A stretch of DNA of 64,000 bases from Cyclobacterium marinum DSM 745 (lineage in GTDB: Bacteria > Bacteroidota > Bacteroidia > Cytophagales > Cyclobacteriaceae). The stretch is taken from positions 5,500,001 through 5,564,000 of the forward strand of contig NC_015914.1 in the NCBI RefSeq assembly GCF_000222485.1. Direction: 5' to 3'. The notes under the pieces were generated by a model. The model saw only the letters and a list, made by a program, of their open reading frames with translations, did not search any database and had not been told where the DNA came from. The stretch's first letter is position 1. Each line of letters begins with the position of its first letter. The position numbers were made by a program, and so were the translations under genes. This document shows, piece after piece, positions 1 to 64,000 of the stretch.

Positions 1-734
1 GTTACGGCCAGTTGAAGAATTAATGAGAGAAACAATAGTAGAACAAAATCACGTTTCACATTTGACTCTGACTTTTGGCCTACTTCTATGATATTAAGAT
101 TTTGTGCTTTGGGGTTTTTGAGCCAACCGATTACCAGTAACAAAATAATTGTTCCTAATAAGGCCACTGCCAGGAATGGGATACTGAATCTATCCAATAG
201 CAAGTGCCCCATTCTCGTGTCCAAATGTAAATTGGTTTGTGCCAGGTAACCACCAATCATAGGCCCGGTAATCACTCCTGTACTGACAGCCACTCCCGAC
301 CAGGCAAGCACTTTTCTACGCTGCATGCTGTTGGTAAGGTCGCTGAGAAAAGCATTGCCCACAGGTATAACCGAAGACGAGAATATACCGCCTAGAATAC
401 GGGCTACATACAGCATAAGCAAAGAAGTAGATAAGCCGGTTAATACCTGCATAATAACAAAGCCTGATAACCCCATAGTGATCAGCACCTTGCGACCGAA
501 ACGATCGGACAGTTTGCCCCAAATAACAGCAAAGAGAAGCTGAAAAAACGGGTAAATGCTGGTGAGAATTCCAATGTGATAGTTGATATCCTCTTCAGCC
601 ACAATACCAGATTTTAAAGCAAGCCTTTCGGTATAGTAGGGCAAAACGGGAAGTAATACACCATACCCGCTCATAACTACAAAAATACTTAACAGAATAA
701 TGATGATCCTGCCAAGGATTTTGCGATTACCCAT
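1..734 (-). CDS. MFS transporter, DHA1-like (3' end outside window)
   Basis: This is the N-terminal 244 codons of a major facilitator superfamily transporter; the gene runs off the left edge and stays open to base 1. Reading the minus strand from the ATG at 732-734 gives several hydrophobic helices. The loop 2-3 signature GKLSDRFGRK, at about residues 73-82, is the classic MFS motif A. The layout resembles drug:H+ antiporters of the TetA/MdtG type, but the substrate cannot be told. The start overlaps the stop of the copper ATPase by one base (TAATG), so translation is probably coupled and this is the last gene of a PPK2-CopB-MFS unit. The context suggests export of a toxic compound or metal complex, which is inference. 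Confidence 0.85.
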   Translation of the reverse strand, partial: MGNRKILGRIIIILLSIFVVMSGYGVLLPVLPYYTERLALKSGIVAEEDINYHIGILTSIYPFFQLLFAVIWGKLSDRFGRKVLITMGLSGFVIMQVLTGLSTSLLMLYVARILGGIFSSSVIPVGNAFLSDLTNSMQRRKVLAWSGVAVSTGVITGPMIGGYLAQTNLHLDTRMGHLLLDRFSIPFLAVALLGTIILLLVIGWLKNPKAQNLNIIEVGQKSESNVKRDFVLLLFLSLILQLAV

Positions 735-2821
735 TATTTGTTACCGATTTTCTTCTTCAGTAGCTGCGCATTAATGGCGACTATGATCGTACTCAAACTC
801 ATGAAAACCGCGCCAACTGCCGGACCTAAGACGAAACCGGATGTGTAAAGCACCCCTGCTGCCAAAGGAATAGCAACTGTGTTATAACCGGTAGCCCATA
901 TCAGGTTTTGAATCATTTTATTATAAGTAGCCTTACCAAACAAAATCAGGTTGGCTATATCCTGTGGATTGCTGTTTACTAAAATAATGTCGGCTGTTTC
1001 GGCTGCTACATCTGTACCAGAACCTACGGCAATACCTACATTGGCCTGAGCAAGTGCCGGGGCATCATTCACCCCATCACCTGTCATGGCCACAAACTCA
1101 TCTTTAGCTTGTAGGTCCTTCACGATTTCTACCTTTTGATGAGGTAACACTTCTGAATAGTATCCGTCAAGGCCTAGTTCATTACTTACGGCCTTGGCCA
1201 CTGTTTCATTATCACCGGTGGCCATCATTACCTTTATGTCATTGTTTTTAAAGACCTTGATCGCCTTGGCACTTTCCGGTCTGATCTCATCGGCCAGCGC
1301 AATATATCCTGCAAGTTTGTTGTCAACAAGCACAAAAACCACTGTCTCTGCTGCACTGCTATAGGCACCTTCTGGTATGGAAATGTTTTGGTCTTTAAGA
1401 TAGCCAGGACTCACTACTTTTACATCTTTACCTTCCACTACGGCTTCAACACCTTTCCCGGTAATGGCGTTGAAGTTTTCAGGTTTAGGCACTGAAATGT
1501 TCTTCTCTTTTACTTTTTTCATAATACCTACTGCAATGGGGTGCTCCGAGCTTTGCTCCAATGCACTGGATAGCCTAAGCAGATCGTCTGCTTCCATTGG
1601 TTGATCTACTGTTTCCACACGTGTGACTCCAAAATCTCCTTTGGTCAATGTTCCGGTCTTATCAAAAACAAGGGCTGAAATCTTTCTGGATTCTTCAAAT
1701 GCCGTTCTGTTACGTATTAATAATCCATTCTGAGCAGAGACTGCTGTAGATATGGCTACTACCAATGGAATCGCTAATCCAAGTGCATGGGGACAGGCTA
1801 TGACCATTACCGTTACCATTCTCTCCAAGGCATATACAAAAGGAAAGCCCAGAAACAGCCATGTTGCCAGCGTACCGAATCCTATCGCCAATGCAATATA
1901 GGTAAGCCACTTGGCGGCACGGTCTGAGAGATTTTGCATTTTTGACTTAGACTTTTGCGCATCTTGTACCAGCGTAATTACCTTATTGAGGTAGCTGTCT
2001 TTACCTGTATGCTCTACTTTTACTTTTAGTGAGCCATTGCCATTGAGTGACCCTCCGATTACTTTATTCTCAAGGCCTTTTTTTACCGGTTTGGATTCCC
2101 CGGTCAGCATAGACTCATTCAGGTAACTTTCCCCCTCTACGATAATGCCATCAGCCGGAACTTTTTCACCGGGTTTAATCAAAATAATATCATCTTTTTG
2201 CAAGTCTTCCAGCTTCACATCTTCTACCGTGTCACCTTTGACCCGATGCGCTTCTGAGGGCATCATGCTTACCAATAACTGCAGGGCTTTTGAAGCTCCC
2301 AGTACGGATTTCATTTCCAGCCAGTGGCCGAGTAGCATGATATCAATCAGGGTGGCCAGTTCCCAAAAAAAGTCTTCTCCTTCAAGGCCGAACACTGTTG
2401 CGGAACTATAAAAATAGGCAACACTAATGGCCATGGATATTAAAGTCATCATGCCCGGGGCACCTTCCTTCAGCTCATCCTTCAATCCTTTCAGAAAAGG
2501 CCAGCCTCCGTAAAAATAAACGATGGTAGAAAGCCCGAACAGAATGTAAGCATTGCCCGGCAGCAGCCACTCATAACCGAAAAATCCCTGGATCATTGGC
2601 GAAAAAACAAGTATAGGGACAGTGAGTACCAGCGATATCCAGAATCGCTTTTTGAAGTCCTCTATCATCATTTTATGATGATCATGTCCCATTTCACCAT
2701 GCCCGGGGTTGTGACCCGAATGACTACTATGCCCATGTCCTTCATGTCCGGAATGATCTTCATGCTTTTTACTTTCTTCGTGCTTATGGTGTGTGTGATT
2801 ATGCTCTTTATGATTTTCCAT
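734..2821 (-). CDS. copB: Copper-translocating P-type ATPase, CopB (P1B-3) type
   Basis: This inner-membrane ATPase exports copper or silver ions. At 695 aa it has the expected order of parts: a His-rich cytosolic tail (residues 1-50, more than a dozen His), TM helices, the actuator TGES (240-243), the ion-path CPH motif (343-345), the phosphorylation site DKTGT (387-391), an HP dipeptide of the nucleotide domain (427-428) and GDGVNDAP (581-588). CPH in place of CPC, together with a His-rich rather than an HMA N-terminus, is the hallmark of the CopB subgroup. The gene lies 12 bp downstream of the PPK2 gene and overlaps the MFS start by one base. The two Cus/CopA-like metal clusters further along fit a copper role. 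Ion specificity (Cu+, Cu2+ or Ag+) cannot be read from sequence. Confidence 0.93.
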   Translation of the reverse strand: MENHKEHNHTHHKHEESKKHEDHSGHEGHGHSSHSGHNPGHGEMGHDHHKMMIEDFKKRFWISLVLTVPILVFSPMIQGFFGYEWLLPGNAYILFGLSTIVYFYGGWPFLKGLKDELKEGAPGMMTLISMAISVAYFYSSATVFGLEGEDFFWELATLIDIMLLGHWLEMKSVLGASKALQLLVSMMPSEAHRVKGDTVEDVKLEDLQKDDIILIKPGEKVPADGIIVEGESYLNESMLTGESKPVKKGLENKVIGGSLNGNGSLKVKVEHTGKDSYLNKVITLVQDAQKSKSKMQNLSDRAAKWLTYIALAIGFGTLATWLFLGFPFVYALERMVTVMVIACPHALGLAIPLVVAISTAVSAQNGLLIRNRTAFEESRKISALVFDKTGTLTKGDFGVTRVETVDQPMEADDLLRLSSALEQSSEHPIAVGIMKKVKEKNISVPKPENFNAITGKGVEAVVEGKDVKVVSPGYLKDQNISIPEGAYSSAAETVVFVLVDNKLAGYIALADEIRPESAKAIKVFKNNDIKVMMATGDNETVAKAVSNELGLDGYYSEVLPHQKVEIVKDLQAKDEFVAMTGDGVNDAPALAQANVGIAVGSGTDVAAETADIILVNSNPQDIANLILFGKATYNKMIQNLIWATGYNTVAIPLAAGVLYTSGFVLGPAVGAVFMSLSTIIVAINAQLLKKKIGNK

Positions 2822-2833
2822 AATGACTATTTT

Positions 2834-3565
2834 TTATTTGTTCGGGTATTTCAGATTTAGTTTTTCAAGCTGTTCGGCTAATATTTTAGCAGCAGTATAG
2901 TTGCGAAACCAACGCTTATCTGCAGGGATGATGTGCCAAGGCAAGTGATCACATGCATTAAGTAGGGTATCGTAAGCATCCCGGAAATCATCCCATTGGT
3001 TGGGTACCAGTTCATCTTCTTTCGTATACTTCCAGCGTTTGTGTGGTTTCGTTTTACGCTCTTCAATACGCTCTACCTGCTCATCAGCAGATATATGTAA
3101 GTAGTATTTCAAGATCAAAGTATTATTGGCTAGCAGGTGATGTTCCAATTCATTGATCAAATTGATGCGGTGATCCAATACATCGCCTGATAGACTTTTA
3201 TTGACGGAAGGCACCAAAACATCTTCATAGTAGGATCGATTAAAGACCCTGATCTTTCCTTTCTCAGGAAAATGAGGATAAATGCGCCACAAAAAATCAT
3301 GTTTAAGCTCGTCAGCCGAAGGCTTTTTAAAAGAAGTAACCTGCACACCTTGTGGGTTCATTCCACTAAAAGCATGACGGATGACCCCATCCTTTCCCGA
3401 GGTATCAAGCCCCTGAAGAACAATTAGCATGCTGTACCTTCCATCGGCATAAAACTTATTTTGCAGGTGAAAAAGCTCTTTTCGGATTTTTTTCAGTGCA
3501 TTTTTAGTTTCCATTTTGATCGCTTCTTTAGGTGGTAACGTGGATATGTTATCTAACTCAATCAT
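2834..3565 (-). CDS. ppk2: Polyphosphate kinase 2 family protein
   Basis: PPK2 enzymes transfer phosphate between polyphosphate and nucleoside mono- or diphosphates. The 243-aa length fits a single-domain PPK2. The Walker A-like GLDTSGKDG is at 52-60, followed by FSGMNPQGV (66-74), and the lid/Walker B region FNRSYYEDVL is at 108-117. The profile is closest in my judgement to the class III-like 'polyphosphate:nucleotide phosphotransferases', but class is not certain. The ATG overlaps the stop of the upstream remnant (ATGA). In this island it could regenerate ADP or ATP during energy stress, and it would complement the AMP phosphorylase and PRPP synthetase nearby by acting on AMP or ADP. That link is inference. 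Confidence 0.9.
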   Translation of the reverse strand: MIELDNISTLPPKEAIKMETKNALKKIRKELFHLQNKFYADGRYSMLIVLQGLDTSGKDGVIRHAFSGMNPQGVQVTSFKKPSADELKHDFLWRIYPHFPEKGKIRVFNRSYYEDVLVPSVNKSLSGDVLDHRINLINELEHHLLANNTLILKYYLHISADEQVERIEERKTKPHKRWKYTKEDELVPNQWDDFRDAYDTLLNACDHLPWHIIPADKRWFRNYTAAKILAEQLEKLNLKYPNK

Positions 3566-3783
3566 ATGTCGTTCGTTTTAAGTTTTTGAACAATTGCTCC
3601 CCTGATGCTGCTACTGTATACCTCATAAGCATTAACCAATACACCTTTAATACCATCCTTGCCACTAGTGGCATACACAATACTATTATCGTCAGGGTTT
3701 CTCATGCCTTCAAACCAATAAAAAGCATCCACTTCAAAATCTTCCGGATGCAATTGTAGTTCCTCTTTTGTATGAATTATATG
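3562..3783 (-). pseudogene. 5'-truncated small 'PRPP-synthetase-like' domain protein
   Basis: About 65 codons remain, with conserved stretches such as LHPEDFEVDAFYWFEG and NPDDNSIVYA. These match the C-terminal two thirds of a roughly 100-aa Bacteroidota protein that databases call 'phosphoribosylpyrophosphate synthetase', although it is not a PRPP synthetase fold. The usual N-terminal third (an SEAL...L..RGYT-type helix and a Cys-containing strand) is missing. In-frame stops lie just upstream (TGA at 3784-3786), and the only start in the conserved part is TTG at 3751-3753. The same domain is intact at the C-terminus of the AraC regulator at 44360-45223. Its stop overlaps the PPK2 start (ATGA). 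I call it a remnant, though a short protein started at TTG cannot be excluded. Confidence 0.6.
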
Positions 3784-3818
3784 TCAAATTTTTTAACAGA
3801 TATAAATTATGCATTTTC

Positions 3819-4493
3819 TCATATTTTTCCCACTATCAACCCCAATGTTATCCAGTCATGCATTCCGCCTCGATAATATAAAATCCTATCGGCCGGATAC
3901 CCCGCTTCCACGAGGTTCTTGATGCCTGTAGCAGATTGGGGGCATTGCGGGCCATTGCAAAAGAAGATAGTATGCTTTTTTTCATCTAACTCCTCTTTTC
4001 TGGTCACTAATTCATCGTATGGGATGTTTTCAGCGCCAAGAATGGTTACCCCATTGGTAGAATCAGGTTTTCTGGCATCAACAATGGGCCTCCCCTCTTT
4101 TTGGTGTTGGTACACCTCCAATTCCCCGACTGTTCTTACCCCCACGGCAGCCTGTATTGGCTGAATACGGCCCCAGGTCGTGTCCACTTCCACCAGTCCT
4201 TCCTCAATATTTTTGGCTATCATATGGTTATGGTCCCTCTTCCCTGTCCTTATTTCCGAAATGTTCACGTTTTTCATTTTCAATTTATTTATCATATCCA
4301 AATCAGGCATGCCAATTGACGCTACCCTTTCGTTCACAATTAGCAACGGTGAATGCTTGAATTGATATTTTTCAACTAGATCTGGATGTTCTTCAAAATA
4401 TTTGACCGTATAGGGTAAGTCTGCATTTTGCAATTCTTTTTCAAGTATTGGCCTGTGTTGACAATCTTTTGTTGCTACAATTAAAATTTCCAT
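3819..4493 (-). CDS. Thioredoxin-fold / rhodanese fusion protein
   Basis: This 224-aa cytosolic protein has two parts. Residues 1-75 look thioredoxin/glutaredoxin-like: a first strand ending at Cys11, and a cis-proline-like HSPLLIV at 47-53, but no CxxC pair. Residues 100-222 are a rhodanese domain with the loop FFCNGPQCPQS (177-187), in which Cys179 or Cys184 would carry persulfide, and the conserved tail YYRGGMHDWITLG. Likely role: sulfur transfer or thiol/sulfide metabolism. It lies 37 bp downstream of the APC permease. A shorter paralogue without the thioredoxin part is at 52256-52723, again beside a paralogous permease but in the opposite order. The pairing suggests the permease may supply a thiol or amino-acid substrate; this is inference. 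Confidence 0.85.
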   Translation of the reverse strand: MEILIVATKDCQHRPILEKELQNADLPYTVKYFEEHPDLVEKYQFKHSPLLIVNERVASIGMPDLDMINKLKMKNVNISEIRTGKRDHNHMIAKNIEEGLVEVDTTWGRIQPIQAAVGVRTVGELEVYQHQKEGRPIVDARKPDSTNGVTILGAENIPYDELVTRKEELDEKKHTIFFCNGPQCPQSATGIKNLVEAGYPADRILYYRGGMHDWITLGLIVGKI

Positions 4494-4530
4494 AACAATT
4501 TTATTTTTTAGTTATTTAGTGTTATATAAA

Positions 4531-5844
4531 TTATTCTGGTTCATCCGTTTTCCATTGTAAAAACCTCCTTTCTCCAACAAATACTAAAAACATCAGTACT
4601 ATGGAAACCACAATTACCAAAAAATCATTGGATACCTTTATCCAGAGGAATGCGCCTAATACAATAAGGTCAAGTAAAATGGCGGCAATAACAATGGCAA
4701 CATTGACATTTATTTTTTTTCTAAGATTTTTTAATACACCCCATTGGAGTATTACATCCATTGTTAGGTAAAAAATAGCTCCCAGAGAGGCAATACGGGT
4801 TAGATCGAAGAATGCCGTGAGGGTAATGGCAATAATCATCGTATAAATCAGCATGTGCTTTTGCAATCGCCCCGGCATTCCGAAATGTTTGTGTGGGATT
4901 AGATTTATTTCCGTAAGCATGGCGGTCATCCTTGAAACGGCAAACATGCTGGCAATGACCCCTGAAATAGTAGCTACAATAGCAATACCCACAGTAAACC
5001 ATAAACCGTACTTTCCAAATGCAGGTTTAGAAGCTTCTGCTAACGAAAAATCTTTTGCGGCTAAAATCTCTGGGATTGACAAATTGGCTGAAACTGCCAA
5101 AGCCACGAGTAAATACACCAACGTGCAAATAAAGAGCGAAATCATAATGGCGCGCCCTACATTCTTATTAGGGTTTACAATCTCACCACCGCTGTTTGTA
5201 ATAGTTGTAAAGCCTTTATAAGCCAGAATGGTAAAAGCCAAAGCTGCTATATAACTGGTTGCCGTATAGTCACCAGAAACAGAGGAAGGTAAGGCTTCAG
5301 CAAATGAGAAGCCTGCTGCCCACAGACCCCCAATGGCAAATATAGCAAGACCTCCTATTTTGATAACTGCCATCATCAAGGAAGACCGGCCAATTACCTT
5401 ATTACCAGAAATATTGATTAAAAAGGCAACTACCAACAATAAAACGCCCAAAATAGGCACCCAAATACTATTTTTCTGCACATCAAAAAGTTGTAAGGTA
5501 TATGCTCCAAATGTCCGGGCAACCAAGCTTTGACCAATCACCATTGAAAATGCCATTAAAAGTGATCCCGCAGCAGTAATCGTACCTGGTCCATAGGCTT
5601 TTTTGAGATACATGGCGATACCACCTGCTGATGGGTAAGCATTGGACAACTTTATGTAGGTATAAGCACTGAAATAAGAGATGACGGCTCCTACCAAAAA
5701 AGCTAAGGGAAACAAAGTCCCTGAAAGATCCGCCACCTGACCAAGTAAAGCAAATATACCGGCACCTATCATCACTCCGGTGCCTAGCGCCACTGCTCCG
5801 GTTAAACTTAGGCTATTCTTTTTGTAGTTATTCATATCTGTCAT
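4531..5844 (-). CDS. APC-family amino acid permease
   Basis: This is a polytopic inner-membrane protein of 437 aa with about 12 hydrophobic segments. The conserved first helix TGVMIGAGIFALLGQ places it in the amino acid-polyamine-organocation superfamily. The C-terminus ends in a helix followed by a charged tail. Substrate is unknown. It sits 16 bp after the exported hypothetical gene and 37 bp before the thioredoxin-rhodanese gene, so it belongs to the long unit that starts near 11.2 kb. A close paralogue (50953-52227, 424 aa) shares the start (NSLSLTGA), most helices and the FDLTRIASLGAI/FDLSRIASLGAI region. It appears to be one half of a duplicated permease-rhodanese module. Confidence 0.88.
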   Translation of the reverse strand: MTDMNNYKKNSLSLTGAVALGTGVMIGAGIFALLGQVADLSGTLFPLAFLVGAVISYFSAYTYIKLSNAYPSAGGIAMYLKKAYGPGTITAAGSLLMAFSMVIGQSLVARTFGAYTLQLFDVQKNSIWVPILGVLLLVVAFLINISGNKVIGRSSLMMAVIKIGGLAIFAIGGLWAAGFSFAEALPSSVSGDYTATSYIAALAFTILAYKGFTTITNSGGEIVNPNKNVGRAIMISLFICTLVYLLVALAVSANLSIPEILAAKDFSLAEASKPAFGKYGLWFTVGIAIVATISGVIASMFAVSRMTAMLTEINLIPHKHFGMPGRLQKHMLIYTMIIAITLTAFFDLTRIASLGAIFYLTMDVILQWGVLKNLRKKINVNVAIVIAAILLDLIVLGAFLWIKVSNDFLVIVVSIVLMFLVFVGERRFLQWKTDEPE

Positions 5845-5860
5845 TGAGCCGATTTAGATA

Positions 5861-6538
5861 TTAATAGTTATCGTAATATTTCATAGTAAAGTAAGCTCCA
5901 TTGTCCTCAGTGAATTTCTGACGTTGCAATACAAAATTTTCAGTCAGGTATTCTTCCACGACATAGATTATCGTTTTAATACGGATTCCCATTATGTATG
6001 CTTCAATAACAGCTTCACTACTTATTTTTATCGATTGGTCCTCTACCTCCTTTTTCCTGTTTTTTATGGTGACTAGGCTTTTAGATCCGAAAAAACTTAA
6101 CATCCCGGATTCAACACTCATCTTCAATTGAATATCTATTAATGCTACTCCTTTACCCAATTCATACAGTCGCTGAAAATCTTCTGAAGTGACATCCACA
6201 CTTATCTTTTTGTCATTAGGATCGGTAAAGGGAAATACATTCAATAACACCTCAAACTCATTGCGTTTACACTGATAGGTGGTCGTGTACTTTTCTGTAA
6301 GCTGGCTGCTTGCGTCATAAAGCTCGGTTATTACCTTTATCAGATAATTTTTGCCCTCCTGCTCTAACTCACCTGTAAAAAATATCTGCTTACCCTGCAA
6401 GTCTCCATTTTGATCAAAGTTTTCACGAACTATTCTTTTATTTGCTATTTGCTCGATGAACATTTCTTTCTCCTGTCCAAACAATATTACAGGGGAAAGT
6501 TGTAGAAATGCAATTAAGGTGAGCAAAACACTACGCAT
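5861..6538 (-). CDS. Exported protein of unknown function
   Basis: I do not recognise this 225-aa protein. It begins with a basic residue and a hydrophobic stretch ending near FGQ (residues 1-22), a plausible signal peptide, so it is probably periplasmic. The rest is mixed alpha/beta with many charged residues, no Cys pairs and no membrane segment. Its start overlaps the end of the PRPP synthetase gene by 8 bp and the APC permease gene follows after 16 bp, so it is transcribed with the nucleotide-turnover genes. No function is proposed. Confidence 0.75.
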   Translation of the reverse strand: MRSVLLTLIAFLQLSPVILFGQEKEMFIEQIANKRIVRENFDQNGDLQGKQIFFTGELEQEGKNYLIKVITELYDASSQLTEKYTTTYQCKRNEFEVLLNVFPFTDPNDKKISVDVTSEDFQRLYELGKGVALIDIQLKMSVESGMLSFFGSKSLVTIKNRKKEVEDQSIKISSEAVIEAYIMGIRIKTIIYVVEEYLTENFVLQRQKFTEDNGAYFTMKYYDNY

Positions 6539-7427
6539 GATTTTTCATTAGTTTGTGAATATTTTTTGCCAGAATATCTGAAAGATCTATTTGGTTACTT
6601 TCATGCGGTATGGTGTTGCATGTTACGACCTGGCGCACCCCTGCATTTTTTAGGTCAACATAGGCTGAGCCTGCAAATACGGCATGGACTCCAACACAAA
6701 CCGGTGGACGCATGCCTGCTGTTTTTAAATGACCTACTGTCTCTATCATTGTTCTGGCCGTAGAAATGATATCATCCACAAGTACAGGAGTGTGATCTTT
6801 GTATTTTGTTACATCTGGGACGGACACTTCAACATCCCGGTCACCATGTCTTACCTTCTCTAACACTGTAAAAGGTGCGTCGGCTTCTTTTGCTACCTGA
6901 GAAACCCACTGCTCACTTTCGCTATCTGGTCCAATCAAAACAGGGTTTTCAATATTGGAGCTGATCCATTTTGAAATATGGGATGCAGCATGAATCAGTT
7001 TATTAGGTATACTGTAAATTTCACTCAAAGCACTTCTACGGTGCAGGTGGGGATCAACGGTGGTCAATGTATCGGCAAAGCCTGATATCAATTGAGCAAA
7101 ATAAGTAGATGTAACTCCTTCTCCCGGATTGAACTGTTTATCCTGACGCATGTATGCCAGATAAGGCGCTACCAGGCACGTACAGGCAGCACCGAGCTCT
7201 TTGGCCGTCTTACTAAAAAAATACAAGGATAGTAATTTTGCATCCGGCATGTATAAGGTACAGACCATCACTACACATTTATCTTTAACATCCGAATGTA
7301 TCTGAATATAGCTTTCTCCATCTGGGAATTTCCGGATGGTAGCTTCTCCTTTTTCAGCCTTGAGATTTTTGGCTATTTTATCTGTAAGGCTTTCGTTGCC
7401 CGGCAAAGCAAAAACTATCATATCCAT
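6531..7427 (-). CDS. Ribose-phosphate pyrophosphokinase-like enzyme (divergent, archaeal-type context)
   Basis: PRPP synthetases make PRPP from ribose 5-phosphate and ATP in the cytosol. This 298-aa protein has the family landmarks: RKFPDGE (32-38), YMRQDK (92-97), the VDPHLHR metal/ATP-binding segment (124-130) and the PRPP-binding loop VLVDDIISTARTM (215-227). It is shorter than the roughly 310-315-aa housekeeping bacterial enzyme and differs from it, so it is probably a specialised second copy. It is 4 bp downstream of the archaeal-type AMP phosphorylase. One idea is that it works on sugar phosphates released from nucleotides, or in reverse. Because the housekeeping gene is presumably elsewhere, I leave the symbol empty. 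Confidence 0.85.
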   Translation of the reverse strand: MDMIVFALPGNESLTDKIAKNLKAEKGEATIRKFPDGESYIQIHSDVKDKCVVMVCTLYMPDAKLLSLYFFSKTAKELGAACTCLVAPYLAYMRQDKQFNPGEGVTSTYFAQLISGFADTLTTVDPHLHRRSALSEIYSIPNKLIHAASHISKWISSNIENPVLIGPDSESEQWVSQVAKEADAPFTVLEKVRHGDRDVEVSVPDVTKYKDHTPVLVDDIISTARTMIETVGHLKTAGMRPPVCVGVHAVFAGSAYVDLKNAGVRQVVTCNTIPHESNQIDLSDILAKNIHKLMKNHA

Positions 7428-7431
7428 AATA

Positions 7432-8952
7432 TCATGATTCTTTGATTTTAATAATTTCCTTTTGGGTGTTTAGGTAAGAAAGAGCGTACTCAAGCTCCCC
7501 CTTTGACTCTGCGTGAATTTCAAATATAATGTCATTCTTTTTAACAGCACTACCTAAAGAGATATAGAGTAGAACTCCGGCGGTCTTAACACTCGGTGCT
7601 CCTGCTAGCTTGGCAACTTTAGCCAGTCTGCGGTTATCAATTTCAAAAACCCTCCCTTTCTGATTGGAATAAACAGGATGTTTAAGAGTAGCAATTCCGG
7701 GCTCCTTAAAATGCCCTTGTGCCTTACATATTGCCAGAAATTTGTCGTAAGCAGTTCCGTTTCTTATTATTTTCAAGGCTTTAAATTCCCCAGTGCCTAC
7801 CACGGCCATACCGGCCATTTCCAATAATTCGCCAGCTAAGATTACAGCTCTTTCCCTAAGATCAGCTGGAGCATTCTTCTCATTCCTCAATACGGCCAAA
7901 ACATCTTTGGCCTCAAGTGAAGGGCCGATACCTCGTCCTACGGGCTGAAAACCATCAGACAACACAATTTCTATATTCAGCCCTATGGCTTTACCTACTG
8001 CAATCATTTTTTCTGATAAATGCTCAGCAGCTAACTGAGAACGAACTTTGGCAGTAGGCCCAACGGGAATATCAATGACTACATCGGTAGAACCAGCTGC
8101 TGCCTTTTTAGAAAGCACAGAAGCGATCATCTGCCCTTCGCTATCAATATCTAATGCTTTTTCTACACGGATAAGTATATCATCAGCTGGACTAAGCTGT
8201 ACTGATCCGCCCCAGGCCAGGCAACCACCTTCCTGCTTTACCACTTTTTTCATTTGCGCTATGGTAAGGTTTACATTGGTCATCACTTCCATGGTATCTG
8301 CCGTACCTGCTGGTGATGTTATGGCCCTGGATGAGGTTTTAGGGATAATGAGTCCCGCAGCCGCTACGATGGCGACTACTATTGGCGTTGTTCTATTACC
8401 AGGAAGCCCTCCAATGCAATGTTTGTCATATATATTCAATTCATCCCATTCCAATTTGTATCCAATATTGATCATTGATTTTGTGAGCGCAATTACTTCC
8501 TCTTTATTAAGCGAATCACCAGTACAGGAGGCAAGGAATGCTGAAAGTTGAAGGTTTGAAAGATTCCGATTGACAATATCTTTTACAATAGTATCAAACT
8601 CTCCCTGGTTCAACCGATTTCCATAAATTTTTTTACGAACATTGCCCATTGAATCAAGGGCATCTAAATGGCTCAGGGAAAGTGGCTCCCCTTCTATAGC
8701 CCCCAATGCATCTATTGCAGCATTTGAAAGCCCAAGTTGATCGTGCCTTAATTGTGTTTCATTGTCCCATACAATGAGAGATGCAACGAGGGTTTTATTG
8801 TCTTTTGTAACTCGAATCCTATTCAAAGCTTCAAAACCTTCTGAAATACAAACCGGACAATCTTTACGCATAAATACCATGTACTCATTGCGTGAATCAA
8901 TGTCCAGCCTAACTAATCGCAATTCGAAATGTTCCCTCCTTTTTTCTTCCAT
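7432..8952 (-). CDS. deoA: AMP phosphorylase / archaeal-type thymidine phosphorylase family
   Basis: AMP phosphorylase converts a nucleoside 5'-monophosphate and phosphate to ribose 1,5-bisphosphate and a free base. In archaea it feeds the pentose bisphosphate pathway. The protein has the extra N-terminal domain of the archaeal form, then KHCIGGLPGNRTTP (phosphate site) and SSRAITSPAGTADTME, which are diagnostic. I take the ATG at 8950-8952 as the start: it overlaps the upstream stop (TGATG) and gives 506 aa, the usual family length. An in-frame codon at 8997 would overlap the upstream gene by 46 bp. No ribose-1,5-bisphosphate isomerase or RuBisCO is in the window. The symbol is the usual family name; the substrate is more likely AMP than thymidine. 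Confidence 0.9.
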   Translation of the reverse strand: MEEKRREHFELRLVRLDIDSRNEYMVFMRKDCPVCISEGFEALNRIRVTKDNKTLVASLIVWDNETQLRHDQLGLSNAAIDALGAIEGEPLSLSHLDALDSMGNVRKKIYGNRLNQGEFDTIVKDIVNRNLSNLQLSAFLASCTGDSLNKEEVIALTKSMINIGYKLEWDELNIYDKHCIGGLPGNRTTPIVVAIVAAAGLIIPKTSSRAITSPAGTADTMEVMTNVNLTIAQMKKVVKQEGGCLAWGGSVQLSPADDILIRVEKALDIDSEGQMIASVLSKKAAAGSTDVVIDIPVGPTAKVRSQLAAEHLSEKMIAVGKAIGLNIEIVLSDGFQPVGRGIGPSLEAKDVLAVLRNEKNAPADLRERAVILAGELLEMAGMAVVGTGEFKALKIIRNGTAYDKFLAICKAQGHFKEPGIATLKHPVYSNQKGRVFEIDNRRLAKVAKLAGAPSVKTAGVLLYISLGSAVKKNDIIFEIHAESKGELEYALSYLNTQKEIIKIKES

Positions 8953-10322
8953 CACAATGTTATAGTTTGATTGAGTTTGGGCAGTTGTGAAGGCCATCCT
9001 TTCTTGTCTTTAAGGGCTCTTGACAAAGCCTCTGCCTGCTCCGTTTCTCCGTGAATGATAAATACCCTATCTGGCTTTTCTTTTATTTCTGAAAGCCAAT
9101 CTATAAGGTCATTTTGATCTCCATGAGCACTAAGCCCCTCAATCTGTTCAATATGCATTTTGAATGGTAGCCATTTGCCATACACTTTGATTTCTTTTGC
9201 ACCTTCCAACAACTTTCTTCCTCTGGTCCCTTCGGCCTGATAACCAACAAAAAGTAAGGTATCCTTGTCATTGCCAGATCTGGTTTCCATATAATTTAGA
9301 ATTCTACCGCCAGTCATCATGCCGCTTCCAGCTATTACTATCTTGGATTTATTGTCTTCTCGCAGAGCCAACGTTACTCTATAGTTACTGACTACCTCAA
9401 AGTGGGAACACATCTCATCACATTCATCAGGTTTAAGTTTGTGCCAATCTCGAGAAGAATGAAAGAGATCAAGCACATTGGCACCCATGGGGCTGTCCAT
9501 AACCATAGGTATTTTCGGAATCCTTTTTTCTTTCAAAAGCCTCCATATCATCAGCATCATTAGTTGAGTACGCTCTACTGCAAAACTAGGTATAAATAGG
9601 CTGCCTCCACGATTAACAGTTTCGGTAATGATGCGTTCTAACGCTGGAATAATCGTTTCTTCTTCGGGATGAATTCTACCTCCATAGGTTGATTCAATTA
9701 AAAGCACCGTTGCTTTTTTAGGTTTTTTTGGAGGGTATAGTAATAAATCAATTTTCCGTCCGATATCTCCAGAAAACACAACTCTTTTGTGGTTAGTTTC
9801 AACCTCAATAAAAGTTGACCCTATAATGTGTCCATTGTATTGCCACCTCACCTTAAAATCGTTTTCGATAACATGCCAGCCACCCTCTGTAACAGGGGTG
9901 AAAAGATTGATTGTATTTTCAACATCCTTTAGGTCATAGAAGGCCTCTGCGGGGCTATGTTTGCTATAATTCTCCTTGTTAGCCCGAGAAGCCTCTTCTT
10001 CTTGAATTTTAGCACTGTCTTTTAATATTATTTCAGCGATGTTTAAAGTTGGCGCACTTCCATATATTCGACCTTTGAAGCCTAATTTAACCAAACGCGC
10101 AAGGTAACCCGTATGATCTAGATGTCCATGGGTGAGTACTACAGCATCTATAGTAGCTGGATCATACTCTGGTTGTTCCCAATTGAGGAGGCGTAATTCT
10201 TTTAATCCCTGGAAAAGGCCACAATCAACCATCAGCTTTTTGCTACCCGTTTCGAGCAAATATTTGGAGCCGGTAACAGTTCCGGTCGCTCCTAAAAATT
10301 TTATTGTCATTTTGTCTTTCAT
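8952..10322 (-). CDS. Beta-CASP metallo-beta-lactamase nuclease (RNA-specificity type)
   Basis: This 456-aa cytosolic protein begins with a metallo-beta-lactamase fold: the metal motif THGHLDH is at 64-70 and SGDIGRK lies further on. It continues into a beta-CASP insertion with a DSPMGANV-type segment and IVIAGSGMMTGGRI, and closes with an RNA-metabolising MBL tail (HIEQIEGLSAHGDQNDL and VFIIHGE). This is the CPSF-73/YSH1-like group, which includes RNA endo- and exonucleases. The signature and length make RNA cleavage the best guess, but DNA cannot be excluded. It is 21 bp after the ATP-cone gene and is translationally coupled to the AMP phosphorylase. Two ATGs (10322 and 10310) are possible starts. 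Confidence 0.88.
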   Translation of the reverse strand: MKDKMTIKFLGATGTVTGSKYLLETGSKKLMVDCGLFQGLKELRLLNWEQPEYDPATIDAVVLTHGHLDHTGYLARLVKLGFKGRIYGSAPTLNIAEIILKDSAKIQEEEASRANKENYSKHSPAEAFYDLKDVENTINLFTPVTEGGWHVIENDFKVRWQYNGHIIGSTFIEVETNHKRVVFSGDIGRKIDLLLYPPKKPKKATVLLIESTYGGRIHPEEETIIPALERIITETVNRGGSLFIPSFAVERTQLMMLMIWRLLKEKRIPKIPMVMDSPMGANVLDLFHSSRDWHKLKPDECDEMCSHFEVVSNYRVTLALREDNKSKIVIAGSGMMTGGRILNYMETRSGNDKDTLLFVGYQAEGTRGRKLLEGAKEIKVYGKWLPFKMHIEQIEGLSAHGDQNDLIDWLSEIKEKPDRVFIIHGETEQAEALSRALKDKKGWPSQLPKLNQTITL

Positions 10323-10343
10323 CTTTTAGGTTCAAGTCAGACG

Positions 10344-11198
10344 TTATGATTCAGATCTCAAAGAGCAAATTTCTTTCCCTTCTTTTATTACACTTTTGAT
10401 ACGCCGTTTTGAAATACCTATTTCTTCGAGCAAATCAGCTCTATCACAGAGGTCTTTACAAAGCACTACCATCTTATCAATCAGTTTTTGCTTCTCAACC
10501 TTTGTGAGACTTGTAAGGCAAGTAACAGGGTGCAAACCATATAAATTGATCCTATCAATTAAACTTTCTTTTTTGGGATAATCCCAGCTTATAAGTACCA
10601 AACCAGAACATTCACCATACTGAATGGCATCTTTGGTAAATCGAGTATTGGTTACTACCCAGCCCTGATGAAACTTTTTTGAATGTTCTGTACGTTTCTC
10701 CCATTGCTTTTTCACATCCTCAAACCGAGATTTGATATAGAGTGGTATTTTCACGTTGCATTTGTAACCCTGCCGATTATGAAACTTGCACTCCACCATA
10801 AAATGCTTATCATCTTTTTCTGCTTCCACATCTATTTCGTGAGACACACAATGGCCCAGAATGATTACTCCGACTTTAGTGCGGTATCCCTGGTGTTTGA
10901 GAATTGCACCTACAAACTTTTCAAAGGGATAACCTGAAGGCCCCAGTTCTAAAATGGCTTGTTTAATTTTATACCTTCCCGCTATAGGTTTTGAGTGCTT
11001 TCGCAGTAATGAATATGCCTCGTTATAGATTTTCTTTGTCGACATACCATCAAAGAGTTGCCCTTTTATCTTGACAACGATTTTGTCTATCATATCCAAA
11101 CTAGCTCCAGCTCTTTCAAGAGATTGCTGGAGTTTTATTACAGAAAAAGGTGCTTCTTCTCCTGAGGCTTTGGTTATAAAAACGATCTTCTCTGACAT
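10344..11198 (-). CDS. ATP-cone domain fused to restriction-endonuclease-like domain
   Basis: Residues 1-88 match an ATP-cone, the nucleotide-sensing module of ribonucleotide reductases and NrdR. Residues of about 92-210 look like a PD-(D/E)XK nuclease of the Mrr/type IV kind: Asp123 in EIDV, then the VECK motif with Glu136 and Lys138, and a later WVVTNTRFTKDA strand. The C-terminal 60 residues are helical. A nucleotide-gated DNA or RNA endonuclease is the natural reading, but no experimental role is known to me. It is the first gene of the unit with the beta-CASP nuclease, AMP phosphorylase and PRPP synthetase. A TGTATGA-type motif lies 63 bp upstream of its start. Confidence 0.82.
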   Translation of the reverse strand: MSEKIVFITKASGEEAPFSVIKLQQSLERAGASLDMIDKIVVKIKGQLFDGMSTKKIYNEAYSLLRKHSKPIAGRYKIKQAILELGPSGYPFEKFVGAILKHQGYRTKVGVIILGHCVSHEIDVEAEKDDKHFMVECKFHNRQGYKCNVKIPLYIKSRFEDVKKQWEKRTEHSKKFHQGWVVTNTRFTKDAIQYGECSGLVLISWDYPKKESLIDRINLYGLHPVTCLTSLTKVEKQKLIDKMVVLCKDLCDRADLLEEIGISKRRIKSVIKEGKEICSLRSES

Positions 11199-11747
11199 TC
11201 AAATTACTTTATGATCCAATGTTAAAGTTAGAATTTTAACCTAGGAGTTATTTATGATATCCCACTTTCAATGTATGAAATCCTGTTATTCTAAACCTGC
11301 CCTTTTCTTATGGAGGAAAATTTAATGTTGGCTTAGCCTGGCCCCGATGTATGGAAAATCTATTTCCTTTCGTGATGGAGTCAATTATAAATCTGGCAAC
11401 CCCTTATCACATGGATTATCCAGTCCTGACTTTTTCAGGAAGTGTTGCAATCTCCAAACAGCAACGATTGGGTATTTTATAGTGATTGCACCACGTAATA
11501 GCTTGTCTATTGCCTATTTCAGCTATAGAAATGAATTCACCATCGAAGCACCATTGTCAGGCATACCTTGTTTTGATGTATACCCCTGGCGTAAGTTACA
11601 AGCTTGCAATGTGCAAATAGGGACGTCAAATCAAAAACAACTCCTTTTTTTAGCGAAGTGATCATTATAAAAACACCAGGGTTTTACTCTAGTTATAATC
11701 TTGTTCTATAAGTAAAACAATGCATAAAATGAATCATTAATCATTTT
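11199..11747. other. 549-bp intergenic region before the ATP-cone operon
   Basis: No gene can be supported here. A 104-codon plus-strand open frame (11347-11661) has no recognisable domain, an odd composition and no partner gene, so I do not call it. The region must hold the promoter of the minus-strand unit starting at 11198. It contains the candidate operator at 11261-11287. Confidence 0.5.
11261..11287 (-). promoter_or_regulatory. Candidate operator, TGTATGA-type motif, upstream of ATP-cone operon
   Basis: On the plus strand this reads ACTTTCAATGTATGAAATCC. It shares ACTTT, ATGTATGA and the following A/T-rich bases with the near-identical sites at 42828-42859 and 44311-44342, with a one-base spacing difference. 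Its near edge is 63 bp upstream of the gene start, a plausible activator position. A match this short could be chance. Confidence 0.4.
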
Positions 11748-14192
11748 CTAAAACGAAATTTTCACTTGTGATTTTTTTCTAAACGTCAATGGAATCAACA
11801 TTTTAATACTGAAATTTCTACCCATATTAAATACTCCCGTTCTACCGGTTGCTTCGTTTTGCGGAGCATATTTTAACCTGCTCAAATGACTTTGATAAGC
11901 CACATCCAAAATGTTATTTACAGTCAAAGAAATCGAGAATAGTTTGTTTTCATTTTTACTTAGGATATTAGCTCCAATTCCTGCTCCCAATAATGTATAT
12001 CCTTGTGTTGGTGTTTCAGTATTAAAAGCAAACAAAACTTCAGCTTGCTTAAAAGTATGTTCGGCATCAAATCTCATATATAAATTTCGAAAACGTGAAC
12101 CTAATTTTTTGAAATTTGCTCTCAATTCTGATTGTATTTTGGGAGCTGGCATAAAAGGTAAATATTTTGAGCTATCAGACTGGTTGAGCTGCTCCCCTCT
12201 GACAAAAGAAAAAGAATTTTTAAAGTGTAGCCAATCAAGTGGGTGGGGGTGAATATCAATTTCAAATTCACCCCCGTAAAGATTGGCATTTCCCTGAACA
12301 AATTGAAAAGTTGGTGCAGGGTCTGATACGTTAATGATGCTATCACCACCACCAACACTATTGAGTTTTTGCAGAAAGATGTAATTTTGAATAGCGTTAT
12401 TAAATACAGCCAACTCTAAGGAGACATGCTTGCTACTGTATTGTAAACCTGCATCTATTTGAAGGCTTGTTTCGGGTTTTAATTGAGTATTGCCGAGTTC
12501 ATAACGAAAAGTTCCTTCATGAAGACCATTTGACCCCAATTCTGCTATATTAGGAGATCTGAAACCTCTTGAACCATTCAATTTTACAAGGAATTTTTCA
12601 GTTAATCGATAACTTCCACCAACACTTCCTGAAACGTTCGAATAGGTTGTCTTGAAGTCTCCGAATTTTACGCTTGATATCGCATCCGAAGCATTGGTTG
12701 GTTCATCATTGGCATCCAAATATAATGCCAGGGAACTAATGTTCCTAAAATCATACCGAAAACCACCGCTTAAGTGAAACTTGTTAAATGATTTTTGGGT
12801 CAAGGCAAAAACACCTACATCAAATAAATTATATTCAGGTATTAGAAATTCCTCTCCTTTGTTGTAGCTGCTTTGCTGCATACCATTAATACCTAAAGAA
12901 GTCTGCCATTCTTTAAATTCTGGCAGAAGATATTTTATATCATAGTTGAAGGTGTTCAGTAAAAAGAACAAATCCGTTGCTTGTTCGTCCAAAGGATCTG
13001 CAAATTCTTTACGGCTATTTTGCTGAAAGGCAAAGTTTAAAGAAAGGGACGTGTTCTTAAAAAATACTTTACTGGTTGAGGCTACTTTGAAATGGTTAAT
13101 CCCCTGTCTCGGAATATCTATTCCATACCCACGTAAATCATTTTTAGTTACACTTTTCTCTTCAACAGTGGTTCCGTTTACAACAGACAATTTTATGAAA
13201 TTCCCCAAACTATCTCTTTCTCCCTCTATCAAACCTAAAGCTTGATTAAAATTACTGAAATGCAATTGCGAGTACCCCCATTTCTTGTTTATACCAACGA
13301 TTCCATTAAAATTCAGCTCTTTGAATCCCGAATTGTAAACTTTCCCGTCATAGGCGTTTTCATAATTTCCCGCTGTTTTGCTGCTAAGCCTTGCCAGCCA
13401 ATTAATTCCGTTTATGTTTCCTGCATTCATGGCAGAATAGCCGATTAGATTGTTGTTTGTTTGGTAGTTTGTCATTAAGTTTCCTATAATTTTCCCTTCT
13501 TCTACAGGTTTGGGGGCAAGGAAATGAATTACTCCCGCCATTGCGTCAGAACCATACATTAAACTTCCAGGACCTTTTATAATTTCGACACGGTCAACAG
13601 AATATTCATCAATTTCAATTCCATGCTCATCTCCCCATTGTTGTCCCTCTTGCCTAATGTTGTTATTCAATACAACTACTCGGTTATACCCCAATCCTCT
13701 AATAACTGGTTTTGAGATTGCTCCACCTGTTGTTATCTGTGAAATCCCCGGTTGTGTCGAAATGGCATCAATAATATTGGTTGATGTAGATTGCTGGCTT
13801 GATAGTTTATCTATAACAATAGTTGGTATAGGGTTCAATTTTCTTTCTGTTGAGGCGGAAGTTCCTGTAATAACTATTTCAGAAATTTCGGTTATTGATG
13901 GAGCGAGTTCAATATTCAATGTTGTTTCCCCTTGAATGGCGGTTTTTACAGCCTGGTTAGCATAGCCTAAATATCCTATTTCGATCAGGAACAAGCCTTG
14001 CGGTAAGTTTTTGATTTCAAATAAACCTTCTGTATTTGTAGTTGTGCCTTTTTGAAGGTCGGCTATGTAAATATGCACACCAACTAAAGGGCCGTTTGTT
14101 TCTTTATCGGTTATTTTTCCTGATAAATTATTCTGTGCATAGACCTGCAATCCCGTAAATATGGTTAGCAGTATCATTATTAACGATTTCAT
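11748..14192 (-). CDS. TonB-dependent outer-membrane receptor with carboxypeptidase-regulatory domain
   Basis: This 814-aa outer-membrane receptor should import a metal complex or similar ligand using TonB energy. It has a signal peptide ending near VYA (residues 1-19), a CarboxypepD-regulatory-like Ig domain (about 22-100, NNLSGKITDKETNGPLVGV), a plug domain (about 110-225, with KPVIRGLGYNRVVVL and VEIIKGPGSLMYGSDAMAG) and a C-terminal barrel ending in KSQVKISF. The plug resembles heme/zinc/copper receptor types. The His-rich exported protein 108 bp upstream supports a metal substrate, but which metal cannot be read. Confidence 0.9.
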   Translation of the reverse strand: MKSLIMILLTIFTGLQVYAQNNLSGKITDKETNGPLVGVHIYIADLQKGTTTNTEGLFEIKNLPQGLFLIEIGYLGYANQAVKTAIQGETTLNIELAPSITEISEIVITGTSASTERKLNPIPTIVIDKLSSQQSTSTNIIDAISTQPGISQITTGGAISKPVIRGLGYNRVVVLNNNIRQEGQQWGDEHGIEIDEYSVDRVEIIKGPGSLMYGSDAMAGVIHFLAPKPVEEGKIIGNLMTNYQTNNNLIGYSAMNAGNINGINWLARLSSKTAGNYENAYDGKVYNSGFKELNFNGIVGINKKWGYSQLHFSNFNQALGLIEGERDSLGNFIKLSVVNGTTVEEKSVTKNDLRGYGIDIPRQGINHFKVASTSKVFFKNTSLSLNFAFQQNSRKEFADPLDEQATDLFFLLNTFNYDIKYLLPEFKEWQTSLGINGMQQSSYNKGEEFLIPEYNLFDVGVFALTQKSFNKFHLSGGFRYDFRNISSLALYLDANDEPTNASDAISSVKFGDFKTTYSNVSGSVGGSYRLTEKFLVKLNGSRGFRSPNIAELGSNGLHEGTFRYELGNTQLKPETSLQIDAGLQYSSKHVSLELAVFNNAIQNYIFLQKLNSVGGGDSIINVSDPAPTFQFVQGNANLYGGEFEIDIHPHPLDWLHFKNSFSFVRGEQLNQSDSSKYLPFMPAPKIQSELRANFKKLGSRFRNLYMRFDAEHTFKQAEVLFAFNTETPTQGYTLLGAGIGANILSKNENKLFSISLTVNNILDVAYQSHLSRLKYAPQNEATGRTGVFNMGRNFSIKMLIPLTFRKKSQVKISF

Positions 14193-14300
14193 TTTATGTA
14201 AATTTTAATGCTTAATAAATTGATTTTTGGCAACCACATTGACCTCAAATTCAGATGAGATGAAAAATTTAAAGGCACGTGTGGTTAATTGACAAGTCTA

Positions 14301-14696
14301 TTAAACAATAGAAGGTGGTCCTCTGCTGAAAATTACATTTGAAAAGGAATCAGTTATGAAAAAGGTTTTAAAAGGTGTTAGTGATTTTGAAAACAGATTT
14401 GCAGTGCCATTATCTTCCTTATTGGCAATATATTCATATCGATGGGAAGTAATGAATTTGCATAATTTACATTGATTTTGTTCTTCAATTAGGTGCGATT
14501 CATGCTCACAATGATGCTTTTCTTTTTCATCCGCATGATAAATACTGGAATGGCATGGGTCAATTTCATGCGCAGTACCCGTTAAGTTACAGTGTGTTTC
14601 CTCTTTGTGTTGGTGAAATAGATTTAAAGGGGTAACCGTTGCTGAGATACACAGCAATAATAGATAAGAAATCAGTTGATTTATTGAAGGGCTCAA
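14301..14696 (-). CDS. His/Cys-rich exported small protein upstream of TonB receptor
   Basis: This 131-aa protein has an N-terminal hydrophobic segment (about residues 7-24) suitable for export, then many His and Cys residues, including CxxC in QCKLCKF, and a short C-terminus SRGPPSIV. I cannot assign a family. Similar small His-rich proteins with an RGPP-like end are often found beside TonB-dependent receptor genes in Bacteroidota, which suggests a role in metal binding or sensing at the periplasm. It is 108 bp upstream of the receptor gene and on the same strand. Confidence 0.7.
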   Translation of the reverse strand: MSPSINQLISYLLLLCISATVTPLNLFHQHKEETHCNLTGTAHEIDPCHSSIYHADEKEKHHCEHESHLIEEQNQCKLCKFITSHRYEYIANKEDNGTANLFSKSLTPFKTFFITDSFSNVIFSRGPPSIV

Positions 14697-14824
14697 GTTG
14701 CAAATTTAAGTATCATTTTCATAAATGCAACAATGTTTCAATAATGATCCGGTGAACTTTGGCCCGGTATCGACCCAGAACCTCCGGCCCGTTTCTTAAT
14801 CTATTGTTTAATTGCGTAAGTTAA

Positions 14825-15543
14825 CTATAGATTTCGTAGCTGACTTCCTTTTACACTTCTCTTTTTCCAGACGAACGGGGCCCAGGCTCCGGCGATCAAA
14901 GCCACTTTCTCGAACCCTGTGTCGGGATCAAGCGAAAACGTCACGCCCGAACAGGCCATGTCGGAACGTACCATCAATTGCACGCCTACCGAGAGGGCCA
15001 CCTTGATATACTCTAAGCCGTTATCTGTACGGTATTTGATGGCCCTGTCCGTAAAAAGGGAGGCATAGCACCGGTGGCAGGCTTTTAATAGATTGTCAAT
15101 TCCGGTAACGTTCAAATAGGTTTCCTGCTGGCCCGCAAAACTGGCGTTGGGAAGATCCTCGGCCGTGGCACTGCTGCGTGCCGCAAAGGAAACGCCTTCT
15201 CCATATTTGCCGGTCAGATAATCATGACCTTCCTTTATTATTTCCTCCAATTCTTTGTGAAACGATCTGCTTAACATCAATTGCCTGCACTTTTCCCCTA
15301 CCTCCTGTAGATTAGAAAAATCGCTGGTATCAAGTGTGGAAAGCATGGTGCTCAATTGTTTCCTAAGTCATTGTGGTCGAGGAAATCCCAATAGGCCTCT
15401 GAGGTAAGGGCAAAACCATATGGCACGGCAATACCTTTATCTGACAAGTTTTGGTACATTTCGCCAAGGGAAGCATTTTTACCCCCTACCTGTGGGATGT
15501 CGTTGATCCCTATTTCATTAAAATATTTGATGTATGTTTTCAT
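14825..15543 (-). pseudogene. ppsA: Phosphoenolpyruvate synthase, N-terminal remnant with frameshift
   Basis: Two overlapping frames together encode the first ~240 residues of PEP synthase, which normally exceeds 780 aa. The upper part (15352-15543) has VGGKNASLGEM and ends at a TGA just after LDHNDL. The downstream frame (14825-15355) resumes with RKQLSTMLSTLDTSD and continues to SFAARSSATAEDLPNASFAGQ and MVRSDMACSGVTFSLDPDTG. Joining them needs one missing base near 15360. After GAW (about 14880) the sequence turns non-homologous and stops, so the swivelling-His and PEP/pyruvate domains are absent. This is a truncated, inactive gene next to nifJ, with which PEP synthase would have formed a pyruvate-handling pair. 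Confidence 0.85.
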
Positions 15544-15599
15544 TTTGTTTTATAATTAATAGGTGTTTTCTATCAAGATCTTTTTTTTATGAGACTTGA

Positions 15600-18500
15600 T
15601 CAAACCACCGGGCAAAATTTATTTGCCCCCCATCCCGACATATCTTCGTAGGTTTTCCAGCGTAAATTAATCAGTTCCTGTGCCCCGTCAAGCAGGCGTT
15701 CCGCCTCTTGAGGGTTGGTACGTGCCAAAATGCTATAGCGCAGTTCATTGTAAGCATAGTCCTTTAATTTTATAGTGGGCCTTGGGGAGTCAAGCACAAA
15801 CGGGTTTTTGCCCGCCTCCCTCAAAGTTGGGTTGTAGCGGATCAGGGGCCAATGCCCACAATCTACAGCCAGTTTTTGTTGGGTCATCCCTTTTCGCATA
15901 TCTATTCCATGGGCTATACATTGACTATAAGCCAATATTATCGATGGACCGGGATAAGCCTCTGCCTCTCGCATGGCGAGCAGAGTTTGTTGTGCGTTGG
16001 CACCCATGGCCACCTGCGCCACATAAACATTGCCATAGGAAATAGCCTGAAGAGCAAGGTCCTTTTTGCCAACTTTTTTCCCTCCTGCCGCAAATTTCGC
16101 TGTAGCTGCGGTCGGGGTAGCTTTAGACATTTGCCCTCCCGTATTGGAATATACTTCGGTATCCAGAACAAGTATGTTTACATTCCTACCTGTGGAAAGT
16201 ACATGATCCAGCCCCCCCGAGCCTATGTCATAGGCCCAGCCGTCACCGCCCACCGCCCACACACTTCGCCTGACGAGGTGGCCTGCCACCGACAGCAGCT
16301 TTTCAGCTTCGTCCCGATCCATTTGGGCCAATTTTTTCTTCAGTTTGGCTACCGCTTCCCTTTGCCTGCTTATTTCCGATTCGTAAAGCTGATCATTGTC
16401 AAGCAGGCTGCTTGTCAATTCTTCGCCTATCTCAGGGCTTAAATGCTGCAACAACCCCCTCGCCATGGCCAGATGGTTATCGGCCGCAATCCGCATGCCC
16501 AGGCCAAATTCGGCATTGTCCTCGAACAACGAGTTCGACCAGGCCGGCCCCCGGCCTTCTTTATTTACAGCCCAGGGCGTTGTAGGCTGGTTGCCTCCAT
16601 AAATAGAGGAGCACCCGGTAGCATTGGCCACAATGAGCTGCTCCCCAAACAACTGGGTAAGCACTTTGATATAGGGTGTTTCGCCACAGCCGGCACATGC
16701 TCCCGAAAACTCGAATAAAGGCTCAAGGAATTGCGCACCCCGTACCGAGGAGAAATCCATTTCTGCCCGGTTGTTTACGGGAAGGCTTTCAAAGAAACTA
16801 ATATTTTCTCTTTCCTTTTCCAGAACAGGTACCCTGGGCCTCAGGTTGATGGCCTTGATGTTTTCATCATCAGGGTCGGTAACCGGGCAGACTTCCACAC
16901 AGAGGTTGCAGCCGGTACAATCTTCCACATATACTTGCAGGGTATAGCGTGTCTCGGGAAATCCGCGTGCATTGATAGGCGCGGAAGGAAATTCCTCATG
17001 GGCCGGTTCCAGATAGGCCTCGTTATAGAATTTAGATCGTATAACGCTATGCGGGCATACAAAACTACAATTGCCACATTGAATACATAAATCTTTATCC
17101 CATTGGGCCACCATATCGGATAGATTGCGCTTTTCCCAACGGGTGGTCGCACTCGGATAGGTGCCATCAACAGGCAGTTGGCCAACAGTAAGTTCATCGC
17201 CGTCACCACGCATCATCATGGCGGTAACCTGCTGCACAAATTCAGGTGCTTCGGGCGGTACGGTCGGAGGGAGCGGAAGATGGCCCGAGGCTTTCGTTGG
17301 CACCTTTACCTCAAACAAATTATCCAGGGCCGCATCTACCACACGAAAATTCTGCTCGACTACGGCTTTTCCTTTTTTGGAGTAGGTCTTTTTTATTGAT
17401 TCTTTAATCCTGTCTATTGCTTCCTCCTTTGGCAGTACGCCCGAAAGTGCAAAAAAGCAAGCCTGCATAACAGTATTTATTTTCTCTCCCAGTCCGGCAG
17501 CCTTTGCCACAGCCGATCCGTCAATCACATAAAATTTTAGTCCCTTTTCTACGATCTGTTCCTGAACAGGGCGAGGAAGGCGGTCCCACACTTCGTCAAC
17601 ACTATAGGGGCTATTTAATAAAAAAGTGGCTCCCTGCGCCGCAAAACGGAGCATTTGGACTTTTTCGATATAGTTGAATTTATGGCTGGCAATAAAACTG
17701 GCTTCCCGAATAAGGTAAGGGGCGTTGACAGGCTCCTTGCCAAAGCGCAAATGGGAAACCGTCTGGGTCCCGGATTTTTTGGAATCGTACACAAAATAGC
17801 CCTGGGTATGTAGATCGGTTCCCTCCCCGATGATCTTAATACTATTTTTATTGACCCCCACTGTCCCGTCGGATCCCAGCCCAAAGAAGAGTGCGCTTAT
17901 GGTACCTTTGGGAATAATATCGAAAGCAGGATCATATTCTATACTGGTATAAAAGACATCGTCCTTGATGCCTATCGTAAAACCATTTTTGGGAAGAGGC
18001 TTTGTCAATTCATCAAAGACGCCTTTGGCCATAGCCGGGGTAAATTCTTTCGAAGAAAGCCCGTACCTCCCACCTACAATATTCGGAAAAGAAGTAATCT
18101 GCCCCAAGCGGTAAGCTTCCGCCAAAACCGTAACTACATCCTGGTAAAGGGGTTCCCCGGCAGCACCAGGTTCCTTTGTCCGGTCCAGTACCGCTATTTT
18201 TTTTACCGAAGGTGGGAGGGCCTCCAGAAAATGTTTTAGGGAAAAAGGACGGAAAAGCCTTACTTGCAGCACTCCTACTTTTTCCCCGGACAGGGTCATA
18301 GTTTTGACTGTTTCGCGGACCACTTCAGCACCGGAAGCCATGATTACGATCATCCTTTCGGCATCCATATCACCGTAGTATTCATATAGGGTATAATGCC
18401 GGCCGGTGAGCTTGCCAAAATCATCCATCTCTTTTTGAAAAATTCCCGGAATATCCGAATAGTAAGGATTAACAGTTTCCCTAGCCTGAAAGTACACATC

Positions 18501-19178
18501 GGGATTTTGGGCTGTTCCCCTGATAAAGGGATTATCGGGGTTTAAACTGCGCTGGCGATGGGCGTAAACCAGATCATCATCTATCATAGCCCTGATTTGC
18601 CCGTCTGTTAAAAGGCTGATCTTGTTCACTTCATGAGAAGTACGGAACCCATCGAAAAAATGAATAAAGGGTACCCTTGATTTCAATGTTGCCGCCTGGC
18701 AGATAAGGGCCATGTCATGGGCTTCCTGCACAGATGCCGAAGCGATCATGGCAAAACCTGTGGTCCTGGCTGCCATCACGTCGCTGTGGTCGCCAAAAAT
18801 AGACAGTGCCTGTGCAGCAAGCGACCGTGCCGCCACATGAAAGACTGTTGCCGTGAGTTCCCCCGCGATCTTATACATATTGGGCAACATAAGCATCAAC
18901 CCCTGGGAGGCGGTAAATGTCGTGGCCAACGCCCCGGTTTGAAGCGCACCATGAATAACACCTGCAGCGCCACCTTCACTTTGCATTTCTATGACGTCCG
19001 GGATATTGCCCCAAATGTTTTTCACTCCTTTTACGGACCATTCATCGGCATGCTCGGCCATAGCGGAGGCAGGTGTGATGGGATAGATCCCACATACTTC
19101 ATTAACTCGGTAAGCGACGTATGCAACGGCTTCATTGCCGTCAATGGTTACTTTTTTTGATTGATCCTTTAGGGGCAT
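15600..19178 (-). CDS. nifJ: Pyruvate:ferredoxin (flavodoxin) oxidoreductase
   Basis: This single-chain enzyme converts pyruvate and CoA to acetyl-CoA and CO2, reducing ferredoxin or flavodoxin. At 1192 aa it has the usual order: pyrimidine-binding domain with GIYPITPASAMAEHADEW, gamma domain, a CoA-binding region, a two-cluster ferredoxin insert (CIQCGNCSFVCP and CTGCNLCVEVCP), then the TPP domain with CAGCGETPYIKVL, NATGCSSIYGGNQP and GGDGWAYDIGSGG. It is oxygen-sensitive in most organisms, so it points to low-oxygen metabolism. Its start overlaps the upstream GltD-like gene by 10 bp. No ferredoxin or hydrogenase gene is nearby to take the electrons. Confidence 0.96.
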   Translation of the reverse strand: MPLKDQSKKVTIDGNEAVAYVAYRVNEVCGIYPITPASAMAEHADEWSVKGVKNIWGNIPDVIEMQSEGGAAGVIHGALQTGALATTFTASQGLMLMLPNMYKIAGELTATVFHVAARSLAAQALSIFGDHSDVMAARTTGFAMIASASVQEAHDMALICQAATLKSRVPFIHFFDGFRTSHEVNKISLLTDGQIRAMIDDDLVYAHRQRSLNPDNPFIRGTAQNPDVYFQARETVNPYYSDIPGIFQKEMDDFGKLTGRHYTLYEYYGDMDAERMIVIMASGAEVVRETVKTMTLSGEKVGVLQVRLFRPFSLKHFLEALPPSVKKIAVLDRTKEPGAAGEPLYQDVVTVLAEAYRLGQITSFPNIVGGRYGLSSKEFTPAMAKGVFDELTKPLPKNGFTIGIKDDVFYTSIEYDPAFDIIPKGTISALFFGLGSDGTVGVNKNSIKIIGEGTDLHTQGYFVYDSKKSGTQTVSHLRFGKEPVNAPYLIREASFIASHKFNYIEKVQMLRFAAQGATFLLNSPYSVDEVWDRLPRPVQEQIVEKGLKFYVIDGSAVAKAAGLGEKINTVMQACFFALSGVLPKEEAIDRIKESIKKTYSKKGKAVVEQNFRVVDAALDNLFEVKVPTKASGHLPLPPTVPPEAPEFVQQVTAMMMRGDGDELTVGQLPVDGTYPSATTRWEKRNLSDMVAQWDKDLCIQCGNCSFVCPHSVIRSKFYNEAYLEPAHEEFPSAPINARGFPETRYTLQVYVEDCTGCNLCVEVCPVTDPDDENIKAINLRPRVPVLEKERENISFFESLPVNNRAEMDFSSVRGAQFLEPLFEFSGACAGCGETPYIKVLTQLFGEQLIVANATGCSSIYGGNQPTTPWAVNKEGRGPAWSNSLFEDNAEFGLGMRIAADNHLAMARGLLQHLSPEIGEELTSSLLDNDQLYESEISRQREAVAKLKKKLAQMDRDEAEKLLSVAGHLVRRSVWAVGGDGWAYDIGSGGLDHVLSTGRNVNILVLDTEVYSNTGGQMSKATPTAATAKFAAGGKKVGKKDLALQAISYGNVYVAQVAMGANAQQTLLAMREAEAYPGPSIILAYSQCIAHGIDMRKGMTQQKLAVDCGHWPLIRYNPTLREAGKNPFVLDSPRPTIKLKDYAYNELRYSILARTNPQEAERLLDGAQELINLRWKTYEDMSGWGANKFCPVV

Positions 19179-20818
19179 AGCCTTAAGTTTTTAGGTTCTG
19201 GAATCATTTCTATGGCATGGCAGGGGCATTGTTCATAACATATCGCACAACCTGTACAGCGATCAAAGTCATACTCATATCTATTGCCTGCCCCCAGCTT
19301 TATTATGGCGTCTTCCGGGCAGGCAGCATAGCAACCATCACATTCAAAGCAATTGCCACAGGAGAGGCAGCGTTGTGATTCAAAAAGTGCTTCTTCTTCG
19401 CTTAATCCAGCCTTTATTTCATCAAAGCTTTCGATACGCTTTTGAACGGAAAGGGAAGCCTGCTCCTTTTGTGGGGCAGTTGTATTATACCAAAGTTGCA
19501 GTCGTTCATGGCCTACGATTGGATGTTTAGGCGGTTTATTATAGGAGGCACTCCGCAAAAATCCATCTATATGGCGTGCTGCTTTTTTACCATGTCCTAT
19601 TGCTACTGTTACGCTGCGCTGGCTGGGTACCATATCGCCCCCCGCAAAAATTCCTTCATGGCCGGTCATCATATCGGGCCCAACAATTACGGTCCCATCT
19701 TTGTTGAAACCAATGCCGGGCACGTTTTTTAAAAACCCTGTATCGGTATCCTGTCCCACGGCCAATATGAGCGTATCGGCTTCCAGAGTTTCAAACTGCC
19801 CGGTGGGTACGGGTCTTCCTTCTTCTAAGCGCATGACCTCAACGGTGAATGCTTCTTCGTCCATCGCTTTTATAGTGCGTAGCCAGTTGATCTTTACACC
19901 TTCTTCCAGGGCTTCTTCCGCTTCAAATTCATGGGCTGGCATATGTTTTTGGTCTCGCCTGTAGATGATGGTCGCCTCGGTTGCCCCCATCCGTTTTGCC
20001 GTTCGCGCGGCATCCATGGCTGTATTGCCCCCACCATAAATGGCCACCCTTCTACCTATTTTAGGCTTTTCGCCCTCTTCCACCTGTTTTAAAAAGGCAA
20101 TAGCATCCAAAAATTTTCCAGTATCCATGCCAGGGATATCAATTTTTTTTGAGAGATGGGCACCAACGGCGATGAAGACGGCATCAAAACCACCAGCCTT
20201 TTTTTCTTTCAGTACATTTTCAACTTTATGGTCCAGTACAATCTTTACCCCCATGGCCAAAATACGCTCTACCTCATGGTCCAAAATACTTCGCGGAAGC
20301 CGGTAGGCAGGGATCCCAAAGTGCATCATACCACCTGCTATGGGCCCAGCCTCATGGATTTCAACGCTATGCCCCAATCGGGTAAGATGGTAGGCTGTGG
20401 ACAGTCCGCTTGGTCCCGCTCCAACCACCAGCACCCGTTTGCCCCCAGGTTTTTTATCAAATTCTACTTTCCAATTTTTCCTGATGGCCTCATCGCCCAG
20501 AAAACGTTCAATAGCATGAATGCTTACCGGACTGTCTATAAAGGTGCGGTTACAGCCATCTTCACAAGGGTGGTAACATGCACGCCCCATCACGGCAGGC
20601 ATAGGGTTATCCTCTATAATTACCTGCCAGGCTTCTTCAAACTTTTTGTCCTGTGCCAGTGCCAGCCATGCCTGTATGTTTTCTCCGGCAGGGCAGGCAT
20701 GGTTACAAGGGGGAAGTAAATCTACATAGTCCGGGCGCTGCTGCCTATCCGGTCCGGTGCCGGTATCATGGCTTTTAAGGTCCGCAGGCGAGGTCAAATC
20801 CTTATATTTCCGTTCCAT
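19169..20818 (-). CDS. GltD-like NAD(P)H/FAD oxidoreductase with C-terminal ferredoxin domain
   Basis: This 549-aa cytosolic flavoprotein has an N-terminal Fe-S cysteine segment (CNHACPAGENIQAW), an FAD-binding GAGPSGLSTAYHL, an NADPH-binding GGGNTAMDAARTAKRMGA, and a C-terminal 8-Cys ferredoxin module (CLSCGNCFECDGCYAACP and CTGCAICYEQCP). This domain order is typical of glutamate-synthase small-subunit-like proteins that move electrons between NAD(P)H and ferredoxin-type partners. Overlap with nifJ by 10 bp suggests it disposes of, or supplies, PFOR electrons, that is a ferredoxin:NAD(P)+ link. No GltB glutaminase subunit is adjacent. Confidence 0.9.
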   Translation of the reverse strand: MERKYKDLTSPADLKSHDTGTGPDRQQRPDYVDLLPPCNHACPAGENIQAWLALAQDKKFEEAWQVIIEDNPMPAVMGRACYHPCEDGCNRTFIDSPVSIHAIERFLGDEAIRKNWKVEFDKKPGGKRVLVVGAGPSGLSTAYHLTRLGHSVEIHEAGPIAGGMMHFGIPAYRLPRSILDHEVERILAMGVKIVLDHKVENVLKEKKAGGFDAVFIAVGAHLSKKIDIPGMDTGKFLDAIAFLKQVEEGEKPKIGRRVAIYGGGNTAMDAARTAKRMGATEATIIYRRDQKHMPAHEFEAEEALEEGVKINWLRTIKAMDEEAFTVEVMRLEEGRPVPTGQFETLEADTLILAVGQDTDTGFLKNVPGIGFNKDGTVIVGPDMMTGHEGIFAGGDMVPSQRSVTVAIGHGKKAARHIDGFLRSASYNKPPKHPIVGHERLQLWYNTTAPQKEQASLSVQKRIESFDEIKAGLSEEEALFESQRCLSCGNCFECDGCYAACPEDAIIKLGAGNRYEYDFDRCTGCAICYEQCPCHAIEMIPEPKNLRLCP

Positions 20819-20866
20819 AATTTTAAGGTTTTTGAATTTGCTGAAATTTTTGAATGTACATTTTGA

Positions 20867-21961
20867 CTATGAGAATTTTGGTAATTTGAGTCCTTTTTTT
20901 ACTGCAATCAGTTCGTTGATACCCTTAATGTCCACAATGCCCAAAAGCTGTCCGTCCTCCACTACCAGAGCAAGTGAAAGGTTGTTGGCCGCAAGATTTT
21001 GATAAACCTCCTGCAAGGGCATATCGAGGGCGATTATGATAGGATCCTTTCGCATCACTTTGTATACCGGAGAAGTATTTCCATATTCGGACAAACCCTT
21101 AATTAGTTCCTTTCGTGTCAGGACACCTTTTGCCTGATCGTTCTCTACCACCACAAATCCTTGTTCCTGAGTATTCCGCAACATTTGTACTGCTTTTTCA
21201 AAGGTTTCTAAGGGCGATAGGCGGGTATACTGTTGGACCAAAACGTCACTTGCCGTGTATCCGACAAGTGCAGATTTGGCACTTTCATGTACCGCCTCAG
21301 CCCCAGCCCCCAAAAAGATAAACAGACCGATGAACACCAGCCAAAAATTTGTAAAGAACCCCAGGAAAACAAATACGATGGCCAGCAATTGCCCTACCTG
21401 TACGGCGATTGTGGTGGCCCGAAGCTTGTCCAAGTTGAACGCCAATACTGCCCTTAGCACCCTTCCGCCATCCATAGGGAATGCCGGTATCAGATTAAAA
21501 ACCGCTAGGATCACATTGGCAGTCATGAGGTTGAACCAGAAATTTTCCCCAGCTACGTGGTCTATTTCCGAGATGGGCAATAATTGATCGTTTGACAACA
21601 GAAAAATATAGAGGATTCCGGCAATTACGACATTTACCGCTGGGCCGGCCAGTGCTACGGCCAGTTCTTGGGAAGGTTTTTCGGGCATTCTATTGAGACT
21701 GGCCACGCCCCCGATCGGGTAAAGGGTAATATCACGTGTTGGGATGCCGTATTTTTTGGCCATTAGTGCATGGCCAAACTCATGCAGTACCACACAGCCA
21801 AACAAAGCTAGGATAAAGAGGGCACCTGCCAAGCCTTCGGCCCATCCGTGTCCCATTTGAAAGTGCATCATGAATATCCATCCAATAATGATCCAGAAGG
21901 TCCAATGGATAAATACCTTGATACCAGAGTAGCTTCCCATATATAATGACCATTTTTTCAT
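20867..21961 (-). CDS. Site-2 protease family (M50) metalloprotease with CBS domains
   Basis: This 364-aa inner-membrane protease has the zinc site HEFGH at 60-64 and the second metal motif in NLIPAFPMDGGRVLRA (about 155-172). Two CBS domains fill the C-terminal third (about 235-355). CBS domains bind adenosine nucleotides or metals, so proteolysis may respond to energy state. The family cleaves membrane-bound regulators, but no anti-sigma factor is close. The start overlaps the stop of the spermidine-synthase-like gene (ATGA), so the two are translated together. Confidence 0.9.
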   Translation of the reverse strand: MKKWSLYMGSYSGIKVFIHWTFWIIIGWIFMMHFQMGHGWAEGLAGALFILALFGCVVLHEFGHALMAKKYGIPTRDITLYPIGGVASLNRMPEKPSQELAVALAGPAVNVVIAGILYIFLLSNDQLLPISEIDHVAGENFWFNLMTANVILAVFNLIPAFPMDGGRVLRAVLAFNLDKLRATTIAVQVGQLLAIVFVFLGFFTNFWLVFIGLFIFLGAGAEAVHESAKSALVGYTASDVLVQQYTRLSPLETFEKAVQMLRNTQEQGFVVVENDQAKGVLTRKELIKGLSEYGNTSPVYKVMRKDPIIIALDMPLQEVYQNLAANNLSLALVVEDGQLLGIVDIKGINELIAVKKGLKLPKFS

Positions 21962-24327
21962 GATTGTACGATTTTAAGGGTTTTTAATCTGTTGGCCAGT
22001 ACTATCACTACACCGTATCCGAACAAGCCGAGAAGGAATACAAACCTATACCCATAAAGGATGGAGATGACAATGGCAAAGATCGAGGCCGCCACGCCCG
22101 CCACGCTTGATATTCCTAATAAATAGGGGATGCTTTTCTTTTCTTTCAGGGAGGAAGCCATTTTTAGCAGTACTGGAAAAGGGATTCCTATAAAGAAAGA
22201 CGGAAGCAGCAAAAATAGGGCAATCCAGAATTCGGATAGTTGTTTATACCATATTGGGAGCAGTACATATACGGTCAATAAAGAAACCAAAATGATCAAG
22301 GCCGTGTATATGATGAGCTTGCGGGAAAGATTTTTTTTGAAAGTTCCCGTCAAAAGGCTACCCACCCCATTGCCCAATAAAAATGTAAAAAGCAACAATG
22401 AAAAAGACTGGGAAGGATTGGAGAGCTTTAAGTTGAGTACCTGAAAAAGATACCCCTGTATGAGTATGTACGAGAATCCCAACAAAAAGGACATGAGTGC
22501 CCAGGCTTTAAATTTTCTTTGCATGTCCATAGTGGTGTTTTCTGAAAAAGAAACCGATTTCCATCCTTTGAAATGGTTGAATATGAACCATCCGACGATG
22601 AACAGACCAAGCAATAAGGGGGTTGTCATGGCATCGGGTATGCCGTTGTTATAATTAAAAAAATAGGGGGAATCATCGGAAACCGGGCTCAAATTTATGG
22701 ATGCTGCTTTCCATAGCTTGTCATAGGCATAGGAGCCTTTGGAGATATCATACAACAGATCGTCGAACATATACCACTTATAATTTACGTTTTGTACGGT
22801 GGTGTCCAAACCTTCTTGTTGGATATATGGAAAATAAATCAGGTCTCGATCCAATTCCTCATAGTGTGCCGTAGCATGGACCTTCTCCATCATTTTCTGC
22901 TCAAAAGGGTGCTTTTTCATGACCAATACGGGGTTCATACCATTGGAGTAGATATAAACTTTTTTTAACGCCTCTATTTGACTGACCCCCATCTGATCCT
23001 GGAGCTCCAAAAAGTTGGCGAGCATTTTATAGACTTCCTGCCTTGCATGCATCGTAAAATAGATAGCCCCTTCTTTCGTTAAACCATCTAGATAATCTGC
23101 AAGTGCCTCCATGGTAAACAGATAGTTTTCGGTAAGTCCGTAAAAATCTGTGCCCCTTGAACTTTTGGTTACAGGGATGGTCAACATAATGGCATCGTAT
23201 TTCCCCTTGTTTTCAACCACAAAATTTCTTCCCTCGTTCACATGTACTTTTATGTTCTCCTTATCAAAGAAGGTAGAGGGATTGTGCTTTTTCATTAATG
23301 CTACAAAGGAAGGATTGACCTCTGCCGCTTCAATATATTTAAAGCCCATGAAGTATGTTGCAGCAATATCTATTCCACCACCAGGACCTATTATCAGCAC
23401 GGAATCCTTCTCCTTTTCGCTTAAAAAGCTCAAAGCAAATACGCCCGGAAATCCGGATAACACCTTTCCCATTTCAACAGTATCCTTGGCAAGCTCGTCG
23501 ATATTGACGACATTGGTGCCCGCAGCGGCATCGATAAACATTGATTTGGACACTGTACCGTCAGGATATGTAAACTTGATCAGATCAGTCTTCCCAAAAG
23601 CGCTCCAACGGCTTTCCAGTTTTTCGCTTTTAAAAGAAGGGTTGGCTATTAACCGGTACATATCCTTTGAAGGGTCTTTAGCAACGGGAATATCAAAGTT
23701 CAGGGCATCTTTGGCAAAGCCCATCAGAAAAATAATTACCAGCACTAAGGGGACCAGTATTTTTAAAAAACGGTTCTTAACAGCTATCAGCCCTATTACG
23801 AGGGCCAGCAGCAGTAACCCTATGGCAATCACCACCACCTGTACCAAACCAAATGTATTGAGCAAAAAAACGGAGGCGAGTGCGCCCGTGGCCGCCCCTA
23901 TGAGATCTATGGCGTATAGGGTTGACACATTTCGTTTATCTACCTCAAATATGTGGGCATAAACAATTCCGATGGCTATAAATGGAACAGTTGACAAGAG
24001 TATAATAATGGGCAGGCCAAAATCTGTGGATGATGAAACGCCTATTTGTGAAAGGCCAAGCAAAAGGGCAAAACTCAGAAACATCGAAATCGACGGTAGT
24101 GCTATCCACCAAAGCAATGAATGATCTATCTTCTCTGAATACTTGGCATATGTTATCTGCCCAACGCCAAGACCCAGTATGGAAAAAGCAATGATAAGGA
24201 GCACGAAATGAAAACTAAGAAGGTACGAGAACAGTCGGGACAGACTTATCTCGAAGATTATGGTCGCCGCAGTCAGCAAGAAAATAATCGCTATGTTAGT
24301 TGCCGATCCTTTCATTGTATTTTTCAT
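21958..24327 (-). CDS. Membrane-embedded spermidine-synthase-like protein
   Basis: About 790 aa long, it has roughly seven N-terminal TM segments, a soluble middle with a Rossmann methyltransferase-like fold (ESVLIIGPGGGIDIAATY is approximated by DSVLIIGPGGGIDIAATY, EAAEVNP, VHVNEGRNFV) and more TM helices at the C-terminus. This is the fused polyamine synthase-like/MFS-like arrangement; enzyme activity is not shown. An upstream in-frame ATG at 24363 would overlap pfkA by 68 bp, so I prefer 24327 or 24315 (overlap 32 or 20 bp). It lies between the phosphofructokinase and the CBS-containing S2P and is coupled to the latter by ATGA. Confidence 0.8.
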   Translation of the reverse strand: MKNTMKGSATNIAIIFLLTAATIIFEISLSRLFSYLLSFHFVLLIIAFSILGLGVGQITYAKYSEKIDHSLLWWIALPSISMFLSFALLLGLSQIGVSSSTDFGLPIIILLSTVPFIAIGIVYAHIFEVDKRNVSTLYAIDLIGAATGALASVFLLNTFGLVQVVVIAIGLLLLALVIGLIAVKNRFLKILVPLVLVIIFLMGFAKDALNFDIPVAKDPSKDMYRLIANPSFKSEKLESRWSAFGKTDLIKFTYPDGTVSKSMFIDAAAGTNVVNIDELAKDTVEMGKVLSGFPGVFALSFLSEKEKDSVLIIGPGGGIDIAATYFMGFKYIEAAEVNPSFVALMKKHNPSTFFDKENIKVHVNEGRNFVVENKGKYDAIMLTIPVTKSSRGTDFYGLTENYLFTMEALADYLDGLTKEGAIYFTMHARQEVYKMLANFLELQDQMGVSQIEALKKVYIYSNGMNPVLVMKKHPFEQKMMEKVHATAHYEELDRDLIYFPYIQQEGLDTTVQNVNYKWYMFDDLLYDISKGSYAYDKLWKAASINLSPVSDDSPYFFNYNNGIPDAMTTPLLLGLFIVGWFIFNHFKGWKSVSFSENTTMDMQRKFKAWALMSFLLGFSYILIQGYLFQVLNLKLSNPSQSFSLLLFTFLLGNGVGSLLTGTFKKNLSRKLIIYTALIILVSLLTVYVLLPIWYKQLSEFWIALFLLLPSFFIGIPFPVLLKMASSLKEKKSIPYLLGISSVAGVAASIFAIVISILYGYRFVFLLGLFGYGVVIVLANRLKTLKIVQS

Positions 24328-25297
24328 TCCCAAATAGTTCCAAAAGTCCCTGTAATTCATCATTTATTTGATGTTGTTTAACCACTTCTTCAAAGGGGGT
24401 AGAATGTAATCGATTGTTTAAAACACCAACCATTATGTTCTTTCTACCTTTTAAAAGTGCATCTACAGCTGCCACTCCAAGCCGAATGCCCAACATTCTA
24501 TCCAAAGCAGAAGGATTGCCACCTCGCTGTACGTGGCCCATCCTCGTAATCCGTAAATCGATATTTGTATTGATTTCTTTTATTTTGGATGCAACAAGTT
24601 CAGCTCCTATTTCATCACCTTCGGAAATCACGATAAGGAAGGCATCTTCACTATCGTAATTTTTAATCTTATCCAATAGGTAAATAAAATCTGCACCACT
24701 CTCAGGAATAAGTATGGCATCGGCACCTACCATCAATCCTGAGTGAATGGCGATGTACCCTGAATCCCTACCCATTACTTCCACTATGAACACCCGGTTA
24801 TGCGATTCAGCGGTATCTTGTATTTTATCGATGTTTTCAATAGCTGTATTTACTGCGGAATCAAAGCCGAGGGTATAATCGGTGCCGGAAATATCGTTGT
24901 CGATGGTGCCGGGGATACCTATAAAAGGGAGGTCACATATTTCCGAAAAAGCCAACAAACCTTTAAAAGTGCCATCGCCACCTATAGCGATCAGCGCATC
25001 AACGTCATTTTTTTTAAGATTTTCCAAAGCCCGCTGTCTTCCTTCTAGCATTAAAAAACGTTTGCTTCGAGCCGTTTTTAGTATTGTTCCTCCGCGATGT
25101 GCCATCTTTTGCAATTTATGGGTGTCCAGAGGAACCAAATCGCCATCTATTAAACCCTCATATCCTTTTCGGATGCCGCTTAACCTCATGCCACTTTGTT
25201 CTGCTTTTTTTGCAATTCCGAATAATGCGGCATTCATCCCTGGGGAATCGCCTCCCGAGGTAAATACTGCTATATGTTGCTGTTTTATGTTCTTCAT
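24296..25297 (-). CDS. pfkA: ATP-dependent 6-phosphofructokinase
   Basis: The enzyme phosphorylates fructose 6-phosphate to the 1,6-bisphosphate, the committed step of glycolysis. The 333-aa protein has GGDSPGMN (15-22), GGDGTFKG (106-113), PGTIDND (129-135) with the catalytic Asp, and MGHVQRGGNPSALDR, all standard for the ATP-dependent family. It is an extra copy in an accessory island with glucan phosphorylase downstream in the pathway, so it is likely dedicated to glycogen use under stress. It is followed by the spermidine-synthase-like gene with a short overlap. Confidence 0.94.
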   Translation of the reverse strand: MKNIKQQHIAVFTSGGDSPGMNAALFGIAKKAEQSGMRLSGIRKGYEGLIDGDLVPLDTHKLQKMAHRGGTILKTARSKRFLMLEGRQRALENLKKNDVDALIAIGGDGTFKGLLAFSEICDLPFIGIPGTIDNDISGTDYTLGFDSAVNTAIENIDKIQDTAESHNRVFIVEVMGRDSGYIAIHSGLMVGADAILIPESGADFIYLLDKIKNYDSEDAFLIVISEGDEIGAELVASKIKEINTNIDLRITRMGHVQRGGNPSALDRMLGIRLGVAAVDALLKGRKNIMVGVLNNRLHSTPFEEVVKQHQINDELQGLLELFGNEKYNERIGN

Positions 25298-25373
25298 CTT
25301 CTTGCATTTTTAACTATTGAACCTCTTAGAAAAAATTCTCAGTTTTTTCATTTCCAGTTTCTAATTTCGATTT

Positions 25374-27932
25374 TTAACGCTGCCATACTATCAAGTTATC
25401 CTCCAACGGCACAGAAACTCCTTCGTAGCTGGGTACAATACGTACTGTATAGTGATCGATAGGTCGGGAAGAATTTACCTGTACATAAAAGTTATGTGCC
25501 CCATCCTCTCCTATCCAATCAAATTTCATCTTGAGGTTTTCAGACGTTTCACCGTTGATACCTTCGGCGAATAGTTCTACCTGAATATGTTTGGGGTTTA
25601 TTCCATTCAACCAAATCGGTACTTTAAGGTGGTGTTTTTGGCGTACACTTTCAATTTCAACTTGATCGAATTTTATGGCATCCCATTTATTTTTGAGCTC
25701 ATGTCCTGCGCTAACAATTCTTTTCCCTTTAGCTCCTTTTCTAGCTGCGGATTTTTTATAGTTGATTGCTGCGGGCAGATAATAGTCCTCTGTATATTCG
25801 CGAACCGTTCGGTTGGCGGAAAAACGAGGCGTTAGGGTTGCCATACTTTTTCGCATGCGTCCCACCCAAATTTCCGACACTCCTTTTTTGTTACGTGCAT
25901 AGAATTCGGGGACGACCTGCTGCTCCAGTATTTCATATAGTGTTGCTGCCTCCTGCGCGTCCCATGCGGGATCATTGCCATGTTCTTGGCCATCACCCAA
26001 TGCCCAACCCACCTCCGGAGTATATGCCTCGGCCCACCAACCGTCCAATTCCGACAAGTTGAGGCCACCATTTACAAGTACTTTCATACCACTGGTCCCG
26101 CTGGCTTCCCATGGTCTTCTCGGTGTATTTAGCCACACATCAACGCCTTGAACCAAATTTTCTGCCAACATCATGTCATAATCACTTAGAAATAGGACAT
26201 GTTTGTACAAATTATGTTGTTGAATAAACCGTACCCATTTTCGTATCAATCCTTTTCCTGCTTCATCAAATGGGGGAGCTTTACCTGCCAATACCAATTG
26301 TACAGGATGTTCCGGATGGGTAAGAATTCGGACAAGCCGTTCGGGATCGTACAATAAGAGGTCCGGTCTTTTGTAAGGCACAAATCGACGAGCAAATCCC
26401 AATGTCAAGGTGCCCGGGTCAAAAACTTGGTTTGCGATCTCGACCACTTCTGCTGGTAGGCCAGAGACTAGGGCCTGCCTCTCAAACCTTCCCCTTATAA
26501 AATCGACAAGACGATTTCTAGATCGGTCCCTAAATTCCCAGAGTTTTTCGTCGGATAGCTTAGAAATATGTGCCGAATGGTCATCTAGTTCACCCCTCCA
26601 GCGATCTTTTCCACAGGATTCAGTCCAGATTTCATCGGCATATTTGGAATCCCAACATGGCATGTGCACTCCATTGGTCACATGGCCTACCGGGACTTCC
26701 GCTACCGGCCAGCGCGGGAAAAGATTGTTAAAAAGATTTCTACTTACCTCTCCGTGCAATTGGCTAACTCCATTTACCGCCCCACTACCACGGATGGCCA
26801 GATAGGCCATGTTAAAACTCTCTGAATGGTTATTTGTGTTTGCCCGCCCCAGGGCCATGAGTTCATTAAAGTCCAGGCCCAGTTGTTCTTTTGCATAAGT
26901 ACCTAAATGGTATTCCATGGACGAGGGGCTAAAATGGTCAAAACCGGCTGCAACTGCCGTGTGTGTCGTAAATAAGTTGCCCGCCCGTGTAACAGCAAGC
27001 GCCTCGGCAAATGAAGTTCCGTTCTCCTTCATAAAATCGTTGGCGCGTTCCAGAACCAGAAACGCAGCATGTCCTTCGTTCAAGTGACATACTTCGGGCA
27101 TTATATCCAAGGCCCGGAGCAATTTATAACCCCCCACTCCCAATATGATTTCCTGTTTTATACGCAGATCAGTCCCTCCGCCATACAACTCATCCGTTAT
27201 TCCACGATGTGTGGGCAAGTTGGCGGCGTCGTTGCTATCCAAGAGATAGAGCTTAGACCTACCTACCTGTACCTGCCATGCACGGAGCCATACCGGATGA
27301 CCGGGCATCGACACTTTTATTCGCAACCATTCCCCATTCGGTAGACGCAAGGGCGTAACGGGCAATTGCCCCGGGTCATTATAGGGGAACAAGGCATTTT
27401 GAGTGCCGTATTTATCGATTTCCTGACGGAAATATCCTTTGGCATAAAGTATCCCAACGGCAACAACCGGTACACCCAGATCGCTGGCCGATTTCAATTG
27501 GTCGCCCGCCACATTGCCCAGACCACCTGCATAAATAGGCAGGGCCTCGTTGAGCATATATTCCATACTGAAATAGGCAATGGTCGTAAGTGCTGCCTTC
27601 GGGTGGTTGTGCTGAAACCACGAAGGCATGGAAATCGCCTGATCGTTTTTCTTTAACAGGCCATCGAGCTTTATCCGAAAAGCCGGATCTGCCAAATGCC
27701 CTTCAAGTCGATCCCGTGAAATCATTTGCAAAATGACCCATGGATTGCGTGTGAATTCCCATAGCTCTGAATCTAGTTGTCGCCATAATTCATCAGAGGC
27801 ATGGTTCCATGACCAACGGATGTTCAGGGCCAGTTCTATAAGGCCATCGATTCCCTCGATGTCCGTGTGCATCAACCCGTAGAGTTGATTTGCGTTGATT
27901 TTTTGTTCTTTCATTTTTCTGTTGTTTTTCAA
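25374..27932 (-). CDS. glgP: Alpha-glucan (glycogen/maltodextrin) phosphorylase
   Basis: This enzyme releases glucose 1-phosphate from alpha-1,4-glucans with phosphate. At 852 aa it has the N-terminal DUF3417-type domain of the 'alpha-glucan phosphorylase family', followed by the GT35 catalytic part with FAYTTHTAV-like LFTTHTAVAAGFDHF and the PLP region EASGTSGMKVLVNGGLNLS, where the Lys binds PLP. A C-terminal extension (after about residue 700) is beta-rich. An alternative ATG at 27914 would remove six residues. It feeds the glycolytic genes on either side. Confidence 0.93.
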   Translation of the reverse strand: MKNNRKMKEQKINANQLYGLMHTDIEGIDGLIELALNIRWSWNHASDELWRQLDSELWEFTRNPWVILQMISRDRLEGHLADPAFRIKLDGLLKKNDQAISMPSWFQHNHPKAALTTIAYFSMEYMLNEALPIYAGGLGNVAGDQLKSASDLGVPVVAVGILYAKGYFRQEIDKYGTQNALFPYNDPGQLPVTPLRLPNGEWLRIKVSMPGHPVWLRAWQVQVGRSKLYLLDSNDAANLPTHRGITDELYGGGTDLRIKQEIILGVGGYKLLRALDIMPEVCHLNEGHAAFLVLERANDFMKENGTSFAEALAVTRAGNLFTTHTAVAAGFDHFSPSSMEYHLGTYAKEQLGLDFNELMALGRANTNNHSESFNMAYLAIRGSGAVNGVSQLHGEVSRNLFNNLFPRWPVAEVPVGHVTNGVHMPCWDSKYADEIWTESCGKDRWRGELDDHSAHISKLSDEKLWEFRDRSRNRLVDFIRGRFERQALVSGLPAEVVEIANQVFDPGTLTLGFARRFVPYKRPDLLLYDPERLVRILTHPEHPVQLVLAGKAPPFDEAGKGLIRKWVRFIQQHNLYKHVLFLSDYDMMLAENLVQGVDVWLNTPRRPWEASGTSGMKVLVNGGLNLSELDGWWAEAYTPEVGWALGDGQEHGNDPAWDAQEAATLYEILEQQVVPEFYARNKKGVSEIWVGRMRKSMATLTPRFSANRTVREYTEDYYLPAAINYKKSAARKGAKGKRIVSAGHELKNKWDAIKFDQVEIESVRQKHHLKVPIWLNGINPKHIQVELFAEGINGETSENLKMKFDWIGEDGAHNFYVQVNSSRPIDHYTVRIVPSYEGVSVPLEDNLIVWQR

Positions 27933-27952
27933 TTTTTATTCAGTCCTTGGTA

Positions 27953-28873
27953 TTATGATTTTTTATCAAAAAAAATCTCTACAGCTTTCCAGACAATGTT
28001 TGGGTCCTTTAAAAAAAGTTGGTGGTCGCCACCGTTGATGGTCAGAAACTTCGAATTTAAAATGGTATCGGCCAATTTAATCGCATTATCCATGGGCGCA
28101 GTCGTATCTTGATTCCCGTGGATAAAAACAACTTTTTTGTCTCCGATTTTTCTGACAATGGCATATAGGTCCGTTTCTAGGATTATTTCGTTCAACGAAT
28201 TATTATAACTCTGCCAATTATGTTTTTTAGCGTCTGCAAATACTTCATCTGACAGGTTATCTGGCTTGAATGGTCGGGTCATAAAAATGGGATGCAGCAA
28301 ACAGAGGTATTTGGAATATTTGTTTGTCGCAAGTCTGTCGAAAAGTGAATGTTTTGACATTATTTTCTTGAACTCGTCCATATTTTTGTACACAGGGGTG
28401 CCTATCGTTATTGCACCTTTAAACCAATCGGGGTGCTTTGCAAGAAGCGCTAATGCTATCACAGTACCCATGGAGTGTGCGACAAGCACTGTTTTGCTGC
28501 GATCAAAACCTTCCCTTGAAATAGTTGCCTCCAAAGCGCCCACCTGCATCTCCAGTCTATAATCGCTATTGGGCTTGGGGGAGTCGCCAAAACCAAGCAA
28601 GTCGACCAATAAAATTTTATGCGTGTTCGTAATGGCATCCAAATCCCTTTTCCAATAGTTTTTAGAGCCTGTTAGGCCATGGATAAAGACGAGGTTCTTT
28701 TCCCCCGACCCTAATATTTCAAAATTCGAGGGCATGGCCTCAAAAGTATAGGGTGGTGCCAGTACTACCTGGAGATATTGATAACCGGCAATTATAGCTA
28801 TCGGAAGCACTACTAATATTAAGATGCCCAATGTCATTTTAAAAATTTTATATCCCCGTTTTTGTGTATTCAT
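27953..28873 (-). CDS. Alpha/beta hydrolase, membrane-anchored
   Basis: The 306-aa protein has one N-terminal TM helix (about residues 12-34), then an alpha/beta-hydrolase fold with oxyanion-type VFIHGLTGS, the nucleophile elbow VAHSMGTVIAL (Ser in AHSMG), FIHGNQDTTAPM with the acid residue, and the His in NGGDHQLFL. Substrate is unknown. The TM anchor suggests the domain faces the periplasm or the membrane surface. It is 4 bp after the DUF3347 lipoprotein and 20 bp before the glucan phosphorylase, in the same transcription unit. Confidence 0.85.
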   Translation of the reverse strand: MNTQKRGYKIFKMTLGILILVVLPIAIIAGYQYLQVVLAPPYTFEAMPSNFEILGSGEKNLVFIHGLTGSKNYWKRDLDAITNTHKILLVDLLGFGDSPKPNSDYRLEMQVGALEATISREGFDRSKTVLVAHSMGTVIALALLAKHPDWFKGAITIGTPVYKNMDEFKKIMSKHSLFDRLATNKYSKYLCLLHPIFMTRPFKPDNLSDEVFADAKKHNWQSYNNSLNEIILETDLYAIVRKIGDKKVVFIHGNQDTTAPMDNAIKLADTILNSKFLTINGGDHQLFLKDPNIVWKAVEIFFDKKS

Positions 28874-28877
28874 ATCT

Positions 28878-29597
28878 TTATAGAACTTCTTCTATTTTAC
28901 CGCACTTCAACATTTTATCCCCATTATAGGGATTGCGAATTTCTTTATTTTCGGAAATCCAATAAGCTCCCTTGCCATCAAATGCCATGGGACAAAAAGC
29001 CGCATAAAGCGCCATCTTGTCTTTCAGATCAAAACTTTTGACAGTACAGTAGACCACTTCGGAAATATGGCTGAAGTAAGAGCGTTTTTCTTCTAGGCTT
29101 GTAACATGCCGTAGTTCCTTTAGTTTTCCGGTGTACAGCTTGCTATGTTGATCCCACGCTACCAATCCGTCTTCCTTTAGGCTATTTGCCACCACGTCAG
29201 CTACCTTTTGTTCCATAGTGGCCGAGGCATCGTCAATTCTTTTAAGATCGCCCTTGACAAAGGCATCTTTAAGAAGGAGATAGGCCTGTACGACTTCTTG
29301 CAAATCGTCCTTGGTGCTTTTCTCCGGCTGAAATGGATTTTCTAGGATGATAATGTCCTGATGGGCAAAATTGTCCTTTAATGATTTATGTTGGGCATGC
29401 ATTCCACTGCCGGTATCCGTGTCGCCGTTTAAAACTTCCTTCGATGATTGGCCCGTATTGCTTTCAACATCCATTTCTTCATGGCTTTGCATCTCAGGGG
29501 TTGAATTCCTATTTGTCTTATTTTCATTTTTGCACGCCACGAGTATTAAAAAAAGCAGCAATGCCAATAGGCTAAAAATTGTTTTTTTCGTTTTCAT
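28878..29597 (-). CDS. DUF3347 lipoprotein
   Basis: This 239-aa protein is a predicted lipoprotein (hydrophobic 9-20, lipobox ending at Cys22). After a Ser/Glu/His-rich linker comes a DUF3347 domain, ending with the characteristic FCPMAFDGKGAYWIS, RNPYNGDKMLKCG and an acidic tail. DUF3347 domains recur with copper/RND efflux in Bacteroidota; the conserved Cys-Pro-Met and Met-Leu-x-Cys elements could ligate copper. Here it is inside the glucan-use unit rather than a metal operon. Two more DUF3347 domains are in the window, at 60525-61052 and at the end of the CusB-like protein. Confidence 0.85.
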   Translation of the reverse strand: MKTKKTIFSLLALLLFLILVACKNENKTNRNSTPEMQSHEEMDVESNTGQSSKEVLNGDTDTGSGMHAQHKSLKDNFAHQDIIILENPFQPEKSTKDDLQEVVQAYLLLKDAFVKGDLKRIDDASATMEQKVADVVANSLKEDGLVAWDQHSKLYTGKLKELRHVTSLEEKRSYFSHISEVVYCTVKSFDLKDKMALYAAFCPMAFDGKGAYWISENKEIRNPYNGDKMLKCGKIEEVL

Positions 29598-29607
29598 TTA
29601 TTCTTGT

Positions 29608-31296
29608 TTAACTGTTTTTGAATATCAAAAACTCCATGGGTTTTAACTTTACCTTGATAAAAAGGCGGCCATCTTGTTGATCTATATTTTTTTCGATCGG
29701 GATTTTTTTCGTGTTGCCATAGATGCATTCCATACGAATAACCTCTTTATTGATAATGCTATCGACCACTATATATTCCTCTTTGGTATCCTTTGGGGAA
29801 GAATTATAGACTATAAGAATTTCTCCCTGATACAGGATCCTTGAAAATGCCAAAAGACATTCCTCACAATTGGGAAATTGAAAATCAAGTCCGTTTTCTG
29901 AAGTTTCCCTGAAATACATCCTGCCGAACTTTAAAATGGCTTCCTTTTGTCTAAGATGCGCCAAGACCGCAATGTTCTTGTATATCCATGATTCTTGGTT
30001 CAATACGTTTGTCTCCTTATCATCAGGATCGAACATTCCTTCCCTAATATATCGGTCATCCATGCCGTTGCCTTCAAAACCTTGTTCAGTACCGTAATAA
30101 ATACATGGAGCGCCTAGGGCACAAATAAGAAAGCCCATGCCCGCAACAATTTGTTCAGGAGTAGCATTATGGCCAAAGCGGTGTTTAAAGTCCATTCCTA
30201 CTTGATCATGATCATCGATATAGGTGACCAGGAAATCCCCATACTCACCGCGGCTTAGGGCATTCCTTTGTAAGTCCGAATACCGCTGTATCAATTTATT
30301 CGGGGAAGAATTTCCCTTTATCACTTCTGCAAGAACACTGTGCAACGGATGATCTAAAATGGAATCGAGCCCATAATATACATTCCGATCCTCCGGCAGC
30401 ATTTTGGGGCCTATATACGGATTGCCCATCTCATCATTACCGATAATTTCGCCAAACAAAAAGAAGTTTCTCTTTCCCAGCGAATAGGCATATTCCCTTA
30501 TATTAGAACAAAAACGGCTGATATCGCCACCTTTCATATGTTTGACGGCATCCAAACGAAAACCGTCCACATCCGTCTCACGTATCCAGTAACAATGTAT
30601 CTTTGCCAATATCGCCTGTAAATCTTCACTAGCAGGGGAACCATCGTTCCTAAATGTTTTTAAGGTACAGAAGTCTCCTTCTTGGGTCTCGGGATACGCA
30701 TCGAAATTCCTGATCTGCCCTTTTCGGTTATAAACCTCCTGATCTTTGAGTTCGACTGGAAGCGGCCTGTCTTTCTCGCGCCAACTTCCCAGTGGAAACC
30801 GTTGCCCTTCCGCATAGAAATAGTCGTAATCAAAGGGATAGGACCAATTATCTCCCGAATGGTGCAGAACGATATCCAAAAACACCCGTATATCCAGCGC
30901 GTGGGCTTTGTCCACCAGTTGTTCCAGTTCTTCCTTGGTACCCCAGCGTTTGTCAACATCCATATAATTCTGTATGGCGTAGCCATGGTAGGATCCAGGA
31001 TTATTTTCAAACACAGGACTCAGCCAAAGGGCAGTACAACCCAAATTTTTTATATAATCGATGTTGTTTATGATGCCCTTAATGGTGCCCCCAAAGGGCT
31101 TTTGCAGTTGATCTTCATTACCGAAACCTGGATGACGGATATCGAAATTCTTCGAATGTCGCGCCTCGCTATCATGAAACCGGTCGACCATCAGAAAATA
31201 AATGATTTCCTCTCGCCATTCCCTGTGACAGTTTACCCAGTAGGCCTTACCCGGTTTCGGGGAAAGATCTATTTCGTTGATCGATTTTATCATCAT
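29608..31296 (-). CDS. Alpha-amylase family glycosidase (GH13)
   Basis: This 562-aa cytosolic (no signal peptide) GH13 enzyme has the four conserved regions: DIVLHHS (141-147), GFRLDAVKH with nucleophile Asp249, FGEI with acid Glu283, and TYIDDHD with the transition-state Asp (about 356-361). A beta-sandwich C-terminal domain follows. Hydrolysis or rearrangement of alpha-glucans is likely. It lies 31 bp after the dicarboxylate symporter and 10 bp before the DUF3347 lipoprotein. With glgP it would break down stored or imported glucan. Confidence 0.92.
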   Translation of the reverse strand: MMIKSINEIDLSPKPGKAYWVNCHREWREEIIYFLMVDRFHDSEARHSKNFDIRHPGFGNEDQLQKPFGGTIKGIINNIDYIKNLGCTALWLSPVFENNPGSYHGYAIQNYMDVDKRWGTKEELEQLVDKAHALDIRVFLDIVLHHSGDNWSYPFDYDYFYAEGQRFPLGSWREKDRPLPVELKDQEVYNRKGQIRNFDAYPETQEGDFCTLKTFRNDGSPASEDLQAILAKIHCYWIRETDVDGFRLDAVKHMKGGDISRFCSNIREYAYSLGKRNFFLFGEIIGNDEMGNPYIGPKMLPEDRNVYYGLDSILDHPLHSVLAEVIKGNSSPNKLIQRYSDLQRNALSRGEYGDFLVTYIDDHDQVGMDFKHRFGHNATPEQIVAGMGFLICALGAPCIYYGTEQGFEGNGMDDRYIREGMFDPDDKETNVLNQESWIYKNIAVLAHLRQKEAILKFGRMYFRETSENGLDFQFPNCEECLLAFSRILYQGEILIVYNSSPKDTKEEYIVVDSIINKEVIRMECIYGNTKKIPIEKNIDQQDGRLFIKVKLKPMEFLIFKNS

Positions 31297-31327
31297 CCAG
31301 TTCTTTATACATTTAAACAGTGAAATA

Positions 31328-32677
31328 TTACGTATTTGCTTTTATACCACTCTCTTTAGTTCCTTCCATTTCATTCCCATAAAAACGATTGAAAACCATA
31401 CAGGCTGTTAGGTCACCGGTAACATTGACTGCTGTTCGGAACATCCCAAGCAAGCGCTCAACTCCTATTATTATGATAACTCCTTCGGCGGGAATTCCTG
31501 CGCTGGATAGCACCGAAGCCAAAATTACAACGCCACCTCCCGGTATGGCAGGGGTTCCAATGGAAGCCGCAACTATGGTAACAATGACCAAAACAATATT
31601 TAGGAGGCCCATTTCAAGTCCATAAGCCTGTGCTATGAACAAAGTCGTTATGGTCTGATAGAGTGCCGTCCCATCCATATTCACAGTAGCCCCAATTGGA
31701 ATTATAAAATTACTTATAGTGGCATCCACTTTGAGTTCTTCCTCTGCAGTTTTTAGCGACAAGGGCATAACTGCCGCCGAGCTTGTTGTAGAGAATGCCA
31801 ATAGCTGGACATCAGTGATTTTACGTAAAAATTTAAGAGGGTTGCTCCGGCCAAGTATGCTTACCACTGCAAGGTAAAAACCGATCAACATTAACAAACC
31901 TATAAGCACCACAAGTACATAAAAGCCCAAACTTGAAAGGGAGTTTAGCCCAATGCTCGAAGTTAGCTGTGCCATTAAACCGAATACGGCGATCGGAACC
32001 AATAACATGGCCCATTTGACCACCGTCATACAGATTTCCTGAATGGCCCCTAAGAGTAACTTTACCGGTTTGAGCAGGTCGTCGGTAAGCGATAACACGG
32101 CAACACCTATTATAATGGTGAAAATAACGATACTCAACATATCACCGCTTACCATTGATGCCAATGGGTTTTCGGGTAGTAAATCCGTTATCGCATTCGG
32201 AATATCGTTTATTCCAAAGGAAAGTTCAGTACTTTTGGCGGTATCGGCCAATGCATTTGCATGATCGACCTCCGCCTGTTGGTGCAGAAACTTTCCCGGT
32301 CTAAAAAGTAACGCCAGTAGGGTGCCTATTGTAACTGAAATAATTGTTGTTGAAATAAAATATAAGAGTACCCCGCCGCCCAATCTTTTCAGATTTTCTT
32401 TATCGTTACTGGCGATGCCCGTAATGATCGAGGCCACGATCAAAGGAATCATGATCATCTGCACCAATTTAAGAAAGAGCATACCGGGTAGGGCCAACCA
32501 GTTCCCTAAAACATCGGCAGTGCTTTTATTGACCCAACCATTTTGAGGGCTTAACAATAAGCCAACACCAACTCCTAGAAACAAAGCAATGATAACCTTG
32601 AGCCACAGCCTATTTTCTACTAGTTTTCGCAGGTAGTGGTTTAGGGATTTTAATGATTTTATTTCCGTATCAAGCAT
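31328..32677 (-). CDS. Dicarboxylate/amino acid:cation symporter
   Basis: A 449-aa inner-membrane symporter of the DAACS family (GltP/DctA fold). It shows [15 protein letters not shown] (the serine-rich hairpin), [13 protein letters not shown] and the [17 protein letters not shown] hairpin. Likely substrates are glutamate, aspartate or C4-dicarboxylates with H+ or Na+. Its start overlaps the end of the aldolase remnant by 8 bp, which suggests it was once coupled to an intact fbaB gene. Confidence 0.92.
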
Positions 32678-33060
32678 TCTTATATCTGCATAAATCTATA
32701 GGGTGCTCTGTCGCCAGACTTTCATACATTGCATCGTCATATTCACCAAATTTTAGGGCTTTGAACCCATAATTTGTGGCTGGTAATTTCTGTTTGATGA
32801 TATCCGCCTGAATTGTGACCCCAAAGTGATTGGCCTGTCCCGTTAAATCCGCAGCGGTGTGATAGTCTTCCTTATCCGTTTTGAAAGCATCGTTATGGGT
32901 GTAGCACCACAAAATCGTGCCCATACCGAGGCCATGGGCTTCGGCAAAAACTCACAAAACCCCTCTTATCTGTCGATTACTTTCCATTAATCCAAAAGTT
33001 AAGGCCAACCCGTTACATCCTGCACCGAGGCCAGTTTTATAATATTTACCGGATCAAAAT
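32670..33060 (-). pseudogene. fbaB: Class I fructose-bisphosphate aldolase remnant
   Basis: The last 84 codons (32670-32924) are a clean C-terminus of a bacterial class I aldolase: [39 protein letters not shown] and a final [11 protein letters not shown]. Upstream, in broken frames, I can read DPVNIIKLA, then after a one-base shift GCNGLALTF and ESNRQI, then a TGA, and then [12 protein letters not shown]. The middle ~60 residues, including the Schiff-base lysine region, are missing. The remnant starts just after the stop of the first gap2 gene and ends inside the start of the symporter gene. It is inactive. Confidence 0.85.
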
Positions 33061-33067
33061 TATGTTG

Positions 33068-34096
33068 CTATTGATTAATACCTAGACTTTTATTGGTCAT
33101 TGAGATGGATTTATTACCATCAGTCTCGATTCCTGTAAGTGCGCGAATGGCATCTATGGTCTCGGGGATTACAATCGCTTGGTTATCGACCACATAGGCG
33201 TAAAAAAGTTCATCGCCCACAACCTTTAGCATATCTTCCCAAAGGGCTACCTCGTACATATCACCCCAAGGTCTGCCCATATCCATGAACAATTCCTTGA
33301 TGGTGTTGTTAGATACCAAGCCTTGGTCATAGTGTATCAATTTGATTCGGCTCGAAGTTTTAAAGGCCTTGAGCACTTCTTCCTTAGACGCTTTTTTCTT
33401 TAACTTAACGGTCCAATAATGCATATGGCTAAGCGTTTCCGGTACCTTTACCGCCATGGTAATTACGTCCAGCTCTGGATCTACACTTTGAGCATCCGGT
33501 CCCTGATGACTGGGAATGTCTTTTTCCGGTACCATCGTATTCATAATACCGCCGAGGTGGCTTTCCCAAGGGTCGGTAGCTCTGCGTAGCAAAGTTCCGC
33601 GAGCATTTTCTAACAAATCTGCTTTTTTGAGAGCAGTGAGTGAACGTAAAATGGAGGTTGTATTGCAAGAAACTACCCGTGTGCTCTCTCGATTTAAACC
33701 TGAAGCATAATTATTTTCTGCACTAAATGAATGGCCTGTGGTTTCATGCTTTTCACCTCCTTGAAGAATAAATTTGATTTTACGTGCTTTATATGTCTCC
33801 ACGTTTTTAGCTGCAACCTTCTTTGGTGTGCAATCAACTACCAGATCACTAATATCCAATAGCTCGCCCATGCCACCTGCCAGAGGAATTCCCACCTGCT
33901 CCATACTAACTTTTGCCTCATCAGAAGCAGCATAAACCAGATACCCCTTCTTTACAGCAGTTTGTATCCTCCAATCACTAATTACATCACATACTCCGAC
34001 TAATTCCATGTCATTTTGCAGTGCGATGGCATCCGCCACTCTTTTGCCGATTACGCCATATCCTATAAGTGCTATTTTCTTTTTCATCTTATCCAT
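33068..34096 (-). CDS. Type II (archaeal-type) glyceraldehyde-3-phosphate dehydrogenase, copy 1
   Basis: The 342-aa enzyme oxidises glyceraldehyde 3-phosphate to 1,3-bisphosphoglycerate with NAD(P). It has an N-terminal Rossmann IGYGVIGKRVADA (11-23), DCTPKK (88-93) and the catalytic VSCNTTS with Cys144. This is the form typical of Archaea, not the usual bacterial GapA. The start could be the ATG at 34096 or the one 9 bp later (M4). A paralogue is at 35294-36322. The fbaB remnant follows it directly. A TGTATGA-type motif lies 65 bp upstream. Catabolic use fits the neighbouring genes. Confidence 0.9.
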   Translation of the reverse strand: MDKMKKKIALIGYGVIGKRVADAIALQNDMELVGVCDVISDWRIQTAVKKGYLVYAASDEAKVSMEQVGIPLAGGMGELLDISDLVVDCTPKKVAAKNVETYKARKIKFILQGGEKHETTGHSFSAENNYASGLNRESTRVVSCNTTSILRSLTALKKADLLENARGTLLRRATDPWESHLGGIMNTMVPEKDIPSHQGPDAQSVDPELDVITMAVKVPETLSHMHYWTVKLKKKASKEEVLKAFKTSSRIKLIHYDQGLVSNNTIKELFMDMGRPWGDMYEVALWEDMLKVVGDELFYAYVVDNQAIVIPETIDAIRALTGIETDGNKSISMTNKSLGINQ

Positions 34097-34160
34097 TGTC
34101 TATTATTTTATTTCATATCCAAAGTTAAAAATACAGCTTTGGCTTTCGTTATGGAATTAT

Positions 34161-34180
34161 GTCTAAGATGTATGAAATTG
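34161..34180 (-). promoter_or_regulatory. Candidate operator, TGTATGA-type motif, upstream of gap2 copy 1
   Basis: The plus strand reads GTCTAAGATGTATGAAATTG. It shares GNCT, GATGTATGA and the following A/T bases with the stronger sites at 42828 and 44311. It is 65 bp upstream of the gap2 start, nearly the same distance as at the ATP-cone operon. Confidence 0.4.
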
Positions 34181-34205
34181 TAGAGTTGATCTAAATATTG
34201 AAGAT

Positions 34206-34229
34206 GAATAGATTAGTTATAATCTATTC
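34206..34229. repeat. 10-bp inverted repeat, possible operator
   Basis: The arms GAATAGATTA and TAATCTATTC are separated by a 4-base loop (GTTA). It lies in the divergent promoter region, 110 bp from gap2 and 195 bp from the small plus-strand gene. The symmetric, AT-rich structure fits a dimeric repressor site, though no such regulator is nearby. Confidence 0.45.
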
Positions 34230-34423
34230 TATGGATAATCCATCGCTTTAGATTATATAGTTGCTTTAAGACATAAGTGCTGCAATCCAAAAATTTCAAC
34301 TTATATATCAATTATTTTGGAAATTATTTCATACATTTTAAACAATATCTTATACCTACCTCTTAGGCTCACTTCCGTATACTATAACAAAGGAATTAAT
34401 TTAAAAAACTAAACATTTTCATT

Positions 34424-34678
34424 ATGGAAAAAGATGTGTTAATTAAAGAGATAAAGGATAATGCATTTGCAAAAGATCAGTTATTAGAGTTATTGGAAGA
34501 CAATGATGAATTGATGCTTGAAATACTGGAAACAATACTTGACGTAAGTGATCGAGATCTTGTTTTTAGGGAAAAAGTTCTTGACAAAATTTTCGAAACT
34601 TCGTATTTATCAAGACAATTGGAAAGAGAAAGAAGACCTAAAGAAAATGGCCATGGGAGCTGCTGCAAAAGCATGTAG
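34424..34678 (+). CDS. Small acidic protein of unknown function
   Basis: The only non-transposase gene I call on the plus strand. Its 84 residues are strongly helical and acidic (LLELLEDNDELMLEILETI), with a basic, short C-terminus ending GHGSCCKSM. No family is recognised. The composition and a downstream hairpin support a real gene. It is divergent from gap2 copy 1 and stands alone. The CC pair could bind a metal or form a disulfide; this is a guess. Confidence 0.55.
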   Translation: MEKDVLIKEIKDNAFAKDQLLELLEDNDELMLEILETILDVSDRDLVFREKVLDKIFETSYLSRQLERERRPKENGHGSCCKSM

Positions 34679-34747
34679 TTGCCAATGATTTAAGCCTTTC
34701 ACGGCTAGTAAACCAATATTCTAGAGAATCCATCTTTTAAAAAAAAG

Positions 34748-34787
34748 CCCTGTTGGTACTATTTTTTTAAGTAACTGACAGGGTTTT
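34748..34787 (+). terminator. Probable intrinsic terminator of the small plus-strand gene
   Basis: CCCTGT (34748-34753) pairs with ACAGGG (34778-34783), followed by TTTT; an A-run before the left arm extends the stem with a one-base bulge. The loop is long (24 bases). It lies 70 bp after the stop of the 84-aa gene. Confidence 0.45.
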
Positions 34788-35293
34788 ACCGCTTTATAAT
34801 TGAGGTATGAATATTATTAAGGTTAAAAAGTTTAAATAAGACCAGTACAAAACATATACCAACAGAGAAAGAAGCCTCCCCTTCCACTAAGTGTTCCTAC
34901 TACTCTATAATTTTTTGACTAAATCCCTTCAGACAGTATTGGATAGCATGTTTAAAGTCCTTTTAAATAAAGAAACACCTATAAACGCAGTCTCTAAAAC
35001 GGCATTCTGCCTTGCTCGCAAGAAGCTTGAATATATGTAACCAGAATTCAAAATCGTCCAAATTATTCGTTTATACATTCCTATTCCTTGAGTTAAAACG
35101 CATAGCCTTTAATTTGACAGTTTCTAAAGCTTATTATCCAAAAAAAAGCTTGTCAGAATCACCCATTAAAATTCAACGTATCAGCTCGAAAACTACCTGA
35201 AATTTGTTAATCAAAAAAACCAGGTGCTTTGAATACTTGTGAATTATTGATATTGTAAGGATAAATTTAATATTGTCACAATTTGTTATTTCA
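34788..35293. other. Intergenic stretch between the plus-strand gene and gap2 copy 2
   Basis: About 500 bp with no intact gene. A 62-codon plus-strand frame (35012-35200) lacks any recognisable feature. The only interpretable content is the short transposase-like remnant at 34891-35040. The rest is AT-rich and probably decayed DNA. Confidence 0.5.
34891..35040 (+). pseudogene. Possible transposase N-terminal remnant
   Basis: A 50-codon frame reads LDSMFKVLLNKETP followed by INAVSKTAFCLARKKLEYM and then a stop. The S(K/x)TAFCxARKKL pattern resembles the N-terminal DNA-binding part of IS4-type transposases. Nothing recognisable follows, and no element ends were found. It may be what is left of an insertion that accompanied duplication of the gap2 gene. 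Confidence 0.3.
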
Positions 35294-36322
35294 TCAGTTC
35301 ATTATGTCATTATTGATTCCCAAGCTCTGGTTTGTTTTTTTTATTGATTTTTCAGCATTTTCTTCGATTCCAGTTAAGGCCCTGATAGCATCTATGGTCT
35401 CAGGGATAACAATGGCTTGGTTATTTACCATGTAAGCACAATAAAGTCCTTTACCTTCTACCTTTAGTAAATCCTTCCAAATAGCCACTTCATACATATC
35501 TCCCCATGGTCTGCCCATATCGAGATACTTTTTTTTGATCGTATTATTGGAAACCAACCCATCATTATAGTTTATAAATGTGATCCTTGATGAGGATTGA
35601 AACGTTTCTATTATCTCTTTTTTTTCAACTTTTTTGGTAAGGCGTATATTCCAATAATGCATGTGGCTGTGATTTTTTGGTACTCTCACTGCCATCGTTA
35701 CTACATTCAATTCGGGATCTACGGTTTGGGCATCATGTCCCTGAAGGCTTGGAATTTTTTTTTCAGGTATAAGTGTATTCATGACTCCTCCTAAATGACT
35801 ATCCCATCGATCAGTAGATCTACGAAGTAAAATTCCGCTTGCATTTTTCAATAGTTTCACTTTTTTTAAAGCAGAAAGTGTTCTGATTATAGAGGTTGCG
35901 TTGCAGGACACAATCCTAGTACTTTCTCGGTTTAAAGCAGAACTGTAATTGCTTTCAGCGTTAAAAGAATGGTCTGTAGTCTCATGCTTCTCTCCCCCCT
36001 GAAGAATAAATTTGACTTTCATGGCTTTATAGATTTTCGCATTTTTAGTTGCTGTTTTTTTAGGTGTACAATCAACAACTAAATCAGCTTCATTTAAAAG
36101 GTCTTCCCTGTTACCAGATAGCGGAATTCCTGCATGTTCCATGTAAGATTTAGCTTCATTTGTGGCCGCATAAATAGCAAATCCTTTGTTTACCGCGGCT
36201 TTAATACGCCAATCGCTAATCACATCACAAACCCCAATCAATTCCATGTCATCTTGAAGTGCAGTGGCATCCGCTACTCTTTTGCCTATTACACCATATC
36301 CTAAAAGTGCTATTTTTTTCAT
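35294..36322 (-). CDS. Type II (archaeal-type) glyceraldehyde-3-phosphate dehydrogenase, copy 2
   Basis: The 342-aa paralogue of the gene at 33068 keeps the Rossmann motif LGYGVIGKRVADA (7-19), DCTPKK (84-89) and catalytic Cys140 in VSCNATS. It is clearly diverged from copy 1 over the whole length (for example K-rich substitutions and DDMELIGVCD versus NDMELVGVCD), so the duplication is not recent, or one copy was acquired separately. All catalytic features look intact, so two enzymes, perhaps with different coenzyme use or regulation, are likely. The C-terminus has an extra NDIMN tail. Confidence 0.9.
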   Translation of the reverse strand: MKKIALLGYGVIGKRVADATALQDDMELIGVCDVISDWRIKAAVNKGFAIYAATNEAKSYMEHAGIPLSGNREDLLNEADLVVDCTPKKTATKNAKIYKAMKVKFILQGGEKHETTDHSFNAESNYSSALNRESTRIVSCNATSIIRTLSALKKVKLLKNASGILLRRSTDRWDSHLGGVMNTLIPEKKIPSLQGHDAQTVDPELNVVTMAVRVPKNHSHMHYWNIRLTKKVEKKEIIETFQSSSRITFINYNDGLVSNNTIKKKYLDMGRPWGDMYEVAIWKDLLKVEGKGLYCAYMVNNQAIVIPETIDAIRALTGIEENAEKSIKKTNQSLGINNDIMN

Positions 36323-36425
36323 GGGTCTATAATAAATTTTAATTTATCACTTGTTATTTTGGGTTAGAAACGCTCACTTGATTGGTGATAAAATGGGTTC
36401 CGAATTCCCAAGGTGAATTTCATCA

Positions 36426-36986
36426 CTATTGAGATTTATTTGAGTTTTGAATATTTTTCAGATTTGAAAAACCGAATACCACCACTACAAAACTTTGACC
36501 TATCTCCATTAATACTAAAATTTTGGCAGGAGAAGTAACAGGGACAATATCGCCATAACCAATGGTCGCAAATGTTACCACGCTGAAATAAAACGTCTCG
36601 AATAAATACTCGAAGTAATTGAAGCTTTCAAAAGGTTTAAAGCCCTTAAAAGAAGATGGATTGGCAGCGACCAGACAGGTAAAGTCTGCAGCATAGGAGA
36701 AAATAATGAGCATAACCAGCAGCCCGAAAATCCAGAGAAGTTGCCCGAAAGAATGACATTGTTTAATGGACTTATTGACCTGCCTGAAGGTGAAAAATGT
36801 AAAGTAACCGCTCTTAATAAAAGTGAGAAAGATAACAATATAAGGCACCCAACTTAGTGCATGATCTACAAACTGCATAAGATACACGTACACAAGCGCT
36901 ACTATCGCAACCAACAAAAGAGCCGGACGCATTCGTTTAAGCAGTTGTTTTAAGAAATTACCCGTGTTTATTTTATAAGTCATCAT
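36426..36986 (-). CDS. Potassium channel family protein (two-TM pore type)
   Basis: A 186-aa membrane protein with three or four hydrophobic segments and a canonical K+ selectivity filter, TIGYGD at 141-146, preceded by a pore helix and followed by a last TM helix. There is no cytosolic RCK domain. It starts 6 bp after nhaA ends, so K+ flux is probably produced together with Na+/H+ exchange to control pH, osmotic balance or membrane potential. Confidence 0.88.
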   Translation of the reverse strand: MMTYKINTGNFLKQLLKRMRPALLLVAIVALVYVYLMQFVDHALSWVPYIVIFLTFIKSGYFTFFTFRQVNKSIKQCHSFGQLLWIFGLLVMLIIFSYAADFTCLVAANPSSFKGFKPFESFNYFEYLFETFYFSVVTFATIGYGDIVPVTSPAKILVLMEIGQSFVVVVFGFSNLKNIQNSNKSQ

Positions 36987-36992
36987 GTATCG

Positions 36993-38306
36993 TCAGTTAA
37001 TCACCTGAGCTGTTTTTCCTGATTGTCGAAGAATAATTACACCTATCACACCGGCAAGTACTGAAGCAAATAAAATGGTCAGTTTGGCAATGAATGTATA
37101 TTCCTCTTTTTGAAAGGCCAATTCCGTGATAAACAGTGACATGGTAAAGCCAATGCCTGCTATCATGGCTACTCCGGAAATGTGTCTCCAGGAAACCTCT
37201 TGCTGCAACTCTGCCAGCCCAAGCTTGACTAAAAGCCAACCGGCTCCTAAAATCCCGGTAAATTTCCCTACCAAAAGGCCAAACGTAATACCCATGCTTA
37301 CCGGGTGACTCAAAATTTCAATTATATCCCCATGGATATGAATACCGGTATTGACCAGGGCAAATATTGGTAGAATGAAAAACCCTACTATGGGCGCCAG
37401 GTGATGCTCTATCTTTTGCAAAGGAGTTTCCGCGTCATCTGATTTTTGTTTGATTTCTTCCAAAATCCCAAGTTGTTCTTCCGAGATGAAATTGCCCTTG
37501 ATGGCTTTTGTTTCTAAAAATTTTAGATGAAGCTTTTGAAGGTTTTTCAGGTAATCCTCTTCCTTGATTTTGACCCTGCCGGGAATCGTAAAAGCAGTGA
37601 GAATACCTGCAATCGTAGGATGTACTCCTGAGAAGAAAAATGCCAGCCAAACACCTCCAATCCCGATAAGTGCATAAAACCAGGCTTTACGAACGCCAAT
37701 ATAATTACCGCCAACCAATAGCAGTATGAACAGTACACCGTGAAGTAAATCCACATAAGAAATACCGGAAGTATAGAAAATAGCAATGATGAGTACGGCA
37801 CCAAGGTCATCAACTATGGCTAGTGCTACCAAAAAAACTTTGAGCCCTGCCGGTACACGATCTCCCAATAATGAAAGCACTCCAATGGCAAAAGCAATGT
37901 CTGTAGCCATGGGGATACCCCAGCCGTGCTCGGTAGCAGCATTGAAGTTGAAAATAAGATAAATGGCTGCCGGAACTACCATGCCGCCAATAGCTGCTCC
38001 GATAGGCAAAATAGCTTTTCTGAAAGAAGACAGTTTTCCTCCTATAATTTCCCTTTTCAACTCCAGGCCTACCTGTAGGAAGAAGATTGCCATTAAGCCA
38101 TCATTTACCCAAAGTAGTAAAGTCTCGGAAAGGGAGAATGAACCAACACCTATTGATATTTCGGTGTGAATAAAATCCTGATATGATCCTTGAAAGGGAG
38201 AATTGGCCCAGATCATGGCTGCCAGTACCGCTAGAAAAATCGCAATACCGGAAGCTGACTGGTTGTTTACCAGATTATTTAAGGAGTTGTTTAGGCGGGT
38301 AATCAT
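36993..38306 (-). CDS. nhaA: Na+/H+ antiporter NhaA
   Basis: NhaA exchanges cytosolic Na+ for external H+ and is strongly pH-regulated. This 437-aa protein has the N-terminal FLAVLAAMIWANSP, WVNDGLMAIFFLQVGLELKR, ATDIAFAIGVLSLLG and the paired aspartates DD at 166-167 (AIVDDLGA), the ion-binding site. A roughly 45-residue hydrophilic insertion with charged residues lies near the middle, which is longer than the E. coli protein. The start overlaps the NDH-2 stop (4 bp). Confidence 0.95.
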   Translation of the reverse strand: MITRLNNSLNNLVNNQSASGIAIFLAVLAAMIWANSPFQGSYQDFIHTEISIGVGSFSLSETLLLWVNDGLMAIFFLQVGLELKREIIGGKLSSFRKAILPIGAAIGGMVVPAAIYLIFNFNAATEHGWGIPMATDIAFAIGVLSLLGDRVPAGLKVFLVALAIVDDLGAVLIIAIFYTSGISYVDLLHGVLFILLLVGGNYIGVRKAWFYALIGIGGVWLAFFFSGVHPTIAGILTAFTIPGRVKIKEEDYLKNLQKLHLKFLETKAIKGNFISEEQLGILEEIKQKSDDAETPLQKIEHHLAPIVGFFILPIFALVNTGIHIHGDIIEILSHPVSMGITFGLLVGKFTGILGAGWLLVKLGLAELQQEVSWRHISGVAMIAGIGFTMSLFITELAFQKEEYTFIAKLTILFASVLAGVIGVIILRQSGKTAQVIN

Positions 38307-39637
38307 TTGGACTCCTCCTTTTCTAAGTCCTTGTTTTTGTACTCCTGGATGATTAGCCGATTGCCTTTGTCATAGGTGAAATAATTCCACACCCAGTTCA
38401 GTGCTACCATCAGCTTATTTCGGAAACCGCTAATGGAAAAAAGATGTACTACCGACCATAACAACCAGGCGATATACCCACCAAACCGAAATTTACCCAG
38501 ATCGGCTACCGCCCTTCTTTTACCGACAGTGGCCAGTGACCCTTTATCCAGATAACGAAATGGTTTTGAATATTCTCTACCCGCAATTCTGTACTTAATC
38601 ACTTCACCCAGATACTTACCCTGTTGGATGGCCACCTGTGCCACCTGAGGATGGCCTTTGGGTGTTCTTTGGCTGACTACTGCAGCTATATCGCCAATGG
38701 CAAAAATATTGGTGTATCCTTTTACCAGCAGGGTGTTATTCACTTGAAGCCTGTTTCCCCGAACAATACTTTCTTCTCCAATACCTTCAGGAAAATCTCC
38801 TGTTACCCCGGCAGTCCAGATCAGATTCCTAGCGTAGAGTTTCTTTCCTGAATTTGTTGAGACAGCCGATCCATCATAATGTTCTACTGCTTCCTCAAGC
38901 ATAACCTGTACGCCCAGCCGGGTCAAATATTTCAGTGCCTTTTCTGAAGCTTTGTCAGACATGGATGCCAGCAATTGATCACCTGCCTCCAGCAGATAGA
39001 TATCCATTATTTCGGAGGAGTATTCCGGATAATCTCCCGGTAATATATATTTCTTGAATTCTGCAAGGGCACCTGCCATTTCAACCCCGGCAGGGCCTCC
39101 ACCCACTATAATAAAATTGGTGAGAATGTCTTTTTCATGTTCATCACAGGTGATAGCTGCCTGCTCCAGGTTCTGGATCATGGTATGGCGAATATTCAGG
39201 GAATCCTGAATGCTTTTCATGCCCAAGCTCCACTTTTCAATATCGGTCAAGCCAAAAAAATTGGTTTTAGTCCCAGTGGCTATAACCAGGAAATCATAGT
39301 CAATGATACCTTTATTGGTTAATACCCGGTTTTGTTTTGCTTCTATTTGCTGAACTGTGGCGTACCTGAATATTGTATTTTTATTACCACTGATTTGTTT
39401 GCGAAATGGGAATACGATGCTATCCGGCTCCAGGCCACTGGTAGCCACCTGATAAAATAGTGGCTGGAATTGATGAAAGTTATGTCTATCAACCAGCACA
39501 ACCTGTATCCTACTTCTCTTTAATGCCTTAGCAAGAGCAAGTCCCGCAAAGCCTCCTCCAATAATGACAAGCCGGGGCATATTGGTTTCCGGTAAGCAAA
39601 CCATCTCATCTGTATTACAATATTCATTCATAAACAT
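38303..39637 (-). CDS. ndh: Type II NADH:quinone oxidoreductase-like protein
   Basis: NDH-2 passes electrons from NADH to quinone without pumping protons. The 444-aa protein has FAD-binding VIIGGGFAGLALAKAL (about 24-39), NADH-binding IVGGGPAGVEMAGALAE, and the C-terminal IFAIGDIAAV. A hydrophobic membrane-association region is near the C-terminus. An internal ATG at 39580 (M20) is an alternative start that would avoid the 14-bp overlap with the upstream gene. It is coupled to nhaA, which fits balancing NADH and Na+/H+ fluxes. Confidence 0.88.
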   Translation of the reverse strand: MFMNEYCNTDEMVCLPETNMPRLVIIGGGFAGLALAKALKRSRIQVVLVDRHNFHQFQPLFYQVATSGLEPDSIVFPFRKQISGNKNTIFRYATVQQIEAKQNRVLTNKGIIDYDFLVIATGTKTNFFGLTDIEKWSLGMKSIQDSLNIRHTMIQNLEQAAITCDEHEKDILTNFIIVGGGPAGVEMAGALAEFKKYILPGDYPEYSSEIMDIYLLEAGDQLLASMSDKASEKALKYLTRLGVQVMLEEAVEHYDGSAVSTNSGKKLYARNLIWTAGVTGDFPEGIGEESIVRGNRLQVNNTLLVKGYTNIFAIGDIAAVVSQRTPKGHPQVAQVAIQQGKYLGEVIKYRIAGREYSKPFRYLDKGSLATVGKRRAVADLGKFRFGGYIAWLLWSVVHLFSISGFRNKLMVALNWVWNYFTYDKGNRLIIQEYKNKDLEKEESK

Positions 39638-40343
39638 GCATTTTTAAAGGGTGTTCTTGCAATTTTTGCCAGTACAGATGCTCAAACAGGCTTGACAAAT
39701 ACATGCCAAAGGTGAAAGCAAATAGAAGTTCTTCCAGGGGTACTCCCAATATGAGTATATGCGTCAAAGCATCCAGGTTCCAGTAGAGGTTCACATACTC
39801 GGGGAAAAATGGTAAGATGCTACCGAAATAAATAAAGTACAACAGGGTAAATAGAAAACCACCGATCCATATCTTGCCTTTAAGATCAGGGCGACAGTAT
39901 AAGGTGGCAATTGCACCGGTAAACATGGCTATAATGCCACAATAAATATGGTTTAAGCTGGTGAAATAAGCCAGGATGAGAAATACTACCGGAGGAACAA
40001 ACAAGATATACCGATGCATCCGATGGCGTCTATGCGTGCGTTCTGATGGGTGCATTTCAACGGTTACTTTTTTAAAAACCAACTGATATAGCACTGACCC
40101 TATGCCCCCAATCGCAAACGAAAAGATCAGGCTTTCAATATCAAAACCTGTGCTTTTAGCTAAATCAAAAAGTGAAGGAGGATTCCAATATTGAGGAACA
40201 AATAATGGTTCTGTCAGGCCAAAAGGCATAGTGATGAGGCTCATTTTGAGCATCACCTTTCTATAATCTTTTCTAAATAAAAAGATCATTCCCCATACTG
40301 CAAGAATGATCAAAGACCAAATCAGCCATACATAGTCTATCAT
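39624..40343 (-). CDS. Lycopene-cyclase-domain-like membrane protein
   Basis: A 239-aa protein with about seven TM helices. The PLEELLFAFTFGMYL motif near residue 207 resembles the P-x-E-E signature of the CrtY heterodimer/CarR-type lycopene cyclase domain, and FGLTEPLF near the start fits the repeat. No carotenoid genes are near, so a carotenoid role is uncertain. Position between the DUF5676 gene and NDH-2 suggests a stress- or membrane-related role. Confidence 0.65.
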   Translation of the reverse strand: MIDYVWLIWSLIILAVWGMIFLFRKDYRKVMLKMSLITMPFGLTEPLFVPQYWNPPSLFDLAKSTGFDIESLIFSFAIGGIGSVLYQLVFKKVTVEMHPSERTHRRHRMHRYILFVPPVVFLILAYFTSLNHIYCGIIAMFTGAIATLYCRPDLKGKIWIGGFLFTLLYFIYFGSILPFFPEYVNLYWNLDALTHILILGVPLEELLFAFTFGMYLSSLFEHLYWQKLQEHPLKMHVYE

Positions 40344-40353
40344 CCTTACTAAA

Positions 40354-40635
40354 TCATCGGTATTTTTTATTAAAAGATATATTGTAGACCGTAGCTATGA
40401 GTGCGCCAAATAACCAGCCCAGTATGAACATTTCTACCAGTCCGATGAGTGCTTCGGTCCAGGGTACGTCCATTCTGATGATGGGGCTGGTGTCAAGTCC
40501 GTGGAGCAAACTGTTAAAAAACAGGATGGTACCTTCACGGCCTACAGTGGCCATCAGTATAATACAGCCCAAGTAGAATACCACACCTGCTACCCCCCAA
40601 GCCAATGCGAATTTTTTAATGTTGATGTGTTGCAT
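40354..40635 (-). CDS. DUF5676-like small membrane protein
   Basis: The 93-aa protein starts at the ATG at 40633-40635 (MQHINIKKFALAWG) and has two TM helices with a conserved GWLFGALIATVYN end. A longer frame upstream (to 40818) reads through the out-of-frame neighbour and is low-complexity, so I reject it. DUF5676 proteins recur in metal-resistance neighbourhoods in this phylum. It overlaps the His-rich neighbour by 20 bp. Confidence 0.75.
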   Translation of the reverse strand: MQHINIKKFALAWGVAGVVFYLGCIILMATVGREGTILFFNSLLHGLDTSPIIRMDVPWTEALIGLVEMFILGWLFGALIATVYNISFNKKYR

Positions 40636-40849
40636 GATCGTTTTCGTTTTTGGATTGATTTTGCTGGCTTCCGTCATGTCCAGAATGGTCTCCATGACTT
40701 CCCAACATAAATAGGTGGCCCACAAAAAATACAATGATGAAAATAAATAGCGAGTTAGTTCCATTAAAGCCGAAAACCGGCAATAAGAAGAGCAGCAGGA
40801 AGATGCCCAGGCATCCAACCAGCATCCATATCATATGATTATTTCTCAT
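40616..40849 (-). CDS. Small His-rich membrane protein (DUF2933-like)
   Basis: The 77-aa protein has two hydrophobic segments (about 6-26 and 31-50) and a C-terminal hydrophilic tail rich in His (GSHGDHSGHDGSQ and the HATHQH end). The tail is well suited to bind copper or zinc at the membrane surface. It is 11 bp downstream of the Met-rich lipoprotein and overlaps the DUF5676 gene. Family assignment is by resemblance only. Confidence 0.65.
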   Translation of the reverse strand: MRNNHMIWMLVGCLGIFLLLFLLPVFGFNGTNSLFIFIIVFFVGHLFMLGSHGDHSGHDGSQQNQSKNENDHATHQH

Positions 40850-40860
40850 AGTTTAGTTTT

Positions 40861-41346
40861 TTAGTGGTGACCAGGATGAATATCTACTCCCATATTTTTT
40901 TTATTTCTCATCATTGTTTCTTTGTCCATCATGCCTTCTTTGTGCATCATGTCCATCATCTGTCCCATCATATTGGGTTTACCTTTCATCGTGGTCATCA
41001 TGTGGGCACACATGGACGAATCCGAGTCAGCCATGTTCATCATTTTGGTCATCATACTATGCATCATATCAGGCTTATCTTTCATCATAGTCGTCATTTG
41101 ATCATTGTCCGACATCATCGCATTCATCATCTGCTCATTGCCTTTCATCATCATTTGGGTATGATCATCCTCCATCATTTTGGTCATCAATTGTTCAGCG
41201 TATTCATGATCGGAAATGATGGTATTAAATATTTCATTTCGGGTGTCATCATTCTCTAACATTGTGCTTACGTCCTGTTGCTGACAGGCAGATAAAGCCG
41301 CTATCAGTAAAGTGAGTGTCACCACTGTTTTTAACATATTTTTCAT
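40861..41346 (-). CDS. Met-rich lipoprotein, probable copper binding
   Basis: This 161-aa predicted lipoprotein (Cys21 after LIAALSA) is dominated by MM pairs spaced about seven residues apart (QLMTKMMEDDHTQMMMKG). Met and His are known Cu(I) ligands in periplasmic chaperones. The periodic placement suggests an amphipathic helix with a methionine face. A paralogue with an Ala-type signal peptide is at 53096-53689. The spacing between genes is small (4 bp to the USP gene), so it is part of the metal/stress operon that begins at 42734. Confidence 0.75.
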   Translation of the reverse strand: MKNMLKTVVTLTLLIAALSACQQQDVSTMLENDDTRNEIFNTIISDHEYAEQLMTKMMEDDHTQMMMKGNEQMMNAMMSDNDQMTTMMKDKPDMMHSMMTKMMNMADSDSSMCAHMMTTMKGKPNMMGQMMDMMHKEGMMDKETMMRNKKNMGVDIHPGHH

Positions 41347-41350
41347 ATCG

Positions 41351-42184
41351 TTATCGGTTAAGGTTAATACTTAGTATAGGTATATCGGCATGGTTTGCCA
41401 GGTTTTCGGTAATGCTCTTTCCTATCAGGTTAAAAAAGCCGGTCCTCCCATGTGTAGTTAATGCAATAAGGTCAGCATTTACAGATTCGGAAAACTTTAG
41501 AATGCCGCGTTCTTCATTTAGCGAATTGTAGATGTTGGTGGTGCAGGTTCCTCCGCGAGGACAGGTTTCATGAAAAGCATGCATTTTCTCAAGGCTCCTG
41601 TCCGTCTCCTCAAATGAAAACGGCACATTGACATAAAGAAGATGCATATTGGATTCGTTGAGATCAGCGAACTTCACCACTGTCTTGAAAGGTTCTTTGA
41701 CATCTTCTTCAAAATTGGATGCAAAAACCACATTGTTAACGGGCCACTTAGACTTTTCTTTGATGATCAAAACGGGTACAGTAGCATCTCTTAGTACCTT
41801 TTGCGCATTCGATCCGATAAACATTTCTTTTGCACCCGATGCACCATGCGAACCCATGACGACAAAATCATGATGGTGGAATGGGATATGTTTGAGAATT
41901 TCCTCTCTACCCACATCAAATACGAGAAACTGTTTGCCCTTCAAACCTTTGGTTTCCACTTTATTTACCAGCTTATTAAGCTCGCTCTTCGCATGCCCGA
42001 TTTCCTTTAATGTTTCGGGAAATCGCTGCTCCTTCTCCTTATCAAGTTTAACCCACGGCACAGGCGTGATTTGTAGGTGCAAAAAATGAATTTCCGCACC
42101 TGATTTTTCTGCTATGGCAATGGCAATATCTGCCGCTCGATTAGCTGTTTCTGAAAAGTCGGTAGGTACTAAAATATTTTTCAT
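41351..42184 (-). CDS. Tandem universal stress protein
   Basis: The 277-aa protein contains two UspA domains. The first ends with an ATP-binding-type loop, GSHGASG...GSNAQKVL; the second is more degenerate, with LTTHGRTGFFNLIGKS. The N-terminal strand ILVPTDFSETAN is typical. Such proteins respond to energy or metal stress. It overlaps the PII-like gene (ATGA) and precedes the Met-rich lipoprotein by 4 bp. Confidence 0.9.
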   Translation of the reverse strand: MKNILVPTDFSETANRAADIAIAIAEKSGAEIHFLHLQITPVPWVKLDKEKEQRFPETLKEIGHAKSELNKLVNKVETKGLKGKQFLVFDVGREEILKHIPFHHHDFVVMGSHGASGAKEMFIGSNAQKVLRDATVPVLIIKEKSKWPVNNVVFASNFEEDVKEPFKTVVKFADLNESNMHLLYVNVPFSFEETDRSLEKMHAFHETCPRGGTCTTNIYNSLNEERGILKFSESVNADLIALTTHGRTGFFNLIGKSITENLANHADIPILSINLNR

Positions 42185-42525
42185 AAGTCTCTGTTCTCCA
42201 AGTCGGGTTCTAATGATTTTACTTTGACCATCTCACTAACCTCTGTGATATAAATAATGCCGTCCCCTGAGTGGGCTGTTTTTCCATTTTGATGTATAAT
42301 CTCTAGTGCTGTCTTCACTTCCTTATCTGGTAAAACAACTTCCAGTTTTGCTATTTTAGCATGTGAAAATGGGTGCCTCAAAGACGGAAAATCCTTGCGC
42401 TCATCCGTGTAGTGCCCTGTTCCCTCTCCTTCAAAGACGGTTAGGCAACAAATTCCTTCTTGACGCAAATGATTTACAATATCAGGTAATCGATTCGGCC
42501 TGACGAAAGCTTTTATTTCCTTCAT
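42181..42525 (-). CDS. P-II family nitrogen regulator-like protein
   Basis: A 114-aa GlnB/PII fold: KEIKAFVRPNRLPDIVNHL at the start, GEGTGHY near the T-loop region and GDGIIYITEVSEMVKV at the end. The T-loop differs from classical GlnB and lacks the expected uridylylated Tyr context. PII-like proteins of this kind are found in heavy-metal operons, where they may sense adenine nucleotides or metals rather than 2-oxoglutarate. It is translationally linked to both neighbours (4-bp overlaps). Confidence 0.85.
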   Translation of the reverse strand: MKEIKAFVRPNRLPDIVNHLRQEGICCLTVFEGEGTGHYTDERKDFPSLRHPFSHAKIAKLEVVLPDKEVKTALEIIHQNGKTAHSGDGIIYITEVSEMVKVKSLEPDLENRDL

Positions 42526-42734
42526 TTTAACAAGGTCTTTTTTATGTCTTCATATTCTTCTTTACTGATTTCTCCTTTAGCGTACCTCTTTTTCAAAAGA
42601 TCCAATGGAGTTTCCTTTTTCGTTTTTTGCCCTGGTATTTCCCAGGGCGTTGCAAAAATCCAAACGATAAAAATCACCCAAATCACCCACCAGATGATGT
42701 GCATACCGCCATAATGTCCTTCAAACCAATGCAT
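42522..42734 (-). CDS. SHOCT-domain small membrane protein, copy 1
   Basis: A 70-aa protein with one TM helix (about 12-30) and a C-terminal SHOCT motif (LKKRYAKGEISKEEYEDIKK). It is the first gene of the unit SHOCT-PII-USP-Met-rich-DUF2933-DUF5676. A second SHOCT protein is at 52806-53015. The TGTATGA-type site lies 94 bp upstream. Confidence 0.85.
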   Translation of the reverse strand: MHWFEGHYGGMHIIWWVIWVIFIVWIFATPWEIPGQKTKKETPLDLLKKRYAKGEISKEEYEDIKKTLLK

Positions 42735-42827
42735 AATATTTATTTTTAAATTTTATTAACTTTTAAAATTACAGTATCAAGCCACTAAGGACTTGCACTT
42801 ATTCAAATTTAGCATATTGCCCCGCTC

Positions 42828-42859
42828 TCTTTTTTTGAAATCTTGACTTTGATGTATGA
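42828..42859 (-). promoter_or_regulatory. Candidate operator, strong TGTATGA-type motif (site A)
   Basis: The 32-base segment matches the segment at 44311-44342 at 28 of 32 positions, including TCTTTTTT, GAAATCTTG, CTTT and TGTATGA. It is 94 bp upstream of the SHOCT gene and in the same orientation as the other site. This level of identity between two intergenic sites 1.5 kb apart suggests functional constraint. Confidence 0.65.
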
Positions 42860-42960
42860 TATTCTGCTATCAAAACATCAATAGCTTAGTGGTTATAATC
42901 ACCCAGGATCATAACTGTACCCATACCTACTACCCTCAATCCGGCCATTACAGGAACCCT

Positions 42961-43236
42961 TCATTTACCACGAAAAAGTCCGGGTCTGCCCCCTAGAGCC
43001 ATACTGAATTTTTCAGGATTCTTCTTAAATACCTGGAGACATTCTTCACTGTTGAAGTAATACATCTCATCATTATTTGAATACAGAAGTGCTGCATTTA
43101 CGTCAACGCTATTCTCACAAACAGGATCAGCATGTTTCTTAGATGTCTGGTGATGATGACCCACCGAGCAGGAGGTATTTATGATCATTGTAAACCACGC
43201 CAAAGTATATAATATTGCTTTTCTTAAGGTTAACAT
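42961..43236 (-). CDS. YHS-domain-like lipoprotein
   Basis: A 91-aa lipoprotein (Cys23 after IINTS) with a YHS-like metal-binding core: DPVC (37-40), YYFNSEECLQVF with Cys66, and KKNPEKF. It would sit at the outer or inner membrane surface and bind a metal by Cys and His. It is 3 bp downstream of the DUF302 gene. Confidence 0.8.
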   Translation of the reverse strand: MLTLRKAILYTLAWFTMIINTSCSVGHHHQTSKKHADPVCENSVDVNAALLYSNNDEMYYFNSEECLQVFKKNPEKFSMALGGRPGLFRGK

Positions 43237-43239
43237 GAC

Positions 43240-43629
43240 CTATACATTTTGTAAGACATCGAGTAATTTCTGGCGAGTATTCAAAGCCACTATTTCAAGT
43301 TCTTCATTGGCAATTGCCTGCATAGAGCTTATCGGGTCTACAACTGACACCTCGATATGACCATCCATAAGATCCTGCACAAACACATTACAGGGTAACA
43401 TGGTGCCTATTTTATCTTCGGCCTTTAATGCTTTAAATGCGTACTCGGGATTACATGTCCCTAATATCTTGTAGGTATTAAAATCAATGTTAAGTTTGTG
43501 TTTCATAGTTTCCTGAACATCGATCTCGGTTAATACTCCAAAACCCTCTCTGCCCAATTCTTTAACCACATGATCTACTACATCCTGAAAAGAACTGTTT
43601 TTAACAAGTTTACTGTGATAATACTCCAT
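43240..43629 (-). CDS. DUF302 domain protein, copy 1
   Basis: A 129-aa DUF302 protein with GFGVLTEIDVQETM, YKILGTCNPEYAF and LPCNVFVQ. The Cys in GTCNP and LPCN are typical. Two other copies are at 53992-54456 and 54484-54852. The gene is 16 bp downstream of the YceI-like remnant. DUF302 proteins recur with metal and redox genes but have no settled function. Confidence 0.9.
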   Translation of the reverse strand: MEYYHSKLVKNSSFQDVVDHVVKELGREGFGVLTEIDVQETMKHKLNIDFNTYKILGTCNPEYAFKALKAEDKIGTMLPCNVFVQDLMDGHIEVSVVDPISSMQAIANEELEIVALNTRQKLLDVLQNV

Positions 43630-43645
43630 GAAAAATCTTAATAAA

Positions 43646-44217
43646 TTATAGTGTTAGATCTAATACCAACTGGTGAATATGTACTTTAATATTTTTGCTT
43701 TCCGAAAGCCTGTTTTGAAGAAATTCTGCACTAACCTCAAATGTTAACCCAAGCACACATTTGAGGTGTGACCCTCCTTCAATATGTTCCAGGGAACCTA
43801 TTCCACTTATTGGCAGATCTGACGTTTTATAGTTAAGGGTTGCCCTAAACTCAAAAGTTTTAGGTGAATGCTTGCCTGTATCTATCTTATCTTCACCTTC
43901 ACCACTTTTTGTGATGTTCAGCTGCCCCGCCAATATAATTTTAGCATCCTCCATAGAGGAAATGACGCGTCCAGAGAATCTACACCGGAATACAAAGAAT
44001 TGGCGGGAAGGGTCATTTTAAAACAAGCCTCTTTGTAACCCAGTTCTGCAATAGTTCTTGAGAATGCAGGTTGATTACAGAGTCACCAACTGGAACAATC
44101 AGCAACACACGGCCATTAGCTGTATGATATAAATCCTGAGCTTTTGCCATATTTACGCTAAAGAAAATCATACATATAATAGCCAATGTGTAAAGTATAT
44201 TCCTTGTAAAAGAGTCA
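43646..44217 (-). pseudogene. YceI-like exported protein, disrupted by frameshifts
   Basis: An intact frame from 43954 down encodes the C-terminal half (KTFEFRATLNYK, IEGGSHLKCVLGLTFEVSA). Upstream, in two other frames, I read a signal peptide (LYTLAIICMIFFSVNMAKAQ), then YHTANGRVLLIVPVGDS and HSQELL, then after a shift ELGYKEACFKMTLPANSLY and SGVDSLD. At least two frameshifts break the gene and no start codon stays in frame. YceI proteins are lipid-binding periplasmic beta-barrels. Confidence 0.7.
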
Positions 44218-44310
44218 TTTCCCCTTTATGACCGAAATGTTAAAATTGGTTTGATTCATAGCTTTTCTTTTTATTCAGTCTTTATCAAAAATAAGTGGAT
44301 TAATGCATGA

Positions 44311-44342
44311 TCTTTTTTCGAAATCTTGTCTTTATTGTATGA
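44311..44342 (-). promoter_or_regulatory. Candidate operator, strong TGTATGA-type motif (site B)
   Basis: It is the near-twin of the segment at 42828-42859, lying between the AraC-type regulator gene and the YceI-like remnant, about 95-130 bp upstream of the remnant's start. If functional it would have driven the YceI-DUF302-YHS unit. The next gene upstream encodes the regulator that may bind it. Confidence 0.65.
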
Positions 44343-44359
44343 GAGTAAGGTTATCATTT

Positions 44360-45223
44360 TCAACCCATTTTTTCACCAGACCCATCTCTCAACTTGTCAG
44401 AAAGTCTCCTGAATAGTGCCTTGTTTTGAAGGTTACTATTGTCAATGAGTAGTCCTTTCAAACCATCTTTTGTTTCGATCCCATAAATAACAGACTTACC
44501 TGCTGCATCTTCATTTTCATCAAACCGGTAGAACTCTGAAATATTCAATTCCTCAATTTGAAAGCTGGCACATAGATCCTTACATTCCAGGCAATCTTCC
44601 TTCCTGTTGAAATTATAGGTGTAGCCTTTTTCTCTTAAGTCGCCCAGTGCTTCAGATAAGTTCTTGTAGTACCGGTTCTCGTTTTTCATTACTTCTTTAT
44701 AATCAGATACAGAAAGACCGGTAACACGCTTAAATTGACTGGATAGGTAATGGACGGAACTGTATCCGAGCTTAACAGCAATCTCACTTAAGTTCAGTTC
44801 ATCATACTTTATCAGTTCTTTCACCCTGTCCACTCTTTTGTTTATGTAGTAGGTCTCTATCGTAAGCCCCTCAATTTTTGAAAAAAGCTTGCTAAGAAAA
44901 TTGTAGTTTTTACCTATTTCGTGTGCCAGAAAATCAGACAACATCACCTCTTTGGTAGATTTTTCAAGGATTTCTATATAGTGTTGAATTCCAAGCTTAA
45001 TCTGTTCCATCAGGACTTCTTCTTTGTCTTCAAGAAGTTCAAATCCATACGAATTTAATCTGCTGGCTATTTTTTCCTTGCTAAGATTATCTGGCACTTG
45101 GATAGCAACATACCCAAGCCGTATCGTTGAAATTAATGCTCCAAGTTCCTCTAATTCATTTTGTACAACCAAAATACATCTTGGGCATACCATATTTTTT
45201 ATATTAAGAATTAATGTTTTCAT
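44360..45223 (-). CDS. HMA-like / AraC-type / PRPP-synthetase-like three-domain regulator
   Basis: A 287-aa protein in three parts. Residues 1-70 are an HMA-like fold with the Cys pair C13/C16 (NMVCPRCIL) as in copper chaperones. Residues of about 95-180 are an AraC helix-turn-helix pair with LSEIAVKLGYSSVHYLSSQF. Residues 186-280 match the small 'PRPP-synthetase-like' domain, with SEALGDLREKGYT, a Cys cluster (CLECKDLC, 211-218) and FYRFDENEDA. A copper-sensing transcription factor is the obvious hypothesis, but the C-terminal domain's role is unknown. A shorter paralogue is at 59466-60044. Confidence 0.85.
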   Translation of the reverse strand: MKTLILNIKNMVCPRCILVVQNELEELGALISTIRLGYVAIQVPDNLSKEKIASRLNSYGFELLEDKEEVLMEQIKLGIQHYIEILEKSTKEVMLSDFLAHEIGKNYNFLSKLFSKIEGLTIETYYINKRVDRVKELIKYDELNLSEIAVKLGYSSVHYLSSQFKRVTGLSVSDYKEVMKNENRYYKNLSEALGDLREKGYTYNFNRKEDCLECKDLCASFQIEELNISEFYRFDENEDAAGKSVIYGIETKDGLKGLLIDNSNLQNKALFRRLSDKLRDGSGEKMG

Positions 45224-45606
45224 CTGTTCAATGGGTTAAACTGAAAATATGCAATCGCCAATATTACTCGTGCTTAAATCACATTAAATCAACAAATTCC
45301 TTGCTGTTTTCCTGTGATTGCAATGCCGCTCCATTCAATACTAGGAAGGCTATTACGAATACGATTGCATAATTCGAGTTAATCTTTTTCTAATTCTGAA
45401 TAGAATCCAGTGATCGCGAAAGTCTATAACCGGTCAAAATTATATTTTTCATTCACAAATGAATGTTTTTAACGATAACTTAAGGCCGAAAATACTTTGC
45501 TCTGCATAGAAAAAACGGTTAAGAATAATTGAATAAATTTAAAAATGACGGCAAAGTTTCCGAAACAGGATAACGCAGACTTCACCACCTACTTAACAGA
45601 TGAATG
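45224..45606. other. 383-bp intergenic region upstream of the HMA-AraC regulator
   Basis: It must hold the regulator's promoter. It also contains a 6-bp inverted repeat (CATTCA/TGAATG, 45450-45465) and a possible signal-peptide remnant at 45279-45392. No intact gene is seen. Confidence 0.5.
45279..45392 (-). pseudogene. Possible signal-peptide remnant
   Basis: On the minus strand a frame reads KKINSNYAIVFVIAFLVLNG, then AALQSQENSKEF and VDLM before a stop. This looks like a Lys-Lys start region plus hydrophobic core and cleavage site of an exported protein, but the codon where the ATG would be is TAG and nothing follows the ~37 codons. Probably the front of a deleted exported-protein gene. 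Confidence 0.3.
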
Positions 45607-46074
45607 CTAATTGAGGAAGGATTGAATAAAAATACGAATATGGATACCACTTAAAGGTGGGGGCAGATTCGTAAATAAAAATGGAAGTAATTGTTGATTA
45701 AAGGTTTTTTCTTTAAAATTTATTGCAAAAACCTGATAAAACATGTGAAAGACAGGAGTCTCCACAGGCAGTTCTCTTATCTCATATTTGATCAACGAAG
45801 CATATAGGTTTTTCACTTCTTCGTCACAGCACTCGTCTTCCTCGCTACCATCATCTGGCTGACTATCTTCGTGATGATGATCATTAGCCACATCATATTG
45901 CTCATGCTCCTGGTCTTTTATAGAATGATGATCCGCTTCTTTAACAAAAGTAGGGTAATTTCCCCAAGAAATTAATCCAAAATCACAAAGGGCATCGCAA
46001 ACAAACACACTTATAAACCCAGCAAGAAGCAGGGTTATCACAATTTGTTTTATATTATGCAATTTCTTTATCAA
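45607..46074 (-). CDS. His/acid-rich exported protein
   Basis: A 155-aa protein with an N-terminal hydrophobic segment (about 10-28), then a His- and Asp/Glu-rich stretch (DHHHEDSQPDDGSEEDECCD, around 66-85) suitable for metal binding, and a C-terminus LPPPLSGIHIRIFIQSFLN that resembles the Pro-rich ends of other Bacteroidota metal-associated exported proteins. No catalytic family is recognised. It stands in its own unit. Confidence 0.65.
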   Translation of the reverse strand: MIKKLHNIKQIVITLLLAGFISVFVCDALCDFGLISWGNYPTFVKEADHHSIKDQEHEQYDVANDHHHEDSQPDDGSEEDECCDEEVKNLYASLIKYEIRELPVETPVFHMFYQVFAINFKEKTFNQQLLPFLFTNLPPPLSGIHIRIFIQSFLN

Positions 46075-46187
46075 AACCGTTGGGCATTAAATAATTATAG
46101 CATAAAGATCGTGAAAATCAGGTATAAATCAAAAGATGAAAATTATGTAAAAACATGATTATTGTCACTGTTTCGAAGCATTATCCT

Positions 46188-46844
46188 TCAATGACTATGA
46201 CTTTCTTCTAAATCAAGGAAATTGCCTTGGGGTCCTACCGCTTCTATATGTACCAATTGAGCCCCATAATGACCTGCACGTGACACAGAATAGCCAGATA
46301 CAATAAGAAAAAAGGCAACCACTACAACGGCCCAGCGTTTTTGTTTGAAGATAAACTGACTGATGATTTGTGTCACAAAACCAATTATACTTAAGTATAT
46401 GGTCCAATCGGCCCATAAATCATGCTGTGCGAGCACTTGCTTGGCATGCAAGGTTAAATCATGGGTATGTGGGTGAAAAGTTCTTCCCGAAAGATAGGCT
46501 CCCAGTGCACCAAAAAAAACAAGCCCGGTGATTACCCAATCTATTTCTATTTTTAGAAAAAAAACATTCACAAAGGCCAAAATAGCACCAATTAATAATA
46601 ATACTATAGGAAAATGAACCATGAGCGGATGCAGATTTGGGAAATCATTCAAACTCGCAGTTAGTTTTTTTTCCTCATTTAGGATAGTCTTCTCCTCTGG
46701 TGTATCTATAGAATGTGAATCGTTTACTAGCCTTTCAGCGTTGATGGTGTCTTGATGAGCATTTTCCTCATGCTGCTCGCCATCATGGGCCAAAACTGTA
46801 AAAAGCGTAAAAGTTAAAAATATTATGGTCCAAAACTTCTTCAT
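46188..46844 (-). CDS. DUF2231-like membrane protein
   Basis: A 218-aa protein with a signal peptide, a His-rich linker (HDGEQHEENAHQD), and about four TM helices starting at LHPLMVHFPIVLLLIG, the DUF2231 signature. His residues near the TM ends (HPHTHDLTLHAK) could bind a metal or heme. It is preceded by a weak TGTATAA-type site (46909-46928). Confidence 0.8.
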   Translation of the reverse strand: MKKFWTIIFLTFTLFTVLAHDGEQHEENAHQDTINAERLVNDSHSIDTPEEKTILNEEKKLTASLNDFPNLHPLMVHFPIVLLLIGAILAFVNVFFLKIEIDWVITGLVFFGALGAYLSGRTFHPHTHDLTLHAKQVLAQHDLWADWTIYLSIIGFVTQIISQFIFKQKRWAVVVVAFFLIVSGYSVSRAGHYGAQLVHIEAVGPQGNFLDLEESHSH

Positions 46845-46908
46845 ATCTGTTGTATTTTATTTACTTATAAATATACCCTTTTTTATAAGTAAGCCCTTTA
46901 CAAAATCC

Positions 46909-46928
46909 CATTTAAAATGTATAATATT
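46909..46928 (-). promoter_or_regulatory. Weak TGTATGA-type motif upstream of DUF2231 gene
   Basis: The plus strand reads CATTTAAAATGTATAATATT. ATGTATAATATT matches the ATGTATGATATT of site A at 11 of 12 positions. It lies 65 bp upstream of the gene. AT-richness makes chance matches likely. Confidence 0.3.
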
Positions 46929-47094
46929 ACTACCTATCTACGACTACCTGGCATTTATTTGGATTCACTTGCCCATCTTAAAATTTCTTCAATATAAGCT
47001 CCTTGATCCACTCTCAATCCATTTAAATTACCCTCTTTTATACTACTGGTCTAGGCCCCTTTAAAAGGACAATTTGAGAAGAAAGCTGTAATTT

Positions 47095-48006
47095 TCAATA
47101 CATTTCTATTTGATTAAGATGCCAACCATCACTTTTTAATAAATTCTGAAGTTGTTTTCTACGTTTCTTTACCGAATCTTCTCCTTCATTTTCACTATTG
47201 CTTTGAACTTTAGGAATAAATGCCTCCCCCATTGAACTTAAATAATTATCAATAGCCTGATTGAGAGGTTTCAGTTTATTTAATGGTTGAGTAGGATCAT
47301 TTTGAAGGGAGGTAAGCATTGCATTTAGCTCCCACAAGCCAACCGAAAAAGAAGCTTTTTTATCTAAACTATAAAAGTAATGCACCACAGGGTAGGCCAA
47401 ATGATTCTGATTATGTTGGTTGATCCTATTTCTTATGTTATCTGTGTTTTCATATAAGCAGTTTATCCTTTCATCATAATTATCAAGCCCCATTATGTCG
47501 GTAATAGAATGTGCAAGTGACCTTTTAAAAATAACAGCAGAAGACACAGAGATAAGATAGGTCATAGCAGTGGTGATAAAAATAAATCCGGAAAAAGGAA
47601 AGAATGCAATAACTATTTGCCAAGTAGACGAACCAGGCTTAAAGTCTCCATTGCCCATAGTAGAAAGTACGTACCCACTGTAGTAAAATTTATCTGAAAT
47701 AGAAGCCATTTCATGAGTAGAAGTGTTTACAACTGAATCGCTATCGCTTACAAGAAGTAAAAAAAAACCAAGCCACAACCCACCAATCCACCATATAATA
47801 AGAGAGAGAATTACCGAAACCCCAGAATAATTAAGCACTTCCCTATTCTTCAGCAAACGGCTTAATTTTAGAAATACTGTCGATATTAGGGCTGATATCA
47901 TCGATGAAACAAAACCTGCTCCACTTATGGATAGAACTGTAATGAAAAAATCCCATATAATTATTAATAGAAGCAATATTGCAAAAAACAGTATAATTAT
48001 ATTCAT
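47095..48006 (-). CDS. Two-TM pore channel protein with GNGD filter
   Basis: The 303-aa membrane protein has N-terminal TM helices, a pore segment with TMGNGD at 116-121, a last TM helix and a roughly 130-residue soluble tail. The filter is GNGD in place of the GYGD of K+ channels, so selectivity may be altered. The long C-terminal domain could sense a ligand. Its start is 25 bp from the insertion sequence, so its native upstream region was split by the IS. Confidence 0.75.
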   Translation of the reverse strand: MNIIILFFAILLLLIIIWDFFITVLSISGAGFVSSMISALISTVFLKLSRLLKNREVLNYSGVSVILSLIIWWIGGLWLGFFLLLVSDSDSVVNTSTHEMASISDKFYYSGYVLSTMGNGDFKPGSSTWQIVIAFFPFSGFIFITTAMTYLISVSSAVIFKRSLAHSITDIMGLDNYDERINCLYENTDNIRNRINQHNQNHLAYPVVHYFYSLDKKASFSVGLWELNAMLTSLQNDPTQPLNKLKPLNQAIDNYLSSMGEAFIPKVQSNSENEGEDSVKKRRKQLQNLLKSDGWHLNQIEMY

Positions 48007-48022
48007 CTTCGTTTAATTCTAA

Positions 48023-48031
48023 ATTTTAGTT
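48023..48031. repeat. Target site duplication, left of IS copy 1
   Basis: ATTTTAGTT directly precedes the element's CAAT end and recurs directly after the other end at 49367-49375. Confidence 0.9.
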
Positions 48032-48052
48032 CAATAGCGTCCTAAATAAAAA

Positions 48053-48120
48053 ATGAGAGGTTCAATTTTTTGCCCAAAATAGTTATTTTGGGTTTGCACC
48101 AAAAAACACGAACCTCTCAT
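48053..48120. repeat. Nested hairpin over the transposase start
   Basis: An 11-bp outer stem, ATGAGAGGTTC (48053-48063) with GAACCTCTCAT (48110-48120), encloses a 9-bp inner stem CCCAAAATA/TATTTTGGG (48073-48081, 48084-48092). The outer right arm includes the first two bases of the ATG at 48119. A transcript entering from outside could fold and hide the start codon. The same structure is present in copy 2. Confidence 0.7.
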
Positions 48121-49291
48121 GTGTAATATTACATTGTTTTCACAGATTATTAAAAAGATTGACCGTTCAATTTTCAAAAAATTGGTAAAAGAAAAGCAAA
48201 CCGACAAGGGATGCAAAGGATTTGACAGCTGGACCCACCTGGTTTCGATGTTGTTCTGCCATTTTGCCAAGAGCACATCGGTAAGGGATATTTCCAATGG
48301 GCTTCGGTCTGCCACTGGGAACCTTAACCACCTTGGCATTATCAAAGCCCCATCGAAATCAAGTATCAGCTATCAAAACAAACGAAGGGATTCGGACCTT
48401 TTCAGGGACCTTTACTATTCTCTGTTGGGAAGTTTAGGACAGCAGGCATCTGTCAAGAGGTCCAAACTCAGGATCAAGGTTCCTGTTTATTTGCTGGATG
48501 CCACAGTTATTAGCCTTTGCCTTTCGGTGTTTGATTGGGCTACTTTCCGTACCAAAAAGGGAGCGGTAAAGATGCATACGCTTTTAGAATATGACGGAAA
48601 ACTTCCTGTTTACGTGAATATTACCGAAGGGAGTGTCGGTGACAATAAGGGGGCTTACAACATCCCCCTAGAAAAAGGATCAGTGATCGTCGCCGACCGA
48701 TATTACAATGACTTCCCTATGCTCAACGTTTGGGACAGCAAGGGGGTATTCTTCGTGATCAGACACAAGGGCAACCTTGCTTTCAGCTCCATAGAAGAAC
48801 GTGAACTTCCCACAACAACCGCCCAGCATGTGCTCAAAGACGAAGAAATCGAACTGACCAACCCACAGTCCAAAGCCAAATATCCTGGAAGGCTTAGAAG
48901 AGTGGCTGTGTGGGATGAGGAAAACGGGCAGACCATAGAACTGATCACCAACAACTTTGCTTGGGCCGCACAGACCATTGGGGACCTCTACAAATCAAGA
49001 TGGGAAATTGAAGTGTTTTTTAGAGACATTAAACAACTATTGCATATTAAAACCTTTATCGGGACCTCCAAAAATGCGGTAATGATCCAGATATGGACGG
49101 CATTGATCACCATCCTTCTGCTCAAAGTCATGAAGGCAACAGCAAAATTCGGGTGGCACCTCTCCAATCTGGTCGCCTTTATCCGACTCAATATTTTTGT
49201 TAAAATCGAACTGCAAAAATGGCTTGATAGCCCATTTATCGAACCCGACAAACCACCCCAGAATGTAGTACAGGGGGATCTATTTTCTTAA
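48119..49291 (+). CDS. IS4-family transposase, copy 1
   Basis: The 390-aa DDE transposase has an N-terminal DUF4372 domain and a C-terminal DDE domain with Asp in LLDATVIS, Asp in VIVADRYYND, and the IS4-type Y-(2)-R-(3)-E-(6)-K signature YKSRWEIEVFFRDIK. The protein is identical to that of copy 2 and the frame is intact, so both elements may be active. Confidence 0.95.
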   Translation: MCNITLFSQIIKKIDRSIFKKLVKEKQTDKGCKGFDSWTHLVSMLFCHFAKSTSVRDISNGLRSATGNLNHLGIIKAPSKSSISYQNKRRDSDLFRDLYYSLLGSLGQQASVKRSKLRIKVPVYLLDATVISLCLSVFDWATFRTKKGAVKMHTLLEYDGKLPVYVNITEGSVGDNKGAYNIPLEKGSVIVADRYYNDFPMLNVWDSKGVFFVIRHKGNLAFSSIEERELPTTTAQHVLKDEEIELTNPQSKAKYPGRLRRVAVWDEENGQTIELITNNFAWAAQTIGDLYKSRWEIEVFFRDIKQLLHIKTFIGTSKNAVMIQIWTALITILLLKVMKATAKFGWHLSNLVAFIRLNIFVKIELQKWLDSPFIEPDKPPQNVVQGDLFS

Positions 49292-49366
49292 GCTACTTAA
49301 AAGATGCCTAATTGCTATCCAAATACAGACCAAATGATAAATCAAAAATTATTTAGGACAGCATTG

Positions 49367-49375
49367 ATTTTAGTT
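49367..49375. repeat. Target site duplication, right of IS copy 1
   Basis: ATTTTAGTT, identical to 48023-48031. Confidence 0.9.
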
Positions 49376-49420
49376 AAACAAATAGTTAAGGAATGTTCCC
49401 ATTAGTTTCAAAAGTTGCGT

Positions 49421-50941
49421 TTATAACTTTTTATGTAAAATATCACTATCAAAAGGATATAATTTGCTTAACAAAACCGTTTCTCGCTCATTCACCTTCC
49501 TAGCAATCATAGCTTTGGAAATTTGTTTTATATTTTTGATTCCTGAGGCTCCCAATAATTCCTTCAATCCATTAATTGTATTTTTATGATAATTTGCCAC
49601 TTTTTGCTTTTTATCACTGATTACGAGTGAAGCAACACGATCAGCCTTCATTGTAGTGATACCCGTAGGGCAGGTATTGAGATTACACTTCAATGACTGT
49701 ACACATCCAAGGGCGAACATCATTCCTCTTGCACTGTAGCAAGCATCCGCACCTAGTGCCAAAACTTTAAATATATCAAATGATGAAATAATCTTCCCAC
49801 TGGCAAATAATTTTATTTCTTTTCTTAGACCATACCTAATCAATGTTTGGTTCGCCAAATGAAGGGCTCCATCTAACGGGGAACCAACCCAATGTAATGA
49901 GTCCACATTTGCTGCTCCTGATCCCCCCTCCCCTCCATCTATAGAAATAAAATCAGGAAATTTATTTTGATAAGAAAAGGCTTCTATCATAGAATTGAAA
50001 TCAGATTCTCTTCCTATGCAGAGCTTAATTCCTACAGGTTTTCCCTTAGATAATTGGCGGAGTTTATCCAAAAAGCTAATTAACTCATCGTTTGTTGAAA
50101 AAGAACTATGGTAGGCAGGAGAATGAATTTCTGTATGTGCTTTAATTCCCCGGTATTTAGCTATCTCATCAGTATTCTTTTTTGCTGGTAAAATTGCACC
50201 GAAACCGGGCTTAGCACCCTGTGAGATTTTTACTTCAATCATTTTAACAAATTCATTTTGACAAATCTGTTCAAACTTTAAATCTTCAAAATCTCCATTT
50301 TCACCCCGGCAGCCAAAATAACCAGTACCAAACTGGAAGATGAGGTCTGCCCCATATTCGTTATGATAGGCTGTTAGGCCTCCCTCTCCAGTGTTTTGAG
50401 CGAAACCACCAATCTTTGCCCCACCATTTAAGGCAAGCGTTGCGTTCTTGCTTATGGAGCCAAAGCTCATCCCTCCTATGTTTAGAATACTGCATAGATA
50501 AGGTTTTTTACACAGTGAACTGCCTACATTTATTCTAAAATTCTCTTCAACATTTTGTTCTGGATATTGTGCATGAAGCATCCACTCTCGCCCAAATCTC
50601 TTATATGAACTTTGTGTACCAAAAGGTTGACTTATCAATTCATTGGATGCACGCTTGTAAACTATTTCCTTCTGAATCCAATTAAAGGGTTTTCCTTCAG
50701 TTCTATTTAGAAGCAGTACTTCCTGCAATACATGTCTTTGTTTTTCGAGGAAATTAGATAGTCTTCCGAACAATGGATAAGTTCTTCGAATGGTATCGCC
50801 CCTTTGAAAAAAATCAATAGTACCCAAAATAATAAGGGGAACAATTAAAAGTGCGAGCCACCAATGATAGGGCTTCCAAATGATTAACAGGACGATAATC
50901 AGCAGGAAGATAATAGTTGTAGGAATAAAATATTTTCTCAT
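49421..50941 (-). CDS. FMN-binding glutamate-synthase-like protein, membrane-anchored
   Basis: A 506-aa protein with two N-terminal TM helices and a glutamate synthase (GltB) central/FMN-type barrel. It shows GGMSFGSISKNATLALN, KISQGAKPGFGAILP, SIDGGEGGSGAANVDS and the Cys motif CNLNTCPTGITT. The glutaminase domain is absent, so this is the 'FMN-binding glutamate synthase family' rather than a complete enzyme. Reaction is unknown. It lies just inside IS copy 1, 11 bp downstream of the APC permease, in one unit with the rhodanese. Confidence 0.88.
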   Translation of the reverse strand: MRKYFIPTTIIFLLIIVLLIIWKPYHWWLALLIVPLIILGTIDFFQRGDTIRRTYPLFGRLSNFLEKQRHVLQEVLLLNRTEGKPFNWIQKEIVYKRASNELISQPFGTQSSYKRFGREWMLHAQYPEQNVEENFRINVGSSLCKKPYLCSILNIGGMSFGSISKNATLALNGGAKIGGFAQNTGEGGLTAYHNEYGADLIFQFGTGYFGCRGENGDFEDLKFEQICQNEFVKMIEVKISQGAKPGFGAILPAKKNTDEIAKYRGIKAHTEIHSPAYHSSFSTNDELISFLDKLRQLSKGKPVGIKLCIGRESDFNSMIEAFSYQNKFPDFISIDGGEGGSGAANVDSLHWVGSPLDGALHLANQTLIRYGLRKEIKLFASGKIISSFDIFKVLALGADACYSARGMMFALGCVQSLKCNLNTCPTGITTMKADRVASLVISDKKQKVANYHKNTINGLKELLGASGIKNIKQISKAMIARKVNERETVLLSKLYPFDSDILHKKL

Positions 50942-50952
50942 GGGTCAAATTA

Positions 50953-52227
50953 TCAATTTTCTCTATTATTGCTATTCGTTTTTAAAAGCCATTTCTCATA
51001 AAAGAAAACTAAAAGTAGGAAAATCACAGCTACAGCAATTAAAAATAAATCGGTATTACCTTTGTTCCATAAAAAAGCACTTAACACCACAAAGTCCAAG
51101 ACTATTGTTGTTAAAAGAATGGCTCCATTTGCTTTAATTTCTTTCCTTAAGTGTTTAAATACGCCCCATTGAATAATTACATCCATAATCAGGTACAAAA
51201 TTGCCCCTAAAGAGGCAATACGACTCAGATCAAAAAAGATAGTGAGCACGATAGCTATTACCACAGTATAAACCAACATGTGTTGCTGGACGTTACCAGG
51301 CATCCCAAAGTGACGATGAGGAATCAGTTTCATGCTTGTTAACATTGCTGTCATCCTGGAAATAGCGATAATGGCAATCCCCACGGTAAACCACAAGCCA
51401 TACTTTCCAAATGCAGGTTTTGATGCTTCCGCCAAAGAGTAATCTTTCGCCTCAATTATTTTAGGAACCGAAAGGTTTATGGATACTGCAAAGGCTACCA
51501 ACAAATAAACCACTGTGCAAATTATGAGTGAAATCACTATGGCCCTACCTACATTTTTGTGGGGTTTTACAATTTCTTCTCCACTATTGGTAATGGTGGT
51601 AAAACCTGCATAGGCAAGAATGGCTAAGGCCAATGCACCCAAGTAGTTAATCGTTGAATAATCGTTTGAAACACCTTTTGGTACAGCTTCTGAGAGTGAA
51701 AAGCCTGCTACCCATAATCCCCCAACAGCAAAAATAACGATACCACCAATTTTAACAATGGCCAGAATGAAGGAGACCCTATCGACTACTTTATTACCTA
51801 ATATATTGATAATAAATACAATCACTAACAAGGAAACCCCTAAGGTAGGGATCCATAGGCTATTTTTACCCACATCAAATAACTGAAGTGTGTAAGAACC
51901 GAAAGTTCTAGCTACCAAGCTTTGGTTGATAATCATTGCAAATGCCATTAAAAGAGCAGCAAATGCAGTTGTTAATCCTTTCCCATAGGCTTTATTGAGG
52001 TACATGGCGATTCCACCAGCTGAGGGATAGGCGTTTGACAATTTAATATACCCATAAGCACTTAAACCCGAAATAATTGCGCCTACCAAAAATATGAAGG
52101 GGAACAATGCACCGGAGAGTTCCGCCACCTGCCCCAATAAGGCAAAAATGGCTGCTCCAATCATAACCCCAGTTCCAAGCGAGATAGCGCCTGTGAGTGA
52201 TAGGCTGTTATTCTTATATTTACCCAT
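50953..52227 (-). CDS. APC-family amino acid permease, copy 2
   Basis: A 424-aa paralogue of the protein at 4531, with the same NSLSLTGAISLGTGVMIGA start and the LSRIASLGAILYLIMDV segment. It is 13 aa shorter, having lost some residues between TM helices 7 and 8 (IAIIAISRMTAMLTS versus a longer ISGVIASMFAVSR segment). Substrate is unknown. The rhodanese gene lies directly upstream (28 bp), the reverse of the order at 3.8-5.8 kb. Confidence 0.88.
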   Translation of the reverse strand: MGKYKNNSLSLTGAISLGTGVMIGAAIFALLGQVAELSGALFPFIFLVGAIISGLSAYGYIKLSNAYPSAGGIAMYLNKAYGKGLTTAFAALLMAFAMIINQSLVARTFGSYTLQLFDVGKNSLWIPTLGVSLLVIVFIINILGNKVVDRVSFILAIVKIGGIVIFAVGGLWVAGFSLSEAVPKGVSNDYSTINYLGALALAILAYAGFTTITNSGEEIVKPHKNVGRAIVISLIICTVVYLLVAFAVSINLSVPKIIEAKDYSLAEASKPAFGKYGLWFTVGIAIIAISRMTAMLTSMKLIPHRHFGMPGNVQQHMLVYTVVIAIVLTIFFDLSRIASLGAILYLIMDVIIQWGVFKHLRKEIKANGAILLTTIVLDFVVLSAFLWNKGNTDLFLIAVAVIFLLLVFFYEKWLLKTNSNNREN

Positions 52228-52255
52228 TATAGAAATAAAAATCTTTTCATGAGTA

Positions 52256-52723
52256 TCACTTTCCTTGAAGGCTTCCTTGTACAGGCAACCCTAAAGTAAT
52301 CCAGTCATGCATTCCTCCTCTGTAGTACAAAATCTTGTTAGCTGGATAACCTGCGCTTAAAAGGTTCTTTATGGCTATCGATGATTGTGGGCATTGCGGA
52401 CCATTACAAAAAAATATAGTGGGATTATTTTCATCTAACTCATCCATTCTTTCCACTAACTCGTCATAAGGAATGTATTTTGAACCCGAAATGCTCACCG
52501 CACCGGTAGTATCCGGTTTTCGGACATCAATAACGGGCAGATCCTTTTTTTGGTGATGATGTACTTCCAGTTCCCCAACGGTAAGCACACCCTGGGCAAC
52601 CTGCATTGGCTGAATACTGCACCATGTAGTATCAACTTCTACTAAATCAGGTTCCGTACCTATCTTATTGGGAATCATATGATTTTTTGACCTTTTAGGA
52701 GTTCTTATTTCTGTTATGTCCAT
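52256..52723 (-). CDS. Rhodanese-like protein, copy 2
   Basis: The 155-aa protein is a single rhodanese domain with the same FFCNGPQCPQS loop, VIDVRKPDTTGAVS and RGGMHDWITLGLP as the fusion at 3819, but it lacks that protein's thioredoxin-like N-terminus. The first ~25 residues (MDITEIRTPKRSKNHMI) correspond to the linker of the longer protein, so this copy probably lost the N-terminal domain. Cys179/184-equivalents are retained. Confidence 0.85.
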   Translation of the reverse strand: MDITEIRTPKRSKNHMIPNKIGTEPDLVEVDTTWCSIQPMQVAQGVLTVGELEVHHHQKKDLPVIDVRKPDTTGAVSISGSKYIPYDELVERMDELDENNPTIFFCNGPQCPQSSIAIKNLLSAGYPANKILYYRGGMHDWITLGLPVQGSLQGK

Positions 52724-52805
52724 TTTTCTCTTAATGCTTTTATTAATTAATTCTATTCAGAACATGACTATGGTTTATTGCTGTTCATCATTTCATGCCA
52801 GGCAC

Positions 52806-53015
52806 TTATTTTTCCAGTTCTGTTTTTCTTTCTTCAAACTCCGCTTTGTCAATTTCTCCTTTGGCATAGCGGTTTTTGAGTGTCTCCATCGCTGAATTAT
52901 TATTAGTGTTACCGTCATCAGTAGTGCCAGTATTCCTTTGAAATATGCCACCTTTGCCCAGCGCCACAATTAAAACTACCACGAGTATTGTCCCGATGAT
53001 CCATCCGTACATCAT
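52806..53015 (-). CDS. SHOCT-domain small membrane protein, copy 2
   Basis: A 69-aa protein: one TM helix (about 3-21), a Asn/Thr-rich linker, and a SHOCT motif (LKNRYAKGEIDKAEFEERKT). Paralogue of 42522-42734 with a shared RYAKGEI core. Confidence 0.82.
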   Translation of the reverse strand: MMYGWIIGTILVVVLIVALGKGGIFQRNTGTTDDGNTNNNSAMETLKNRYAKGEIDKAEFEERKTELEK

Positions 53016-53095
53016 AATTTGTGTGTTTTAAGTGTAAGTAATACAGGGAAACCTGAGTGAATGACAGGCTTCCCGATTGAAATAGATATAAAACC

Positions 53096-53689
53096 CTATT
53101 GATTAGGATTATCAGATTTTCCTTTTTTCTTTTTATCCATCATTTCATGCCCTTTCATCATTGAATTCTTATCCATAATACCTTTGTCGTGCATCTTTTG
53201 CATCATCTTCTTCATCATGTCCGGGTTATCCGTCATTTTCTCCATCATCTGGTCGTGATGCTTTTCCATCATTTCCTTCATCATCATCTTTTTCATGGAC
53301 TGGTCTTCCATCATCTGTTCCATCATTTGCTTTTTAGCCTCCTTGTCACCCATCATTTTTTCCATCATCATCTGCTTCTTTTCTTTGTCAGCCATCATCT
53401 GTTGCATCATCATCCGGCCTTCCTCCTTATTGCCCATCATATCTTTCATCATCATCTTTCGGTGCTCCTGATTTTGCATCATTTGCTGATGCATGGCCTT
53501 CATCGCTTCAGGGTTGCCGGAGAGTTTATGCATAAATTTGTTCATCATCTGCTCATCATTCATGATGGCAGCAAAGACCTCTTCCTGCTTGTTTTCCTTT
53601 TTCATCATTTTCTCTACGTTTTGCGCTTGCAAAGCGGAGCTTAATGAAAATAAGAGCAGGGTAGCAATGGCTAATATTTTAGTATTCAT
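53096..53689 (-). CDS. Met-rich exported protein, probable copper binding
   Basis: A 197-aa protein with a signal peptide (LLLFSLSSALQAQ, to about residue 23). About 49 of 197 residues are Met, mostly as MM or MMM at roughly 7-residue spacing with Lys/Glu between (MMADKEKKQMMMEKM). This suits a long amphipathic helix with a Met face that could bind Cu(I). Paralogue of the lipoprotein at 40861-41346, but with a cleavable signal in place of a lipobox. Confidence 0.75.
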   Translation of the reverse strand: MNTKILAIATLLLFSLSSALQAQNVEKMMKKENKQEEVFAAIMNDEQMMNKFMHKLSGNPEAMKAMHQQMMQNQEHRKMMMKDMMGNKEEGRMMMQQMMADKEKKQMMMEKMMGDKEAKKQMMEQMMEDQSMKKMMMKEMMEKHHDQMMEKMTDNPDMMKKMMQKMHDKGIMDKNSMMKGHEMMDKKKKGKSDNPNQ

Positions 53690-53709
53690 AATTTTTATTA
53701 TTTAATGGT

Positions 53710-53995
53710 CTATAATTTATTTTTAATCTGGGATGGATTGTACCTGAGCCTGCAATATTGTCCCATTTCTTCGTTCATGTCCATCGAAGTGGTATCGCTC
53801 ATCATGTGTTCGTCAGACTGCCCATCCTCATGCATGTGATCATTATCAGCTTCCATCGTTTCAGTTTGTTCATCATTCATCATGTCGCCATGATTCTGAT
53901 CCGCATTTTGACTATGATTTCTACAGGAACTGCTAAGAGCTACCATTATTAAAAGAGTAAAAATAATTGATGATTATTATGTTTGGCTTTTTCAT
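53710..53995 (-). pseudogene. Small acidic His/Met-rich lipoprotein with a frameshift in the signal peptide
   Basis: The ATG at 53993-53995 overlaps the stop of the DUF302 gene (ATGA), so it is the natural start, but its frame closes after about 20 codons. The other frame, from an internal ATG at 53946, gives LLIMVALSSSC, a perfect lipobox, and then a His/Asp/Met-rich tail (HMHEDGQSDEHMM). One extra base in the AT-rich run at about 53965-53975 explains both. It may be a true lesion or a sequencing error; translation from the internal start would make an unlipidated protein. Confidence 0.6.
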
Positions 53996-54456
53996 AATTT
54001 GACATTTGATTTTTCTATGTGATCTAATATTTGATGCAGCCTTTCCTTGGCCTTGGTACCCATCGTGGTAAGCTTTTCATTTTTAGCCAATGAAAAAGTC
54101 ACGGTTGGATCTACCACTGACACCTCTATAATTCCTTCATTGTCCATTTCCTGCACAATAACATTGCACGGTAGCATTATTCCAGCCTTATTTTCGGTAG
54201 ATAATGCTTCCAAGGCGAGTTCGGCATTGCAAGCACCCAATATTGTGTATCGATTTATTTCTTTTCCTAGATTTTCCTGAATATGATCATGAAGATTAAA
54301 GTGATTGACAACCTTAAGCTCCATCTGATTCAATGCATCTCTTACATTTTGCACGGCAACTTCAAAGGTTAGCGAGCCGTACCTTCTGCTTAAAGCGTAG
54401 GGCGTATGCATGCTTTCCTTATAATTTTCCTCAGCTATTTTATTTTTATCGCTCAT
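53992..54456 (-). CDS. DUF302 domain protein, copy 2
   Basis: A 154-aa DUF302 protein (YTILGACNAELALEAL, IMLPCNVIVQ, SVVDPTVTF) with an N-terminal extension of about 30 residues relative to the third copy. Its start is 27 bp from the third DUF302 gene and its stop overlaps the small lipoprotein start. Confidence 0.88.
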   Translation of the reverse strand: MSDKNKIAEENYKESMHTPYALSRRYGSLTFEVAVQNVRDALNQMELKVVNHFNLHDHIQENLGKEINRYTILGACNAELALEALSTENKAGIMLPCNVIVQEMDNEGIIEVSVVDPTVTFSLAKNEKLTTMGTKAKERLHQILDHIEKSNVKL

Positions 54457-54483
54457 GACAGGGGGTTATAGACTTTCAATGAC

Positions 54484-54852
54484 TTACTTCAACCTGGCTT
54501 GAATTTCCTTGGCTATTTCAGAGAGACCCTCGTTTTCTACCGCCTGCATGGAGGCTACCGGGTCCACTGCCGCGACTTCAACGCCATTATTAACTTGCTG
54601 TACAATTACATTGCAGGGCAGCATCGCTCCAATTTTATCTTCAGCTAATAATGCTATATGAGCGAAAGGCGGATTGCATGCACCCAGAATCTTGTAAGGC
54701 CGAAAATCTTTATCCAGCTTTTTCTTCAGGGTTTCTTTTACATCGATCTCGGTAAGGATTCCGAACCCTTCTTCTTTCAGGGCGTCCGTTACTTTTTGGA
54801 TCGCTTCCTCGAAGCTTGCGTCTTTCAATGTTTTTTCGTGATAGTATTTCAT
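54484..54852 (-). CDS. DUF302 domain protein, copy 3
   Basis: A 122-aa DUF302 protein with GFGILTEIDVKETL, YKILGACNPPFAH and MLPCNVIVQQ. It resembles copy 1 (43240) more than copy 2 and is the first gene of its unit; a perfect 18-bp palindrome lies 58 bp upstream. Confidence 0.88.
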   Translation of the reverse strand: MKYYHEKTLKDASFEEAIQKVTDALKEEGFGILTEIDVKETLKKKLDKDFRPYKILGACNPPFAHIALLAEDKIGAMLPCNVIVQQVNNGVEVAAVDPVASMQAVENEGLSEIAKEIQARLK

Positions 54853-54909
54853 CTTTCAATTTTTTAGTTTTCTATCCAATGGGATTGTAGTGATTTAAAT
54901 CGTAAAATG

Positions 54910-54927
54910 ATGTAACAATTGTTACAT
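54910..54927. promoter_or_regulatory. Perfect 18-bp palindrome, CRP/FNR-like operator candidate
   Basis: ATGTAACAATTGTTACAT is its own reverse complement. The TGTAAC-N4-GTTACA spacing resembles sites of the CRP/FNR family. It lies 58 bp upstream of the DUF302 gene on the minus strand. A nitric-oxide or oxygen-responsive regulator would fit the island, but no such regulator gene is in the window. Confidence 0.6.
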
Positions 54928-55008
54928 AACTGTTTAGCTACTCCCTTAAAACGTTGTCTATCGCTTTGAGACGATCAATTGCTACCTTCCAACCTTTAGA
55001 TCAGCTAG

Positions 55009-55572
55009 CTAGTCATTAATGTTTCGTGTTTCTTCATCTAACTTACCTTCAAACTCAGGTAAGGGTCTGTTTTTCTTTTCCTCTTCTGTCTCCACCACAC
55101 CATTTTCTCTGATGTCGTTGATCAACCATTGCATTTCCATAATTTCCCTACGTTGGGCTTTAATAATTTCGTTAGCGAGTTTCCTTACCCGTACATCTTT
55201 TATTTGAGCACGCTCACTCGTTAAAATAGCAATTGAATGATGTGGAATCATACCTTCCATGTAGTCAACACCTGTGACGGTAACCTGACTTCTCACCAGT
55301 CCAATACCACCGGCAATGAGCAAAACACCCAATGTAATAATCGCGATATTGGCACTTCGCTTCTTGTACATATTAAGCATAAACAATAGCATGATGATAA
55401 TCATGGATCCGGCCATAATCAGCGTCATAAAAAGCCTTGTTTCACTAAACCAGAAATGATCAATAATCTGGTAAGAGTGGGTGTACATTAAAAAAAACAT
55501 TGCTACCATTGCGGTTGCAATCATTGCAAAAAATTTAGCGTAATTGTTGCCGTGTTTCTGTTCGTTTTGCAT
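55009..55572 (-). CDS. DUF305 domain membrane protein
   Basis: A 187-aa protein with three N-terminal TM helices (about 13-30, 46-68, 74-94) and a DUF305 domain including YMEGMIPHHSIAI (His111, His112), RKLANEIIKAQRREIMEMQW. DUF305 proteins are ferritin-like and often lie in copper operons. It is the gene after the multicopper oxidase (59 bp gap). Confidence 0.88.
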   Translation of the reverse strand: MQNEQKHGNNYAKFFAMIATAMVAMFFLMYTHSYQIIDHFWFSETRLFMTLIMAGSMIIIMLLFMLNMYKKRSANIAIITLGVLLIAGGIGLVRSQVTVTGVDYMEGMIPHHSIAILTSERAQIKDVRVRKLANEIIKAQRREIMEMQWLINDIRENGVVETEEEKKNRPLPEFEGKLDEETRNIND

Positions 55573-55631
55573 CTTAATTGATTTTGATTAGGTTATTAAT
55601 TTATCCACTTAGTATAGTGTGTTCTTATTAT

Positions 55632-57959
55632 TTAAAATCTGACAGATAAGCCTCCCCCAGCTCCGAAGCGATTATCGTAACTGGCCATCAGGGAAAAGTT
55701 TCTGGATAGAAAGTACTCCACTCCGGCTGACCATGTAGTTTCACCTTTGTAGTCTACAGGCTCATCACTCCCTTCCTCTGTCAAATTATTAACCAAGCCG
55801 AAATCAGCCTGGTATTCGTAGTTGCCAAATATGGCGGTTCGTGGGAAGATCATAATCTCCCGGCTTACCCTGATTTCAGGCCGTAATTTGTTATCCATCC
55901 TTACATCCAGGTTGAACATATAAGGAGTGAAAAACCTAATACCGGCAATTGCCGTGACAGAAAGATCATCTAAACTGTTCTGAATTTCGTTCTCTACGTT
56001 CACCCCGGCAAAAACCCTGAAATAGTCATAGAGATATCTTTCATAGGTGAATTCGGTTTCCATATTTTCATTATAACCCACTTCAGCATTTAGGTTAAAC
56101 TGATTTCTTATGTTAGAAGATACGAGGTTGATTTCTGTCATGTGTGAAGCGACATCAGCCATACCCCAGCTGTAGAAATGATTGGCCTCTCCAAATAAAA
56201 TCTCGGCCGGATATTTTTCCAATCGGGGATCACGCTCTGTACCATAGCTTACTGCTCTGGCCATACCACCAATCATGTGATAGAGTACATGGCAGTGCAG
56301 GAACCAATCACTATCTTCATTAGCATCAAACTCAATTACCGTTTTTTGCATAGGCGGTACATTAACTGTGTGCTTTAAAGGAGAATAATCACCATGCTTA
56401 TTGATTACCCTGAAAAAATGGCCGTGAAGGTGCATGGGATGGTGCATCATGGTCAGGTTATTGAAGGTGATGCGCACCTTTTCGCCTTTGGAAATCTTGA
56501 TCATGTCGGCCTCTGACAAAGGGACACCGTTCATGCTCCAGATGTAGCGCCACATGTTACCGGTAAGGTTGAGCAAAATGTTTCTTACCGGCTGATTGTC
56601 ATCAATTACAGTGTTGGCAGGAGCTTTCAAATAATCATAATTGTATTCGGAGAACATATTCATACCAGCCATTTGGTCTTCCGATTTTGATACTTTCATT
56701 TCCATGTCTTGTTCATGGCCCATTTGTGAATGATCCATGTTTTGCTTAATGCCCTCCATTTGGGTTTCCTGCTGATTGTTCATGCCATGATTCATTTTGG
56801 AATGATCCATACCCTCCATTTTCATGTCACTATCCATCTGCATACCCCAGTTGTTCATCATCTCATCGGGTTCTTCATTACTGGGGTTGAATTTCATAGC
56901 GGGTGCTCCCATTCGCATATTCATTTTGGCCATTTGTTGCATCATCTTGATCTTATCCGGCCTTTCTACCACGGGAGCAGCTAAAATTTTTCCTTTGCCG
57001 AGATAAGCCTGGGAATGACCAGACCCATCCTGGGCCATTGCTCTAAATTCAATCTTACCCTCGTTCGGAATAGTGACGATAAAATCATATGTTTCAGCTA
57101 TGCCAATAAAAGTCTTATTACGCCTCACTGGTACTACATTTAGTCCATCGGCAGCTACCAATAAGGGGGCTTCCCCACCAAAGGTCATCCAGAATTGCGA
57201 AGAGGCTGCTCCGTTGATAATGCGTAGACGCACCTTCTCTCCCGGCTCAAATTGTGGGTATTCCTGCACTTCCTCCCCGTTGTTAAGAAAGGCAGGGTAA
57301 TAGATGTCGGCAATGTCAGCACTTTCCATCCTTTGTCTCCAGAAATTTAACTGGGCACCAAAGGCCCCACGGGCAATGACCTGATTGAGCGGAGTTGCCG
57401 TACCTTTCTTGATGTTATACCACTCGTTACCCCGCTTTAAATTGCGCAGCACATTTCTTGGTTTTTGATTAGTCCAGTCAGAAAGCACCATCACTAACTC
57501 CTTATCATATTCCAGAGTTTCCCCTTCTTTCGGGTCTATTATGATAGAACCATACACTCCACTTTGCTCTTGCAACATGGTATGGGAGTGGTACCAGTAA
57601 GTACCGGATTGTATCAGTGGGAACTCGTATTTTTGAGTTTGACCAGGTTCTATAGGCGGAGTAGTTAAATAGGGCACACCGTCATAAAAGTTGGGTAGTA
57701 GTAATCCATGCCAATGAACAGAGGTTTCCACATCCATCTCATTTTTTACATATATTACGGCATAATCACCTTCTTTAAACCGAATAGTGGGTCCTGGAAT
57801 GCTGCCATTGACAGTCATTCCCATGGTTTCCTTTCCAGCCTTATTCACTAGCTCCTGTTTAATAGTCAGGTTATAAACTGAAGTATCTGATTGTGCTGTT
57901 ACTGCTACCCCTAATAGTAAGAGTAAAATTGTTAAAGCAAGGCTGCGTTGTAATGGCAT
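55632..57959 (-). CDS. Multicopper oxidase (CopA-like) fused to a CopB-like beta-barrel
   Basis: A 775-aa exported protein. Signal peptide: LLLLLGVAVTAQ (to about 22). The multicopper oxidase part has all four ligand sets: HWHG (82-85), YHSH (123-126), HHPMHLHGHF (about 505) and HCHVLYHMIGGM (about 560). A Met/His-rich stretch (MDSDMKMEGMDHSKMNHGM) lies between. The last ~175 residues, with VSYGTE and then NEDANH-like SWGMADVASHMTE, LDVRMDNKLRPEIRVSR and a terminal aromatic-rich GGGLSVRF, look like the CopB outer-membrane barrel. A fusion of the two resistance proteins would be outer-membrane-anchored. Confidence 0.88.
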   Translation of the reverse strand: MPLQRSLALTILLLLLGVAVTAQSDTSVYNLTIKQELVNKAGKETMGMTVNGSIPGPTIRFKEGDYAVIYVKNEMDVETSVHWHGLLLPNFYDGVPYLTTPPIEPGQTQKYEFPLIQSGTYWYHSHTMLQEQSGVYGSIIIDPKEGETLEYDKELVMVLSDWTNQKPRNVLRNLKRGNEWYNIKKGTATPLNQVIARGAFGAQLNFWRQRMESADIADIYYPAFLNNGEEVQEYPQFEPGEKVRLRIINGAASSQFWMTFGGEAPLLVAADGLNVVPVRRNKTFIGIAETYDFIVTIPNEGKIEFRAMAQDGSGHSQAYLGKGKILAAPVVERPDKIKMMQQMAKMNMRMGAPAMKFNPSNEEPDEMMNNWGMQMDSDMKMEGMDHSKMNHGMNNQQETQMEGIKQNMDHSQMGHEQDMEMKVSKSEDQMAGMNMFSEYNYDYLKAPANTVIDDNQPVRNILLNLTGNMWRYIWSMNGVPLSEADMIKISKGEKVRITFNNLTMMHHPMHLHGHFFRVINKHGDYSPLKHTVNVPPMQKTVIEFDANEDSDWFLHCHVLYHMIGGMARAVSYGTERDPRLEKYPAEILFGEANHFYSWGMADVASHMTEINLVSSNIRNQFNLNAEVGYNENMETEFTYERYLYDYFRVFAGVNVENEIQNSLDDLSVTAIAGIRFFTPYMFNLDVRMDNKLRPEIRVSREIMIFPRTAIFGNYEYQADFGLVNNLTEEGSDEPVDYKGETTWSAGVEYFLSRNFSLMASYDNRFGAGGGLSVRF

Positions 57960-58078
57960 AAGTTAATTTTTAATTCTTTTAGTTATACAATAAGGTTTTC
58001 AGTAAATCAATAATCATTCCTTTATTCAATTTTAAGGATGTAAAACAATCAATCTATCCTTATATTGTTTATGATATT

Positions 58079-58099
58079 TTGATTAAAATGTATAAAATT
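58079..58099 (-). promoter_or_regulatory. Weak TGTATGA-type motif upstream of the multicopper oxidase
   Basis: The plus-strand TTGATTAAAATGTATAAAAT matches TTGACTTTGATGTATGATAT at about 15 of 21 positions. It is 120 bp upstream of the gene and only 13 bp from IS copy 2, so the insertion did not remove it. The match is weak and AT-rich. Confidence 0.3.
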
Positions 58100-58103
58100 T
58101 TAA

Positions 58104-58112
58104 CTTTTTTTT
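58104..58112. repeat. Target site duplication, left of IS copy 2
   Basis: CTTTTTTTT directly before the CAAT end; it recurs at 59448-59456. Confidence 0.85.
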
Positions 58113-59447
58113 CAATGCTGTCCTAAATAATTTTTGATTTATCATTTGGTCTGTATTTGGATAGCAATTAGGCATCTTTTAAGTAGCTTAAGAAAATAGA
58201 TCCCCCTGTACTACATTCTGGGGTGGTTTGTCGGGTTCGATAAATGGGCTATCAAGCCATTTTTGCAGTTCGATTTTAACAAAAATATTGAGTCGGATAA
58301 AGGCGACCAGATTGGAGAGGTGCCACCCGAATTTTGCTGTTGCCTTCATGACTTTGAGCAGAAGGATGGTGATCAATGCCGTCCATATCTGGATCATTAC
58401 CGCATTTTTGGAGGTCCCGATAAAGGTTTTAATATGCAATAGTTGTTTAATGTCTCTAAAAAACACTTCAATTTCCCATCTTGATTTGTAGAGGTCCCCA
58501 ATGGTCTGTGCGGCCCAAGCAAAGTTGTTGGTGATCAGTTCTATGGTCTGCCCGTTTTCCTCATCCCACACAGCCACTCTTCTAAGCCTTCCAGGATATT
58601 TGGCTTTGGACTGTGGGTTGGTCAGTTCGATTTCTTCGTCTTTGAGCACATGCTGGGCGGTTGTTGTGGGAAGTTCACGTTCTTCTATGGAGCTGAAAGC
58701 AAGGTTGCCCTTGTGTCTGATCACGAAGAATACCCCCTTGCTGTCCCAAACGTTGAGCATAGGGAAGTCATTGTAATATCGGTCGGCGACGATCACTGAT
58801 CCTTTTTCTAGGGGGATGTTGTAAGCCCCCTTATTGTCACCGACACTCCCTTCGGTAATATTCACGTAAACAGGAAGTTTTCCGTCATATTCTAAAAGCG
58901 TATGCATCTTTACCGCTCCCTTTTTGGTACGGAAAGTAGCCCAATCAAACACCGAAAGGCAAAGGCTAATAACTGTGGCATCCAGCAAATAAACAGGAAC
59001 CTTGATCCTGAGTTTGGACCTCTTGACAGATGCCTGCTGTCCTAAACTTCCCAACAGAGAATAGTAAAGGTCCCTGAAAAGGTCCGAATCCCTTCGTTTG
59101 TTTTGATAGCTGATACTTGATTTCGATGGGGCTTTGATAATGCCAAGGTGGTTAAGGTTCCCAGTGGCAGACCGAAGCCCATTGGAAATATCCCTTACCG
59201 ATGTGCTCTTGGCAAAATGGCAGAACAACATCGAAACCAGGTGGGTCCAGCTGTCAAATCCTTTGCATCCCTTGTCGGTTTGCTTTTCTTTTACCAATTT
59301 TTTGAAAATTGAACGGTCAATCTTTTTAATAATCTGTGAAAACAATGTAATATTACACATGAGAGGTTCGTGTTTTTTGGTGCAAACCCAAAATAACTAT
59401 TTTGGGCAAAAAATTGAACCTCTCATTTTTTATTTAGGACGCTATTG
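58113..59447 (-). mobile_element. IS4-family insertion sequence, copy 2 (1335 bp)
   Basis: Same terminal repeats and length as copy 1 but inverted, with its own 9-bp target duplication. The right flank is a T-run just before the second HMA-AraC regulator gene's end. Confidence 0.95.
58188..59360 (-). CDS. IS4-family transposase, copy 2
   Basis: An intact 390-aa transposase, identical in sequence to copy 1, with the same DDE residues and YKSRWEIEVFFRDIK signature. The nested hairpin overlies its start codon as in copy 1. Confidence 0.95.
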   Translation of the reverse strand: MCNITLFSQIIKKIDRSIFKKLVKEKQTDKGCKGFDSWTHLVSMLFCHFAKSTSVRDISNGLRSATGNLNHLGIIKAPSKSSISYQNKRRDSDLFRDLYYSLLGSLGQQASVKRSKLRIKVPVYLLDATVISLCLSVFDWATFRTKKGAVKMHTLLEYDGKLPVYVNITEGSVGDNKGAYNIPLEKGSVIVADRYYNDFPMLNVWDSKGVFFVIRHKGNLAFSSIEERELPTTTAQHVLKDEEIELTNPQSKAKYPGRLRRVAVWDEENGQTIELITNNFAWAAQTIGDLYKSRWEIEVFFRDIKQLLHIKTFIGTSKNAVMIQIWTALITILLLKVMKATAKFGWHLSNLVAFIRLNIFVKIELQKWLDSPFIEPDKPPQNVVQGDLFS

Positions 59448-59456
59448 CTTTTTTTT
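59448..59456. repeat. Target site duplication, right of IS copy 2
   Basis: CTTTTTTTT, identical to 58104-58112, at the start of a longer T-run. Confidence 0.8.
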
Positions 59457-59465
59457 TTAAAAAAA

Positions 59466-60044
59466 TTAGATTTTTGGCAAACCTTCCTGAGAATTAGAAT
59501 CAGTTCCTCCTCTTTTTTTATACGCACTAATGGAAAAACCAGTAACCTTTTTGAATTGGTTAGATAAATAATGAACGCTGCTGTACCCCAATTTTATGGC
59601 AATTTCGGAAACATTAAGCTGACCATATTCCAGAAACTCTTTTACTTTTTCAATGCGAATATGGATGTAATATTTCTCTAGGGTTTCTCCTGTTTCTTTA
59701 GAGAACACTTTGCTGAGGTAATTGTAATTCTTATCAATTCTTGATGAAATGTATGCTGATAATTTTATATTATTTTTAGGTTTTTTTTGCACGAACTTCA
59801 GGTAATCCAATACTGCGATTTTGATCTGCTCTATTAAAATTGTCTTTTTGTCATAAATAAGTTCAAATCCGAACTTTTTTATTCTTAAATCGATTTCTTC
59901 CAGTGAGATGGTAGCCGATATTATCACTTCGGCACAACCCAACCTAACAGACTGTATATCAACACCACAAACCTTCAATTCATTTTCGACAACCAAAATG
60001 CAGCTTGGAGAAACCATATTTTTTATATGGAGCTTGGTTATCAT
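59466..60044 (-). CDS. HMA-like / AraC-type regulator, copy 2
   Basis: A 192-aa regulator with an HMA-like N-terminus and AraC HTH pair (VSEIAIKLGYSSVHYLSNQF), closely related to that at 44360 (which shares KLGYSSVHYLS). It lacks the C-terminal PRPP-synthetase-like domain. Its metal-binding motif reads NMVSPSC, so the first Cys of the CxxC pair is Ser12; only Cys15 remains. If the domain senses copper, this copy may be altered in affinity or metal. It starts 1 bp after the membrane metal-binding gene and is the last gene of the Cus operon. Confidence 0.85.
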   Translation of the reverse strand: MITKLHIKNMVSPSCILVVENELKVCGVDIQSVRLGCAEVIISATISLEEIDLRIKKFGFELIYDKKTILIEQIKIAVLDYLKFVQKKPKNNIKLSAYISSRIDKNYNYLSKVFSKETGETLEKYYIHIRIEKVKEFLEYGQLNVSEIAIKLGYSSVHYLSNQFKKVTGFSISAYKKRGGTDSNSQEGLPKI

Positions 60045-60045
60045 T

Positions 60046-60435
60046 TTATTTAAAATAAGACCGCATGTTTTTTTCAGAAATGAAATAGTAAACCCCTTTA
60101 CCCTGACCGGGCCTTAGTGTTATAAATGCCTCCGCTTTATCCACCTTTTCTCCTGAATAAGGGTCTATGGTGTACCGCACATTGTCGGTATTCTCTTTTA
60201 TTTTGGCAACACACATTTGGCAGCAGCCATAGTACGTTTTACCGTCTGCTTCAACGGGAATTTGCTCTACCCCCATGAAGGCATCATTGACCATACAAAC
60301 CAGTTCGTTCGGTATTTGCTCATTTTCCTTTACTTCAACCGGAATTCGGTTAAACACATCAGAAAATTGCCAGAAAAGGCCTCCAATGATTAAAAGGCCA
60401 AATCCAGAAAGTATTATTATTGATTGTCTGTCCAT
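60046..60435 (-). CDS. Membrane-anchored Cys-rich metal-binding protein (TRASH/YHS-like)
   Basis: A 129-aa protein with one N-terminal TM helix (about 6-24) and a domain with Cys47 (LVCMVNDAFMG), then the YYGCCQMC cluster (Cys71, 72, 75). The arrangement recalls TRASH/YHS-type metal-binding proteins. It may capture copper at the inner membrane for delivery to the CusB/RND system upstream or to the AraC regulator downstream. Confidence 0.75.
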   Translation of the reverse strand: MDRQSIIILSGFGLLIIGGLFWQFSDVFNRIPVEVKENEQIPNELVCMVNDAFMGVEQIPVEADGKTYYGCCQMCVAKIKENTDNVRYTIDPYSGEKVDKAEAFITLRPGQGKGVYYFISEKNMRSYFK

Positions 60436-60524
60436 AATTGAAAAGATTTATGGTACCTGTGGGAATGCAATGATCATCATCTGATTGATGAAATAACTGC
60501 AACCTTTCCCACAGGGTTTGAGAT

Positions 60525-61052
60525 TTAATTGATCGTTTCCTTCACACTTCCACATTTCAACATTTTGTCACCGAAATAAGGATTTTTGATCTCCTTCTCA
60601 TTTGATAACCAAAAAGCACCGGTGTTTCCATTGGCCATCGGGCAGTACTCCAGGTATATTTCACCCATTGAGAGTGTACTGGCTTTAACCAATGTTGTCA
60701 TTTCATTACTTAACACGGCAAAGGCTTTTCGCTGCTCATCCAGGGTGGAAGCTGAAGCTACTTTACCTGCTTCGGCCTGTGCAGATTTGGTATTCTCTAA
60801 GGAAGCCAAAGACTTTTGAAGCTTATCAGCAGCCCCTTTAGCTTCATCCGGCTGAGATGCTACCAATGCTTCTTTGAGGTGAATATAATGGCCGTAAGCT
60901 TTGCTCATCGCTTCATCTTTGAACATTGGATCCATCTGTTGTCCACCGGATTGTTTACCATGTCCTGCATGATCGTGTTGTGCCAAGGCCCCGAAGGTTA
61001 CGAAAGCCAGAGCCATCATTAGAACTGCCTTTTTTCTCATTACATTTTTCAT
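60525..61052 (-). CDS. DUF3347 periplasmic protein
   Basis: A 175-aa exported protein: signal peptide ending at ALAQ (residue 25), a short His-rich segment (HDHAGHGK), then DUF3347 ending YCPMANGNTGAFW and NPYFGDKMLKCG. The Cys-Pro-Met and Met-Leu-Lys-Cys elements resemble the lipoprotein at 28878 and the tail of CusB at 61192. It is in the Cus operon. Confidence 0.88.
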   Translation of the reverse strand: MKNVMRKKAVLMMALAFVTFGALAQHDHAGHGKQSGGQQMDPMFKDEAMSKAYGHYIHLKEALVASQPDEAKGAADKLQKSLASLENTKSAQAEAGKVASASTLDEQRKAFAVLSNEMTTLVKASTLSMGEIYLEYCPMANGNTGAFWLSNEKEIKNPYFGDKMLKCGSVKETIN

Positions 61053-61078
61053 TTTATTGATTTTTAAAGGTTAAACAT

Positions 61079-61195
61079 TTATAGAATGGCTATCCCGACC
61101 ACTATAAGAATAACGATTCCCCAGATGATCCGAGAAAACCATATTTTTAATTTTGATGGGGGCTTTTCATCCCCCGTTTTGCAACATTCCTTCAT
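61079..61195 (-). CDS. Small 38-aa membrane peptide of the Cus operon
   Basis: The ATG at 61193-61195 overlaps the CusB stop (ATGA). The peptide starts MKECCKTGDEKPPSK, with a CC pair, and ends in a single hydrophobic helix (IIWGIVILIVVGIAIL). Its tight coupling and Cys pair argue for a real gene. It may be a copper-handling peptide or a small RND partner. Confidence 0.7.
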   Translation of the reverse strand: MKECCKTGDEKPPSKLKIWFSRIIWGIVILIVVGIAIL

Positions 61196-62991
61196 TTAAT
61201 TGTTGATTTCACTTCACCACAAGTAAGCATGGCCTCTCCGAAATACGGATTGCGAATCTCCTCTTCGGTGCTTAGCCAGTTAGCTCCTTTGTTATTATCC
61301 GCCATAGGGCAGAACTGCACATAGAGTGTTTTCTCCAATGGGTTGAAAGCTTTGGTCAAATCAATCATCCCTTCAGACACCTGTTGGAATGCTTTACGCA
61401 CAGCCTCAATATCTTTCAAATGCTGTACGTGTTGCAAGGCATTTTTCAAATCACTGCTATGGTCCATCCACGCATTATGTGATGCTCCGGTAAAAATTGA
61501 CATATTCACTGCATCCAGTTTTGCTTTCAACTCATTAGCCGCACTCTGAGCCTCAGCTAAATTATCAGCCACTAGTGCATCCTTGAAATTCAGGTATTCC
61601 TCATAAAGAGGCTTTAATGCATCTTTAGCTTTTTGGTTGATTGAAACAGATTTTACTTCCGCTTTTTTCCCAGGTGTGGAGGTTGAAGAAGAAGCCGACA
61701 TCTCCATACCCCCATGATTATGGCCTGTCATGGCCGGGCCACCTTCAGGGTTCATCATGCTCGGTTTCCCTACCAGTTGAGCCGCTGCGTCTATACTGAA
61801 GGTACCATTCACGGCTATTTCCTCACCTTCCTCCAGGCCACTCTCCACAATAAAGCTGTCACCTAAACCCGGCCCAAGCGTTACATCACGCATCATGAAA
61901 CTTACTCCACTGCCGGAGGTATTTTTCACATAGACTACAGAGCGTTTACCCGTCCACATTACGGCTGTTTTCGGAACGATAACATTGTTGGACTTTTTCG
62001 GCAATGTAGCTTCTACCGTACCGGATGCAAACATTTCAGGTTTTAGCTGATTGTCTTTATTGGGCACTTCTACCCGGGCCTTGGCTACCCGGGTTTTTGG
62101 ATTAATTACCGGATCTAAAAAGCTTATCTTGCTTTCAAACGTTTGGCCCGGGAGTGATTGAACTGTAAACCGCACCTGGTCTCCCTTATTTATCCAGGGC
62201 ATATCCGACTCATACACATCAAACAGCACCCATACGCGTGATAAATTTGCAATCTCATAAATAGGTTCCCCTCGCTTGATGTAGTCACCCACATTAACAT
62301 TTTTGCTCAACACATAGCCTGAAATGTCTGCCGTAATTGGAAATTCATCGGAAGGGGTACCACTTTCTAATATTTTATCTATCTGACCGTCTGAAAGCTT
62401 CCAGTTTTTGAGTTTTGCCCGGGCTGATTTAAATAATTGTGGTTGTGTATCTTTGATTTTTTGCGCTTCAAACAATTCCTCCTGAGCAGTAACTAAATCA
62501 GGCGAATAGATATAGGCAATTACCTGTCCCCTGCGCACATATTCACCTGTGAAGTTAACATTCAGTCGTTCAATTCTACCTGGAATGTGACTGGATTGAG
62601 AGGAAACAAGCCGCTCATCTTCCTGTACCTTCCCGTTTAATCTAACTGTTTTCACTGGATCCATGGTACCCACAGTGGCAGTTCTAATATCAGCTAGTTG
62701 CATGGCGGTAGGCGACATACTTACTGCCATTGGGTCAAGTACTTCATCCTGATCATCCTCCAAAGGAATGAGGTCCATTCCACAAATAGGACAGTCTCCG
62801 GGTTCACTCTGACGGATCTGTGGGTGCATAGAGCAGGTCCATACGGTCTCTCCGGCTATTTCTGTCGTGTGCTGGTGCTCATCATCCATTTTACTCTCAG
62901 ATGATGAACCACCAAAAATCAACCAACCCAGCAATAACCCTATTGCCAGTGTTGACAGTGCTATGATTATTATTTTTTTATTCGTATTCAT
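61192..62991 (-). CDS. cusB: RND efflux periplasmic adaptor (CusB-like) with N-terminal metal-binding and C-terminal DUF3347 domains
   Basis: A 599-aa periplasmic protein linked to the inner membrane by one N-terminal helix (about 6-27). Residues 51-80 are a heavy-metal-binding domain (WTCSMHPQIRQSEPG, DCPICGMDLIP, with Cys53, 67, 70). Then come the barrel-sandwich and beta-barrel parts of a membrane fusion protein (SHIPGRIERLNVNFTGEYVR, RVAKARVEVPN). A DUF3347 domain occupies about 455-599 (FCPMADNNKGANW). It should link the RND pump, not seen here, to the TolC protein downstream of it. Confidence 0.92.
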   Translation of the reverse strand: MNTNKKIIIIALSTLAIGLLLGWLIFGGSSSESKMDDEHQHTTEIAGETVWTCSMHPQIRQSEPGDCPICGMDLIPLEDDQDEVLDPMAVSMSPTAMQLADIRTATVGTMDPVKTVRLNGKVQEDERLVSSQSSHIPGRIERLNVNFTGEYVRRGQVIAYIYSPDLVTAQEELFEAQKIKDTQPQLFKSARAKLKNWKLSDGQIDKILESGTPSDEFPITADISGYVLSKNVNVGDYIKRGEPIYEIANLSRVWVLFDVYESDMPWINKGDQVRFTVQSLPGQTFESKISFLDPVINPKTRVAKARVEVPNKDNQLKPEMFASGTVEATLPKKSNNVIVPKTAVMWTGKRSVVYVKNTSGSGVSFMMRDVTLGPGLGDSFIVESGLEEGEEIAVNGTFSIDAAAQLVGKPSMMNPEGGPAMTGHNHGGMEMSASSSTSTPGKKAEVKSVSINQKAKDALKPLYEEYLNFKDALVADNLAEAQSAANELKAKLDAVNMSIFTGASHNAWMDHSSDLKNALQHVQHLKDIEAVRKAFQQVSEGMIDLTKAFNPLEKTLYVQFCPMADNNKGANWLSTEEEIRNPYFGEAMLTCGEVKSTIK

Positions 62992-62992
62992 C

Positions 62993-64000
62993 TTAATATG
63001 TTTTTGCAGTTAAGTAATTGAGTCTGGCCAGGGCAATTTGATACTGTGTTTCGGCCGTTGCCTTCATCTTTTCATATTTTAGTAACTGTTGCTGCATACG
63101 CAGCACTTCTTCAAACTCCTTTCCCGAATTGCCATATGCAGTAAAAAGCAGGTTAAGTGCTTGATTGGATTCCTGAATTTGCTGATCATACAGCTCAAGC
63201 AACTCTTGCTGTTGTTGAATTTCAAACCAAGACATTTCATAGTTTGACGTAAGGGTATTGGCAAAATCCTCTTTTTGGAGCGCAAAGCTTTCCTGCATGA
63301 GCTGTGCTTCTTTTACAGCCGCTTTATATTTGCTTCGGAAAATGGGAATGCTGACAGAAACCATCGGCATCAAGGCATTTTTACCATTGTCTTGGGGAGC
63401 TGCCATATCAGAAGCCAGATCTGTACGTTCTCCGACCATTACATAATCCAGCCCTACTCCAAACTTTGGAAGCCCTTGCTTATAGGCTACCTCCTCACTT
63501 GCCTCACTGGAGGCTATTTTTAAGTCCAATTCTTCCAACATAGGGTTGTTCGTAAGCAAAGAGTCCTTTCTAAAATTATCAGGCAAGGCTTGAGCAAAGA
63601 GAGAGTCCTCTACAATTACCAATGCGTCTTCCTCTCTGTTGAGCAGTTTATTAAACCGGGTCAGCAGAGGAACTTCCTTATCGTTCAGAATGGAAAGGTT
63701 GGTTTTGGCATCTTTCAACATAATATCAACACGCAAGAAGTCAACCATAGTACCCGCTCCATTTTCAAACTTCTTATTGGTAATGGTTTTATAAGACTCC
63801 AGTATTTCAATATTCTCCCGCTCAATCTCTTTCCATTGATTGAGCTCATAAAGCGGATAGTATGCTGCTGCGACCTGATAATACAAGCGGTTCCTGGCAT
63901 CCAGAAAAGACTGGTATTTAGCTTCAGCCATCAAAGCCGCAGCATCACCCTGTGCTTTCAAGGTACCAAACCAGGGAAACATCTGTGTTAAAGAAAACCT
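62993..64000 (-). CDS. TolC-family outer-membrane efflux protein (5' end outside window)
   Basis: The frame is open to the right edge; the C-terminal 335 codons are present. It shows the Bacteroidota TolC/CusC features SLTQMFPWFGTLKAQGDAAA, long coiled-coil helices (QQQELLELYDQQIQESNQAL) and a short final ARLNYLTAKTY. It is 1 bp from cusB, so the pair form a Cus-type efflux system. The RND pump gene is probably just outside the window. Confidence 0.9.
   Translation of the reverse strand, partial: RFSLTQMFPWFGTLKAQGDAAALMAEAKYQSFLDARNRLYYQVAAAYYPLYELNQWKEIERENIEILESYKTITNKKFENGAGTMVDFLRVDIMLKDAKTNLSILNDKEVPLLTRFNKLLNREEDALVIVEDSLFAQALPDNFRKDSLLTNNPMLEELDLKIASSEASEEVAYKQGLPKFGVGLDYVMVGERTDLASDMAAPQDNGKNALMPMVSVSIPIFRSKYKAAVKEAQLMQESFALQKEDFANTLTSNYEMSWFEIQQQQELLELYDQQIQESNQALNLLFTAYGNSGKEFEEVLRMQQQLLKYEKMKATAETQYQIALARLNYLTAKTY

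Follow-up and report, generated by a model that had tools for sequence, protein, structure and literature searches.

What brings two nucleases, an AMP-phosphorylase-family enzyme and a divergent PRPP synthetase together in one run of bacterial genes, and what is the fate of ribose 1,5-bisphosphate (R15P) in bacteria that have an NMP phosphorylase and no R15P isomerase? In the window analysed here, a stretch of 64,000 nucleotides from Cyclobacterium marinum DSM 745, five tightly spaced minus-strand genes running from 11198 to 5861 encode, in this order, an ATP-cone/Mrr nuclease, a beta-CASP nuclease, an AMP-phosphorylase-family enzyme (gene 3, hereafter AMPp), a divergent PRPP synthetase paralogue (gene 4, hereafter PRS') and an exported protein, with successive gaps of +21, -1, +4 and -8 bp and a TGATG at 8952 forming the junction of genes 2 and 3. 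An earlier note on this DNA had drawn these reading frames, down to the tight gaps and the TGATG, and all five were recovered where it had put them. The gene run that it described holds for the five genes and not for its end at 5861, as four more co-directional genes continue the run:

10344..11198, minus strand: gene 1, ATP-cone plus Mrr/AF1548-like PD-(D/E)XK nuclease, 284 aa (Pfam; accessory)
8952..10322, minus strand: gene 2, beta-CASP metallo-nuclease with RMMBL domain, 456 aa (Pfam; frequent partner)
7432..8952, minus strand: gene 3, AMPp, AMP/NMP phosphorylase family (PRK04350 over cut-off; core)
6531..7427, minus strand: gene 4, PRS', divergent PRPP synthetase paralogue with loop GPDSESEQW (PRK07199; core)
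5861..6538, minus strand: gene 5, exported beta-rich protein, 225 aa, without a family match
4531..5844, minus strand: APC-family permease, 16 bp past gene 5; order the same in L019
3819..4493, minus strand: thioredoxin/rhodanese-like protein, 37 bp past the APC permease
2834..3565, minus strand: PPK2 polyphosphate kinase (PPK2_rel_1, 293 bits, cut-off 247), 253 bp past the rhodanese protein
734..2821, minus strand: heavy-metal P-type ATPase with His-rich N-terminus and CPH motif, 12 bp past PPK2

The APC permease probably shares one transcript with genes 1 to 5, and the P-type ATPase is presumably CopB-like. In Marivirga sericea (L019) the order is ATP-cone, beta-CASP, AMPp, PRS', gene 5, APC permease, PPK2 and P-type ATPase, and the PPK2 neighbourhood recurs in L019, L020, L021, L030 and L033.

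AMPp scores 645.6 bits against PRK04350 (cut-off 434) and 481.4 bits against AMP_phos, beneath the equivalog cut-off of 535; it matches PDB 4ga5, which we take to be the T. kodakarensis enzyme, with E 5e-99, its nucleotide-site residues are conserved at 95% or more (n = 95 rows), and the alignment of homologues agrees with an ATG start at 8952, not 8997. It is thus a predicted NMP phosphorylase of the type found in the archaeal NMP shunt. PRS' scores 405.8 bits against PRK07199 (cut-off 322), a family that NCBIfam labels a diphosphokinase, and keeps the PRPP synthetase fold together with its catalytic, metal and loop residues. Its pyrophosphate loop, however, reads GPDxESxQW in 85 of 85 rows, and the canonical SPDxGG or PDxG(G/A) in none of them. 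Relative to the class III-like archaeal PRPP synthetases (1u9y, 3mbi), PRS' has PDxES where they have PDxG(G/A) and HLHR where they have DLHA or NPHE and, unlike theirs, its distribution is tied to that of AMPp.

How tight is this tie? We surveyed 80 GTDB loci with AMPp, counting PRS' at more than 150 bits. PRS' is present in 72 of them, directly downstream of AMPp in 64, whereas beta-CASP is found in 56 and the ATP-cone gene in 21; all four genes occur in 18 (L046 among them having beta-CASP on the opposite strand), and the four-gene set is therefore not confined to this genome. Some of the eight loci without a PRS' match above the threshold lie on short contigs, and L056, L081 and L082 hold beta-CASP and AMPp without PRS'. 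Across 398 Pseudomonadota genomes, AMPp is found in 40 of the 41 with PRS' and PRS' in 40 of the 45 with AMPp, 39 of 43 PRS' places lying directly downstream of AMPp, and the same three of 395 Bacteroidota genomes pass both cut-offs (hypergeometric p ~3e-48 and 1e-7, respectively, with relatedness ignored). The AMPp and PRS' distances are likewise correlated (Mantel r 0.77; none of 2000 permutations as high). Because gene order is kept across phyla and the genes co-occur genome by genome, the grouping goes beyond chance; on this evidence from gene content, AMPp and PRS' are an almost obligate pair, and we regard them as the core and the nucleases as accessories because the pair is nearly inseparable whereas beta-CASP and the ATP-cone gene are so much less constant. 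The four families and their co-directional arrangement, as given in the earlier note, are thus confirmed by domain and family matches and by ORF positions, as is its link between AMP phosphorylase and PRPP synthetase by co-occurrence and adjacency; its nuclease and ribose-salvage unit survives as an AMPp-PRS' pairing, but not with nucleases at its core.

What, then, might PRS' do for AMPp? The archaeal NMP shunt is described in Thermococcus kodakarensis (PMC9700705) with a homologous NMP phosphorylase bearing the same nucleotide-site residues, and there, too, R15P is reached without PRPP. That shunt (the pentose bisphosphate pathway) continues with an isomerase and RuBisCO, whereas the operon has a PRPP-synthetase paralogue instead. 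The absence of both archaeal enzymes from the window, pointed out earlier, extends to the whole genome: RuBisCO is found in none of the 8 Bacteroidota genomes in which AMPp matched, this one included (23 of 46 Pseudomonadota genomes have some RuBisCO), and R15P isomerase (TIGR00511) exceeds its cut-off of 314 bits in 0 of the 54 genomes checked (0/8 and 0/46), 24 of which (1/8 and 23/46) give sub-threshold isomerase-like matches of 139-187 bits. Nor does PhnN exceed its cut-off of 156 bits in any of 11 genomes with AMPp and PRS', all 11 giving weak matches of 38-57 bits. By contrast, four of the five Pseudomonadota genomes having AMPp without PRS' carry a PhnN-AMPp fusion. Such fusions occur in Bosea, Inquilinus and others: a listing of 120 relatives of one of them has 119 with lengths of 640-718 aa, and where names are given these read PhnN, thymidine phosphorylase or fusion protein. 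The fusion has the same phosphorylase domain as the operon and, as would hold for PRS', a partner acting on R15P, but that partner is a P-loop kinase in the same polypeptide and not a separate PRS'; no PRS' was detected in the four fusion genomes, and the fusion AMPp domain forms a separate clade. Since AMPp is fused to the R15P kinase PhnN, R15P is likely to be the metabolite common to both AMPp partners.

On balance, we lean slightly towards a mobile low-energy stress module that recycles nucleotide ribose and is centred on R15P. In an energy-poor cell, the beta-CASP nuclease would degrade nucleic acid towards NMPs, joined in Bacteroidota and a few others by the ATP-cone nuclease, which may read ATP/dATP; AMPp would then convert NMP + Pi to base + R15P, and PRS' would accept R15P and return R5P, perhaps by R15P + AMP <-> R5P + ADP. 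This would be the chemically cheapest solution, as PRPP-synthetase chemistry would be kept with one phosphate fewer, the beta-phosphate still being attacked and AMP serving as partner; the active site of E. coli PRPP synthetase is described as holding R5P and ADP together (PMC9232217). R5P could join the pentose-phosphate pathway; a fair share of the carriers could instead send it through phosphoketolase and acetate kinase. Charging of the ADP could fall to PPK2 or to acetate kinase. Under standard conditions, the reaction R15P + AMP -> R5P + ADP is probably endergonic, and would therefore need product removal or the reverse direction; both steps run in reverse would amount to base salvage without PRPP, one bond cheaper. 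That PRS' has this new activity and forms with AMPp a PRPP-free, isomerase-free bacterial pathway, by which phosphate and ribose would pass between central metabolism and nucleotides derived from RNA and which islands for metal and hypoxia stress have carried across phyla, is a more specific proposal that we advance only tentatively.

Could PRS' simply be an ordinary, loosely regulated PRPP synthetase, AMPp freeing bases from NMPs and PRS' supplying the PRPP with which host phosphoribosyltransferases rebuild the nucleotides needed under stress, and R15P passing to an unrecognised phosphatase or kinase? Its fold, catalytic residues and NCBIfam label would fit, as would a 2026 preprint on PRPS diversity in which catalytic residues are described as kept across its own classes, as would be expected if PRPP synthesis were preserved (PMC13252144); moreover, PhnN-AMPp fusions adjoin a quinolinate-type phosphoribosyltransferase (QRPTase), a PRPP user, in both loci scanned of the four. 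We nevertheless consider this rather unlikely, since it explains neither the near-confinement of PRS' to AMPp genomes when a separate housekeeping PRPP synthetase is already present (in the window's genome, G000, the one checked) nor the fixed change in the pyrophosphate loop, and under it R15P would have no known consumer. A role as PhnN stand-in (R15P + ATP -> PRPP + ADP), by which NMPs would become PRPP for base exchange, is suggested by Pseudomonadota AMPp occurring either with PRS' (40/45) or fused to PhnN (4/45); it is improbable, because gamma-phosphate transfer would be required of an active site built for beta-phosphate attack and the phosphoketolase and acetate kinase neighbours would go unexplained.

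These neighbours are part of a broader pattern. AMPp loci are flanked mainly by metal-efflux and energy genes, within a very mixed island cargo: the P-type ATPase at 734..2821 has a best match in 49 of the 80 loci and lies on the same strand at most 5 kb from AMPp in 40, phosphoketolase does so in 17 (63 having none so placed) and acetate kinase in 5, and one or both of the latter fall within the core run in 5. Near the gene group on a Criblamydia plasmid lies an AbiE-type pair. Judged from sequence, the gene group moves horizontally among distant bacteria on metal-resistance, hypoxia and energy islands. Are its members then separately useful genes gathered by hitch-hiking on the same islands? 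The mixed cargo and the coming and going of beta-CASP and ATP-cone genes would suit this, but AMPp-PRS' order and adjacency survive across phyla and re-arranged islands, the genes overlap and a functionally matched AMPp fusion exists elsewhere, all of which makes hitch-hiking very improbable.

The low-energy module finds some support in Bradyrhizobium diazoefficiens, whose FixK2 microoxic set includes the same-named three genes and also a phosphoketolase-acetate kinase pair (PMC9104804, PMC6515984). There, the predicted operon bll3117-bll3116-bll3115 has the order AMPp-PRS'-MBL, with no ATP-cone named in the relevant entries (PMC9104804, PMC6515984); the run is up at 0.5% O2 (PMC6515984), and bll3117 and bll3115, like the pair bll2518-bll2517, are lowered in a fixK2 mutant and listed with a putative FixK2 site (PMC9104804), the rows for bll3115-bll3117 giving '-' for the 2008 direct FixK2 regulon and for bacteroid expression (PMC6515984). 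No FixK/FNR-type box occurs in the window, and other loci have them only sporadically (10/86). Phosphoketolase matched in two of eight genomes, one match being full-length, and not in G000; the phosphoketolase fate of R5P is therefore not available there.

As for the accessories, gene 1 is a predicted ATP-cone domain protein with the characteristic residues kept: Pfam matches are ATP-cone (26.6 bits, cut-off 25.8), Mrr_cat (36.6) and AF1548-like_C (32.8), the match to AF1548 (PDB 1y88) has E 7e-34, and both D123, E136 and K138 and the ATP-cone residues K10, G13, K22 and T54 are conserved at 95% or more (n = 23 rows). Gene 2 has Lactamase_B, Beta-Casp and RMMBL domains (Pfam). Among solved structures, ribonuclease TTHA0252 is the nearest to it in sequence (E 6e-69); with this enzyme, as with archaeal aCPSF1 and type VII CRISPR Cas14, it shares beta-CASP and RMMBL domains and motifs; it stays under the cut-offs of the Cas14 (364.2 bits, cut-off 800) and aCPSF1 (275 bits, cut-off 580) models and has no KH-domain match in Pfam. 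Gene 5, without a match to any family, occurs in 12 of the 80 AMPp loci and has 70 homologues; its predicted model (pLDDT 71) finds its best, weak fold match in the exported proteins BDI_3050/BF2203. The presence of two nucleases beside nucleotide-degrading enzymes, with a nucleotide-sensing domain on one of the nucleases, could suggest a defence or self-killing device in which a nucleotide-gated nuclease cuts nucleic acid while the other enzymes drain nucleotides, but this alternative, raised in the earlier note, is unsupported and highly improbable given partial PADLOC matches of only 14.8-17.2 bits, the lack of the ATP-cone gene from 59 of 80 loci, the metal-efflux and energy neighbours and the reported microoxic induction of the B. 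diazoefficiens counterpart.

The gene group may thus represent an undescribed route by which cells short of fuel regain sugar and phosphate energy from RNA. If true, it would explain the fate of R15P in bacteria with an NMP phosphorylase and without R15P isomerase, the PRPP-synthetase family could gain a reaction, and many genes on environmental plasmids and islands now named just 'thymidine phosphorylase family' or 'ribose-phosphate pyrophosphokinase' would acquire a function.

The five minus-strand genes lie where the earlier note had placed them, with intergenic gaps of +21, -1, +4 and -8, in a genome (G000) that forms a single contig of 6,221,273 bases, the window occupying positions 5,500,001-5,564,000. 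Family searches assigned the five products as follows:

Gene 1, minus strand: ATP-cone, Mrr_cat and AF1548-like
Gene 2, 8952-10322, minus strand: beta-CASP metallo-nuclease with RMMBL
Gene 3 (hereafter AMPp), 7432-8952, minus strand: PRK04350/AMP-phosphorylase family
Gene 4 (hereafter PRS'), minus strand: PRK07199 PRPP synthetase
Gene 5, minus strand: exported protein, no family match

Gene 1 (95% identity with a Cyclobacterium marinum protein) is, from its domains, a plausible nucleotide-gated nuclease, the nucleotide residues of its ATP-cone being read by comparison with those of NrdA. Gene 2 was not accepted as an ortholog of either type VII CRISPR Cas14 or aCPSF1, as it scored below the curated cut-off on both models (364 and 275 bits, respectively); the Cas14 score is the higher, and the beta-CASP family of gene 2 may bear on where the Cas14 nuclease domain originated. 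Gene 5 is given no function: its predicted model is of low confidence (pLDDT 71) and its fold matches are weak. Beyond gene 5 further genes follow in the same direction: an APC permease after 16 bp, a rhodanese protein after 37, PPK2 after 253 and, 12 bp further on, a heavy-metal P-type ATPase, presumably of the CPH/CopB kind; sigma-70 and terminator scans scored at the level of shuffled sequence.

The earlier proposal that four of these genes form one unit survives in part: the AMPp and PRS' pair is the core, and the nucleases are accessory. Across 398 Pseudomonadota genomes, 45 carry AMPp (E <= 1e-120) and 41 carry PRS' (E <= 1e-60), with 40 carrying both (hypergeometric p 3e-48, relatedness ignored), and 39 of the 43 places at which PRS' occurs lie directly downstream of AMPp; two of the other four are ~4 kb off and two are on contigs that bear no AMPp. 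Among 395 Bacteroidota, the three genomes over the AMPp cut-off are the same three that pass for PRS'. Pairwise distances of AMPp correlate with those of PRS' (Mantel r 0.77, 85 loci), of the beta-CASP protein (0.85, 66 loci) and of the ATP-cone protein (0.89, 23 loci); in each comparison none of 2000 permutations reached the observed value.

Gene order was surveyed in 80 GTDB loci, several on short contigs, which are the best-scoring 80 of 569 confirmed matches and hence lean to the window's relatives. In this best-scoring set (>150 bits for PRS', beta-CASP and ATP-cone), PRS' occurs in 72 loci, directly downstream of AMPp in 64, while beta-CASP occurs in 56 and the ATP-cone in 21; all four genes are found together in 18, so that the arrangement is not confined to this genome, and the five-gene set in 12. 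The same 80 loci contain a P-type ATPase in 49, phosphoketolase in 19 (in 17 within 5 kb and on the same strand), acetate kinase in eight and PPK2 in six, and phosphoketolase or acetate kinase interrupts the core run in five.

What do the genomes with AMPp and without PRS' carry instead? There are five in the Pseudomonadota sample, and in four of them (G703, G762, G836 and G846) a PhnN domain (164-186 bits against a PhnN cut-off of 156) is fused before AMPp; the fifth, G709, has a partial AMPp adjoining a beta-CASP gene on the opposite strand. The fusions are:

L137, 6149-8080: PhnN-AMPp fusion
L139, 7659-9977: PhnN-AMPp fusion
L140, 7619-9775: PhnN-AMPp fusion
L141, 7331-9433: PhnN-AMPp fusion

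A search with one fusion returned 3711 relatives among 7996 candidates; 119 of the 120 matches listed are 640-718 aa long, and where these 120 bear a name it is PhnN, thymidine phosphorylase or fusion protein. A quinolinate-type phosphoribosyltransferase gene adjoins the fusion in both of the loci scanned for neighbouring genes, L140 and L141. PhnN phosphorylates ribose 1,5-bisphosphate (R15P) to PRPP, as its family name, PRPP-forming 1,5-bisphosphokinase, records. Since the fused PhnN acts on R15P, this compound would be a product or a substrate of bacterial AMPp. Conservation of the nucleotide site agrees with such a role: G182, S208-S213, T217, D270, S278 and K302 of AMPp, which we take, from an alignment with the T. 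kodakarensis enzyme (presumably structure 4ga5), to correspond to the AMP-binding site of that enzyme, are conserved to 95% or more across 95 rows.

What, then, would consume R15P where AMPp is paired with PRS'? The archaeal pathway was rejected, since R15P isomerase passed its cut-off in none of 54 genomes, namely eight Bacteroidota with an AMPp match (including G060, with only a partial, sub-cut-off AMPp and lacking PRS' at E <= 1e-80) and 46 Pseudomonadota (the 45 with AMPp, fusion genomes included, and G837, with PRS' alone). PhnN likewise passed in none of 11 AMPp+PRS' genomes. Weaker model matches, in 24 of the 54 genomes for the isomerase and in all 11 for PhnN, are read as paralogues. 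As the known consumers thus stay below cut-off in AMPp+PRS' genomes, PRS' becomes, by elimination, the candidate R15P consumer.

The PRS' alignment comprised 85 rows from AMPp loci, proteins of <150 bits or <80% length being left out, and both PRS' motifs, the altered pyrophosphate loop GPDxESxQW and HLHR, also occur in five further proteins (L142-L145, by eye, and L148). They are kept in a divergent subgroup from G820 (L145), where PRS' adjoins a deep-branching AMPp, and G837 (L142), which has no AMPp match at E <= 1e-120. At residues 31-39 of gene 3, bacterial AMPp has an N-terminal D[C/S]xxC.SEG motif (C35 in 93 and C32 in 81 of 95 rows), absent from the one Bradyrhizobium AMPp compared and outside the part aligned with the archaeal structure; it is possibly a metal or redox site.

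The distribution of AMPp is patchy. Elsewhere in the genus it occurs in two of 11 genomes; it is over cut-off in three of 395 Bacteroidota, G060 being a fourth just under it, and it matches 156 of 72,556 plasmid records, 110 of them covering at least 80% of its length. The order ATP-cone, MBL, AMPp, PRS' is found on plasmids of Criblamydia and Pontibacter; MBL, AMPp, PRS' on those of Roseovarius and Variovorax; phosphoketolase, PRS', MBL, AMPp in Shinella; PRS', a phosphoketolase-like gene (annotated as xylulose 5-phosphate 3-epimerase), MBL, AMPp in Rhizobium sp. X9. In Legionella anisa, AMPp and PRS' are followed by an alternate ATP synthase. In a quick AMPp tree, Marinicella (Gammaproteobacteria), a Verrucomicrobia bin, an Acidobacteria bin and the Criblamydia plasmid fall among Bacteroidota, a placement that points to movement between phyla. 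Some AMPp proteins are identical to one another (L062-L064; L067-L068), which may stem from a recent transfer or from contaminated bins.

The remaining window is a stress, metal and energy region, with CusB- and OEP-type efflux parts, a multicopper oxidase, DUF305, DUF302 and a universal stress protein; a Na+/H+ antiporter, NDH-2 and pyruvate:ferredoxin oxidoreductase; and glyceraldehyde-phosphate dehydrogenases, phosphofructokinase, glycogen phosphorylase and amylase. DUF5676 (40354-40818), a glyceraldehyde-phosphate dehydrogenase (33068-34096), a P-type ATPase and an APC permease are common to the window and a Roseovarius plasmid island (L016). A DUF4372/DDE transposase gene occurs twice (48119-49291, plus strand; 58188-59360, minus strand) with 0 differences in 1173 bases, and with these two identical insertion-sequence genes the island is possibly mobile. 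Adjoining the operon, a 176-aa N-terminal piece of PEP-synthase/PPDK (14825-15355) looks like a remnant, the usual enzyme having ~800 aa.

The suggestion that the operon is defence-like was rejected, as it drew only weak PADLOC matches. The B. diazoefficiens genes bll3117 (thymidine phosphorylase family), bll3116 (PRPP synthetase) and bll3115 (MBL) rise at 0.5% O2, with log2 protein changes of 2.1, 4.4 and 2.9 and transcripts up 5.1-, 7.7- and 15.4-fold (PMC6515984 Table 2). They form a predicted operon with a putative FixK2 site before bll3117, and a fixK2 mutant shows bll3117 down 6.6-fold, bll3115 down 30.6-fold and phosphoketolase and acetate kinase (bll2518-bll2517) down ~10-fold (PMC9104804). 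Against a simple picture, the entries for bll3115-bll3117 in PMC6515984 carry '-' under both bacteroid expression and the direct FixK2 regulon of 2008. The same order occurs on a Bradyrhizobium septentrionale plasmid, whose PRS' (L147) has GPDAESEPW and DAHLHR, and gene order and names suggest that bll3116, too, is a PRS' of this kind. FNR/FixK-type boxes lie within -5000/+2500 of AMPp in 10 of 86 loci with plus-strand AMPp; the window has 0 matches against 0.56 expected, and hypoxia control of its operon through such a box was rejected for that reason.

The AMPp/PRS' unit is real, widespread and mobile, and co-occurrence and the fusion give good support for placing it at the R15P node. Among the open-licence PMC papers listed in searches, no title or displayed abstract presents the operon as a pathway or describes a PhnN-AMPp fusion. 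Whereas the archaeal NMP-phosphorylase pathway employs R15P isomerase and RuBisCO, here a PRPP-synthetase paralogue would take their place, and it is this form of the pathway that would be new.
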